This document shows, in pieces, positions 1 through 64,000 of a stretch of 64,000 bases of DNA. Made by a program: the position numbers and the translations under genes. The stretch's first letter is position 1; every line of letters starts with the position of its first letter. Below the pieces are notes generated by a model. That model worked only from the letters and a program-made list of their open reading frames with translations. It searched no databases and was not told where the DNA came from. Source of the stretch: Earliella scabrosa (lineage: Eukaryota > Basidiomycota > Agaricomycetes > Polyporales > Polyporaceae); NCBI GenBank assembly GCA_022605405.1, contig JABYQQ010000015.1, forward strand, positions 1,265,148-1,329,147, written 5' to 3'.

Positions 1-3000
1 CCTGCCCCCCTACGATCTCCGCGACATAGTCAAGATGCCGGAGCTGGAATGCTGGGTTCGCTCGATTTGGGCCCGTTGCGCTCCCGGATTCGCAGGAGGC
101 GGAGGAGACGGTGACGGCAACGACAACGATTATGGCAACGCAGCGGTTGGCGCCTGTCTGTCAAGCTGTAACTCGACACCCAGGACTCAGGAGCGCTGGG
201 ATATCTGGTCTCGTCTCGCTGTCCCGTCTCGTCTCGTGTCGTTGCGATCCGTGCCTGCGGTGTCGAGCTGAAACGTCTCGGCTTGCCTTCTGCTGTTCTA
301 CGGTACCACGACCCGCAGGCTCAGGCTGTAGGGTGAGGAGGAAGCAGCACGGACGGACTGCGCGGGATGCAGCCCCTGCGGCAGCTCATCAACACATCAA
401 CAGCTGGCCTCTACGCAACGGACGACTCAGAACGGAGGACGAGCTTCGCTTCGACCCTCTCGAGTCCCCAGGGAAGCATCAGCAGACACAAGGCGTGCGT
501 CTCTCTTGCCGCAGCTTACGATCCCATCAGGCGTAGGTCTCAGCTCATATTGAAGTTATAATTGAACAACTCAGAGATGCTGGAGCCTGAACTGTGAGCA
601 GTCATGTCCATGTCGCGAGGTCACGAGATGTTGTGTTGACGCACCACGCAGGGAAGCGAGAAGCACGCTACCAAAATGACATCCAACTGCCTATCCCTGC
701 CACCCGAGTCCTGACCCTGGCATGTACGCCAAACTCTGAGATGCGAGATGCGCGAAGATGATGCAGAAGCTTCGCGGCAGCAGCACGACCCCCTTTTTCA
801 AATGAAGCAGGAGAGATCATCCACCCCGCGCACTCGGCTCGACTCGCGATCCTGCTGGGATCTGCAGCGGGTGTCCGGGCGCTGATCCTGGCACTGGGAA
901 GCTGTTGCGTCTCCGAATAAGGACGGGTCACAGCCTCTTGAGTGTCCAAGTTGCCATACTGACTACCATAGCTAACGCGGGAGGTCGCACGGCGTCGGGC
1001 CTTGTACCGTTCCGCGTCGCGCCGGCGCGCTTCACTGTGGAGGAGGGACCGACTATGCCTATTGCATCCAATAACAACCTTAACGAGGGCTGGAACTGGA
1101 ATCTAGCTTTAAACAAGAAAGGGTGGGGTCGGAGCTCGTCGAATGCGGTACGTGCGCTCACGACACGTCGTCCAGCAAGGCTCATCATCTTTAGGCTCAA
1201 GTTGCTGAAACGGGCGTGCACGGTCGTCGTGCTATGCACACCACCTAGACGAGGAGCCCGGTAAGTCGGTCTTTCTGCCCGACATGCGTCGTGAAGCAAT
1301 GATCTGCTCGTCCTTTCGCTTCAGGTCTTTCCGCGCCATGATCGTCGTGGCGGCACGTCGAGACTCTGGGAGTCGTCCATCAGGCTGAAACGCGCGCCAT
1401 AACGACACGTCTAGGTACGATGTCCAATATGTCTGCTTCAACCGTGCCGCTAGACTCGTCGCGCTTCACCCACCCTTACACTAAGTATGTACCCTTCCGA
1501 GCGCGACGCATGGAGGCCCACGTCGTGTGGTCAAGGTACGTGCGGTTGGCAAGCACGAGCAATGTCGCGTGGGCCGTCAGCTGGCCCCGCAAGATCGTGG
1601 CGCGCGATGATGCGCACGCGAGCATCAGCAGCCTGGGCGGAGAGCGAGCGTCGGGGACTGCCATATCGAGCGATCGCGGCCTGCTCTCCGTCCTTGCTCG
1701 CCCACTTTGGTGCCCCCGCGCCCTCGAGAACCGGTCACGGGCGTTGTGAAGCGGAGGCGGAGTGGAGCATCTGCCATTATGAGAGGGACGGGATCGGTAG
1801 TGGTCAGATGCCATCTCGCGCTGCCATCTCGACACGCTCTAGCTAGCCGAGTAGTAACCGAGGGCCCGATCGTCGTACTGCACGTTTTGGGACGCGGTGG
1901 CGGAGGACCGGAGCGCTCTACATATTTGGGTGGGCGCGCTGGGCAGGGCGCGAAGAGGGCGGCCCTGCCCAGAGTGGACTGCGTCGGCACGAGACACTGT
2001 CGGTCTGGGCGGATCCAGGTGAGTGACCCTTCACCCAATGAGAAGAAGGCGTCTGTGACTGATGATGAACGTCCGAGTGACTCATTGAGATCAGGCTCCG
2101 TGAGGCTATTTTCGCTGTTTAGATATCGCGTACGATGTTGACAGTCGGGAGTTTACTAAGGTGGAATAACGGTTGGCGGTAAGTGACGTATGTGTCCGTT
2201 CAGCTGTAGAGCAATTCCTATTCTACACACTTACTTATGTTGTAGGGCGCACAATGTATGGTGCATGTAGGATACCAATGCGGCCAAAGGTGAGTTACTT
2301 GGCTTGGACTTCATCGCTCGCCTGTGAATTTAGATCGAGATACTGATACAGCTGCTAATGTGACGCCTTCCGAAGTAACAAGTCAACCGTCCACCCTTCG
2401 CCGCCGCGCAATCCTTAGCATTGGTGTTCAGTCGTCCGCGACATATAGTAGGTGTCGAGGTCTGCCTTCGACAGCCACAGGCTTGCCGTGACGTCAGCAC
2501 CGATGAATCATCGGTGAGTTTGTCCGGACATCGTGCGCGAGTTGAACAAGACACAACTGACTTGTTGACCTTCTCTCGTCCTCTCCTTCTATAGACATCA
2601 ACATGCGCCCAATAGTCTGTATGTTCGTATGTCGCCTTCTCTATCGCTTCGCGCTCCTGCTCGCAGAACTGTTCCGTCGAACGAGCGATAACTGCGGTCC
2701 CACAGCACAACAGCGCCCACGGTGATCGAATCTCAAGCTGTCCGCTTCGGGGCTCTTCTCTATTTCTATGTCGTTCCATCGAAGGCGCCCTCGCTGCTTA
2801 TCATTGACGGAGAGAGTATACGCGGCCATACGCGGGCGATCACTTGCAGCACGGTGATGGGTGTGATCGGCGAGCGAGCGAGGCACTCGCCGCTGCTCCG
2901 TCCTCCGGAGCTGCTAGTGAGATTTCGCACTCGGACGAGCTCGGGTAAGTTACTTATCTCCTTGGTCTTCCAAGTCCGCACGATCTAACCTATGCCCTGT

Positions 3001-3843
3001 TGTACAGCGAGATCACCCCCATCCTCCTGCAGAGTCCGGACGGCCTCGTCCTCCTCAGAATAGAGACCGAAAGGCCCGAGAACTGGCCCGAGACCGAGGA
3101 GAACGAACCAGAGCGGCTCGCCGGCTGATAGATGAGATGCCGTACGTCCGTCTCGCCTCGACTCCCCTTCTCGTAATCCCTGAATAGCGACAGCCGGTAA
3201 ATGCATAGTCAGGAATGTGAGAGCGTGCGAGGACGGTTTACCTCACCTTGCCTACAGGCCTTGACGTGGAGCGAGTAATGTTTGATTGCCGGCGCCCTGC
3301 AAGTCCCTCACAATGATGTACGTGGCCTGCGAAAGCTTTCAACGGTTGGCAGATTCGGAAGTCAGAAGGGCTGCGTGAAGCTCCGCCGATGATATCGAAG
3401 CTGTCCGTCCCTGCGAAAGAGACGACATGTTCCCCAGGAACTTCAAGCTAGAACAAGTTGTCCCCACGACCGAGTCTTGGCAGCCTGCAGGCGACGACGA
3501 GCCTCAATAGCCTCCCTCGGCCAGGACGGTGACGCGGCAATCGTACGGATGCGGCACGGAGGGTTGGACTGGGCGGAATCTCTCCGCGCGAGTTGTACCG
3601 TGAACGCCGATGTCGACCTCATACAATTGTCCAATGGTGCTATACACGAGTGGGAGAAGAGGATGAGTACTATTCCTGGGCCTGAGATATTACAATACTG
3701 GACGGACGGGCGTACTGCACCTCTGCTGAGCTGTGTCCGAGTCTGCATTTCTACAGCTGACGCAGCAGTACTTCGGAGGTTTAATCGCCGTGAACGTATA
3801 CAAGAAACCAAAACAATGAAGCAGCAATACAGAAGGACGTTTA
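1..3843. other. Unassigned region without a defensible gene
   Basis: No reading frame here shows a recognisable domain or a convincing exon chain. The only protein-like stretch is at the left edge, where the frame from base 2 reads through a Gly/Asp/Asn-rich segment to a stop near 271; it could be the last exon of a gene lying mostly outside the window. Overlapping frames on both strands between 900 and 2140 are typical of GC-rich non-coding DNA and have no family signature. Splice-like motifs occur, for instance GTGAGT at about 2020, but they do not join into a coherent protein. Confidence 0.5.
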
Positions 3844-6282
3844 CTACGCATTACGGTCAAAGTCAGGTACCCAATGACGAAGCCGGCGGATACACACAGT
3901 CCCGTCCCGCGCACCCGACGCCAATACCTCCCCATCCGCAGAGAACGCCACGTGAGAGACACAGTCATCGTGCTCAGAGAATGTGGCAATGCATGCACCG
4001 TCTCTGACCCGCCATACGCGTACAGTACCGTCCTCCGAAGCGGTCGCAATGTGCTGACCATCCGGCGAGAAGGCTGCGTCGAAGAGCCGCTCGTGCGGGG
4101 AATGCCCTTTGAAAAGCGTGAACGACTGGGGCTCTGCTGCAAAATACCATAGTTGAGGTGTGGACGCGAATAGAGGGGTGACGAGGAGCGCGTCGGAAGC
4201 TGGTGAGAACGTGAGGCGAAGCTCTTCCCCGATGGCCCCTGTGTGCAGGACCCGCGGGAAGAGTCCAGGACCGTTGACATCGATCTCGGTGTCACCCCCG
4301 CCCCGTCGGAAAGTGTACACGCGTATGATTTGTACGATGCCATTTTCAGAGATCGCACCGACGAGTGCGACGTCCCTGCTCTGATCCCCGGATGTGAATG
4401 TAAGTGCACGGGTAACATAGGGCGGCCTCACTACGCTCCCGTAGTAACGTGGCGTCCATAAACTCCAAACATGACATCCACTGGACGGACCGCTAGCGAG
4501 GAGCCATCTCCCATCTGGAGAAATGGCGACCAGGTCGAAAGGGAGTGCTGTTTGAGTACCACCCGGGAGCCTTTGCATTTCGATGTGCGTCCGCGGATCC
4601 CAGATACGGACCCCATCGTCCGACACCGACGCGAACTTCATACCGTCACGCGACCAGGCGCAGGCATTCACCCTGTCTGTGTGACCGCGCAGGACGTTGA
4701 CGCTAAGTCGAGTATCTGTTGTAGGCCACAGGTGGATGTCCTCGTCGGATCCGATCGATGCGATAAGACGGCTGTCTGGCGAAAACTCCAGGACCCGCAC
4801 TACTCCGTTCTTGCTCCGCCATTGACGGACCAGCGCACTTGAACGGGCATCCCAGAGCATGAGTTGGCCGTCTTGACCCGCGGTTGCAACCAACCGGCTG
4901 TCTGGGGAGAAGGCGAGAGAGGTGATTGCGTCGTCGTGCCCGACAAGTCCGTGTTCGGCTGCGAGAATGTCAGCTAATATCCGACTCGGAAGTGGTATAC
5001 GCACCCTGACTGGATCGCAGCTCGACCTTCAGCCTATCCTGACCGTAGAGCGTCGGAAAGCTGTCTGAGAGTGTGCGTGTCCAGAATAGGAGATTGCTCC
5101 GCTTCCCGCCGATGATGACGCATGTTAACGCAGTCGCTTGCGTGCGCAGTACGGCCCGATCTACAGCAAGGCATCTCGCGCGGACCTCGTCGTTCTGCAG
5201 CTCCTGGCCCAGTCTATATGGAAAGTTGTGATAGTCGAACTCTAGCGATAGCAACCCGCTCCCGGTGAGGCTGACGACTTGTAGAGAAGAGACTACGAGG
5301 TCGAGGAACAACTTCAAGTCCCCGAATCGTCCTGTGAACTTGTATCGCAGAGTGACAGATTGCAGACACTGCGCGTTGACTAAGTGTGTAGCTGTTGCAA
5401 GCATCAGTTGCTGGGAAACATCTACTCGAACAGTACCGTAGCCTCGCAGATACTCACCAAGAGCGGTGCCATCGTACGGTAGCTCATCGACCTCAAGGGT
5501 CAATTGTGTTAACCTCAAGTGAGTCACCGCGAGAAGTAACTCGAGTGCTGAAGGGTCTGTATCGATCAACTGTACATCAGGTCAGGTTCACCCCATTCAG
5601 TCAGTCTGAATGTATAACTCACTGAGAGCTTCGAGAGGCGCGTCCGGCTTGACAGCCGGCCCCGGGTGAAGTACTCGGCAGCGGGCGGGAACGATTCCCT
5701 CCACAGAAACCGTACTTCCTGGCATGCGAGTTCTTGGAGTCCAGGAACAGCCGCAAGCAGCCGCTTAAGTTCCGCGCAAGAGGATAAAGTCATTGATACA
5801 ATGCGCACACTGCGCAGAGAGCAGTACGCCTTGAGACATGCGATGGTCGCAGGTCGAAACGAGAGATAGACCTTGCGTGTCATAGCTATCGGGACAACAG
5901 AGTCACGGTGTTGGAGGCGGAAGACAGAAGTACCGTCAAACTCCCATCGCTGGACGTTCGGCAGCCTGTGCAGAAGTACGACGGGGGCGGTGTCTAACAT
6001 GGATAGTTGAGTATATCTGGTGGGAGATAGGATGACGATGCGAACGAGGATGCGAAGATGGGCCGTGCCATCGAGCATTCTGCATATCGTGGTGAGCTCG
6101 CGTTGGTTCCGAAGACGGACGGTACGCAAGAGGTAGAGCCGGACGCGAGGCAACCAGGTAGAACAGACCAGTGAGCAGTTGAGTAGCGATAGACGATCGT
6201 CTTGAAGCGAGTCGATGATGGCCTCCTGGATCTCAACGGGGACGGTCTTCATTGGCATGGTCGTGGTCATGGGCGCGTTCAT
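3844..6282 (-). CDS. F-box / LRR-like / WD40 fusion protein (779 aa, 3 exons)
   Basis: Minus-strand gene. Exons are 6282-5623, 5569-5005 and 4958-3844; the introns are 53 nt (5622-5570, GTGAGT...TACAG, phase 0) and 46 nt (5004-4959, GTGCGT...CTGAC...GCAG, phase 1). Together they give an intact 779-residue protein. Residues about 13-55 form an F-box (VPVEIQEAIIDSL, then the NCSLVCSTWLP core), which in this family binds Skp1 in an SCF ubiquitin ligase. Residues about 60-405 are Leu-rich and LRR-like, typical of basidiomycete F-box proteins. From about residue 409 to the end there are seven to eight WD40 repeats with clear SPDSRL/ASxxxDGxxxLW signatures, expected to form a propeller that binds substrate. 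Cdc4- and Met30-type proteins have the F-box closer to the propeller; here about 350 residues intervene. The substrate is unknown. The gene is transcribed divergently from the F-box gene at 6747. Confidence 0.85.
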
Positions 6283-6746
6283 GGTCGTTGGCTCCAGAGA
6301 GCTAGCGTCGCTTTGGCTTGTTACTCTTCGGAGGCCATGAGGACAGCCTAAGCAGCCCCGCGAGTCGGTTGATGCATCGATGGTGTATCGGTAAGTAGGG
6401 ACCGTGGGAAGGTTGGTACCATCGTTGGTGTTTCGGCGCCTACCGAACGTTTGCCCACCGATCTCTCATTCCTATCCTTCGCGCGACACGCCCTCCAGTG
6501 GGCCTGACTTTTTGCTCATTTGAACCTGTTCAGGCCGAGTTTCTGTACGTCAGGTAGTGTAGATCAATCAGGCGCGATCGCCTCCGATCTATACATCAGT
6601 TGTAAGTATCGCAAGTACTAGGACTCCAGTGGCTAACGCGTAGACATTCGAACTTCGTGATTCCAGTTAGTCAGATGCTCACACAGACTATATGTTCCTA
6701 GGTTAATTGAAGCTGCACTTATATACGCCGGGAAAGTGTCACTGTC
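6283..6746. promoter_or_regulatory. Shared 464-bp divergent intergenic region
   Basis: This region separates two F-box genes transcribed away from each other (start codons at 6282 on the minus strand and 6747 on the plus strand). It must hold both core promoters unless there are distant 5' exons. Sequence around 6660-6725 is locally AT-richer (ATATACGCC just before the plus-strand start), but I see no convincing TATA box or repeated operator. Confidence 0.4.
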
Positions 6747-8384
6747 ATGTCCGGTCCCCGCCTTACATGGGACATTCTCCGCGAAGTCGCTTTCGTTGCA
6801 CCTCGCCAGACCTGCGCAACGCTCATGTGCACCTGTCATTTCTTCTACCATGAAGCTGCGATATCTGCTCTACAAGACGAAGTGGAGCTCAGCAGCCAAA
6901 CACGCATCGACCGATTCCTCCTCTTCCTGCAGGCAGGGAGCAATCCTCGCTTTCCACACGTCCGCAACGTCAACATTCAGATAGGCCCCAACGCAACCTT
7001 CCTAGACCTCGAGGCTATGGATAGACTAGTGCGAGCGTTTCCGCTCATGACCGGCATTGTTACCCTCAGCCTAGGAAATACGCAGAAAATGCTGGAGACA
7101 TGGCCCGCATTCGGAGAAGCCCTGGCCGCCCTCACTTCGCTCCGTAGAATGAAGATATGTGGAGGAGGCCCACGAACGGCCCAGCTGCTGTCCTCCCAGT
7201 CGTCAGGCTTGACCACCGACCGTCTAATTGCTCTCGAGGTTGACTGGGCACGCGAGTATGAAGACGAGGATGATGTCGCCGGCCACTTCTTCCAAACGGA
7301 ACTCACGTCGGACGCGTGGCGTTCCATGCACCCCGTTCCGTTCCTGAGCAAGTGGACATCGACTCTCGAGGAGCTCTCCTGCAAGTGCTGGCACACATAC
7401 CCTGATGCGCAGCCGCTCTCCCTCTTCACCGAAGTGTATCCGAAGATGCGCAAGCTGCAAATCGAGTACGATTATCACCTTGTCGCTGCTCACTACATCC
7501 GAGCGTTCCCGAACCTCGTCTCTCTCCACCTGTGGACCGGCCACACCGCGGTCATCCCCGATGTCCAGAACAATGCTGCGGCCGAGCGGATTGACGCACT
7601 CCGGGACGAGAACATGCAGATGCAGCATAGGCTCGGACTAGACAGCCTTACATCATACTGGCAGCACCTCGATGAATACACCGGATCGCTGACCCACCTC
7701 TACATCCTCGGCCTCACCTGTCGTATCTGCGCCATGAGGTTCGACGAGGCAGTGTCCGAGGCGCATCTTCCGCTACTCTTGGCCGTGCTCTCGCACGCAC
7801 AGCCGGTCCATCTCAAGATCCATGGGTGGGCAGCCCTTCTCGACCACCCCACACATAGGCTCGCATGGGTCCTCCAGCAGGCTGACTGCGCTAGGCGGCT
7901 CGAAAGCTTGGCCATTCACCTCACGCTTCACAGCCTCAACAAACGCGATATGGACGTTGCTCTCAGATTCGTGAGTGCCGGTCCATTCTCTGAGTATCGT
8001 TCGTTGACCATCTCCGTGGTGTGCTTCCGTTGGCGGTCTCTTGTCCTACATCAGGACGAGCTGGCCACAATGCTGGCAGGTATACCAGGACCACTTCGCC
8101 GTCTGCGACTACGCGTCACCGGACACGTTAGTCACTTGAGCCGGCCTTCGCGCTCCAAGACGCCCCCGCAACTAGGGGTCTTACTCTCTCAAGTCGACGC
8201 CCAAGCATATGTCCAGAAACTTGTAAAGGCTATTCCGACGCTCACGGATGTGGTGATAGTCATTGACGGTCGTTGGGTCGATCGGCATGGGGGTACGTTC
8301 AGGAGGACGGATGGCGACGAACCGGACTGGATGAAGGGCGTGTTAGATCCTACAATGTATGAGGTGGACCGCTTGTCGAGGTGA
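6747..8384 (+). CDS. F-box protein, LRR-like, main exon 545 aa
   Basis: A single open frame of 545 codons begins with ATG at 6747. Residues about 5-45 match an F-box-like start (PRLTWDILREVAFVAP, then TCHFFYHEAA), and the rest is a Leu-rich region with repeated short motifs such as FPNLVSLHLW and LESLAIHL, as in fungal F-box/LRR substrate receptors of SCF ligases. The family is supported by pattern only; no substrate can be named. The printed end is the in-frame TGA at 8382-8384. A good donor (GTGAGC at 8381), a CTGAC branch site and an acceptor (CCAG at 8463) directly follow, and bases 8464-8646 read as a protein-like stretch ending DDQE and TGA. That suggests a C-terminal exon, but the phases do not match simply, so its inclusion is left open. 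Confidence 0.75.
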   Translation: MSGPRLTWDILREVAFVAPRQTCATLMCTCHFFYHEAAISALQDEVELSSQTRIDRFLLFLQAGSNPRFPHVRNVNIQIGPNATFLDLEAMDRLVRAFPLMTGIVTLSLGNTQKMLETWPAFGEALAALTSLRRMKICGGGPRTAQLLSSQSSGLTTDRLIALEVDWAREYEDEDDVAGHFFQTELTSDAWRSMHPVPFLSKWTSTLEELSCKCWHTYPDAQPLSLFTEVYPKMRKLQIEYDYHLVAAHYIRAFPNLVSLHLWTGHTAVIPDVQNNAAAERIDALRDENMQMQHRLGLDSLTSYWQHLDEYTGSLTHLYILGLTCRICAMRFDEAVSEAHLPLLLAVLSHAQPVHLKIHGWAALLDHPTHRLAWVLQQADCARRLESLAIHLTLHSLNKRDMDVALRFVSAGPFSEYRSLTISVVCFRWRSLVLHQDELATMLAGIPGPLRRLRLRVTGHVSHLSRPSRSKTPPQLGVLLSQVDAQAYVQKLVKAIPTLTDVVIVIDGRWVDRHGGTFRRTDGDEPDWMKGVLDPTMYEVDRLSR

Positions 8385-8463
8385 GCGGCCGCCGGCGGTG
8401 GAGTGCGTCTATTCTTGACCTTATGTGCTCCTGAACGTGAAGCTGACCTAAAATCATGTCCAG

Positions 8464-8646
8464 GACCAGTCTGTCGCGCATCTCAACAGTCTCGCCGCCT
8501 CTGAATTCCGAGACTGTCATGGTATGCTCTTGCTGCCTGCTGATGACATTCCTGCTGACTCGCACCTCTCGCTCTACATCCGGCAGGACGCTATCGCCGC
8601 CTTGCATACCGTTTCGCCGCCTCCGCCGCCGGATGATCAGGAGTGA
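8464..8646 (+). other. Probable C-terminal exon of the preceding F-box gene
   Basis: The frame starting GAC at 8464 is open for 60 codons and ends in TGA at 8644-8646, with a helical-looking stretch, a run of five prolines and an acidic tail. It follows a canonical acceptor (CTGAC at about 8443, CCAG at 8461-8463). Joined to the strong donor at 8381 the upstream exon ends in phase 2, whereas this frame needs phase 0. A weaker donor, GTGGAC at 8364, would give phase 0. An alternative in the other frame, with a further intron from 8521 (GTATGC) to about 8583, also reaches the same last 19 codons. Transcript reads would settle it. Confidence 0.4.
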
Positions 8647-9107
8647 AGCTTCCTTCCTTGCTTTTGTGCTCGTCAAGATGACAAGCTAGTACCGACGGGA
8701 CGGCTGCGTGCAGTGTAGAGAGTCCGAGTTTCCACGGCCGACCAATGGTGATGCAGATGTTTAGCTGGGATGGGGTGCGACCTCAATGGACTCGGATGTG
8801 TATGAGCCGTCGTCAATGTCATTGGTCAGTCAAGACCTCCGTGATTGGGACGCATCCCGTGCTAGCGGCAACCTGGTGAGACGGAGAGGATATCGTGTCG
8901 AGTCATCGCCTTCACACGACGTGGCAGATCCATCCGGACGTACCGCAGCTTGCCACGACTGCATTCTCAGTGCTGACTCCCGCTGACTCGTACGGCGTCT
9001 TAGGACTTGCAAGCAGTCGTTCCACTCTACTGTACTGTATATAACCCATAGCTTGCTACGTGCAACCTACCGATCATACCGAAGACACAACGTACAACTG
9101 ACAGAAG
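8647..9107. other. Intergenic region upstream of the phosphatase
   Basis: I see no gene here. The right-hand part carries the promoter of the phosphatase gene, including a TATA-like box. A 66-codon frame at 8786-8986 has no recognisable feature and is treated as chance. Confidence 0.5.
9038..9044 (+). promoter_or_regulatory. TATA-box-like element (TATATAA) of the phosphatase gene
   Basis: TATATAA lies 64 bases before the phosphatase ATG at 9108, a plausible core-promoter distance for a fungal gene with a short 5' leader. This is a sequence match only. Confidence 0.45.
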
Positions 9108-10325
9108 ATGACGTCCGCACCAGAGTCAAACCTCCCGCCCTTCCTGGTCGGCGACCCGCAGATAGTTGCCGCAACACTCGCTGCGCCGCCCTTCGTCTCC
9201 GTCGACGGCATCTGCAACATCCGCGACTTCGGCGCGTCGTACGCCTCCTCCGTCTCCTCATCCAACGGCGCGTCCGCCCACATCAAGCCACTGCACCTCT
9301 TCCGATCCGCGGAGCCATCGCGCATCACGGAGAAGGGCATAGAACAGCTCAAGGCTCTCGGCATTCGGAAGGTGTTCGATCTGCGGGTCGAAGATGAGAT
9401 CGCCCGGTACGGGACAGCGATGCGGGATGTTGAGGGGGTGCAGTTTGTGAGGGTGCCGGTTGTGGGCGAGAAAATGGGCCCGATAGAGATCATCGCGAAG
9501 TGAGTTTAAGTTCAGGTTGGCTCGTGTCACAGGTATTCGGGGTGACGAGCAGCTGACGGGTCGCGGCGCGTAGGTTGAAGGAGTTCGCAGAAGACGAGAC
9601 GGAGGTGAGTGACGCAGTTAACGATGCGTCACGGGAAGGGGTGCTAATCTTCAAGCGCGACGTGACAGGCTTTCGTGAGGATGTACATCCGCATGCTCAC
9701 CGTCGGCGGACACGCGGTGGAGAAGGTCCTAGTCCACTTGCGCGACAACGCCGACGAGCCATGTCTCATACATTGCACCGGTGCGTCCTTCGCGCTGGGA
9801 TCCCCGCATCCTGCGGGCGGCTCGACACTGACGCGTTGGCGTGTCATCCAGCCGGGAAGGATCGCTCGGGTGTCCTCGCCGCTGTGATCCTCATGGTCAG
9901 TCCAACCATCAATACACCTGCAGAGCTTGGCATCTGACCTCGCAGTCGACGACTCCTCCATCGCACAGCTCCTGGGCGCACGCGACGAGGACATCGCAGC
10001 TGACTACGCACTGACGACGATCGGACTACAGCCCCTCGTGCCGCTGCTCGCAGCCCGCTTCGCGAAGGAGGAGGCGTGGCGGAACAACCCGCAGGGCGCG
10101 TTGAATCTGGGAGCAGCGAAGTGAGTGCATGAGCAGAAGCGCGGCCGCGCTCGCGGAACTGACGCGCGATTGGATCGTTGTTGCAGGGCGGAGACGATGC
10201 AGGCCGTGCTGGACGCGATCGGGACCGAGTTTGGAGGGGTGGAGGGGTACTTGAAGCGGTACACGTCGTTGAGGGAGGACGATTTCGCGCATATTCGGAA
10301 GAACTTGATTGAGAACGGGTTGTAG
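9108..10325 (+). CDS. Tyrosine/dual-specificity phosphatase of the Y_phosphatase3 type (289 aa, 6 exons)
   Basis: Exons are 9108-9499, 9574-9604, 9669-9780, 9852-9895, 9969-10120 and 10187-10325; introns are 64-74 nt and all phases agree. The 289-residue product starts with a domain typical of fungal tyrosine phosphatases related to bacterial IphP/MptpB: VDGICNIRDFG, then LFRSAEPSRIT and the KVFDLR strand. The catalytic P-loop is IHCTAGKDRSG, an HCx5R motif whose Cys forms the phosphocysteine intermediate and whose Arg binds phosphate. A DEDIAADYALT helix follows, as is usual in the family. The P-loop is split by a phase-1 intron after HCT. The exon 4/5 junction was placed at 9968 rather than at the nearer AG because only that keeps frame and joins VILM to LLGARDEDI. 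There is no signal peptide or membrane segment, so a soluble cytosolic enzyme is expected. The physiological substrate is unknown. Confidence 0.9.
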
Positions 10326-10456
10326 GGCAGTCGCATTGGTCTGAGGGGCCAGTAGGGATACTTGGATGTGGTCTCGTCTGACAATCGCCATATGAACTTG
10401 TGTATTCTATCCGAGCCGTATGAGAAACAGAGAGCGAGACGGTGCTAGCGAAGATG
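10326..10456. other. Short convergent intergenic gap (131 bp)
   Basis: The phosphatase (+) and the next F-box gene (-) end only 131 bases apart in convergent orientation, so their 3' UTRs probably overlap as antisense transcripts. No terminator-like structure is evident. Confidence 0.5.
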
Positions 10457-12108
10457 TCATGGCAGGAAAGCGTGGTGGATATGCGACTCAGGAATAGGTC
10501 GAGACATTGAGATGAGCTGGATGTGATCGCCTTCGTTCTTCACAGCACCAAGGTCCAGCATTGTCAAGAGCTCCGTGAGGCTTCTCATGATGCTCGCTAG
10601 ATGTGTTGCGACAATCGTTTCATGCGTGTCGGTACCGTTGGGAAAGGGGTCGGGATCGCCTGTCTGTGAATTGGATAAGGCATGAGCGTATCCCGGGGCA
10701 TCTTGGATGTCGTCCGAGCCTTGGGCAGCTGCAGCGACCTCGGTTTCGGTGACCCACAGTTGCTTTCCGTAGGCTGTGCGACAGGGTCAGAACAGGACCC
10801 TGAAGTGCACGCATCGCGGCGCTCACAGTCAAGACCAGCTGGAAATGCTCACCTCCAGCGAATAATCGCACGTCGACAGAGGCGACGGTGTGTAACGGGT
10901 CCGGAAGACGGCGTGCCAGCTGCGCAGTCCACCACGTACGGCCGTAGCTCAGATCGTTCTCGTCGAGGATGAAGTGGAGATCTTCGAGCGCGGCGAAGCG
11001 CTGCAGAGTGCCAGTCAGCTGCTCGTCGGACAGGATGTCGAGGAAGCCTTCGCGAGAGGTGAAGTAGCTGAAGTCCTTGATTCCGCTCAGGCGGGTGCAA
11101 TATATTTCCAGCGTACAGAGAGGTGCGTGAGCGTGGACGCGGCGGAGCACCGGGATGAGTGTCTGGAGTCGCGAGCTGGCCGGGGAGAGAGAGGATGGAA
11201 CGATAAGGGCGGTCCACAGACTGAGGGTATGTAGCTGACGAAAGGACTGCACACATTCCAGCATCTCATCTACAATGCCCGTCGACCATCAGTAAACCCG
11301 GGACGGCTCGAACTCGCGTGCATATGAGACATACCGGAAATACCATGCGACACAGTCAAGTGCAAGCTCGACACATTCTCCCCGAACGCGAGCGGGGGGA
11401 AGTGAATTGTGCCGCAGCGATCCTGAGATGGAAAATCGTCAGTGAGGCTCCTCATCATGACAATCGGGAGGCCGAACACACCGAAAGCTTGAGCGAAAGG
11501 AGTTTACCGCACGGGCGGTGACCGCGCACCCCTGTGATGACAGGAATACGAAGCGGAGTGCCGTGATACAGTAACTTCAAGTCTTGCAAGAGAGGGAGGG
11601 ACCAGACAAATCGCAGGATGGCGCGGACGTTTACGCGGTCCATCCTCATGCTGAGGTGCGATAGAGCGAGTGACTGGAATTGGTAAAGGCTGATATCGGC
11701 GTATCGATGGGGATAGTAGCTCCAGTGTATTTCTTGAAAGTCGAGCGCGACGCAGTTCTTGAGGAGTCGGGGCAACGGGAGGCGGGCGAACGGAACATAG
11801 GGAGGTCGACCGATTAGATATGCCGCTTTGAAGGTGAGCCTGATGACGAGGTCTGCGAGGCGAGGTTTCTCCAGTAGCGTTCGCACAAGCAGATCGACGT
11901 GAATCTCGCACAGGAGCTTCACGTCGCGGAAGAGGGTGTATTGGCTGCGGGGAAGCCAGGCAGAGCAGACGAGTGAGGTTTGGCGCCAGGTCACATACGC
12001 GTCGTCCCTACTACCCTGCCAAAGTAGAACGCTGCGTTCCTGCCCGGTTGTATTGCAGGCATCGATGATGTGTTCGTATACATCTGGGGGAAGACGAGGG
12101 GTGTTCAT
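10457..12108 (-). CDS. F-box protein, LRR-like (466 aa, 4 exons)
   Basis: Minus-strand exons are 12108-11530, 11422-11335, 11269-10853 and 10773-10457, joined by introns of 107, 65 and 79 nt, giving 466 residues. The start was chosen at the ATG reading MNTPRLPPDVYEHIID, an F-box onset; the F-box continues with TSLVCSAWLPRSQYTLF after a short insert (about residues 4-65). The remainder is Leu-rich (ALSHLSMRMD, VSSLHLTVSHG, QLHTLSLW), typical of fungal F-box substrate receptors. The first intron uses donor GTGCGC at 11529. A stronger-looking donor, GTAAAC at 11507, would break the frame of exon 2, whose frame-0 reading is clearly the protein-like one. The last exon ends at the TGA at 10459-10457 after an acidic, His-containing tail. 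Its ligand is not predictable. Confidence 0.8.
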
Positions 12109-12764
12109 GCTCGACGGGCGAGTGATGTGAAGGAGAGAAGACGGGGCAAAACTAGGCCGCGGACGGATTGTGACTAGTCTCCGACGGACATATGTATCTC
12201 CGCCAATTCGCGAGGAGACGAAACATGCTGACGTCTTTGGACAGACATGAGAAATGAGTACGGTTTCGCACTCAGATATCAGGATCAGACTTACCGACGT
12301 AGCACAGCTGTGGTACGATATCACCGCTCACTGCCATTCGTGTCTTGGCTATGTCACCACACCTCCCGCACCCACCTTGATGAACGCAAGAGGTCTCTCT
12401 TGAGTTTGTCTAGACCGACTGATTGGCGTGTGTCGTGCGCCCGAGCTCAGGCGCAGACTCAGCTTCGTCCGGTGTCGAGGTGGCAGCACTTCGTAGTTCG
12501 ATGCAGAGTCGGACGATAGCATACTGAAGACCTGGGGGGCCGTGCATGCGAGTTGGAGGTCGCACCGCTGGAATAACTTGGATGGCCGCCAGTATAGAAG
12601 CAGAAGAACGAGCTGTAGCTTATGCGCCAGCCGTCAGTCTGAGGTAGAGGGGCGTGCAGGAGGCAGCAAGGACAGTCCCGCCGCTGCGGGCCTTGGTAGC
12701 GGCCCGGGTACCCGGGAGAATTTGACGCGCAAGCTAGGGGCTCAGCGGACGCAGATATCGTCTG
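12109..12764. other. Intergenic, no gene seen
   Basis: This lies upstream of the minus-strand F-box gene and should contain its promoter. The open frames on both strands show no domain or exon chain. Confidence 0.4.
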
Positions 12765-14260
12765 GTGTCTATTCTGTTCTCTCCACGGTTCACGACGCTC
12801 GCCATCGCACATCCTGAACGTACCATGTCTCGGTCCGGGACGCACTTGAGCGAACACTCGTCCACATCTACTCTCACTTCTATACCCGCTGAGGTTGGAT
12901 CCGACAACGCTGGGGGATTCGCCCTGCTCATTACCCTCACAATCGCGTAGCTCTCGACATACTGAACGTTCGCCGAAGTTCTACCTGCACACCAAGTCTT
13001 CCTTCGCTCGGACAAGCCCTGGCTGGTCTTAGAGGACCGGTCCACTTCACGAAGCTGTGGAAGGACATCGCGAATCGCGAGCTTAAGGTGCGTTCACTCT
13101 CCTTGTGAATGAATGCATTGGACCAGGGTGTAGCGGGGCACGCTCCTGACGCTGCCCGCGGTTAGGCCTCTCTTACGGAGTCAGTCACGCACATCTCAAT
13201 GGGTTGAGGGTTAGCTGTTCATCGGTGGATGCTGGCGCACTGGAGAGCTCACCCGGACACTGGTTCCTCGCAGGTACGCCCGTCGCGTCGATGTGCCCGA
13301 CCGTCTCCTCATCCTATGCAGCGGGGAATCATGCTCTCTGCACGCATTCCTATCGTGCGCAAACTTCGCATCCTGCCCAATCTCCCTTCTTTGACGTCTG
13401 CCACTCGGTTCGGGTGACGTCGCGGACTACTATCCGATCACCGCCGGCTTCACGCACATCGACGACGAAGATGTCAAGGGCAACACCCATCAGCCCGGAG
13501 TCGCACGGTGTCCCACGTCCCCTCTCTCCAGCACGGCGGGTTCGTGGGTACGCTCAAGATCGTGTGCATCCTCTAGATTGTCGACAACTCGCTTGTCCGT
13601 ATGGCGGGCGAGCCCGACGTCGGCCAGCACTTACTCGTCGCGCTCAAGCTGCTCCCCGACCTCCGCTGCTACGAGCGCACGAAGATGCTGTGCGTGAACA
13701 ACCGCGAGTGGCTGTCCGAGGAGCACGAAATGGGCAGCCTCTTGTGGCCGCATCCCGACCATGCCCACTACACACACGTTGTACGTCTAAGACCTGTCGT
13801 CCGGGTCCGGAAGCGCCCCGCGCTATGGACACTCCTTCTCTCTTATGTCCATCAATGCCGTGACGCCCACCTACGCTCTCTCGCACAACTTCCGATGGAC
13901 GTCGTCGAAGAGCCGGCTTGGGATGCGATCCCTCCGTCATCAGTACTTACCCACCCCGTCTAGCTATCTTCCAATGACTCCGACCACTCGCGACATGGCC
14001 CCAGTATTCAGAGGTCTCGCTCGCGCGCTCGCGGGTAACTGCGACTCCTGCTTCTCCGCTGGTGATCGACTGCGATCTCGACATGTCGGATATCGGAGAC
14101 GAGACACAAGAGGTGGATGTGTGGGAGCGGGAAATGGGACGGGAATTCACTGGCGAGCGTCATATCACATACGCCTTGCTTATGTGCGATGGTACGTTAG
14201 GCTATACCTGCTCCTCCTTCTGCAACCCTAGTTCCCTTTTCCTGACTTCGAACACAAGAG
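12765..14260 (+). pseudogene. Decayed gene copy A of a locally repeated family
   Basis: This stretch shares several diverged blocks, in the same order, with 22810-23900 and 23905-25510. Examples are 13451-13510 with 23373-23430 (about 85% by eye, with many third-position changes when read as THIDDEDVKGNTH), 13979-14051 with 23578-23650 and 25166-25235, and 14181-14220 with 23777-23812. Splice-like GTACGT and GTGCGTTC sites fall at matching places. Copy A keeps the longest readable exon (13601-13780, MAGEPDVGQHLLVALKLL and onward), but in-frame stops lie just before it and the chain does not join. I do not recognise the family; a degenerate F-box-type protein is only a guess. It could also be a real gene with exons that I failed to join. 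Confidence 0.4.
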
Positions 14261-16799
14261 AACAACACGCCCCGCCGGTGCGTGCCGGGGCCTCGTCTCG
14301 CAGCCCGCTTGTCAGGCTTTGAAGACCAAGTCCAGCTGTTATCGACATCCTTGACGCATTTTCACCCAGGCCTGGTTGACACGCCTTCATCCCTCCGTAC
14401 TTTGCGTCGAGCCCTCTCCCCACTTTCACGAGGCGGAGGACTTGCCCCTCACTCTGGCCTCGTGGATTCCTGGCCCGCTTTGCTCTCACGCCGGTATGCT
14501 CTTTCCTCGCTGCCAGGTGCTCGGAGTGCTCGTGTCGCCCATTCCTCGGCATTGAGACCACGACCGCACAAGGCGGAACTTTCGGAACTCTGCGCCCCTC
14601 AACGCCCCGCCTTCCTTCCGCCTTGGACTGATTGCGGCTACGGCTAGCGTGAGGTGATAATACGGCGACATACAATCAAGGTGCCTTTGTACTGACTCTC
14701 ATCTGCACAGGCCTACAACCGTCAAATCTGGGAGCAGCGGTCGACTCAATCCAGATGATATTCGACTTCCTCTGCCAAGATCCAGCTCTCGCTCAAGTAG
14801 CACTCTTCCAGGCGATTCCTGCGCCGTTCCTGCGTGAGGCGGTGGACCCGGTCAACACGACGCTGCCGAAGGACCCTAACGAGCTTGAGGTGCGTTCTTT
14901 GTCTCGCGCTGGGACGGAGTGCAAAGAGACAAGTTCCTGATTATGTGCGCGGATAGCATCCTTCAAGCTACGCATCCACAGCTGAGAGGAGGCCACTGTC
15001 GAGAAGACACTCGTCCGACTGAAGGTTCGGGTGAACCCGATACGATGTACAGGTACGCGTATTGTATTTGTATTCCAGACCGTCGCCTCATCCTCATGCA
15101 CTACATCCTGGCTCAGGGCCAAGCAGGATCGCTGCAGTCATACAAGCCTCGCACTCCGCCCCTCATATGCACCTCCTAGCTCATATTGGCGGGTTTGCGT
15201 AGCTTCTCAAAGCGTGTGACGACGAATGCGTTGCGGACTACACTCGTTCTATTCGGTTCATTCCGCGCCATTCCACAAGGACGACTTCTGCCGCGATAGT
15301 TCGGATGGCACGGTGCATCGTGTGCCCGCAGGGCGCGTCCCTCTTCCTCTTCCGCCGCTGCGTCTTACGGACTTCCGCGTCGAATGTTCGCAGGCAGAGG
15401 GAGCGAGTGTAGAGGTATCTGGGCAAAGTACCCTCGTCGAGATCACCCTCGCACGCAGCCGGCAGAACCTCCTCTCTCCCCGCCTGTCCGACGCACACGC
15501 GTGTGTTGGAGCCTCGCTCCTATGGAATGCCTGTACCTACTGCAAGAGCAGCCGCGCATCCAGGACATGGTCTTCGATCGGCGCGCGCACTTCGTCCAGT
15601 CGCCACTATCATAAACGACTGCTGATGTCTGTCGTCCGCGTCTTCGAGCTGCACGATAGGCCCACGGCTTTCCATACTGAGCGCTGAGCGCTTGAGCACC
15701 CGCCAAGGTCCCTTCTAGTGATCGCCTGCGCGTACGCGCTTGCACCCGCTGCTTCATGATTAAAAATCCCTTCCTCGTAGCCCCTCCCAGAGACGTCTGG
15801 CATTCACGCCTTTTCTCTGCTCTCCTACAAGCGGAACCCCACAAGTGAGCTCGCATCCACGCACTCTACATCGACTTGTGCGGCTACCCAGTCCCGTCGC
15901 CCACTCCTGAGACTTCGGTCGGGAGGAGGAAGGTCGCTCACTACCTCGCCATCCTTGGGTCACATATCCAAGGTACGACCCCATCGTCGCTCTCATGGTC
16001 TCCAGATCCCGTTCGCACTGAGCCTTTCGTCGTTGACAAGTCTCACTTTACGTCGCTCCTGCGTCGAGAATGTCAGTCCATGTCCATCTTCCACCCGGAC
16101 CCATCACCTACGCCGCCCCCGATGAACTCTTTGGCGAGATCCGCGGATCTAGTCGCAGCCAACAACTTTCAGTCTCCCTGAACTCGTCTCGGTCTAACGC
16201 TATTCGAAGAGCTCTACGGCCATGAATCAGAACAACCCCCCATGATCGATCCAAGCCAGGAGGGTCACCCGCTTACCAGCAGTTGGCCCTGGAGTGCACA
16301 AGCCAGTCTCGCAGAGCCGGCTGACCTTCGTCTCTGTGGATTCGGTCGCGAAGTCGGCCGTCGAGTCCCGACTCGTACACACACCATCGACGCCGCCACC
16401 CTTCGCGAAGACCTCAAGCTCACGCGCAAATCTCACGGTGATGATGCTGCTCAATGGCAGTATGTCCAGCGCGATAAGCATCAGGAGGCGTGGACACAGC
16501 AGCATGCGCCACCCGCGCGCGAGCGGAAACGAGCGCTTTGGCGACGCACTTGTCTTCCCGGGCTAGCGACGGCGCTCGTAACACGCCCTGCAACCGCATT
16601 CATCCACCCCGTCACACTGAGTGAGGACGCACACTTTGCTAGCTACAGTCACGTATGGTCTTGCCAAGACGGCGTGAAGCATTTTGCGCGCGATATACCT
16701 GGACGTCAGTACATACACCGTGACAGTGGCCGGCTAGCAGTGGAGACGATACAAGTTCGCCGAGCACGAAGTCCGCTGTATGTGTTAGTGACTACGTGT
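14261..16799 (+). other. Decayed genic tract with isolated exon-like pieces
   Basis: Several short stretches read like protein but do not connect. Bases about 14714-14890 encode a helix-rich segment (AAVDSIQMIFDFLCQDPAL and onward) that ends at a GTGCGT donor. Bases 15516-15612 read MECLYLLQEQPRIQDMVFD. Bases 16070-16225 form a 51-codon ATG frame. Stops and frame changes separate them. I do not recognise a family and treat the tract as relics or as a badly diverged gene. Confidence 0.3.
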
Positions 16800-17027
16800 C
16801 ATCTACTACCTGTCTAGTATGCTGCCAAATGGTCCATGTACCAATGATGATGATGTTGCTGTCGCGGAGCCTGAGGAGGCTGTCGGCCACGAGCGTGCCT
16901 CAGCGTCTCCAATTCCAAATACAAGCGCGAGTGCCCACATGTCCTGATACGATCTCGAGACATATCCCTCTTCATCTCTCTTCGTGTCTCTCCCTGCCAG
17001 GATCACTGCTCCTCGTCATATCATATC
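16800..17027 (+). promoter_or_regulatory. Upstream region of the second F-box/WD40 gene
   Basis: The 228 bases before the ATG at 17028 become pyrimidine-rich towards the start (TCTCTTCGTGTCTCTCCCTG) and end in TCATATCATATC next to the ATG. Such CT-rich stretches are common just upstream of fungal transcription starts. No TATA box is clear. Confidence 0.3.
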
Positions 17028-19646
17028 ATGCCCACCCTCCCCATTGAACTCATCGAGTTCGTTATCGACAACCTCAGCGATGACCTAGGGACCCTTCACA
17101 CTTGTTCACTTGTCGCCAGAGGATGGCATGCGTTCTCCCGGGTATACATTTTTCGAAAAGTTGACTTGAAGTCGATGCATCAGATCAAGCGGCTCGTACA
17201 AGCACTCGATGCGGACAACGCTCTGGAGCGCTTCGTGGATACCGTTGTGGTATGGATCGTACCCGATCCGGTCGGCAGGTGCGCGCAGTGGCCATCCGTC
17301 CTGACCGTCCTGGATGCCCTACCCATCCTTCTACTGCGTCGTCTACCCAATCTGGCGCACTTGGATCTACATCATTATGGCGTCAAGGAGCACCGACCAT
17401 TGATCCACTCGTTTCTTCTACGGCCGTCCCTCATCCGCAGTCTTCGACGATGCGCTCCGATCCGTAAACTTTCGCTCTACTCCGTTACCTTCAAGACTTC
17501 CTCCGATCTCGTCAACTTGATTAGAGAAGGTTTACCCACTCTCGAGCGGCTGAGGTGCATTAGCATCGACGTTCATCAGTTTACTGAGCCGCGGTCGCCG
17601 GCCCAACAACGACGGCTCTCTCTCCAATACCTATCCGTGAGTTCTGGGCTACGATCATGTTTCAAGTTGCAAGACTGATTGACACTCACCGAATATCACA
17701 AGTTACATCATGTTGACGCCAATGTCGCGAGAATACTTATTCTTATGTCACCATCCACGCTCCGGTCTTTGTCCATGGGTATGGAACTAACACTGGACAA
17801 TTGGAAAGAAGGTGTGTGCCAGTGACGAGCAATTGCTCGTCATTCCTAGTCTCGATATATAAGTGGCTCACAAATCTCTCTGCACAGAGACGGGAACGAC
17901 GCGATATGCATATTTCCGACACTTGCATCAAATCCAAGAGGTGGTCATATACCTACGTGCAGACGTTCAACCAGAAGAAGAAAGTCGTCCCACTCTGTCA
18001 GACTATTTCGCAATTTTGGCCAATATGCTCCATCACGTTCCCTCAAGAGAGCTACAAGTACTTACACTCTCTTTGCCGTTATCATCCTCTTACCATGAGG
18101 AACCTGCTTTCGAGTTCCAATCTTACCACGACGAGAACCACGTTGGGCGCAACTGGGAGTTTCCCTCTGATCCAGTGACGCATCGAGACATGAAACCCTT
18201 CCTTCGTGAACAACTTCCCTACAAGACCGTGCGTAGAGCCATTCACACGGTAGAACATCTCATCTCGCAGTTCTCTATGCTCGAGGCCATGTGGTTCGAC
18301 ATTTCGAGCACAGACACTAGAATCTGGGATGGTCTTGTGGCGAAGATGTTCCCCAATCTGCACAAGAAAGGCATGGTTAGAGTTGTCAGAGAATCCATTA
18401 GCTCTGAAAGTAAGTGTCATTTTGCATTGAACGTCACGGTATTCAAGCTGCGAGCAGTCGAGCTTACTTCACCCTAGCGAGCCTACCATATCCAAGAACA
18501 CGTCGTCCACTCCAAGACCGTTACGAGCTACTTGCAATGTCCCCAGATGCGAAGTGGATCATAGCTTTGCTACGCAAGTCAGATGCATCTTGGTGCGGGA
18601 ATGCCATTCTCCTGCTCGACATTATGGAAGATCGGGGATTTGTTCACCACCTTCACTTCAATTGTGGAGCCTATAGGTTCACATTCCATCCCGACAGCTT
18701 GCGCTTCTTCTCATTAAATGAAAAGAAGCCCCTGATCACCATACATCGTGCGGACCTCCCTCACGCAGTCGGGACACTTGACGTGCCGGGACAGCTTCCG
18801 AGTCAATATATCACCTTGACTTCCCTGTCTTCCGATGGCTCTACCTTCGCTGCTGCCTTCCGGTATAGCTCAATCATCCACATTTGGAACACGGAAACAT
18901 GCCATGCTATTGGCGTAGTCAAGTGTCACATGGGGGGGCCCGAACTATGCTTGTCCTTTTCTCCGGATGGCACCATGCTTGGGTTGTTTGGCGAGGATTG
19001 CCCAAGATCGGTGTGGAGAGCAATTGTCCCCTCCAGCTCGCACTGGGTCACAGACCCTATCCTCTCTGCATCGTTTGATGACGGTGTTCTCAAGGCCGAC
19101 TTTGATCTTACAGCCACACGCCTTGCGACTCTCAATCGCGACGGGATCGTCAAGATCCTGAGCGTATCTACTGCCGAGGTGCTCCTCAGTTTACACTCGG
19201 GGAAGCCTGGACATCCAGACGTGCCAATCATCAAGTTCTCTCCTGATGGACGACGCATACTATGGTCTACAGCCGATGGTGCAGGCATCTCTCTCTGCCA
19301 AGACTTGGTCCACGGGGGACCGATCACGTCGATTGCACCAGGATTCGGGGAAAAGTGTCGGGTAACATCTTGGACCACGGGGCCAAGGGGCTGGGCGTAT
19401 TGGTCACGGTACAAGTGGCAGGACGCGAATTTTTCGCCCGACGGCAGATACATAATATCTTACTGGAGAGGTTGGGGGCAGCTGTGGAGGACCAGCGACA
19501 GTTCGTTGATATGGACTGCCAGAGCCGCGCTCCGTTCCATGCGATTCACAGACGACGGAGAGACTTTGTTATCTGTGGGGGACGATGGCTTATGTCGGAA
19601 ATATTCAAGGAAAGAATGGGAGCGCATGTCTGATCCACCGTTCTAA
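17028..19646 (+). CDS. F-box / LRR-like / WD40 fusion protein, paralogue 2 (802 aa, 4 exons)
   Basis: Exons are 17028-17636, 17703-17811, 17888-18409 and 18478-19646; introns are 66, 76 and 68 nt, and all phases agree. Residues about 4-45 are an F-box (LPIELIEFVIDNL, then LHTCSLVARGWHAFSRVYIF). Residues about 50-410 are a Leu-rich region. From about residue 414 a WD40 domain follows, with repeats such as LSFSPDGTMLGLFG, IIKFSPDGRRILWS and MRFTDDGETLLSVGDDG. The propeller is more degenerate than in the gene at 3844-6282; few repeats keep the final WD. Overall size and domain order match that gene (413 + 389 residues here against 408 + 371). The first and last introns sit at equivalent positions and phases, so the two are paralogues; the middle intron is unique to this copy. 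It is likely an SCF ligase substrate receptor with unknown substrate. Confidence 0.83.
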
Positions 19647-22600
19647 CGCTCGGTATGTTCTGTCGTCTCATCTCATTATGATATCCTGACGCTGACTAGA
19701 TTCCGATTAGTGTCAAATCCCAACTCCGGCGATTCCAATCATGTAGTAAGTGTGCTTCAGGGTATTGCTTCCCGCTCTCTAACTTCGTTTCTTGAGCAGC
19801 TTTTGTCGTCCATGGACCATGAGCAATGATCCCTGCTCTCCTTTTCGTCACGGCTCTATCTATCTGCGCTCATGCGCTTTCGAATTTCTCATGATCAGGA
19901 TTCCACATCACTCCGAGTCGAAGCGCCGCCTTTGGTGCTCACGGCGTCCGGACACTAGTCGTTGCATAGGCTCTGTCGGCTTTACTTCTCATATGGACCC
20001 CCTATCGCCGTGCCTACGTACATACAATACCGAGTTGTATCCTGTCAAGAACAGAGTAACCAAACCGGCGACTCTCTTGACCGCTTATCCGTAACCGGAC
20101 CTCTATCCCCTCCGATTGTATTGCGATCGCTGCTCACTTTCCCGATTCTGACGCTAGCTAGTATAGCCATCAGTTTATGCATGCATTCAGACTCATCTCG
20201 CCGCGTACACGGAAGCTCGTGTTGCCTACAGGTCTAACAGCAGGCTTCAGCGATACCGCCCGAAGCACGACTTGGACACTCCCGTCGAGCCGTCCTCCGA
20301 CGCCCAGAGTGTGCCTCGAGCGGTCCACAACCGCGTGCATAAAACACACAGGCCACAACGGGTCCCTTCCTCCGCCCATCCATGTTGCTGATGTGGGGCG
20401 GTGTCTCGAGCAGATATGCCCTGCGTAACGATGTCGAAGATCTAATACCAGTGCACGCGAATAGTGCGTCTGAAATCGTGAGGCTGGCCAGCTCGACGAG
20501 AATCGGGTCACCACGCAACGCCGTTGCGGCCAAAGAACGTAGGGTGACAGGTGCGGTTGTGGGCGACGAAGGTCGTCGCGGATAGATGGCGGAAAGGAGT
20601 ACATCGAGGGGAGCAGTGCGACGCGGCTTCGAGTGGCCTGAGGGTGCGCTGTCAGCTTCGGGAACATGCGTAGACTCCCGCGCTGTACTTACTATGAGCG
20701 AGCTGCCGCTCGCCTGTTTCTCCGGGGTATCTCAGGCTGCAGCTGACGGAGGAGTGGGTAAGAGCTTGCAGACACAGCCACAAGTCGCGTAACCCATCGA
20801 TAGCTACAATGATATCGAGCCTTCAACAATGAACGGCTGAAAAGGCGTCACGCGAGATCGTTCGGTTCAAGTGGACGAATGTCTTGCTCACCAGTCGACA
20901 AGCGGGTTCGACACGGCAGCTGGGTCAAGAAGGATCGCGGTCTGCGGAAGAGCCTGCTGCAAGGCACTGATCATCAGTCGAACAGGAGAGGCCGCTAACG
21001 CTGCATTCTGTAGATAGAATTCAAGATGGAGTCGCTGTCAGAGCTTGACACGATTAAAGAGGGCACGAAGGATGGCTAACCGACGGAAGTGTTGGACCGG
21101 TTGAACGGATCTGAGGAGACGCCTGCGACGAACGAGACCTTGGCGACTGATGAAGGCTCCGAGCGCCGGATCCCACGAGCCCGTCTCGACTGCAAGGGGT
21201 GTTAACTCAGTGCGTCCCGTAGGAGGGGGTAGCCTCACAGATGTCGAAGTGATAGACGGGGCTGTTCAGTGGGACGACGTTCCCGGGCTCGATGGCTTCG
21301 TTGCCGGTCGTCCTACTAGTGAGCATCTTTGCGATCATAATTGCACAAAGTCTTGCGAGAGTTGCGCGTCCACACGTGAAGCTGACGTCCATTGCGTGCT
21401 CGAAAAGCTTGCTCGTCTTGCTCTTCGTGAACACGGGGGACTGTAACGTCCATGGTCAACTCAACCTCGCACTCCTGTACACACTCTGCAACTTCACCTA
21501 ATTGCCGATACGTCCCTGCCCCGCCCGCGAGATCGGCCCGTACACGAGCAACGTCCGGAAGTGTCCCAGCGGCGTCATGGGCACTTGCTCTCCCAACTCT
21601 GGCGTGTGTGCGCGCACCGCGACGAGCTCGAGTTGCGCGGAGCCCAGTTATGCAGCTAGCCGATGTCATCAGGAGCAGAGCGAATGATAGGAAGCCCAGT
21701 GAACGTGGAAGACGAGACTTACTCCAGCGGCGCGCAATGACGTTGAGGGCGAGGAAACACAAGTGCCACGGCATGCGCCTGAGTTGAAGATCTGGGTTCC
21801 AATTACACGTCCCTATCGACGGACAACCAGTCAGCCTCCACGCATGAAGCTTTGAGGTTGCGCCTGTTGGGTCATTAGACGCACCTGGTGAAGACGAACC
21901 GGTTGAGGTGGATCTTGTACATCGGTCGGTGATGCGAGCGGAACGCAGATCGAAAGCAAGAGAGAGGGACTTCGGTGCGCAAGCAAACTGCCATGGAGGT
22001 TGTACATGAGAGTCAGAAAGACCGTGCACGCAGCGAGACTTGAGTGCCAGCGTGCTCGGGAGGGAATAAGGTAGTCGCGGTACGCACGTCGCGGAGGCTG
22101 CAGGCGATAAAGGAGGCACGTACATTGTCCTTCCTTCATGGTTCTTTTCTCATATGACTATGTGCAAGCACATAGCCCGTCCCGAACAGCACGGACAATG
22201 ATTCGTGCACTGTGGAACAGCAGCTTCTCCGGGATGAACGCAGTGCTGCAGCGCGTCCGTGCCATGGCCAATGCGGTCGGCACAGTGGAGAGTACAACCT
22301 GCAGCAGCCTCAATGCTGTTCCTCAGCTACCCCTCAATATTCAATGGCTCCGACCTGGCGTTGAGGGTGGTTGTCGGAGACGAAGGGAACACTGGTCGGA
22401 GGCTTGATCGCGTCTTTTCCGAGATATTGCGGAAATCTTGGGTCATACATCTTCTGCGTGTGTCGTGCGTATACATGAGAAAGCACTGCAGTAAGCTCAA
22501 GATGGGCATGACGAGTTGTGACGACTAAGTGGACACTAGATAGAGAAGAGAAAGCCTGAGTCTTGAAGGAGACGGACAGTTGGTGGAAGCTGGTAGCGCC

Positions 22601-22809
22601 CGCGACACGTGGCATCTCGACGGCCCGAACGTTCCGCCCAACTGCTAGCCTGTTGCGAGTCCTCTTCGTCTCAGTTCTGCTCTCTCACTGCAGTTCCGCT
22701 CTCTCGATCGTCTGCTGCTGGATTCATCGTGCTTCGATCCTGCGATCGAGAGCCATCTCTGTGATGGTGCAAGGAGGCCTCCGGCTTGTGTAGCGCGCAT
22801 CTTCTGAAG
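19647..22809. other. Unassigned region after the F-box cluster
   Basis: No gene can be supported. On the minus strand a 269-codon frame (22125-21316) contains hydrophobic pieces, including LRRMPWHLCFLALNVIA and LGFLSFALLLMTSASCI, that loosely recall fungal multi-spanning DUF6533-type membrane proteins, but the motif order is not convincing. Another minus-strand frame (20667-20170) shows no domain. Both may be relics. Confidence 0.3.
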
Positions 22810-23900
22810 TTGTCCGTTCTGCTCGCTGGCTAGCTACCTGTCGCGCTTCGCCCACACGCTCCACAAGCTCGCCTCGCGCATCCTGAACGTACCCACTCTC
22901 AAGTCCATGCGGCCACGCTTACCGCCCCGCACATCAAGTTCTCCCCCGCTTGGGCGAGCATCGCACCAGTGCTCGATCGACAAGTCGGCGAAGCTGTGGA
23001 GGGTAGTGCGAATCGAGTCACGAACTTAGAGGTGCATTCACAGGTGCGTTCCCGCTCTTTGTAGGTGCTCCTGAACGACGGCGGCGTGCGGAGGAGGGCG
23101 AGCTCCTTACATCATCCACGGATAGATCTCGCACAGCCGGAGGGGCCGACTCTGTCCATGATTGGACTGCAACAGCCTGAGGTACGTCACTTGCATCTAC
23201 ATGCTCGACCGTCACCTCATGCGTTCCCTGCGCCGATCTAGCGGGGTAGCGTGTTCGGCGCGGAATCATGCATATCGTGCGCAAATCCCGCATCCCGCCC
23301 ATTTGCTCGTATCTGACCTCAGGTCGCGTGATGAAGCCATCGTCGTGGGCGACCTCCGACCACCTCCTGCCTCACGCACGTCGACGACGAGGATGTCAAG
23401 AGCAATACCCATGACCCCAGAGTCGCGCGCGATGTCCGACATCCACTCCCACGACGCTCGCATACACCCTCTCGCACGACATTCCCTGATCGTCGCCCTC
23501 GGGCCAGCTTGATATACGACCTCTCCGTCATCAGCATACGCCGCGTCTGTCTACCCATGGCTTGCAAACTCGCAATAACTCCGACCACTCCCGACATGGC
23601 CCCCAATTCTCAGGCGTTTTGCTCGCGCGCTCACTGGCAAATACGACTCCTGGTGCTTCTCTCCGCCGAGACTCAACTGTGATTAGAATGGGTGGATATT
23701 GGAGACGAAAGAGGTCGATGGTGCGGCAGCGCGAGAGGAACAGGAAGGTATGGCAAGTGTCCCATACGTCTCGCCTGTGTGCGATGGTACGTCAGGCTAT
23801 GCCTGCTCCTTCTGCATTCCCATTTCCTGACTCCGCGCCCCAGATCCAATGGTGCGCGACGCCGATGCGTTACAACCTAAGTCGTGCAGTTGCGAACCGA
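22810..23900 (+). pseudogene. Decayed gene copy B of a locally repeated family
   Basis: Shares ordered blocks with copies A (12765-14260) and C (23905-25510): the CATCCTGAACGTACC motif near 22880 and in copy A near 12805, the DDEDVK-coding block at 23373-23430, the CGACATGGCC block at 23578-23650 and the GTGCGATGGTACGT junction near 23780. No uninterrupted coding frame remains, and stops occur in every frame between the blocks. The identity of the ancestral gene is unknown. Confidence 0.4.
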
Positions 23901-23904
23901 TAGA

Positions 23905-25510
23905 CAATCCCAACCTCATTGCGGCGAAGCGTAGCGGTGAATCATAGGAACACCCCCGCTCATCCAAGTTGTCCTCCGCTCGAAGCTACGAGCCTAGCGC
24001 CAATGCTCGATAGCAAATCTGTGGAAGTACCTTGCGAATCACAAGCTCAAGGTGCGTTCACTCTTCTCGTGCATGCGATGGAACGTGGTGCAGAGGGGCT
24101 TGAGCTTCTGACTTTATGCGGAGATAGACCTCTGCCAGATGAGCACATATCCCGACGGGCGGAGGGTCCGCTCTGCATGAGAAGATGCTCGCTCGCCTGA
24201 GAGTTCACCCGGACCACTGGTTTCTGGTGCTCTGCACAGGTACGTCAGTTGTATCCATATCCCAACCGTGTCCTCATGCGTTCCCGATGGTGCGTAAATC
24301 CGACATCCTGCCCATGTCAACCTAGCGGACGACTGCGGGCTCGGGTAGTCGTAGCTTTCCGGAGACGAGGCCATCTTCGCGGCGGGCGATCACCACCGTT
24401 CGTCTCGCGTCACTTTTGTCGCTATAGCTGGAAGGGCACGCTGCACGCGTGTCCGCTAGGTGGGTCGCTCATCCTCCGCATCGTGTTGTCTCGTGGGCTC
24501 AGACTTCCGTTCCGTGTAGTCGCATACTGGAGTCGAAAGAGGCGGTTCTTAGGCCAGGAGGATGACGAGATCAAGTGAACTTGGCTGATGCTCCTCTCCC
24601 CTTACTTCGCGGTCCCACTGTGGGCCCATCTTAGCCAGCGTTGTCGTCCTTCTCCCTCTGCGGAGCTAGTTCGCGGACCTCATCCAGGCCTCTGACAACG
24701 GTTCTCCGACCGCCGCCGACCTCCTCCGCGACATTGACGCTCCCGCTGCCATCAGCTGCCCCGATCTCTCCCCATCACAGCACATACCCCAGGATCCAGG
24801 TATTGCGCCGCTCGTCCAAGACGAGCATCCTCAGCCGGCGTCAAATACTCGTACATCGCCATACTTAACGAGAGCGTCATGGCCACCTCGACCATCCATG
24901 CCGCTGATTCCGATATCGACACGTTCTCTAACCTCGCGCGCCGACCGAATCATGTACACGCTCAAGATCGTGTGCGTGCTCGAGGTCGTGGAGCATACTT
25001 AGTCAGACCGCGGTCACTACACGCGCTGCGCATTTCGGACAGGGGCGAGCGAGCTTCGCGCGATGCTATGCTCCTATGTCCGTGATGCCCACCTCTCGCA
25101 CGACTTTTGATGGTCGTACTCGGGCCGGCTTTATATGTGTCCGTCTCCAGCACCCGTCACGTCCTGTCTCGAACCACTCACGACATGGTCCTGGTGTTCA
25201 GAGCTCTCGCTCTCGCTCCCACTGGCAAACGGGTCCTGTCCGTGTTCTCGACGGCGAGCGCGTATCTTCAATACTTCCGTCTGCCGTGGGCTCCACCGGG
25301 ATCTCGACAGGATGGAGCGGAAGGTCAATGTGCGGAGCGGGAGGGGAAAGGAAGGTGCTCGCGATGGTCACACATATGTTATGGCTTGGACGATGGTACA
25401 TCAGGACACACCTGTTCCTTGTTATGCTCCACTGCGGGCGAGCTCTGTGAGCTGACCTGGTTGTCCCGACGTTGTCTTGCAGGTGTACCGTTGCGCTCGA
25501 CGCTATAGCA
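23905..25510 (+). pseudogene. Decayed gene copy C of a locally repeated family
   Basis: Directly follows copy B. Shared blocks include CTCAAGGTGCGTTCACTC at 24045-24062 (copy A near 13083), the piece reading ACGCTCAAGATCGTGTGCG at about 24957 (copy A near 13553), 25166-25235 and 25388-25420. It appears to be composed of at least two broken pieces. No product can be predicted. Copies B and C lie head to tail, and copy A lies about 10 kb away in the same orientation, which suggests old segmental or tandem duplication followed by decay. Confidence 0.35.
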
Positions 25511-28500
25511 AGCCGGTAGTCCTCGTCTCGCACTGATTTTGCCAAAGTGTAATGCACGCCCGTAGAGAACTTTGGCATACGCGTCCGCATATCCTGATAG
25601 GACACATCGAGCATCTACTACTAGTCATCCTTACCTACCCGAGCGTCATTGGCATGGGTGCGGAGGCTCCACCTCAAGTTGACTTTGCATTTCAGCTGTG
25701 GTAGCTCCGGTGGTCATGCCAGTTTTGACTCTGCACTAGATCGTAGTTGTACCAAGTTGAGGTCTTCCTTCGTTCCGTGAAGCATGACTGGCGGATCGTC
25801 TGGTGGTCTGGGCTTACGCTCAGAGTGTACTCTGTCGCCATAGGTTATGTACTAACGCAGGCGTCGCGGCTAGCATTGCATTCTGACCAATCCGATGGGA
25901 TGCGCCGATCCTGTGGATGTGTTGAGACTCGGAAGCTATGTGCACACTTTCCGCGCTGAGCGCTGAGGCTGCCGCAACATGAATAGCGGGCGGGCCGCGG
26001 AGTGTTCGTGTGTGAATTGAAGTTTGAAGAAATCTCGGTTGGGCTCCATAGCCTAGTAGCCATGCTTCCGGGTGCTAGATGACCTTGCTGGTGCCGTCCC
26101 CTGCCAGATATTCGTGGAACTCCGAAAGTACTCACAAGGAGCCGGTAGCCGGTCAGCCGCATCTCCACGGAGATTCGGAGAAGGATGGGAGCGCCGTCTC
26201 TGCCGGCGGCACCTTAGTCCAAAGCGCAAAGAGGGACGTGGCAAAACTATGACACGCCCACCAGATAAATTTGGAGAACACGATGTGTACGCCGCTTGCC
26301 TGTTGAACATGGACGTCAGGAGACGAGTAGTATATACGCACGAGTAAGTCCTCCTGATGGGCCGCCCGAGGATACCGTTTCGTTGAATGCCTAGCATCGT
26401 CGCCGAAAAGTCCTTTCCTCGGACTGGTGGGGCCGGAAGAACCGCCCAAATATATCCCCATACAGATCCTGCCACAGATCACCAAAGTAACAGGGGTCCT
26501 TCTAGAGGCGAGCGGAGGATAGCTGCTCCGTCGGAACGCTGGTAGTGCACGCTTGCAAAGCCGACACGTACTTCGCGCGTTCACTAACGGCAGCGTCGGG
26601 TGCATTGGAAGAAGGGGGAGTGATCATGTTTCTAAATGGACTGTAAGAAGGACCGCGGGGAGTCAGGAGGAGACGATTCGTAGAGGAAGGTGTCAGATAG
26701 CACTTAAAAGCGATGCATGCTCGTAAAGTCGTGAGAGGGCCTAACCAGTTGGATGGCATGACTTGGCGGTGTTCCTGGTTGCTATTGAGGGTTCAGTAGA
26801 CTGCTGCTCCCGCTTGCGAGTCCCTCTGTTAGTATACACACCGCCAAGAAGTCCGCCGCAATCAACACGACCACAAATCACACCTGTCCGTGAATACGAA
26901 GCGGCGCGAGTGACTAGTATGACCGACAACATCCCGACACCAATAGGATGCGAGCCGCGTTCTCGAGAAGAGTTGTGTGCTTCCTAGTTGCCTGTGAAAA
27001 GTTCTATCAGCGCATTTTGGCCCCGCGTCGTTTGCTACATACCTTATACGACCCGCGAACCATCGTATCCCCTATGTTGGTAGAGACACTACTCATTGCA
27101 ACATCATCAAGAACCACCAGATTGGTAGTGCATCTGAGTCCGCAGCGCCCGAAGACCGAGCAGCCCGCCGATCTTCTCTAACGGCATACGGCTCGACACT
27201 AGAGCCCGTCCACGGACCTATTTCGCGTACAGTATTGCCGAGTTGAGCATCCCGCGGACGATCAGCCCTGAGCGTGGAGCCTATTGCACCTTCGAGTAAC
27301 AAGCGAAGCAATCGCCGCCGAATTTGAGGGAAATACCACAGAAGGGCGCATTAGGAGGATCGTACCGAATTCCCGACTCCGTGTGCCTTCTACGGGAGAA
27401 GTTAGACATGCGTGTACGATTAGATGTTGCGGCCGCCTCGTACCGGTGGCTTTATCAAAGGACGGACATTCTGTTGCGGCACGTCACGTTCACCTTCTTG
27501 ACTGCAGTTAGCTAGTATGTGACAGTGAGCGCGAGACTACCAATCATCCAGCTTTGAATCCAACGGCGTGATTCTTCGAGTATGGAAACAGGAAAGGCTA
27601 CAGCCCTCGGAGAGTGCTGGCACCTCTCGCGCGCAGGCGTGTGACGGTGGTCCTGGATAGTGACTATTGATAGCACGTGCTAGGTCGACATTGTCGCTGA
27701 GCGCATGAAAAGGGAGAGTACTCACAATCATCATACGGACGTGCCAGCTCTACTCTAGCGATGCGCTCGCTCAAGCTAGCGTGGCATCTTGAGATCAAGC
27801 AAGGACATTTGAGCGTATATGCTCGCGAGTTGACAGCCGCGAGACGAGAGCGCGAAGTTCCTACGTAAAAGACCATGGGATAAGTTGGCCGGACGTGAGT
27901 GGACCCACAGAATCTCTTGATGGACAAGAATCATTCGTCTCACTGCTATGTGTGAGGCAGCGCTGCTCCAAACGTGAACTGCTTCCAGGCCCGTGTCCGT
28001 CGGTGCCAGCATCGTAGCTGCTATTCCTGCGTAAACCACTTAATACAAGTATGACGGTAGGAGGGTTGATTGGCAACCTACACGTCAATACGGCTCTACG
28101 GCTCCGGCCATCCGATGTTGGAGATGAATCGGAGGTAGTCAACATCTCAGCCTCAAGCTCAGTTCCAAAGAAGCGGGGGCCCACTGCGCGTCAGTTACGT
28201 CTCGTCCGGGTCTAGATATTGCGATAAAGGCAGAGCTGCTTCCAGTTCTGGTTCCTGTTGAACCAAGTCAAGTCGCGCCAAACGGGCCAGAACCAGCCTC
28301 CGAGTACAGCGAGCATGACGGGCACGCAAGAGTTTCAACGCACTATCTCCAGCGACCACGCGCTCTTCTACCTTCCTATATAAATGGAATCGTTGGAAAC
28401 TCACACGATGACTGAATCCGGCTGTTGCATTGCACCGGTGGTCTCTTGCCGCGCCGGCCAACCAGTACTACTGACGTGCCGTCACTGGTCGGATCCACAG

Positions 28501-31500
28501 GTGTTTACGACATTGCAGCTGTGCGTTCAATCCGATTGCAGTACGCGCTTCATGTTTATACAGACCTGTAGCATCAGTTTGAGCAACGGTAGTGGTAATC
28601 TGAATTAAGAGAGAGACCCATTCACCGAGGATAGAAGTGAACAATTGACCGCCGTTCGACGGAGTCCGGGTCGTATGGTACAATGCCAGTGCTAGTAGGA
28701 TATGCAACTCAGTGTGATCCTTGTACAATCGAGAGTAGGACTGAACCGCGCTGTCAACTTAATCCTTGGAGGTAATTAGTTCCTAGTGGGACCGAGTTAA
28801 CTCGGACGAGGTGCCAACAGCTGGGTGCCAAATAAATGTCAACACAGTGATTTGACGCGAGGCGCCATGGGAGTTGGCATGTTGATCCTCTTTGTCAGAC
28901 ATTACTTACTAGTACTCGTCTCCAACTCACGCTATTGGTTCCAGAAGGCTAGTCACATTTAACCTACGATTCGTTCTGAGACTGATAGCTCCATTCGTAA
29001 GCCTGATGGACCCCCGCCGGCACGCACTGGCACGAGGCAGTCCGGACTGGGACTCGTAGCGACTCGAAGACTCTCGTCGAGTGACTTAGGTTCGTGTCTG
29101 TTCAAGTCAGACAACGACCACTCTGATGTCGTGCCAACCAATATCAACTATCTATACTAACTACTTAGAGGCGTCAGAACTCAGGGGATTCGCATTAGGG
29201 AGGATCGGGCTAATACTACTGGGTTCGCATAGGGCCGCTCAGCGACCGTTCTACCGCCGCGAACCTGACACTTCCGAAATCGAGCAATTGGGAGCAAAAT
29301 TATAATTCGAGTACTAGCACTGACTTGTCGCATTTATTCCCAAAGCATCCTCAATGCAGGATAAACTTCCACCGGCTCACGCAATCGACCTGAACCTTGA
29401 CAACCGTATCGCAGAAGGGACCCTCTTTCAAGTTCTGCTCGTCGCTAGATATGGCATTGAGGACCTTCTTGGGTAATAGAAATTGACTGCTACATAGCTC
29501 TCACATGGCTCACCTCAGACGTATTTATGCAGGGTCTCCCTCGGCATCGAGTTCTGCCGGACTCTGGACACATAAGGATGTAAATACGCCGGTATCCCGG
29601 ATGGGGAGGGCGTACGGCCCTGCGGTCTCATATTTCCAGTCAAATGGTGTAGACTCAGAGGACACGGCGCCGTCTGTTGTCTCTATTTCCATGCAACCGC
29701 CGTACACTCGACGGGGACTCACATAGCCTGTCCACAGCTGACGTTGTCTGTAGGGCGTTACCAAGCAGCTTACGCTTACCGCCTGCGGAGTTACGCGACT
29801 TACTCTGAGCTCTTCCCAGTCCACATGTTGCCGAGCGCACGTGGCGATCTCGTCCGGCACGCTACTATAACAGTATCGCCTTGTATCAGACGTCTCTCTA
29901 TCATGCAGCTACGGTCGAAAAGAATACTGACCCCCACGCCTGTACAGGATCTCTAAGGACCTCCTCCATCACTACATTACCAGTCCGACCCGGAAAAATT
30001 GCGCCACGGTCATCCACATCACTTCTCTCAGACCCCTTACGGGTCCCAGAGCGGCACGACGCTTCCGTGCATGAGCACCCAATGTAACACGGTCGTTGAT
30101 GCGCGCTCGAGCGTCCGCCGATGCTCACACGACTGGGAGAACAGTTCACACTGGACTGGTTTCCAGAAGGTAAGAACATCCGAGGCGGCATTGCACCCCT
30201 CGTGTAACACTCTAACCTCATGTCCACAAGACGCCAATATTGCCGGGGGGCGGCGAGTACGTAACGCTCACGGTGCGTGCGTCTGCGTATTCTGGGTTAT
30301 GAAAATGCCCGATGACAGACAAGCCATCGCCAATGACGAGGGCGGAAATGAATTGGCTCGAAGCTTCGCTGCAGACGCGATTCCCGAAGTTGAACGTAGC
30401 TGTCACGATCCCAGGCCTACACCCCGATCGGCTCAAGCGTGCCCATGCGGCTACATGAATTCAAAGCTGATACTTAAGACACATTCGTGGTGAGCGACGC
30501 TCACCCTGGAGACGATGGGAACAGCAGTTCCCAGACAATGGTTCGAGGCAATTATAACAATGAACCCGTCCAACAAACTCATGCGAAACGTCCCCAGCCC
30601 TGACCGCCACTAGACTGGGGTTCGCGAAGTGTGCGAAGGGCTCACTAGACCAGGTGCGTGATGAGAACGATACGCAGTACGTTCATGTGGTAGCAGGAGC
30701 TGAGCGCTTGACACTGACGTGCTCGACCCTCGCGATAGGTTCGTGCAAGTCTAATCTAGCGAGATGAATTTGTCGATGGTACGGATGCGGACGGCAATCT
30801 GATAGCGCGCAGGGACGTGGCCCTGCACCGTGCATCGTGTCCTGCCTCGTGCGTGCGCGAGCCAATGACCCAGACGGGAGAACAGGAGCATCGTGCAATC
30901 TGAACCCTGCACCCGGTCTGGGCTCTCGCGAGTGCAGCACGAGTGCAGCCGCATGCAGGGTCCGACGAGGTCGGAGGAATTGCGGGCCTATCGGCGCTCG
31001 CAGGTGTCACCAGCAGCGGTTAGCGGCGTCTCGAGGTCAGGCTGTCAGGCGGGTATGGTATGGTGTTGCGCGGTGGGCGTAAACGACTCAGTTGAGACCC
31101 GGACGGCGGACTCCGCGACGGCGGCCTTGGCAGTGACAAAAAAGGTTCGGACAGGACTCTAATGTGCGGAAGGTAAGCCCTGGGCTGGAAGCTTGTTGTG
31201 GGCAGATGCGGGAGAAGACTAGGGTGGAATCGGTATGGTTGACAAGCATCTATCATTCGCGAACTGAGGCGCGTGATGGCAACATGAGTCTTCGGGGGTT
31301 CTCTGCGACCTAGATCCGCAGTGGCTGGTGCAAACAGAAGGTGATGACTGGGTATCGAAGTTATGAAAGACATCGGGAGGACATGAGGGGCAATGATGAG
31401 CATCGGCTAGTGGCGCGAATAGCAGAGAACTAATCGCAGTTCCAACAATATGGATAAATACTCACAGCAATGATTCAGAGCCTTCAATCGCCACGGCCAG

Positions 31501-33400
31501 CCCGATGTTCAGGTTCGATGAGCGCTGACTACCACGGACAGATAGCGATGCGCTAGCTTGAACCTTGACGGGAACAGCCGTTGCGCGACAGGACGAGTTA
31601 CGGCAGGCGTTCATAATCTGGACAGGGACAGCACGTCAATAAATATGATTTCACGTTACTCCATTGTTCAACCGTTCGCTAGACACCGACGAGCTCCGGA
31701 TAACGGCGACGGCGTCTTCGAAGGCACCGTCAGGAGCTCCTATGAACTCGGACACTCGGACGCTCGGCCGCTCGACCGCTCGCACGTCGCCCAAGGGTCG
31801 AAGCCCTTAGCTTCGCTATTGGTGTGATAGGGAGCGGGACAGACGGAGGAGTGCGCCTTACATGCAAATCTCATGTGTCTGTTCAAGTCCCAGTAGAATT
31901 ACCTCACCGAGACTGGACTTGGAGCACTAGCACTCGCCCACAGGCCGCGGGGGCATCGAAGCAGAAGCTGACACCGGTACAGGGCTCATGAGCCGTGTCC
32001 CGAACGCGGAAGCAGATTCCGGGCGTCCTGTCTGGGCGCTGAACGACGGCCGTCTACCCTCGTGCCAGGGACCGGACACAGGAACATGAGAAGACGTACC
32101 GGCAAAGAAGAGACGGGAGAAGAACGAAGGCAAATGCTACATTGTGGCCGTCTAGAGTGGAAGCCGGTGGACGAGTATAGCTTCTCCGGACGCTCATGCC
32201 GGTGCTCGAAAATGTAGAACCATGGTTGAGCGTTTGCCATGGGGTGAGGGCCATCGTTGCGTGCTTGTGAGCAATGGACCATGAATATACGAGAAGATGA
32301 AGAGGGATACTGGCTCGACTCGATCCCTAGACAGGGGCGCAGACGGGGAAGACTGTTCGAGTGTGGCCAAGGTCCGAGCTGGATCCTGACGCCGACTAGA
32401 GCGTGTCATGAGTGCAACGTACAACATGTCGGACTGTATGCACTGAGAACCGAAGTCAGCGCATCATTCTGCCCGTGACGTTGTCTATAGCATCACAATA
32501 GATGACCTACATTCGAAAGATGGTGATATGTGGACGGCTACAAGTCGCGAACATGCATCCATCACTTGCCGAACGTGCGCGATACGCCCTGTATGTCTGC
32601 AAAGAAGCTGCGGGAGCTTCCGGAGCGCTCCCTTGTGTTGGGACGCTCAGCAGTCACTGTTGAACGTCAGCAGTGACACGTTGGGCTCGACTTGAGTGCT
32701 AGACGAAATATCGTCAGCCGTGCTGCCAAGCTGCCATCGTGCATCGTGCTGAGCATCGCATGTCGCATTGCAGGCGTAAGACTTGACTCACCCCTGACGT
32801 CGGTTACCGGCCGTTGCAGCTCTTCCCGCGAAGCACCCCGTCTATCCGGTCTTCCATGAACCCAATCATGTCCTGCCTCCAAGTGCCAAGGGGAGAGCTC
32901 CGGACGCGCGACGTCCCAAGCCGCACAAGTCCGCATATCCATCGCGAGGCAGTATGGAAGAACCTAGAGCAACGGCACCGCGCCGTCCGAGTGGTCTTCG
33001 AACTCGGGTGATTGTAAATGTTCCGAGGAACCGAGGGGTACTCCGCCCGGGAACAGACAGGTGCGTCGGCAGCAGTAGTACATTGCTGAATTCTCAAGAA
33101 GCAAGTGGTACAGACGGGCGGGATGACAAGTTGTCAAAGTTAAATGACGAGAGCTCCGACCATGGCATGGTGGATTCCGAGCGAAGCGCTCCGGGACTTT
33201 CCAGCCGATTTACGAAGAGTCATGTTAGTACATAGGTGGCGCACGAGAATCTGGGTCGCTTACTGCATGAGAAGCAGTCCCGCAGGGCTTGTTATCATCA
33301 TCGGACCATATCCTCGATGCCGATTGAACAGGCGAGTGGTGGACTTGCAACGAAAGGAGTGCTGCAGCTAATATCTACATAGAAGATCTGGGGCCCCATA
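25511..33400. other. Gene-free tract of lower GC
   Basis: About 8 kb with visibly lower GC than the genic parts and no exon chain, domain or repeat family that I can identify. All open frames are short and unrelated to anything known. A perfect 14-bp palindrome (CCGAGTTAACTCGG) lies at 28791-28804, and a small perfect hairpin at 29095-29113. Decayed transposon DNA is a reasonable guess but no terminal repeats or polymerase motifs were seen. Confidence 0.4.
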
Positions 33401-36400
33401 CGCAAACGTTTCACTTCAGTATAAAGCATCCGACGGTGGTGCAATCGTAGCAACAAGCACGAACCTCGATGCTAACGCCCTGCAGCCCTTCGGATCGTAG
33501 ATACCGCACTGCGATTGTGAGTCTCGCGAAGGCGAAGCTTAGACTTACACTCATTGCATCGACGCTAGAACCCCGTACGCACGATAAGCACCAGAAGCCC
33601 GATCCGGTTCCACAGCTGACGTACCACGGCGGAGACGGACGAAGACCCGTACCCCGACAAACGCGCCCAAGCGAGTGGCATGGTGCGGCGCAGAGCCATT
33701 TCCGCGCTAGCGTGCTGCGTCAAGTTCTTATTCTCGAGTCCGTACGCACATTGAATGAGCATACTCACTGGCGGTCTTGAAGTACGAGCCCACAGCCGCT
33801 TCCGCGATCGGAGCTCACGCACACGCTTAGGCTTGGGGTGCGTCCGCGCTCGGAGTGCGAGAGGCGAGCTTCCATACATCCTGCTCCAGGCGGCGTCGGC
33901 GGTGGACGAGTGGTGTTGGATGGGCGTGTATGCAAGCACGAGCCCGCTCCCCCGTAGCGGACGTCTACATCTGTGCAGAGGAACGTGATCACGAGTGCGA
34001 GAGAGAGCGAAAGAGAAATCGCGCAGTGTACATCCGTCATGAGCCACCGTTCGTCCCTCGCCAACCAAGCTCGTACGACTAATGCATGGTGAGCACGAAC
34101 CTGGCGAGTACGAATCCCGATCAGATTCGCCCGGCCACCGAGTGTCGCGTATCTCGTTGGCAATCTCCCGCGCACGGTGCCGCAAAGGCGGAAAACACGA
34201 GGAATTGTACGTACATACGTCCACCCCCGCGCTAACCCGCGAACCTGGAGCTTCTAGCGTCGCGCTGCGCACGAGCGCTCAGAAGCAGCGCACTGCGATG
34301 ACATCGTTCTGACGACGACGACGACGGTAAATGACCATAAGAACCTAATGCGGACGAACTCGAGCACTCACGCGTACGCCTGGGCACCGGGGGTAGAGAA
34401 ATCATCGCCTCCTGGATATGGAGATGGGATGTGATTCACAGTGAGATTGTACGGGGGAGAGGTAGGAGCCGTATGTAAAGATACCGGAAGGCGCCCCGAC
34501 AATCGACAATTCCAGCTCAATCGGTGTTACGCCAGAGTCCCAACTCGGCCCCGAGAGGGGCGCATTCCCCGCCGTTCGACTATCCTCATTTGCCTTTCAG
34601 CGTGCGCCGCCGCATCCGCCTCCGCCGCAGCCCGGCTGTCACGTTGGGGACACGATGACATACGGAGAGAGTAATGAGATACGTGCACGTAGCGTAAGAC
34701 GCAGGTCGGAAGCGCGCGAGCACCCACCGTACGGCCCAGGTCCAGATATGTACGCGCGAGCGTTCCCAGAAGGGGAGCATGCCCGCGAGAAGGAGGGGCC
34801 GGCGGTATGTGTAGTAGGTGCATCCGGATCTGTGTGCACGCGTAAACTCCGACCGGAAGAAGCAGTAGATGGAATGAATACAGCAACAGCCGCTGCAGGA
34901 GCGACGTACCCGAGCGTCCGAAGGGAGTAAAAGGGCGGGAGAATGGGAACGAAAAGTGCCTATACGGGCTGAAATCTCGAGCATAGCCCGAGCGTCAAGA
35001 GAGATACGAACCGTCGCAAACCGGTGCGCGACATGGCCTTTGTCCGATGCGCGTGTCGAAGGTGGCGTCGCCCTGTAAGCCTGGAGAATGGAAGGGTGTC
35101 GATGACGCACAGTACATGCCGCGTGCACATCTCAAGGGTCGCAGTGATGTGCACATGGCCGCGGGGATGGATCGAGACGGCAATGCACATCCCAGATTGG
35201 CTGTCAGGGTTAGACACCATCTAGTGCAGATGAAGAGCCACAGCCCAGGGGGGCTCGATCCAGAGGTCCGACCGTGCGATGAAGTGCTTCGTGACGGCGC
35301 AGAATAGCCGCATGCAGGCACCACGAGAACGCGATGGCGTAGATGAGAGATGGAAGGAAGGCAGGGTTGCGGAGAAATGAGTCCAGGTGTGACGGGAGAC
35401 ACGACGACCGCCGCTGGGTTCCAGACAGCGTGAGGGAGGTGACTCATCGGTAGGGGAGCATGGGAGCGCAGCTGCGCGGAGAAAGCTCGCCATCGCGCGG
35501 GGAACGCTGCGGGAGTCTGGGAGGGAGAGACGATGACAGCGAAGTGGAAGGAAACGTACGCGAACGCGGGATGCGGTTCACGGGAGTGAAGACTGCTGGA
35601 GCTCGTGTGAGCGTGCATGAACGCTCAGGCGGCGCAGACGAGAAACGGTGATGGGTTCGGACGAGTGCACAGTGAAGGACGGCGTCCGGTGATGATTCGA
35701 CGACGAAGGACTGCGCGTAGCCGGATGGACGCGTTCGGAAGATGGCGGACGCGTAGCCGGGTGCGGAGTGCGCAGGTCGGGCGAGAATAGCGCGTGTGAG
35801 CACCGGGATCGAGAGACCGACCGGTACGCTGCGAGAGATGGCGCTAGGGAGGGAAGGGAATGTGGAGGAAAAGAGAACCGGGAGCATAGCCTGTGTGGGC
35901 GGCCCACCGGGTGGCAAGATCCGAGCGAAGGAGTAGGCAGGTGTCCGACTGAGCCGGTGGAGGCGGACGAACGGCAGGCGAAGGGGAAGGAGACTGGCAA
36001 GACGCGTGGACGGTGACAGAGCGTGCCTTCGCAAGAAGCCGCAGAAAGGGCGATGCCGTGAACTGAACGAGCGAGGAGAGGAGAATGGAGGAGGATGAGG
36101 GCTGATGAGGGACGGCAGGAGGGCGCGGAGTTGGCCGTGTGATGCGTGGGCGGCGGTGGGCGTGGGCTAGTTACGGTGTCATGAGCCGGAAGGCAGGGGT
36201 GGCAGAAGAGACGAGGCTGGACCGGAAGCTGGCATTAGTCGGCGAATAGATCGAGGGCTTGTGAGAGAGGGAGAAGTCGGTGCGGTGCGAGGATGGGCGC
36301 GTGAGGCACCATGAGGCAGAATCGGAATGATATCTGAGACCGGAGGGGGACGGTGTGAGTGCCCAGAAGATTGGAAAGAAGACTAAGAGAACGACTTGCC

Positions 36401-36754
36401 TGCGGCGTCACTTGCAAGGGCTTGCAAGAGGATGGAGGCGTCCAGGTGCGCGGATCTGGCAAGTGATGCCGCTCGGTGTCAGTCCCTCTCGTTCGCCGCT
36501 ATCAGCCTGGCGGTCTTCGCCCGTCCTTGGAAGATTCGTGCTTTCTTGACCGCCTGAGGAGTGCTTCGAGCACGAGCGCGGGCTGGTGAGAAAGCGGGGA
36601 TGTGGCCGGGGGAGAGAGAGGGAGAGACGGGCGATGGCCGGGGGCCTGAGCGCTGACTCTGAGCACTGAGCAGGGATGCACGGCAACACCCGAGCGAGAT
36701 CCCAGGCAGATGCGATCGGCGGGAGAAGCCGAGCGAGATGGTGGTGAGGACATT
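33401..36754. other. Non-coding tract with strong purine bias on the + strand
   Basis: No gene is supported. From about 34900 to 36750 the + strand is strikingly G/A-rich, with many GGAGG, GAGAG and GGAAGG runs, and this produces long minus-strand open frames (for example 36034-35444) that are Ser/Pro/Arg-rich and lack any domain. A (GAC)n microsatellite of about six units occurs at 34311-34327. The bias reverses to C/T-rich just after the inverted-repeat element at 36755-37188. Confidence 0.4.
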
Positions 36755-36882
36755 GGATGACTTCCCATAACGATCTACGGCTCTACGGACGTCCGTAAAT
36801 CTCTAAACTGGCCTGTTGGCCGAGATGCCGACGCCGATACAAGGTCCGCTGATGGGACAGAGCTCCGTAGACACCGCAAGCG

Positions 36883-36928
36883 CCCAAAATCTAGGAAGGG
36901 GGGTCGACCCCCCTTTCTAGATTTTGGG
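36883..36928. repeat. 46-bp near-perfect palindrome
   Basis: The arms CCCAAAATCTAG...GGGGGG and their complement meet at GTCGAC; only one base pair of 23 mismatches. It could form a very stable cruciform or RNA hairpin. It is part of the inverted-repeat element but is not at the element's midpoint. Confidence 0.85.
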
Positions 36929-36941
36929 ACGTCCGCAGATG

Positions 36942-36970
36942 CCTCGCTTACCCTCGCTTACCCTCGCATA
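36942..36970 (+). repeat. Short tandem repeat, 10-bp unit, three copies
   Basis: The unit CCTCGCTTAC appears twice and a third copy reads CCTCGCATAA. It is internal to the inverted-repeat element. Confidence 0.7.
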
Positions 36971-37343
36971 ACCTAGCGAACCTCAGGAAAGGAAGTCCCC
37001 ATCATTACCAAGCAACGTCCCATCAAACCGCTGCCCTTTTGGGAGCTGACATAACGTCTCTCCGAGAATCAACCGACGCCCGAAGGTCCGGGGCTGTCGA
37101 CGAATCGGTCAGGATCTCGGAAGGTGTTCAGGCTCCGCTAGGAATCTACGGCGTCCGTAGAGCCGCAGAACGTTATGGGAAGTCATCCATTGGCGGTGGC
37201 AGGAGCTCGTCGCTCGCTCTCTCCCTCGACTCCGTTTGCCTAAATAGTCTCCGTCCCAGCGATGCCCGTCCCGACATTCTCCCCTCCGCCTCCGTCCTCG
37301 CCCTCCCTCTCCCTCGCTCCGTTTCCCGCCCCGCCCCGCCCTC

Positions 37344-38526
37344 ATGGCCTCAAATGACGCGCCCCGATCCACCAACCGCTCCGTGCGCGCCCGCTCCGTC
37401 TCTGGTCCGGACGTCTTTGTCAGTCTCCCCTCCGCCCACCTCTCACGTCTCGATGGTCCTCACATTGTCTGTGTTGGTGTACTGATCAGTATGTGCTCTA
37501 GTTTGACATCGAGATTGACGGGGCCCCCGCAGGTCGCATCGTCTTCCGCCTATTCGATGCTGTCTGTCCCATGACCGCCTGCAACTTCCGCGAGCTCGCG
37601 ACTGGCGAGAATGGCTACGGCTACTCACAGTCATATTTCCATCGCGTCGTCCCCCAGGTCCGTTTCTCTCTCCCGTTACCCTCGTCCCCGTCTTACCCCG
37701 CGTTCCTCCGCCGCAGTTCATGATCCAAGGCGGTGATATTGTCGAGGGTAATGGAACGACCGGGAGGTCTATCTACGGTCCTACCTTCCCAGGTACGTCC
37801 CCTCACCACCCATCTTGCTCGTCCGCTCACGTCTTCCTCCATCTTATTTTCCCTCTCCGCTCGTCCACCTTCCCTCCGGCGCAGACGAGAACTTTCGCCT
37901 CCGTCACGACCGTCCCGGCCTGCTCTCCATGGCCAACCGCGGTCCCCACACGAACTCGTCTCAGGTACGTCCTTCTTTTCTTCTTTTGCCCCTTCCTTCC
38001 CTTCTTTCCGTGGCTCGTGTCCCCAATCTCCGACGCAACGCCAAGCTCTGCGGTCCCTTTCCCTCCCCCGCATCCCGGCACTGTACCTATCCCCCACGTG
38101 CGCGTCTCGTGCGGGCAACTGCGACCGAGATACGTCTCTCTCGCGTCCGCCCTTCTCCCGCTCAATAGCTCCCAGCCACACGCAGCCTGTGCAGATCATG
38201 ACGATGCGCACGGCACGGTCTGCCTACTCGGACGCGAGGGCCCCTTCGTCATGTTCTTGCATCCTTTCCTCACGTCTATCTCCTTTCCCTCACACGTTTA
38301 CGCCCTCGCTCCGGTCCGTATATTCTCTTCGCGACGCTGACCGCATGCATCACCGCAGTTCTTCATCACAACTGTCCCCGCACCGTGGTGCGACCGCCGG
38401 AACGTCGTGTTTGGCGAGGTCCTCCGCGGGATGGACATTGTGCGCAAAATCGAGTCTTACGCGTCGGATCACATCCTCCGCAAACCCTCGGCTGACGTCC
38501 TCATTGCGCGCTGTGGGACGCTATGA
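37344..38526 (+). CDS. Cyclophilin-type peptidyl-prolyl cis-trans isomerase (184 aa, 5 exons)
   Basis: Exons are 37344-37418, 37502-37657, 37717-37792, 37885-37964 and 38359-38526; introns are 83, 59, 92 and 394 nt, all in agreeing phases. Residues 24-184 match the whole cyclophilin fold: [26 protein letters not shown] with the catalytic Arg, [35 protein letters not shown] and the WxDxxxVVFGEV segment. The family isomerises X-Pro bonds and binds cyclosporin through the conserved Trp, present here as PWCDRR. In that segment the usual Leu after Trp is Cys, and the usual His before VVFG is Asn. The 25-residue leader (Arg/Ser-rich) is longer than in cytosolic cyclophilin A; a mitochondrial presequence is possible but unproven. 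The last intron is much longer than the others. Confidence 0.88.
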
Positions 38527-39181
38527 CTCTTCAGCGGTATCTCGTGAGCGACCAGACCAGGACGATATGCTATAACAAGTACTATACAGTGTACTCCTGC
38601 TTCCTTGCTTCGTAGTCTGTCCATGCACATTCAATGTATATTATTGGCATCGTTTCGGCTCGCGCATCTGTATTCCGATTCGTCTATCTACTGCTGCTGC
38701 TTCTCTGTACATGTTCCGTGATTCGTCTGTATCGCACATACTACGTGCTCTGTCCGCCTCACCGTGGGTCTCATTGTACACGCCAAAAGATTCCCGCCCC
38801 TGTACACTTACATAGTTGCTTGCTTGATGCGGCATCAATTAGTCTGTCTTTCTGAAGTCAATGAGTGAATCGATCGTGTCGCGCAGAGTAGCCGTCCGCG
38901 CCGTGCGGTATGTCCTGGATCTGAGATCTGAGATCAGGCATGCTGTAGGCGCCCCGGGTCTATCGGACTTGTGTCTGCGACTTTTGCAGCGTGCTCCGCA
39001 TCCACCACCAACGTGCTTGACCTCCCTCTATACGACTGTCTTCCTCTTTGCTCAGCTCGCCTCGCACATAATATCGCACCTGCGGGACGTCTGGGCAGCA
39101 CGGCAACGCAAATAGTGCAGCAGCTCGACCCGTACGCGGACGCGAACGCACTATCGCTACACGGACAGCAAGAACGTGACG
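38527..39181. other. Intergenic region between cyclophilin and CIR_N genes
   Basis: No gene is seen. The left part should carry the cyclophilin 3' UTR and the right part the promoter of the next gene. Both genes run in the same direction. Confidence 0.5.
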
Positions 39182-40410
39182 ATGGGCAAGTTGAACATCG
39201 CCCACCACAAGTCGTACCACCCTTACCGGCGGGACAACATCGAGCGCGTGCGGCGGGACGAGGAGGCTGCGCGGCTCAACGAGGCGGCCAAGGAAGGCCG
39301 GATGTTGCTCGCGGTACGTCGCCGTCTCATTGCCTTCGTTCTCTCGGGTTGGGGTGGGGATGGAGTTGAGGGGATGCGGGTGCTGAGGCTGGTGTTTGTA
39401 GGACTCAGAGGCGAGGATGGAGCTGTTGAGGGAGCGGGCGGGATTGACGGGTGGGAAGAGGAGGAGGCGCAGAGGAGACGACGGGGATGGCCTGGAGCAA
39501 GCAATCGCGAAGAGAGAAGAGGAGGACATGGAGCATTCGGCGGACGCGTGCGTGTCGACGCTCACGTCGGCCAGTGGGCACATCAACTTGTTCTCTGACC
39601 TCGAGAGGGTGCGTCGCTGCTGGTCCGCGCCGACTTCCCTTGGGACCCAGTACTGAAGGACGTGCAATATCTGGACTGCAGAATATGCTGGCGATGATGC
39701 CCGTGCGCTCGACGAAGAAGGGAACCGGGCCGGCGTCGTCGGAGAGTGAGAAGGGAGTCGCGCTCGCGCCGTCCGCGAAAGACCTCAAGCCGCGGTACTC
39801 CGCGAAGGACTCCGACCAGAGCAGGGAGACGGACGAGAACAAACGGTACGTCTGCCTATCGTTCACGCGACTTGTTGATGCGCCTGAATCTGACATTAGT
39901 TTTGCGTTCTTTGCGATCTTGACGCATGACGTGCTCTTGTACGTTTGCTTTGTCTACAGGGTCCGTGACGTCGCGCGCAAGTCGGCACTCGACCCGCTCA
40001 CTCAGCTCGTCTACCGTTCTGGCCCCTCTGCGTCATCAAGGACGCCCTCCGCACGATCCACTCGAGCACTCCCTCCTTCACAGCCCTGCACTCGATCCGA
40101 ACCTGCGCGTCCCACGACCGGTCCGCCCAGCCTGGGTACGATCCCGCGCATGAACCCGGAGGCCGAGCGGGAGAGTCGCGAGTCCGGGGAGCGGCTGCGC
40201 GCGCTAGAGCTTATCCGGCGGAAGAAACGCGATATGGAGGGAAGCGAGACGCCGCGCACTGTGCATGGCGGGAACAAGGGCGACGGGTTCAGCTATGGAG
40301 ACGTATTCAATCGGAGGGAGGTCGAGGCGGCGCAGAAGGCGCGGAGGAGGGGCGTAGAGCGAGACCGGGAGAGGGCGGGATATGGCTCAGCGTCGGAGTG
40401 GCGGGGATGA
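39182..40410 (+). CDS. CIR_N-domain protein, LENG1-like, spliceosome-associated (317 aa, 4 exons)
   Basis: Exons are 39182-39313, 39402-39608, 39682-39845 and 39960-40410 (introns 88, 73 and 114 nt), giving 317 residues. The N-terminus (MGKLNIAHHKSYHPYRRDN, then RVRRDEEAAR and RMLLADSEARMELLRERAG) matches the CIR_N domain found in CIR, CWC25-type and LENG1 proteins. A SGHINLFSDLE motif at about residue 104 is the second LENG1 hallmark. The rest is low-complexity and charged, with a basic C-terminal region ending in a segment rich in Arg/Glu (REVEAAQKARRRGVERDRER). Homologues associate with the spliceosome in the nucleus; a precise role here is inference. The start was set at the ATG at 39182 because the domain begins there in homologues. 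The middle of exon 4 (Ser/Pro/Thr-rich) may hide an unrecognised intron. Confidence 0.82.
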
Positions 40411-42999
40411 GCGCTGGCTATAGGGTGGTGTGAAGGTTGTGGTGAGTCCTGCATTAGCTGAACTGCAGTGCTAGTGCTCAACTGTGCGTTGGTCTGTGCA
40501 GTAGAATGTGAGATTGGCTTTCGGGGTCAAGATTATCCCGACGAAATCTTTTTGCCTTACGGCGTACGTTCAGGGTCCAGCTGCTGGTACGTACTCCCGG
40601 GATTGGACAAGTGGGAGTGCTGCTGACCTACATACGCAGATCAACCGTATCAACGTGCGTGAGACAGCTGGAGAATTGAAGACACAGTCAAGGACCAGGT
40701 ATCTGTGCTAGGATTGTTCACGCTCAACTCGTGATTGACCTGACTGTGCTCGTTCAGGTCGACCTAACAACTGTCTCGGAAAAGGTCACAGGCTCGCTAT
40801 TATCACGCATTGTTCTCGCCACACTCGTTGAGCCAACCCGACGCCGACCGTCGCACCAGGCGTGAAACATCGATTCTGATCTCATCTGTCATCCCATCGC
40901 TAGTGTCCCCGTCCGCTGGAGACTAGCGACATCGGGACAAGCATTGCACTCTCACATTAGCGCGGGTTTCCCGGCTGGTCTTCCGTCCTGCTCCAGCACT
41001 CGCAATGCACCGGTATAATTGCCTCCATCCCATTCGCATAGCCATCCCATAGACAGCATCGGCCCAGGGACCGTGTTCCGCCGGACGACTTCCGCTCCAC
41101 CGATCACACAGCCTACTCGGCGGGCTACGTCTACGCTCTTCCGCCGTAGACCCGGCGCAAAACGTCATGCCGCGTTCGTGCCAGCCTACACCTAAACCTG
41201 AAGGGCCATCGGAAACAAGGTCGCGATAAGGGATGCACCGAACTCGCGCGTGTTCCCGTGTGAGCGGGTCATAGAGAGCGCGAGGGAAGGCAAGAAGGGA
41301 GGAAGGCAGACTGAAGGCAGGCACGGTCCCGAGCTATCGCCTCATGGTTCGACAACGGCTGCGCGTCCATTTTGCGCTGGTGAGTGTATGTATATCTCTG
41401 TCGTAGACCTGTTGCTGTGGTCTTGAGCTGTTAAGCTACTTCTTCTGTAGTGTTGACCGATTTGGGCTTGCAGATGTCTGTGTTGACCCCAGTGGACGCG
41501 TGTGGCATCGACGCCCTTCGCGGTGTCGACTCTTCAGATTGGGCCCGAGACCGAAGTCAGGTGGTCTCTAATACTGAAGCTTCGCTCCCGACGTGGCTGC
41601 TGGCCTAGCGAGGACACCACGCGGATAAGGTACGACGAGTACATGACGACACTGTTGCCGAGTCCCTTATGCCTTCACCAACAGGTTCTCCTACACGGAC
41701 ATCGGATTGTGCCTGTTCCCCGACTTCAATACTCCAAGATCCCTTCTCGGAATTCATACCGCGTTTGTGGACGTCCTGCCGAAGCTCCGGTCCCGAGTTT
41801 TGCATGACAGAACGCCCGGCATCCTTGCACATGGCGACACGCTGTGGGAGCTGTCCCCGCGCATGGTGAGCTCGCTCTCGTTGCGGACAGGCACGGTCGC
41901 CACGGCCGAAGAAGCTTAAGCTTTGGCGATCAGTACCCCGGGGCCTGTCGGCGTCGTGAGCACCACGCGCAGAACGTTCGGCGCAATACCTCTCACGGCC
42001 GCTCCACCTCAGTCTGGCGTACCTCATCTCTACGCGTTCTGCGCTCCCCGGGACGGATCTTATTGTCGTCTCTCGACCGACGGCGAGAGCACCTCTCTAG
42101 AGCCATTCCCATCGAGCACCATTCTATCCGCCCCGCCTCAATCTGTAACTGCAATGGTACCAATGCTCGCATACTCCCTGATACCATCGCCTGCATATTA
42201 AGAAGACTTATTGCCCTATGGTAAGCGACGAGAAGGCCTCTTCGATAGGTGCGCTCTCCCGCTCATTTCCCCAATGCACAGCTCCCATTCTATCGTCGCC
42301 GGTCAGCCGCCTGGAATCGGCAGTCGGTCCTGTCATGTCGGTCCACGATCGGCTGTTCGTCGATACCGATGGTCCGGACGTCCCTCCGACGTGGCAAGGG
42401 AAATCACCCCCCGTTGCACGATGGAGCAGGGTTTATTCACGGCGAGTCGATGCAGTGCTGATCGAGGAGAGATAGCCGGGTCTGTACAAATGCATTGATT
42501 TGTGGTTCTCTTCACTAGACGATTCCGGGGGGAGACACGCCGGTCGGCTCGGCCTAGACCACTGGCCACAGGTTTGTGCGAGTCAGTATGGCAAGAGGCG
42601 CGGTGCTATGCCTGAAAGATCAGCGTGGGTGAAAGTGAGCGGGGGCATGCGCCTCGAGTCCGCGCTCGCCGTCAGACGTGTCCAAGTGAGTGCGCCGCGC
42701 GGTCGTGATCGGTGCATCGACGCTGACTTAACAGATATAGCTCATTCGAAGAGCGAGATACTCACAACAACGCTGATTGACGGTTAATGGTCGTCGTCGA
42801 CTCGTACGTCAGAAGGTGCGAAGTGTTCGACATCCAACCTTAAATCATACTCAGTCACACTCAGAAGCTCTTACATAGGTAGTCCACTGAGCTCACAAAG
42901 TCCGCCGGTCTATCAGGTGCGCGTCGGGAGAGCACGTATATTGCGGCCGTCACAATCTTGCCTCCAGGTGGTGTACATCTCGACTCTCGCGCCCACGAC
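40411..42999. other. Unassigned region
   Basis: No complete gene was found. Two stretches read like coding sequence: the frame at 41686-41919 (FSYTDIGLCLFPDFNTPRS and onward) and the frame at 42218-42475, which contains a LFVDTDGPDVPPTWQGKSPP segment. They lie in different frames and have no clear start or splice chain. They may be relics of a secreted or membrane protein gene. Confidence 0.3.
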
Positions 43000-43760
43000 A
43001 TGATAGCATTTCTCATCGGCGTATTGCTCGTCACCTTGGTTGCCCTCGCCTCGTGCGACACACCGCCCAAGGTTGTAGTAGACAACGCCGATCCGAGAGT
43101 TCAGTACACAGGCAGATGGATACGAAACCCAGACGCAGACCCCATGCAACTGAGCTATGCAGGCACGCTCTCGCTGTCAAACACCCCACACTCAAATGCG
43201 ACGCTCACCTTAGAAGGCGGTATGTGCACTTTGTTCCTCCGCTCTAGGACAGGCTGCTAACTCACAGCTGTAGCTATGCTGTGGTCGGGTCATTCTCGTT
43301 GATGGGGACGCATTCGATGAAGTCGCAGTACACCATCGACGGGACGAACGTCACGCAATCTTGGCCGCCCGACACGGGTCCAATTCACCAGCAGAGATTC
43401 TATCTTTCCGAAATGATCTCCACCGACGAACACACGCTCGTAATCACCCATGCCGGCGAGGCATTCTATCTCGACTACATCCGGCTCTATTTTCCCCAAT
43501 CATCCTCTTCCTCGCAATCATCCTCTTCCTCGCAATCATCCTCTTCCTCGCAATCATCCTCTACTCCCGCGCCGTCCCACACATCATCTACATCCCCATC
43601 TCAAGTAGTTCCTACCGCGCAAGCGTCGAGCGCGGAAGATACACCGGCTCCGCCGCCTGCTTCAGCCACATTGGCTGGAACTCCTCCCTGGCAGCATGGG
43701 AACGCTGTCCCTTTCAAACGTCTCCCAGACGACGGCGACCTTCGTCTTTCATGGCGGTGA
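43000..43760 (+). CDS. Small secreted protein with galactose-binding-like domain and Ser/Gln repeat (236 aa, 2 exons)
   Basis: Exons are 43000-43223 and 43274-43760. The 50-nt intron uses GTGCAC, a GCTAAC branch site and GTAG; the alternative donor GTATGT at 43220 breaks the frame, whereas this one yields TLEGGIYAVVGSFSLMG. Residues 1-19 are a signal peptide (MIAFLIGVLLVTLVALASC). Residues about 25-160 resemble the beta-sandwich ectodomain common in Agaricomycete secreted or single-pass proteins: VVVDNADPRVQYTGRW, ATLTLEGGIYAVVGSF, YTIDGTNV, HTLVITHAGEAFYLDY. Potential N-glycosylation sites include NAT and NVT. A Ser/Gln-rich stalk follows. Relatives usually continue into a membrane helix and a cytoplasmic tail, but here the frame stops without one, so the gene may be truncated or may have an unrecognised last exon. 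Its function is unknown; sugar binding is only suggested by the fold. Confidence 0.65.
43497..43562 (+). repeat. 18-bp coding minisatellite (about 3.7 copies)
   Basis: CAATCATCCTCTTCCTCG is repeated three times exactly plus a 12-base partial copy. It encodes the QSSSSS repeats of the stalk in the preceding protein and is expected to vary in copy number between strains. Confidence 0.9.
43690..43752 (+). pseudogene. Fragment of a second copy of the galactose-binding-like domain
   Basis: In another frame, overlapping the 3' end of the preceding CDS, bases 43696-43752 read MGTLSLSNVSQTTATFVFHG, which aligns with AGTLSLSNTPHSNATLTLEG encoded at 43165-43216. Both copies end at a splice-donor-like site (GGCGGTGAGT here, GGCGGTATGT there). 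The rest of the second copy is not recognisable. This is best explained as the remains of a tandem duplicate. Confidence 0.5.
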
Positions 43761-45062
43761 GTGTGGAGCGTCCGATGACGCGGGATCTTCCACCGGCACG
43801 TTCTCTGCGCACACGACTCGCTTGCCCACGTCGACGTCGAGGTGGAAGACATCGTGCGCAACCTTCGGCAAGCATGCACAAAACGTCGCCCATAAGCCAG
43901 AGACACGGCGTCGATCGCTTGGTGGAGGCGTGCGCATCGCAGGTGGACCTGCGCAGACGCAACGAATGCCTGGGCGGAATGACTTGAATGCACTTGATCA
44001 GCGTAGCACGGCGTTGACCCTCCCTCCGTCATACCATTCGTATCGTTCCACCTGAGTATCTCCACCCTGCTGCACGTGTTCTCGTCCGGCGGTGGGTTGT
44101 CTCAGCGGTGGTGGGTTTGCATATTGTTCGGGGACTGCCATCGAGGGCCTAAATCAGACCGTGTTACGGAATGTAGGGTGATACACGTACCTGCACGGCC
44201 GACTTTGGCTAGTTCGGGCATCGGTTCGAAACGGACAAGTTGCAATCGAATATAGTAGACGGCCTGCCTGATTTGAAGCTGTCTGGAAGTTCACGACATC
44301 GTCAGCCGCTGCTCGTTCTTCTCATTGCTGAGAGAAGAGCGCACATACCGAACCCAATAGAGTGTCGACGACACGGTCCTTGAGACGTTAAGTCCCACGA
44401 GCACGATCAAGACCTCGAGTTCTTATCAGCACTTATTCCTTGGGAGATGAGCGGAAGGAGACGAACCGGTATACACTGATCTTCGCACAGCGCGGAGGAG
44501 AGGAGGCCCTGCGGGCAAAGGGTGTTGGGTGACGAGCGATGCTGCTCTGCTTGACCGACGGAGCAATGAAAGACGCGTCGAGCTCGCAGTGACGAGTTCT
44601 TCAGCATACTGCCCCCCGGACCCCGTACGTCCGTATGCTTGAAAACAAGAGCACAAGTTCAACGTCGACGTTCGTGGCGTTGGGAGAGGCGTGCTGGAGA
44701 CTTGTCGCACAGTCCGCGTATCGTAGTGCCATTGGCTGCGGACACGATCTTCACTTCAGCGATCCTGATTTGGGCGAGATATAGACGGTGAGTTAACAGC
44801 ATAGACATCACGCGCGAGCTGCATGGTCATTCCCTTCATTCTGTCCTCTGCATTTGCACGAGGGGCGCGAGACGCTGTATGAACCCTTCCAGGTTCCATC
44901 CAAAACATATCCTACATCTACGCGCCACTCGCAGCGCACCGTGGAACCGGCCGAATCGACGCGAGTACCCATGGACAAGACGCAACCGAACACGAGTCTA
45001 AAGAGGGTGGGCACCGTGAAGCCATCAGCTGCTCTCTTCACAGCTGACGGGTTCGTCAACGC
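43761..45062. other. Unassigned region
   Basis: No gene is supported. An ATG frame at 44971 leads towards the BTB-like sequence downstream but cannot be joined to it by a clear intron. Other frames on both strands lack any domain. Confidence 0.35.
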
Positions 45063-45890
45063 GTGCTCCAGCCCGCGCCCGGCGCGCCCCCTCAGCCAGC
45101 CTCGCCGCCCAAGCGCACAAAAGGAGCGAACACGCAGACATCTGCCCCGTCGCCGTCCGACGTGTGGGACAAAGACTTCTGCGACGAAGACGGGAGCGTC
45201 ATCGTCCGGCTGAGCGGGATGCTCTTCAAGCAATACAAGACACGGCTCTCGAGGTACTGCGGGGACTTCTTCAGGCAGAGGGAGTGTCCACGGAGACGAT
45301 CGACGGATACCCGATGTACCGCGTCCCGCCCGAGCTCTCGCTTCAGGAGTTCCGGGACCTGCTCACCACGCGAGCCGTTAAACGTGCTCGTCCCCTTCTC
45401 CTCTCGCGTGCTTGCAATGCGTCACACGCAGTGTAGAACAAAGAACTCACCATGTTGTCAACAGCGAACACGTCTCGAACACGCCCTCCCAAGCCCTTGC
45501 GATATCGCTCCTCTTCGCCGCATCTCTCCTGCCCGATCGTCCTCGCCCTCGCCAAGCGGCGGCTCTGCGATATCTGTCGAGCTCGCAGTTCTAGGAAGTG
45601 TTGTTCGCGGACCGACAGCAGATCCGGCGGAGCGAGGCGGACCGGCGGAACGAGGCGGACGTGCTGAGGCTCGTGAGGACACGACTCGCGTTGGGGACGA
45701 TTTGGCGCGACTGTGGGGCGAGTTTGTGCTGGAGATGGCGACGGCGAAGAAGAAGGGTTTGTGGCAGGGGCGTCGGGGATATTCGTGTGAGTGCTGTAAT
45801 CCTGGAGGCCGACAGGGGGCGAAGGCACTGCGAGAGGTGGGTTCGCTGGTCGTGATCGCCAGTCATGGCTCGCAAGCATCGCGGGGATGA
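45063..45890 (+). pseudogene. BTB/POZ-domain-like gene, frameshifted
   Basis: The frame from 45063 contains DFCDEDGSVIVRLSGMLFK followed by YKTRLSRYCGDFF, the characteristic start of fungal BTB domains (acidic patch, VxxxLFxxxxxxLxxxSxxF). The natural continuation, TETIDGYPMYRVPPELSLQ followed by EFRDLLTT, lies in the next frame, so there is a shift near 45270; the only GT-AG span there is 21 nt, too short for an intron. A further change of frame occurs near 45375. Downstream pieces (ALAISLLFAASLLP near 45500; LWGEFVLEMATAKKKGLW near 45713) fit the helical C-terminal part of such proteins. BTB proteins often serve as adaptors for Cul3 ligases. Decay is the simplest reading, but an assembly error could also break an intact gene. 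Confidence 0.5.
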
Positions 45891-46474
45891 ACGAGAACGC
45901 AGGCGGGAGGACGGCCTGGCCGCCGAGCGCGCATGCAACACGGTCGAGCGAGAGTAGGATGCGTTGGAGAGTCTTGATGGCGGGCACGCTGAGATGGTCG
46001 TAGAGAGCGACGCGTTGGGAGGTGGAGGGGTGGAAGAGTCGACGTCGGAGGAGAACGAGGGAGAAGGAGCGCATCTTCGGGGCGAATGAAGACGTGAAGA
46101 TGAGGGCAAGAAAGACGGGGAAAAACTCATCAGCTCGGTGTTGGCCGAGGTCGCAAACTGGGCAATCGCGAGGAGGTACGTAGAGGTCTGGAGTGCGCGC
46201 GAGCCTCTCGTCGACGGCCTGCTCCACGCTGGTCACCGTCGGACGCGTTGGGCGACAGCAATCGATGTGCGGGGCAGGTTACTGACCTGAACCGAATCTG
46301 GGTAATCTCTGCCGCCGCCTTGAGGGGCACTATCACGTCCACCGTGTTGTCTGCAGAAAGAGTGTACGACGCAGGGCTTGTCTCCCCTAGGCAGACGATG
46401 GGACCTACTGAGGGGGGGATAGACGGTCCTTCAACGTCTGCTTTCAAACGCGACCCTTTGGCGTGTGCCTCCAT
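45343..46474 (-). CDS. Possible uncharacterised gene on the minus strand (up to 357 aa)
   Basis: An ATG at 46474 opens a 62-codon exon to 46287, a 58-nt candidate intron (GTCAGT...CCAG, 46286-46229) keeps frame, and the second exon stays open to 45343. The best protein-like part is residues about 65-175, with CPVCDLGQHRADEFFPVFL, a hydrophobic LALIFTSSFAPKM segment and a VALYDHLSVPAIKTLQRIL helix. I do not recognise the family. The C-terminal half lies antisense to the BTB-like sequence and is probably a shadow, so the true end may be near 45850. The acceptor is weak. Either strand, or both, may be non-functional. Confidence 0.25.
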
Positions 46475-49182
46475 ATCAGCGGGGTTGGAATTTGCCGACT
46501 GATCCGACCGTCCATATATGGAGCAACCTGCCTTTCTGAGACGCATGTCTCAAAATGGACAAGTATACCCGATATGGACGCACTCAAGCGCCAGCGTTTC
46601 TTCCGTCCTCGTTCTCCTCGTCCAGGGCGCATCCATATCTTCTGACCCGGCTATCCCTCTGTAATACTATAAGACATTCGATACATCGTTGGGTACTCAT
46701 ACTATGCGCAAAAATCCTCACTCCTTTACTCTCCAACCCACCTGCCACTGAGACTTGAGTCCTAATCACCTCCCACCATTGACGTTAACGACACACACGG
46801 AGGAAGGTCCTGCTCCTCATTAGCACTTCTTCTGAACCTCATCTTAGCCTCTGGACGGTGCCAGTGAAGTCCAGCGCAGCCTCTCTCCAACTTGAACAGT
46901 CTCAAGCACCCTTCCCTCGTTCTCCTGGTTCATTCTGGATATCTCGTCATACCTGATCTCCCAGAGTGTAATGCCGGCAGCTGGGACCATTCAGACCACC
47001 GATGTGAGGGGCTCCGTCGCTCCTTTCATGTTTCTGGAGCCAGAGCTCGGAGTACTCCGGATACTAGCCGTGAATGTTGCCGAAGCTACGCGATTGAGCA
47101 GGAGAGGATAGATGACGTTTCAACTGGTGTAATTGGCCCATTCTATAGGCATACGTAGCGTAGCACGGCGGAGGAATAGGAAAGACGCAGAAGACGCCCG
47201 AGACGCGTCGTGGACGCGTCGACGTGTATAGATCTTGACGCGGTGTCGGAGATCAAAATTGTGCTGACAAACTCAGATTTCGACCCTCTCGGTTCAAGCC
47301 CGGATTTGAAAGCAGACTAACGCAGGGCGTACGGGCAGAAAAAACATGGACAAGTTCGCGACGAGCCTCAGGCGCTCGCCGTATCCCTCACGTGCTTCGC
47401 GCCCCCAGCGCTCTGCCAGTGGCAGTGCCCATTGCCCGCTCGCTCTGCTCGATTCCCTCGCGCGATACGAGCTGCTTTCGTTCCTTTCCGTTCCTCTCGC
47501 TCTTCTTCCGTCCGCGCGAGTGCTGCAGTATGCCCCGGTATCTCCTCGTTGCTTGTCGCATTCTCTGCACTCTCGACCAGCCTCCTCTCGCGACGTTCAC
47601 CTGAAAACTCATCGATCTCCTGCCGGCCTTTCGGCACCCAGCATCTGTGGCCCAGAACGATCGCGGTCACGTCGGTGGACAGCCTGAGGGGAGAACAGGA
47701 CGAGGGGATGGGCGGCGGTAGAAGAAGCTCGAGGACAAGGACGAGGGGGAGCGCATTCGTGAGGTCTGGGCCTTAGAGGTGCGCACTTGCTGCTTGTGTC
47801 TTTAACTGCTCTTCCCTTCCGCACCTCCACATGCCGTCTCCAGCGGCGACGATGTCTGCGGACGGATGTCGACGCCCGCTCTACCCGTTCCTCACTATAA
47901 ACATATGGGGCGTGACGCTCCTATCCCTCACTCACATCGTCTTCTTTCAAGCAGGTCCCCTCGGTTGTAAGTTATTGAGGGACCTCACAGCGCGTCTCGA
48001 GGACGGCGAGAACGACTTTGACGACACCTAGGTTCCCGTCTTTTGCGAAGCGCAGCCCAGACAGGATTAATGTCCTCCCTCTCCCCAATAGTGAGTCATC
48101 AGGCCTTGAGAGTCGAGGAGCGTGGCGGTGGGCAGACGTCACGGTAAGTCTTTCCATTTCCGCGTGAAGAAGCTCTAACCCTGCACGCATGTCCCCCTCT
48201 ATCGCGTACGTGTAGGCGATCGTTCTGACTGGCGCTTTGCTTCTACAAGCAGACCTCCTTGAAATGCTATGACCCCTCGCCAATCCGCTCCTGACCTTTG
48301 TTCTGCACTGGAACAGGACATCCATGCCCTTCGATCGCGTACTACCCGACGACGGGCTTGAGGACCCACTCAAGAACCCCGCGCTGTCACGCACGCGCAT
48401 CTCGCGTGCAGAGACATACGCGCATCGCGTTGCGGAGCAGATGGCGTTCCTGCGCTAATGTTCATCGAGCTCATCCACGACGCGCCCCCTCCTCATCCTA
48501 CCCGTCCTCCTCACACCTGCCAAGCCCGTTTGGATTCTCACTGGTACGAGGAGAGTCGAGCGGCGGTATTGGGGCGTTGACCGCTCGGAGATGTCTCGTT
48601 CCGTTTGGGTAGCCGGCAATGAGGCAGGTCTTGAACGCTTGAGGGGCTCAGTTTCGAAGGTCGGGTGCGGTGTTACATCTGGTGTCCGCCTCCGTATGAT
48701 GATCTCCGAGACGGCGGAGGTGCTTATCTTGTGGTGGCATCTGTCGTGCCCTGAAGCTGATGCGTCATTGACATATTAAGTACCTTGCTAGAGCACCGAG
48801 GTCATACTCCGTCATGTCAATGTACCCCGACTGTCACGACCCGTCGTATTTGGCCAAAACCGCTGTGCTGTACCAGGGAGCGCACGCGTCCCGCTCAGCC
48901 TCTGTCTCGGCATGCACGAGAACCGCGATGGGTTCGTTCACGGGCGACTCCTGTATGGGTGCATTCACCAGAAACCAGATGCTCAGCGGGTACCGTATTG
49001 CGGCGCGCAGGGGGTTAGCGTTTACGACGATCTTTGTGGGCTGCTGACTTAATGCGGAAGATGGGCTGGAGGGGGGATATAGGTAGCTAGTCCGTCCATG
49101 AACCATCGGGGAGCTGGTAGTCGATGAAGAGTTCCAGTAAGAACCATGTCACCATGGTCTCTCAGGAGATCTGTCTGTGTGT
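46475..49182. other. Unassigned region left of the satellite
   Basis: No gene is supported. Frames at 47346-47687 and 47831-48031 (the latter with a GVTLLSLTHIVFFQAGPLG segment) and the 78-codon ATG frame at 48814-49047 are isolated and show no family motif. GC is somewhat lower between 46640 and 46800. Confidence 0.4.
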
Positions 49183-49285
49183 GGTTGTGTAGTATGATAT
49201 CATATACTTGAATGTCTTGTAAATGTGTATTCTGATTGTAATGTATTCAATGTGTATTTATGACCAATAGTTAATAAAGTGTTAG
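49183..49285 (+). other. AT-rich boundary segment next to the satellite
   Basis: About 100 bases of markedly AT-rich sequence (TGATATCATATACTTGAATG and similar) directly abut the satellite. It contains AATAAA at 49273-49278, eight bases before the repeat identity starts. It could be the 3' end of a transcript or an AT-rich junction typical of array edges. Confidence 0.4.
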
Positions 49286-52200
49286 CGACGGTCGGAGTGT
49301 GACGGGTTGAAGTGTTGGGTAAACGAGGTAAGCGTTGGGTAAACGAGTCAGAGGGCGAGGGTTGAAGTGTTGGGTTGACGCGTTAGTGTGCGAGGGTTGA
49401 AGCGTTGAGGACGAGGGTCAGAGCGTCGGGTTGACGTGTTAGAGACGAGTTGAAGCGTCAGGGTGACGTGTTAGGGACGACGGCTAGAGTGTTAGTGTGC
49501 GACGTTAGAGCGCTGGGTTAACGCGTTAGAGAGCGAGAGTTGAAGCGTTAGGGACGACGGTCGGAGTGTGACGGGTTGAAGTGTTGGGTAAACGAGGTAA
49601 GCGTTGGGTAAACGAGTCAGAGGGCGAGGGTTGAAGTGTTGGGTTGACGCGTTAGTGTGCGAGGGTTGAAGCGTTGAGGACGAGGGTCAGAGCGTCGGGT
49701 TGACGTGTTAGAGACGAGTTGAAGCGTCAGGGTGACGTGTTAGGGACGACGGCTAGAGTGTTAGTGTGCGACGTTAGAGCGCTGGGTTAACGCGTTAGAG
49801 AGCGAGAGTTGAAGCGTTAGGGACGACGGTCGGAGTGTGACGGGTTGAAGTGTTGGGTAAACGAGGTAAGCGTTGGGTAAACGAGTCAGAGGGCGAGGGT
49901 TGAAGTGTTGGGTTGACGCGTTAGTGTGCGAGGGTTGAAGCGTTGAGGACGAGGGTCAGAGCGTCGGGTTGACGTGTTAGAGACGAGTTGAAGCGTCAGG
50001 GTGACGTGTTAGGGACGACGGCTAGAGTGTTAGTGTGCGACGTTAGAGCGCTGGGTTAACGCGTTAGAGAGCGAGAGTTGAAGCGTTAGGGACGACGGTC
50101 GGAGTGTGACGGGTTGAAGTGTTGGGTAAACGAGGTAAGCGTTGGGTAAACGAGTCAGAGGGCGAGGGTTGAAGTGTTGGGTTGACGCGTTAGTGTGCGA
50201 GGGTTGAAGCGTTGAGGACGAGGGTCAGAGCGTCGGGTTGACGTGTTAGAGACGAGTTGAAGCGTCAGGGTGACGTGTTAGGGACGACGGCTAGAGTGTT
50301 AGTGTGCGACGTTAGAGCGCTGGGTTAACGCGTTAGAGAGCGAGAGTTGAAGCGTTAGGGACGACGGTCGGAGTGTGACGGGTTGAAGTGTTGGGTAAAC
50401 GAGGTAAGCGTTGGGTAAACGAGTCAGAGGGCGAGGGTTGAAGTGTTGGGTTGACGCGTTAGTGTGCGAGGGTTGAAGCGTTGAGGACGAGGGTCAGAGC
50501 GTCGGGTTGACGTGTTAGAGACGAGTTGAAGCGTCAGGGTGACGTGTTAGGGACGACGGCTAGAGTGTTAGTGTGCGACGTTAGAGCGCTGGGTTAACGC
50601 GTTAGAGAGCGAGAGTTGAAGCGTTAGGGACGACGGTCGGAGTGTGACGGGTTGAAGTGTTGGGTAAACGAGGTAAGCGTTGGGTAAACGAGTCAGAGGG
50701 CGAGGGTTGAAGTGTTGGGTTGACGCGTTAGTGTGCGAGGGTTGAAGCGTTGAGGACGAGGGTCAGAGCGTCGGGTTGACGTGTTAGAGACGAGTTGAAG
50801 CGTCAGGGTGACGTGTTAGGGACGACGGCTAGAGTGTTAGTGTGCGACGTTAGAGCGCTGGGTTAACGCGTTAGAGAGCGAGAGTTGAAGCGTTAGGGAC
50901 GACGGTCGGAGTGTGACGGGTTGAAGTGTTGGGTAAACGAGGTAAGCGTTGGGTAAACGAGTCAGAGGGCGAGGGTTGAAGTGTTGGGTTGACGCGTTAG
51001 TGTGCGAGGGTTGAAGCGTTGAGGACGAGGGTCAGAGCGTCGGGTTGACGTGTTAGAGACGAGTTGAAGCGTCAGGGTGACGTGTTAGGGACGACGGCTA
51101 GAGTGTTAGTGTGCGACGTTAGAGCGCTGGGTTAACGCGTTAGAGAGCGAGAGTTGAAGCGTTAGGGACGACGGTCGGAGTGTGACGGGTTGAAGTGTTG
51201 GGTAAACGAGGTAAGCGTTGGGTAAACGAGTCAGAGGGCGAGGGTTGAAGTGTTGGGTTGACGCGTTAGTGTGCGAGGGTTGAAGCGTTGAGGACGAGGG
51301 TCAGAGCGTCGGGTTGACGTGTTAGAGACGAGTTGAAGCGTCAGGGTGACGTGTTAGGGACGACGGCTAGAGTGTTAGTGTGCGACGTTAGAGCGCTGGG
51401 TTAACGCGTTAGAGAGCGAGAGTTGAAGCGTTAGGGACGACGGTCGGAGTGTGACGGGTTGAAGTGTTGGGTAAACGAGGTAAGCGTTGGGTAAACGAGT
51501 CAGAGGGCGAGGGTTGAAGTGTTGGGTTGACGCGTTAGTGTGCGAGGGTTGAAGCGTTGAGGACGAGGGTCAGAGCGTCGGGTTGACGTGTTAGAGACGA
51601 GTTGAAGCGTCAGGGTGACGTGTTAGGGACGACGGCTAGAGTGTTAGTGTGCGACGTTAGAGCGCTGGGTTAACGCGTTAGAGAGCGAGAGTTGAAGCGT
51701 TAGGGACGACGGTCGGAGTGTGACGGGTTGAAGTGTTGGGTAAACGAGGTAAGCGTTGGGTAAACGAGTCAGAGGGCGAGGGTTGAAGTGTTGGGTTGAC
51801 GCGTTAGTGTGCGAGGGTTGAAGCGTTGAGGACGAGGGTCAGAGCGTCGGGTTGACGTGTTAGAGACGAGTTGAAGCGTCAGGGTGACGTGTTAGGGACG
51901 ACGGCTAGAGTGTTAGTGTGCGACGTTAGAGCGCTGGGTTAACGCGTTAGAGAGCGAGAGTTGAAGCGTTAGGGACGACGGTCGGAGTGTGACGGGTTGA
52001 AGTGTTGGGTAAACGAGGTAAGCGTTGGGTAAACGAGTCAGAGGGCGAGGGTTGAAGTGTTGGGTTGACGCGTTAGTGTGCGAGGGTTGAAGCGTTGAGG
52101 ACGAGGGTCAGAGCGTCGGGTTGACGTGTTAGAGACGAGTTGAAGCGTCAGGGTGACGTGTTAGGGACGACGGCTAGAGTGTTAGTGTGCGACGTTAGAG

Positions 52201-55200
52201 CGCTGGGTTAACGCGTTAGAGAGCGAGAGTTGAAGCGTTAGGGACGACGGTCGGAGTGTGACGGGTTGAAGTGTTGGGTAAACGAGGTAAGCGTTGGGTA
52301 AACGAGTCAGAGGGCGAGGGTTGAAGTGTTGGGTTGACGCGTTAGTGTGCGAGGGTTGAAGCGTTGAGGACGAGGGTCAGAGCGTCGGGTTGACGTGTTA
52401 GAGACGAGTTGAAGCGTCAGGGTGACGTGTTAGGGACGACGGCTAGAGTGTTAGTGTGCGACGTTAGAGCGCTGGGTTAACGCGTTAGAGAGCGAGAGTT
52501 GAAGCGTTAGGGACGACGGTCGGAGTGTGACGGGTTGAAGTGTTGGGTAAACGAGGTAAGCGTTGGGTAAACGAGTCAGAGGGCGAGGGTTGAAGTGTTG
52601 GGTTGACGCGTTAGTGTGCGAGGGTTGAAGCGTTGAGGACGAGGGTCAGAGCGTCGGGTTGACGTGTTAGAGACGAGTTGAAGCGTCAGGGTGACGTGTT
52701 AGGGACGACGGCTAGAGTGTTAGTGTGCGACGTTAGAGCGCTGGGTTAACGCGTTAGAGAGCGAGAGTTGAAGCGTTAGGGACGACGGTCGGAGTGTGAC
52801 GGGTTGAAGTGTTGGGTAAACGAGGTAAGCGTTGGGTAAACGAGTCAGAGGGCGAGGGTTGAAGTGTTGGGTTGACGCGTTAGTGTGCGAGGGTTGAAGC
52901 GTTGAGGACGAGGGTCAGAGCGTCGGGTTGACGTGTTAGAGACGAGTTGAAGCGTCAGGGTGACGTGTTAGGGACGACGGCTAGAGTGTTAGTGTGCGAC
53001 GTTAGAGCGCTGGGTTAACGCGTTAGAGAGCGAGAGTTGAAGCGTTAGGGACGACGGTCGGAGTGTGACGGGTTGAAGTGTTGGGTAAACGAGGTAAGCG
53101 TTGGGTAAACGAGTCAGAGGGCGAGGGTTGAAGTGTTGGGTTGACGCGTTAGTGTGCGAGGGTTGAAGCGTTGAGGACGAGGGTCAGAGCGTCGGGTTGA
53201 CGTGTTAGAGACGAGTTGAAGCGTCAGGGTGACGTGTTAGGGACGACGGCTAGAGTGTTAGTGTGCGACGTTAGAGCGCTGGGTTAACGCGTTAGAGAGC
53301 GAGAGTTGAAGCGTTAGGGACGACGGTCGGAGTGTGACGGGTTGAAGTGTTGGGTAAACGAGGTAAGCGTTGGGTAAACGAGTCAGAGGGCGAGGGTTGA
53401 AGTGTTGGGTTGACGCGTTAGTGTGCGAGGGTTGAAGCGTTGAGGACGAGGGTCAGAGCGTCGGGTTGACGTGTTAGAGACGAGTTGAAGCGTCAGGGTG
53501 ACGTGTTAGGGACGACGGCTAGAGTGTTAGTGTGCGACGTTAGAGCGCTGGGTTAACGCGTTAGAGAGCGAGAGTTGAAGCGTTAGGGACGACGGTCGGA
53601 GTGTGACGGGTTGAAGTGTTGGGTAAACGAGGTAAGCGTTGGGTAAACGAGTCAGAGGGCGAGGGTTGAAGTGTTGGGTTGACGCGTTAGTGTGCGAGGG
53701 TTGAAGCGTTGAGGACGAGGGTCAGAGCGTCGGGTTGACGTGTTAGAGACGAGTTGAAGCGTCAGGGTGACGTGTTAGGGACGACGGCTAGAGTGTTAGT
53801 GTGCGACGTTAGAGCGCTGGGTTAACGCGTTAGAGAGCGAGAGTTGAAGCGTTAGGGACGACGGTCGGAGTGTGACGGGTTGAAGTGTTGGGTAAACGAG
53901 GTAAGCGTTGGGTAAACGAGTCAGAGGGCGAGGGTTGAAGTGTTGGGTTGACGCGTTAGTGTGCGAGGGTTGAAGCGTTGAGGACGAGGGTCAGAGCGTC
54001 GGGTTGACGTGTTAGAGACGAGTTGAAGCGTCAGGGTGACGTGTTAGGGACGACGGCTAGAGTGTTAGTGTGCGACGTTAGAGCGCTGGGTTAACGCGTT
54101 AGAGAGCGAGAGTTGAAGCGTTAGGGACGACGGTCGGAGTGTGACGGGTTGAAGTGTTGGGTAAACGAGGTAAGCGTTGGGTAAACGAGTCAGAGGGCGA
54201 GGGTTGAAGTGTTGGGTTGACGCGTTAGTGTGCGAGGGTTGAAGCGTTGAGGACGAGGGTCAGAGCGTCGGGTTGACGTGTTAGAGACGAGTTGAAGCGT
54301 CAGGGTGACGTGTTAGGGACGACGGCTAGAGTGTTAGTGTGCGACGTTAGAGCGCTGGGTTAACGCGTTAGAGAGCGAGAGTTGAAGCGTTAGGGACGAC
54401 GGTCGGAGTGTGACGGGTTGAAGTGTTGGGTAAACGAGGTAAGCGTTGGGTAAACGAGTCAGAGGGCGAGGGTTGAAGTGTTGGGTTGACGCGTTAGTGT
54501 GCGAGGGTTGAAGCGTTGAGGACGAGGGTCAGAGCGTCGGGTTGACGTGTTAGAGACGAGTTGAAGCGTCAGGGTGACGTGTTAGGGACGACGGCTAGAG
54601 TGTTAGTGTGCGACGTTAGAGCGCTGGGTTAACGCGTTAGAGAGCGAGAGTTGAAGCGTTAGGGACGACGGTCGGAGTGTGACGGGTTGAAGTGTTGGGT
54701 AAACGAGGTAAGCGTTGGGTAAACGAGTCAGAGGGCGAGGGTTGAAGTGTTGGGTTGACGCGTTAGTGTGCGAGGGTTGAAGCGTTGAGGACGAGGGTCA
54801 GAGCGTCGGGTTGACGTGTTAGAGACGAGTTGAAGCGTCAGGGTGACGTGTTAGGGACGACGGCTAGAGTGTTAGTGTGCGACGTTAGAGCGCTGGGTTA
54901 ACGCGTTAGAGAGCGAGAGTTGAAGCGTTAGGGACGACGGTCGGAGTGTGACGGGTTGAAGTGTTGGGTAAACGAGGTAAGCGTTGGGTAAACGAGTCAG
55001 AGGGCGAGGGTTGAAGTGTTGGGTTGACGCGTTAGTGTGCGAGGGTTGAAGCGTTGAGGACGAGGGTCAGAGCGTCGGGTTGACGTGTTAGAGACGAGTT
55101 GAAGCGTCAGGGTGACGTGTTAGGGACGACGGCTAGAGTGTTAGTGTGCGACGTTAGAGCGCTGGGTTAACGCGTTAGAGAGCGAGAGTTGAAGCGTTAG

Positions 55201-58200
55201 GGACGACGGTCGGAGTGTGACGGGTTGAAGTGTTGGGTAAACGAGGTAAGCGTTGGGTAAACGAGTCAGAGGGCGAGGGTTGAAGTGTTGGGTTGACGCG
55301 TTAGTGTGCGAGGGTTGAAGCGTTGAGGACGAGGGTCAGAGCGTCGGGTTGACGTGTTAGAGACGAGTTGAAGCGTCAGGGTGACGTGTTAGGGACGACG
55401 GCTAGAGTGTTAGTGTGCGACGTTAGAGCGCTGGGTTAACGCGTTAGAGAGCGAGAGTTGAAGCGTTAGGGACGACGGTCGGAGTGTGACGGGTTGAAGT
55501 GTTGGGTAAACGAGGTAAGCGTTGGGTAAACGAGTCAGAGGGCGAGGGTTGAAGTGTTGGGTTGACGCGTTAGTGTGCGAGGGTTGAAGCGTTGAGGACG
55601 AGGGTCAGAGCGTCGGGTTGACGTGTTAGAGACGAGTTGAAGCGTCAGGGTGACGTGTTAGGGACGACGGCTAGAGTGTTAGTGTGCGACGTTAGAGCGC
55701 TGGGTTAACGCGTTAGAGAGCGAGAGTTGAAGCGTTAGGGACGACGGTCGGAGTGTGACGGGTTGAAGTGTTGGGTAAACGAGGTAAGCGTTGGGTAAAC
55801 GAGTCAGAGGGCGAGGGTTGAAGTGTTGGGTTGACGCGTTAGTGTGCGAGGGTTGAAGCGTTGAGGACGAGGGTCAGAGCGTCGGGTTGACGTGTTAGAG
55901 ACGAGTTGAAGCGTCAGGGTGACGTGTTAGGGACGACGGCTAGAGTGTTAGTGTGCGACGTTAGAGCGCTGGGTTAACGCGTTAGAGAGCGAGAGTTGAA
56001 GCGTTAGGGACGACGGTCGGAGTGTGACGGGTTGAAGTGTTGGGTAAACGAGGTAAGCGTTGGGTAAACGAGTCAGAGGGCGAGGGTTGAAGTGTTGGGT
56101 TGACGCGTTAGTGTGCGAGGGTTGAAGCGTTGAGGACGAGGGTCAGAGCGTCGGGTTGACGTGTTAGAGACGAGTTGAAGCGTCAGGGTGACGTGTTAGG
56201 GACGACGGCTAGAGTGTTAGTGTGCGACGTTAGAGCGCTGGGTTAACGCGTTAGAGAGCGAGAGTTGAAGCGTTAGGGACGACGGTCGGAGTGTGACGGG
56301 TTGAAGTGTTGGGTAAACGAGGTAAGCGTTGGGTAAACGAGTCAGAGGGCGAGGGTTGAAGTGTTGGGTTGACGCGTTAGTGTGCGAGGGTTGAAGCGTT
56401 GAGGACGAGGGTCAGAGCGTCGGGTTGACGTGTTAGAGACGAGTTGAAGCGTCAGGGTGACGTGTTAGGGACGACGGCTAGAGTGTTAGTGTGCGACGTT
56501 AGAGCGCTGGGTTAACGCGTTAGAGAGCGAGAGTTGAAGCGTTAGGGACGACGGTCGGAGTGTGACGGGTTGAAGTGTTGGGTAAACGAGGTAAGCGTTG
56601 GGTAAACGAGTCAGAGGGCGAGGGTTGAAGTGTTGGGTTGACGCGTTAGTGTGCGAGGGTTGAAGCGTTGAGGACGAGGGTCAGAGCGTCGGGTTGACGT
56701 GTTAGAGACGAGTTGAAGCGTCAGGGTGACGTGTTAGGGACGACGGCTAGAGTGTTAGTGTGCGACGTTAGAGCGCTGGGTTAACGCGTTAGAGAGCGAG
56801 AGTTGAAGCGTTAGGGACGACGGTCGGAGTGTGACGGGTTGAAGTGTTGGGTAAACGAGGTAAGCGTTGGGTAAACGAGTCAGAGGGCGAGGGTTGAAGT
56901 GTTGGGTTGACGCGTTAGTGTGCGAGGGTTGAAGCGTTGAGGACGAGGGTCAGAGCGTCGGGTTGACGTGTTAGAGACGAGTTGAAGCGTCAGGGTGACG
57001 TGTTAGGGACGACGGCTAGAGTGTTAGTGTGCGACGTTAGAGCGCTGGGTTAACGCGTTAGAGAGCGAGAGTTGAAGCGTTAGGGACGACGGTCGGAGTG
57101 TGACGGGTTGAAGTGTTGGGTAAACGAGGTAAGCGTTGGGTAAACGAGTCAGAGGGCGAGGGTTGAAGTGTTGGGTTGACGCGTTAGTGTGCGAGGGTTG
57201 AAGCGTTGAGGACGAGGGTCAGAGCGTCGGGTTGACGTGTTAGAGACGAGTTGAAGCGTCAGGGTGACGTGTTAGGGACGACGGCTAGAGTGTTAGTGTG
57301 CGACGTTAGAGCGCTGGGTTAACGCGTTAGAGAGCGAGAGTTGAAGCGTTAGGGACGACGGTCGGAGTGTGACGGGTTGAAGTGTTGGGTAAACGAGGTA
57401 AGCGTTGGGTAAACGAGTCAGAGGGCGAGGGTTGAAGTGTTGGGTTGACGCGTTAGTGTGCGAGGGTTGAAGCGTTGAGGACGAGGGTCAGAGCGTCGGG
57501 TTGACGTGTTAGAGACGAGTTGAAGCGTCAGGGTGACGTGTTAGGGACGACGGCTAGAGTGTTAGTGTGCGACGTTAGAGCGCTGGGTTAACGCGTTAGA
57601 GAGCGAGAGTTGAAGCGTTAGGGACGACGGTCGGAGTGTGACGGGTTGAAGTGTTGGGTAAACGAGGTAAGCGTTGGGTAAACGAGTCAGAGGGCGAGGG
57701 TTGAAGTGTTGGGTTGACGCGTTAGTGTGCGAGGGTTGAAGCGTTGAGGACGAGGGTCAGAGCGTCGGGTTGACGTGTTAGAGACGAGTTGAAGCGTCAG
57801 GGTGACGTGTTAGGGACGACGGCTAGAGTGTTAGTGTGCGACGTTAGAGCGCTGGGTTAACGCGTTAGAGAGCGAGAGTTGAAGCGTTAGGGACGACGGT
57901 CGGAGTGTGACGGGTTGAAGTGTTGGGTAAACGAGGTAAGCGTTGGGTAAACGAGTCAGAGGGCGAGGGTTGAAGTGTTGGGTTGACGCGTTAGTGTGCG
58001 AGGGTTGAAGCGTTGAGGACGAGGGTCAGAGCGTCGGGTTGACGTGTTAGAGACGAGTTGAAGCGTCAGGGTGACGTGTTAGGGACGACGGCTAGAGTGT
58101 TAGTGTGCGACGTTAGAGCGCTGGGTTAACGCGTTAGAGAGCGAGAGTTGAAGCGTTAGGGACGACGGTCGGAGTGTGACGGGTTGAAGTGTTGGGTAAA

Positions 58201-61200
58201 CGAGGTAAGCGTTGGGTAAACGAGTCAGAGGGCGAGGGTTGAAGTGTTGGGTTGACGCGTTAGTGTGCGAGGGTTGAAGCGTTGAGGACGAGGGTCAGAG
58301 CGTCGGGTTGACGTGTTAGAGACGAGTTGAAGCGTCAGGGTGACGTGTTAGGGACGACGGCTAGAGTGTTAGTGTGCGACGTTAGAGCGCTGGGTTAACG
58401 CGTTAGAGAGCGAGAGTTGAAGCGTTAGGGACGACGGTCGGAGTGTGACGGGTTGAAGTGTTGGGTAAACGAGGTAAGCGTTGGGTAAACGAGTCAGAGG
58501 GCGAGGGTTGAAGTGTTGGGTTGACGCGTTAGTGTGCGAGGGTTGAAGCGTTGAGGACGAGGGTCAGAGCGTCGGGTTGACGTGTTAGAGACGAGTTGAA
58601 GCGTCAGGGTGACGTGTTAGGGACGACGGCTAGAGTGTTAGTGTGCGACGTTAGAGCGCTGGGTTAACGCGTTAGAGAGCGAGAGTTGAAGCGTTAGGGA
58701 CGACGGTCGGAGTGTGACGGGTTGAAGTGTTGGGTAAACGAGGTAAGCGTTGGGTAAACGAGTCAGAGGGCGAGGGTTGAAGTGTTGGGTTGACGCGTTA
58801 GTGTGCGAGGGTTGAAGCGTTGAGGACGAGGGTCAGAGCGTCGGGTTGACGTGTTAGAGACGAGTTGAAGCGTCAGGGTGACGTGTTAGGGACGACGGCT
58901 AGAGTGTTAGTGTGCGACGTTAGAGCGCTGGGTTAACGCGTTAGAGAGCGAGAGTTGAAGCGTTAGGGACGACGGTCGGAGTGTGACGGGTTGAAGTGTT
59001 GGGTAAACGAGGTAAGCGTTGGGTAAACGAGTCAGAGGGCGAGGGTTGAAGTGTTGGGTTGACGCGTTAGTGTGCGAGGGTTGAAGCGTTGAGGACGAGG
59101 GTCAGAGCGTCGGGTTGACGTGTTAGAGACGAGTTGAAGCGTCAGGGTGACGTGTTAGGGACGACGGCTAGAGTGTTAGTGTGCGACGTTAGAGCGCTGG
59201 GTTAACGCGTTAGAGAGCGAGAGTTGAAGCGTTAGGGACGACGGTCGGAGTGTGACGGGTTGAAGTGTTGGGTAAACGAGGTAAGCGTTGGGTAAACGAG
59301 TCAGAGGGCGAGGGTTGAAGTGTTGGGTTGACGCGTTAGTGTGCGAGGGTTGAAGCGTTGAGGACGAGGGTCAGAGCGTCGGGTTGACGTGTTAGAGACG
59401 AGTTGAAGCGTCAGGGTGACGTGTTAGGGACGACGGCTAGAGTGTTAGTGTGCGACGTTAGAGCGCTGGGTTAACGCGTTAGAGAGCGAGAGTTGAAGCG
59501 TTAGGGACGACGGTCGGAGTGTGACGGGTTGAAGTGTTGGGTAAACGAGGTAAGCGTTGGGTAAACGAGTCAGAGGGCGAGGGTTGAAGTGTTGGGTTGA
59601 CGCGTTAGTGTGCGAGGGTTGAAGCGTTGAGGACGAGGGTCAGAGCGTCGGGTTGACGTGTTAGAGACGAGTTGAAGCGTCAGGGTGACGTGTTAGGGAC
59701 GACGGCTAGAGTGTTAGTGTGCGACGTTAGAGCGCTGGGTTAACGCGTTAGAGAGCGAGAGTTGAAGCGTTAGGGACGACGGTCGGAGTGTGACGGGTTG
59801 AAGTGTTGGGTAAACGAGGTAAGCGTTGGGTAAACGAGTCAGAGGGCGAGGGTTGAAGTGTTGGGTTGACGCGTTAGTGTGCGAGGGTTGAAGCGTTGAG
59901 GACGAGGGTCAGAGCGTCGGGTTGACGTGTTAGAGACGAGTTGAAGCGTCAGGGTGACGTGTTAGGGACGACGGCTAGAGTGTTAGTGTGCGACGTTAGA
60001 GCGCTGGGTTAACGCGTTAGAGAGCGAGAGTTGAAGCGTTAGGGACGACGGTCGGAGTGTGACGGGTTGAAGTGTTGGGTAAACGAGGTAAGCGTTGGGT
60101 AAACGAGTCAGAGGGCGAGGGTTGAAGTGTTGGGTTGACGCGTTAGTGTGCGAGGGTTGAAGCGTTGAGGACGAGGGTCAGAGCGTCGGGTTGACGTGTT
60201 AGAGACGAGTTGAAGCGTCAGGGTGACGTGTTAGGGACGACGGCTAGAGTGTTAGTGTGCGACGTTAGAGCGCTGGGTTAACGCGTTAGAGAGCGAGAGT
60301 TGAAGCGTTAGGGACGACGGTCGGAGTGTGACGGGTTGAAGTGTTGGGTAAACGAGGTAAGCGTTGGGTAAACGAGTCAGAGGGCGAGGGTTGAAGTGTT
60401 GGGTTGACGCGTTAGTGTGCGAGGGTTGAAGCGTTGAGGACGAGGGTCAGAGCGTCGGGTTGACGTGTTAGAGACGAGTTGAAGCGTCAGGGTGACGTGT
60501 TAGGGACGACGGCTAGAGTGTTAGTGTGCGACGTTAGAGCGCTGGGTTAACGCGTTAGAGAGCGAGAGTTGAAGCGTTAGGGACGACGGTCGGAGTGTGA
60601 CGGGTTGAAGTGTTGGGTAAACGAGGTAAGCGTTGGGTAAACGAGTCAGAGGGCGAGGGTTGAAGTGTTGGGTTGACGCGTTAGTGTGCGAGGGTTGAAG
60701 CGTTGAGGACGAGGGTCAGAGCGTCGGGTTGACGTGTTAGAGACGAGTTGAAGCGTCAGGGTGACGTGTTAGGGACGACGGCTAGAGTGTTAGTGTGCGA
60801 CGTTAGAGCGCTGGGTTAACGCGTTAGAGAGCGAGAGTTGAAGCGTTAGGGACGACGGTCGGAGTGTGACGGGTTGAAGTGTTGGGTAAACGAGGTAAGC
60901 GTTGGGTAAACGAGTCAGAGGGCGAGGGTTGAAGTGTTGGGTTGACGCGTTAGTGTGCGAGGGTTGAAGCGTTGAGGACGAGGGTCAGAGCGTCGGGTTG
61001 ACGTGTTAGAGACGAGTTGAAGCGTCAGGGTGACGTGTTAGGGACGACGGCTAGAGTGTTAGTGTGCGACGTTAGAGCGCTGGGTTAACGCGTTAGAGAG
61101 CGAGAGTTGAAGCGTTAGGGACGACGGTCGGAGTGTGACGGGTTGAAGTGTTGGGTAAACGAGGTAAGCGTTGGGTAAACGAGTCAGAGGGCGAGGGTTG

Positions 61201-64000
61201 AAGTGTTGGGTTGACGCGTTAGTGTGCGAGGGTTGAAGCGTTGAGGACGAGGGTCAGAGCGTCGGGTTGACGTGTTAGAGACGAGTTGAAGCGTCAGGGT
61301 GACGTGTTAGGGACGACGGCTAGAGTGTTAGTGTGCGACGTTAGAGCGCTGGGTTAACGCGTTAGAGAGCGAGAGTTGAAGCGTTAGGGACGACGGTCGG
61401 AGTGTGACGGGTTGAAGTGTTGGGTAAACGAGGTAAGCGTTGGGTAAACGAGTCAGAGGGCGAGGGTTGAAGTGTTGGGTTGACGCGTTAGTGTGCGAGG
61501 GTTGAAGCGTTGAGGACGAGGGTCAGAGCGTCGGGTTGACGTGTTAGAGACGAGTTGAAGCGTCAGGGTGACGTGTTAGGGACGACGGCTAGAGTGTTAG
61601 TGTGCGACGTTAGAGCGCTGGGTTAACGCGTTAGAGAGCGAGAGTTGAAGCGTTAGGGACGACGGTCGGAGTGTGACGGGTTGAAGTGTTGGGTAAACGA
61701 GGTAAGCGTTGGGTAAACGAGTCAGAGGGCGAGGGTTGAAGTGTTGGGTTGACGCGTTAGTGTGCGAGGGTTGAAGCGTTGAGGACGAGGGTCAGAGCGT
61801 CGGGTTGACGTGTTAGAGACGAGTTGAAGCGTCAGGGTGACGTGTTAGGGACGACGGCTAGAGTGTTAGTGTGCGACGTTAGAGCGCTGGGTTAACGCGT
61901 TAGAGAGCGAGAGTTGAAGCGTTAGGGACGACGGTCGGAGTGTGACGGGTTGAAGTGTTGGGTAAACGAGGTAAGCGTTGGGTAAACGAGTCAGAGGGCG
62001 AGGGTTGAAGTGTTGGGTTGACGCGTTAGTGTGCGAGGGTTGAAGCGTTGAGGACGAGGGTCAGAGCGTCGGGTTGACGTGTTAGAGACGAGTTGAAGCG
62101 TCAGGGTGACGTGTTAGGGACGACGGCTAGAGTGTTAGTGTGCGACGTTAGAGCGCTGGGTTAACGCGTTAGAGAGCGAGAGTTGAAGCGTTAGGGACGA
62201 CGGTCGGAGTGTGACGGGTTGAAGTGTTGGGTAAACGAGGTAAGCGTTGGGTAAACGAGTCAGAGGGCGAGGGTTGAAGTGTTGGGTTGACGCGTTAGTG
62301 TGCGAGGGTTGAAGCGTTGAGGACGAGGGTCAGAGCGTCGGGTTGACGTGTTAGAGACGAGTTGAAGCGTCAGGGTGACGTGTTAGGGACGACGGCTAGA
62401 GTGTTAGTGTGCGACGTTAGAGCGCTGGGTTAACGCGTTAGAGAGCGAGAGTTGAAGCGTTAGGGACGACGGTCGGAGTGTGACGGGTTGAAGTGTTGGG
62501 TAAACGAGGTAAGCGTTGGGTAAACGAGTCAGAGGGCGAGGGTTGAAGTGTTGGGTTGACGCGTTAGTGTGCGAGGGTTGAAGCGTTGAGGACGAGGGTC
62601 AGAGCGTCGGGTTGACGTGTTAGAGACGAGTTGAAGCGTCAGGGTGACGTGTTAGGGACGACGGCTAGAGTGTTAGTGTGCGACGTTAGAGCGCTGGGTT
62701 AACGCGTTAGAGAGCGAGAGTTGAAGCGTTAGGGACGACGGTCGGAGTGTGACGGGTTGAAGTGTTGGGTAAACGAGGTAAGCGTTGGGTAAACGAGTCA
62801 GAGGGCGAGGGTTGAAGTGTTGGGTTGACGCGTTAGTGTGCGAGGGTTGAAGCGTTGAGGACGAGGGTCAGAGCGTCGGGTTGACGTGTTAGAGACGAGT
62901 TGAAGCGTCAGGGTGACGTGTTAGGGACGACGGCTAGAGTGTTAGTGTGCGACGTTAGAGCGCTGGGTTAACGCGTTAGAGAGCGAGAGTTGAAGCGTTA
63001 GGGACGACGGTCGGAGTGTGACGGGTTGAAGTGTTGGGTAAACGAGGTAAGCGTTGGGTAAACGAGTCAGAGGGCGAGGGTTGAAGTGTTGGGTTGACGC
63101 GTTAGTGTGCGAGGGTTGAAGCGTTGAGGACGAGGGTCAGAGCGTCGGGTTGACGTGTTAGAGACGAGTTGAAGCGTCAGGGTGACGTGTTAGGGACGAC
63201 GGCTAGAGTGTTAGTGTGCGACGTTAGAGCGCTGGGTTAACGCGTTAGAGAGCGAGAGTTGAAGCGTTAGGGACGACGGTCGGAGTGTGACGGGTTGAAG
63301 TGTTGGGTAAACGAGGTAAGCGTTGGGTAAACGAGTCAGAGGGCGAGGGTTGAAGTGTTGGGTTGACGCGTTAGTGTGCGAGGGTTGAAGCGTTGAGGAC
63401 GAGGGTCAGAGCGTCGGGTTGACGTGTTAGAGACGAGTTGAAGCGTCAGGGTGACGTGTTAGGGACGACGGCTAGAGTGTTAGTGTGCGACGTTAGAGCG
63501 CTGGGTTAACGCGTTAGAGAGCGAGAGTTGAAGCGTTAGGGACGACGGTCGGAGTGTGACGGGTTGAAGTGTTGGGTAAACGAGGTAAGCGTTGGGTAAA
63601 CGAGTCAGAGGGCGAGGGTTGAAGTGTTGGGTTGACGCGTTAGTGTGCGAGGGTTGAAGCGTTGAGGACGAGGGTCAGAGCGTCGGGTTGACGTGTTAGA
63701 GACGAGTTGAAGCGTCAGGGTGACGTGTTAGGGACGACGGCTAGAGTGTTAGTGTGCGACGTTAGAGCGCTGGGTTAACGCGTTAGAGAGCGAGAGTTGA
63801 AGCGTTAGGGACGACGGTCGGAGTGTGACGGGTTGAAGTGTTGGGTAAACGAGGTAAGCGTTGGGTAAACGAGTCAGAGGGCGAGGGTTGAAGTGTTGGG
63901 TTGACGCGTTAGTGTGCGAGGGTTGAAGCGTTGAGGACGAGGGTCAGAGCGTCGGGTTGACGTGTTAGAGACGAGTTGAAGCGTCAGGGTGACGTGTTGG
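49286..64000 (+). repeat. 269-bp tandem satellite, about 54.7 copies, continuing past the window
   Basis: A 269-bp unit repeats head to tail from 49286 to the right edge. The marker TCGGAGTG starts at 49292, 49561, 49830 and, 54 periods later, exactly at 63818, so there is no net insertion or deletion over 14.5 kb; units I compared by eye were identical. The only deviation noticed is G for A at 63999. The + strand of the unit is G-rich with thirteen GGG runs, contains TTAGGG twice and lacks CC and AT dinucleotides. It is built from related motifs of about 11 and 22 bp (GGGTTGAAGCG, TTAGTGTGCGA and variants). No coding frame exists, and 269 is not a multiple of three. Candidates are a subtelomeric or centromeric satellite, or a collapsed or over-extended assembly of one. 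Confidence 0.97.

Follow-up and report, generated by a model that had tools for sequence, protein, structure and literature searches.

What kind of DNA repeats one 269-bp unit, letter for letter, up to the point where an assembled fungal contig stops? The question is posed by Earliella scabrosa, a polypore of the family Polyporaceae whose assembly comprises 51.67 Mb in 48 contigs, at the right end of its contig C15. The window, the whole 64,000-nucleotide stretch analysed here, is C15:1265148-1329147; contigs are written as C with their number, and R or L denotes the right or left contig end. The right edge of the window (64000) is the right end of C15 (base 1,329,147), and the array reaches it. 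Because C15 stops there, the 54 copies counted below are a lower limit set by the assembly.

A first-pass annotation of this DNA had described 54 successive periods of 269 bp, free of indels and with identical units, that cover almost a quarter of the window. This proves accurate: all 54 full units from 49286 are identical to each other (54/54) and lead into a 189-base partial 55th unit, and Tandem Repeats Finder, run on the window, reports 49286-63998 at period 269 with 54.7 copies, 100% matches and 0% indels. The array measures 14,715 bp, or 23% of the window. The annotation was also right in taking it for a very homogeneous fungal satellite that was either recently made or strongly homogenised. 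Strand composition sets the array apart, with a GC skew of about 0.56 (the plus strand is G-rich), while none of the 49 bins of 1 kb before 49000 departs from zero by more than 0.29. The break in period at its very end (Table 1) is probably a read error.

The repeat is rejected as coding sequence, its stretches between stop codons reaching at most 28 codons on the plus strand and 64 on the minus strand. Known structured RNAs and tRNAs were likewise rejected for the window, with no Rfam match at gathering score and none found by ARAGORN. Mean G4Hunter scores of the satellite are 0.64-0.74, against 1.5 for TTAGGG, and at this modest G-quadruplex strength we make no G4 claim for it.

Table 1. Features at the right end of the window, in window positions
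Feature	Position	Strand	Remark
Apparently non-coding subtelomeric element, about 1.9 kb	47369..49285	+	70-89% identity to other array flanks
Conserved boundary box (ATGACCAATAG...GTGTTAG)	49260..49285	+	about 26 bp, directly before first unit
First-unit start (CGACGGTCGGAGTGTGACGGGTTGAAG)	49286..49312	+	common entry phase
Terminal array (54 identical 269-bp units and most of the 189-base partial unit)	49286..63998	+	G-rich strand toward contig end
Last two contig bases, period broken	63999..64000	+	sole departure from 269-bp period

Related arrays and their units

We sampled all 96 contig ends of the assembly over 250 to 10,000 bases each: the left ends of C1-C9 and the array ends to 10,000 bases or to the end of the contig, the right ends of 20 contigs over 250 bases. 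These are assembly ends, not proven chromosome ends. Satellite related to the 269-bp unit closes 12 of the 96, on 12 contigs (C3R, C9R, C14L, C15R, C19R, C22L, C23L, C25L, C27L, C29L, C31R and C33R). At every one of the 12 the G-rich strand runs 5' to 3' outwards and no more than 16 bases separate the satellite match from the contig end; were each orientation decided independently by a fair coin, all twelve would agree with a probability of about 0.0005. An outward G-rich strand is the orientation of the G-rich strand of telomeres and is not expected of broken internal arrays. With 12 of 12 placed arrays pointing outwards, the hint at a centromere in the first-pass annotation, which had suggested ChIP for CENP-A, finds no support.

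The unplaced contig C46 (23.7 kb) has satellite at both ends, in one direction. Besides the 12 ends and C46, one other piece was seen, an 85-bp relic on C17; the genome-wide search for satellite scored 6 of 15 candidate regions, so that further arrays inside contigs may exist. Neither satellite nor TTAGGG was found at 81 of the 96 ends; one of the 81, C32L, reads N over its outermost 250 bases (C32:1-800, locus L051). Seven arrays, totalling 55,456 bp, were covered in full. C9R, C14L, C25L, C27L and C29L were covered at their outer end and start (C14L also in two inner stretches), and their lengths of about 10.9-23.7 kb assume continuity.

Unit length in the family ranges from 240 to 275 bp: 240 bp in C23L and C27L, 262 bp in C19R, C3R and C29L, 263 bp in C33R, 264 bp in C31R, C25L and the C14L outer consensus, 269 bp in C15R, and 275 bp in C22L and C46, while C9R was too noisy to yield a unit. 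We compared 12 unit consensuses (10 distinct), a set that includes C46 and C14L and leaves out C9R. Units of different ends are 71-93% identical, except for two pairs at 100%, C22L with C46 and the C14L outer unit with C31R; C46 is, to judge from its unit, probably a fragment separated from the C22L array. Within ends the picture is different. In the seven fully covered arrays we count 203 exact units, and a further six stretches are non-exact, two of them at the contig end; the variants include a 184-bp unit in C23L, 56 bp shorter than its fellows, and others in C31R and C22L. C14L has a single differing base near the array start, at its inner edge, and C15R and C33R deviate from the unit in their last few bases. 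Since the 184-bp unit of C23L and the differing base of C14L survive in the assembly, consensus making did not flatten everything; the exact homogeneity may nonetheless be partly consensus-made.

The units carry a telomere-like signal. Over the 12 consensuses, the TTAGGG class has 1003 matches (at most one mismatch, any rotation) and ranks first of the 670 cyclic hexamer classes, ahead of 744 for the next class and 513 for the next of equal composition. With one mismatch allowed, each of the 11 units tested scores above every one of its 300 dinucleotide shuffles; the units are homologous, and these per-unit tests are thus not independent. Exact TTAGGG words give a weaker test, in which the observed count is equalled or exceeded by 0 to 45 of the 300 shuffles, depending on the unit, with the highest numbers for C46 and C22L. 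A complex unit related to simple telomere repeats, as in terminal satellites of the Chironomus type, is therefore what the array ends of E. scabrosa carry; the short TTAGGG-type unit of a canonical telomere is not, the C15R unit being 269 bp long.

Plain telomere repeats are scarce in the assembly. A run of four exact TTAGGG is present at a single place, the right end of C8 (C8R; C8:2240392-2240451, locus L049), and this is the one contig end of 96 that stops in TTAGGG. The DNA that it adjoins is not satellite and, compared by eye, presumably resembles coding sequence from the neighbourhood of a KDZ-type transposon; the 1.4 kb before the TTAGGG has no copies elsewhere apart from 60-bp pieces at C25 and C1. 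This end might be a healed break. TTAGGG twice in a row (TTAGGGTTAGGG) occurs in none of the 13 sampled array stretches (the 12 ends and the left end of C46). A telomerase RNA-binding domain is encoded on C16, scoring above the Pfam cut-off in a frame without stops, and in the polypore Ganoderma leucocontextum TTAGGG is found at both ends of all 13 chromosomes, according to PMC10817607. These two observations together make a TTAGGG cap beyond the satellites likely, and such a cap, made by telomerase, is the most likely terminus of the array ends of E. scabrosa.

The boundary box and the flanks

The array starts share a short conserved box. In seven of the seven starts located by periodicity alone the box directly precedes the array. 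Across these seven, 13 of 26 box columns do not vary; of the 30 adjoining upstream columns 1 is invariant, and of the next 30 further upstream, 4. Exact repetition starts 24-28 bases after the first base of the word GACCAAYAG in the box in all seven fully covered arrays, with no divergent unit in between. A search with the box pattern added five more array starts and the C17 relic, each then followed by satellite, and 8 of the 13 junctions, counted by eye, enter the satellite in one phase, that of CGACGGTCGGAGTGTGACGGGTTGAAG. BLAST between flanks found only 38-66 bp in common with C3R and nothing in common with C23L, so that conservation of the box extends to ends whose flanks are otherwise unlike. 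Only near-exact matches to the pattern are specific: tolerating up to three mismatches yields 67 forward and 87 reverse matches, against 65 and 75 for a reversed control, while 10 of the 10 matches with no or one mismatch, and 2 of the 12 with two, lie at arrays or at the C17 relic. We considered a promoter (CCAAT with GATAAA) or a poly(A) signal in the box, and take these to be candidate motifs only.

The C17 relic (C17:1272060-1272400, locus L115) consists of the box and 85 bp of satellite that point inwards, 3 kb from the contig end. It is a truncated remnant of an array, perhaps one from a rearranged chromosome end.

Inward of the box of C15R lies an element of about 1.9 kb which is common, whole or in part, to the flanks of C14L, C19R, C27L, C31R, C33R and C22L, with pieces at C17. 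Copies also lie well inside two contigs, 94 kb from the end in one case (C8:2145451-2146868) and 34 kb in the other (C4:34388-35554). The two matches extend only as far as query positions 1566 and 1168, respectively, in a query of 1917, and stop before the box is reached; it is possible that they mark former chromosome ends. A coding function of the element was rejected: the C15 and C19 copies show no codon periodicity (121/121/121 mismatches by position), and the one frame tested had no Pfam match. The idea of a helicase element of the TLH or Y' kind was also rejected, the sole RecQ_Zn_bind match lying at C8:238507 and not beside an array (three of three candidates scored, with this one domain). 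Further inwards, a 1.2-kb segment at 39179-40370 of the window is about 70% identical to the DNA just inside the C33R array, which extends the common subtelomeric sequence about 10 kb inwards.

Flanks and arrays do not tell the same history. The nearest match to the C15R flank is the flank of C14L, at 89%, but the units of these two ends are only 72% identical; with C19R the flanks are 77% and the units 89% identical. These discordant values indicate that the histories of flank and array disagree. C14L is itself a mosaic, in that its inner units are 95% like those of C25L while the units 11 kb further out equal the C31R unit at 100%, and the DNA before the boxes of C14L and C31R, compared over about 100 bases, differs. 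The outer part of C14L could have been copied from a C31R-type array, or two similar arrays could have been falsely joined. Spread between ends looks rare. Most array ends carry a recognisable unit, so that a comparison of strains could make exchange between ends directly visible.

Origin of the arrays

We think it likely that the C15R array represents the outermost assembled part of a chromosome end, and that it belongs to a telomere-derived family of subtelomeric satellites which is re-amplified end by end through recombination. Directly seen in the assembly are the position and orientation of the arrays, the box, the mostly different units, the uniformity from the start and the one mosaic. 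Such a family could have begun when a stretch of degenerate TTAGGG repeats, next to the ancestral boundary of the subtelomere, was captured and became the unit of 240-275 bp. The captured unit would then have been re-amplified outwards at single ends by recombination, faster than sequence spread between ends, with rolling-circle copying of an excised circle, t-loop self-copying or break-induced replication as possible copying routes. Now and then one end might copy its outer part from another, as C14L may have done from a C31R-type array, and beyond each array telomerase would add the TTAGGG cap. The likely role of the satellite would be that of a G-rich, telomere-like buffer giving homology for the rebuilding of eroded ends. 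Uniform units from the first copy outward, a feature of ALT and roll-and-spread arrays, were found in seven of the seven fully covered arrays.

The main objection to this interpretation is that the arrays may be a subtelomeric satellite homogenised only by unequal sister-chromatid exchange and gene conversion within arrays. Unequal exchange is the usual account of concerted evolution and fits identity within ends combined with divergence between them; the short unit of C23L looks like its product, the single base that differs where the C14L array begins is the start of edge decay that it leads one to expect, and rolling-circle copying and unequal exchange leave similar arrays. It should, however, leave divergent units at the inner edge, where seven of seven arrays are exact right after the box, and, if the C14L array is not misjoined, its outer unit can be identical to that of C31R only through exchange between ends. 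We regard homogenisation of this kind alone as possible rather than probable. A different objection, which the first-pass annotation had also raised, is that assembly or polishing made real but more variable arrays look perfectly homogeneous, or joined different unit types. All 12 arrays do end contigs, and towards the ends of C9R, C14L and C31R there are scattered differences that look like errors, a sign that consensus quality varies within arrays; yet variants have survived in C23L, C31R, C22L and, as a single base, C14L, and polishing cannot yield differences of 7-29% between ends. The variants of C23L and C14L in particular weaken this worry without removing it, and we consider an artefact unlikely.

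Two further readings concern where the arrays lie. Arrays commonly cause contig breaks, and one could suppose that the contigs broke at satellites of centromeres or of other places inside chromosomes, but each such break gives one outward and one inward end, whereas none of the 12 ends is inward, and the telomere-like composition of the units also speaks against an internal satellite; we give this explanation almost no credence. Alternatively, the satellite itself could be the terminal telomere DNA, as in Chironomus, maintained by recombination despite the predicted telomerase gene. Twelve contig ends stop in satellite and one in TTAGGG, the strand orientation and telomere-like words of the units fit a telomeric role, and no sampled array stretch has two TTAGGG in a row. 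Against this stand the telomerase domain, the TTAGGG end of C8R and the TTAGGG ends of Ganoderma leucocontextum described in PMC10817607. Nor does stopping in satellite prove a terminus, since C46, with the C22L unit at both of its ends, reveals that contigs broke within arrays. We hold a satellite terminus to be quite improbable. The more specific proposal of a wild-type ALT-like system beside telomerase, with complex satellites as the working termini of at least 12 ends, each rebuilt from its own unit by recombination from a fixed box, is to us equally a long shot.

Known systems and the rest of the window

The first-pass annotation knew of no named fungal satellite with this unit, and we too found neither a named fungal counterpart nor any other fungal equivalent of the E. 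scabrosa end satellites in the open-access literature. The closest descriptions come from other groups. Chironomus has telomeric satellites with units of about 350 bp, long complex units at chromosome ends as in E. scabrosa, as well as shorter 176-bp units and end-specific subfamilies. E. scabrosa differs in that it encodes a telomerase domain and has one contig end made of TTAGGG, and the likeness is one of description. In PMC9498494 the Chironomus satellites are presented as a non-telomerase alternative that forms the telomere, and a title in its reference list relates complex end repeats to simple telomeric repeats.

Yeasts offer models of how such arrays could be made. In telomerase-negative (ALT) cells of Naumovozyma castellii, the ends carry TelKO arrays of a 325-bp composite unit that are identical within and between arrays, and the units contain TG-rich stretches and partial telomere words, so that they resemble the tandem end arrays of E. 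scabrosa (PMC12408736). The TelKO arrays arise after loss of telomerase, with one variant spreading to all ends, whereas the ends of E. scabrosa have mostly different units. In roll-and-spread of Kluyveromyces lactis a circle is copied into an array at one end, which may then spread by break-induced replication, as set out in PMC3486848; this would explain both the uniform arrays of E. scabrosa and the unit shared by C14L and C31R. The process amplifies true telomere repeats in laboratory mutants, unlike the complex units here, and between-end spread looks rare in E. scabrosa. Nematodes of the genus Meloidogyne have complex, relatively G-rich repeats at contig ends, where the strand depends on the end concerned, and some contigs consist of repeat throughout (PMC10844300). 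Meloidogyne is reported to have no telomerase that could be found, in contrast to the telomerase domain of E. scabrosa, and the accessible description mentions no units private to single ends.

TLH and Y'-like elements are a further point of comparison, being repeated subtelomeric DNA like that of E. scabrosa. They place a RecQ helicase gene by the telomere, whereas the 1.9-kb element of E. scabrosa lacks codon periodicity and its RecQ_Zn_bind match lies away from the arrays; in Ganoderma, RecQ genes are reported near some telomeres (PMC10817607).

Long complex satellites derived from simple telomere repeats are known mainly from flies, nematodes and yeast mutants. E. scabrosa would show satellite emerging from telomere repeats and taking their place in an unmutated organism, one that has a telomerase gene, homogeneous end arrays and a box at which they start.

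Far from the array, a WD40-repeat protein is encoded at 3844-8384 of the window, together with a protein whose Polyporus and Lentinus relatives are named F-box proteins; the latter gave no Pfam match, and a second relative of it on the same contig suggests a local gene family. Closer to the array, at 43497-43562, lies a perfect 18-bp tandem repeat of 3.7 copies, inside open frames of which one is serine-rich.
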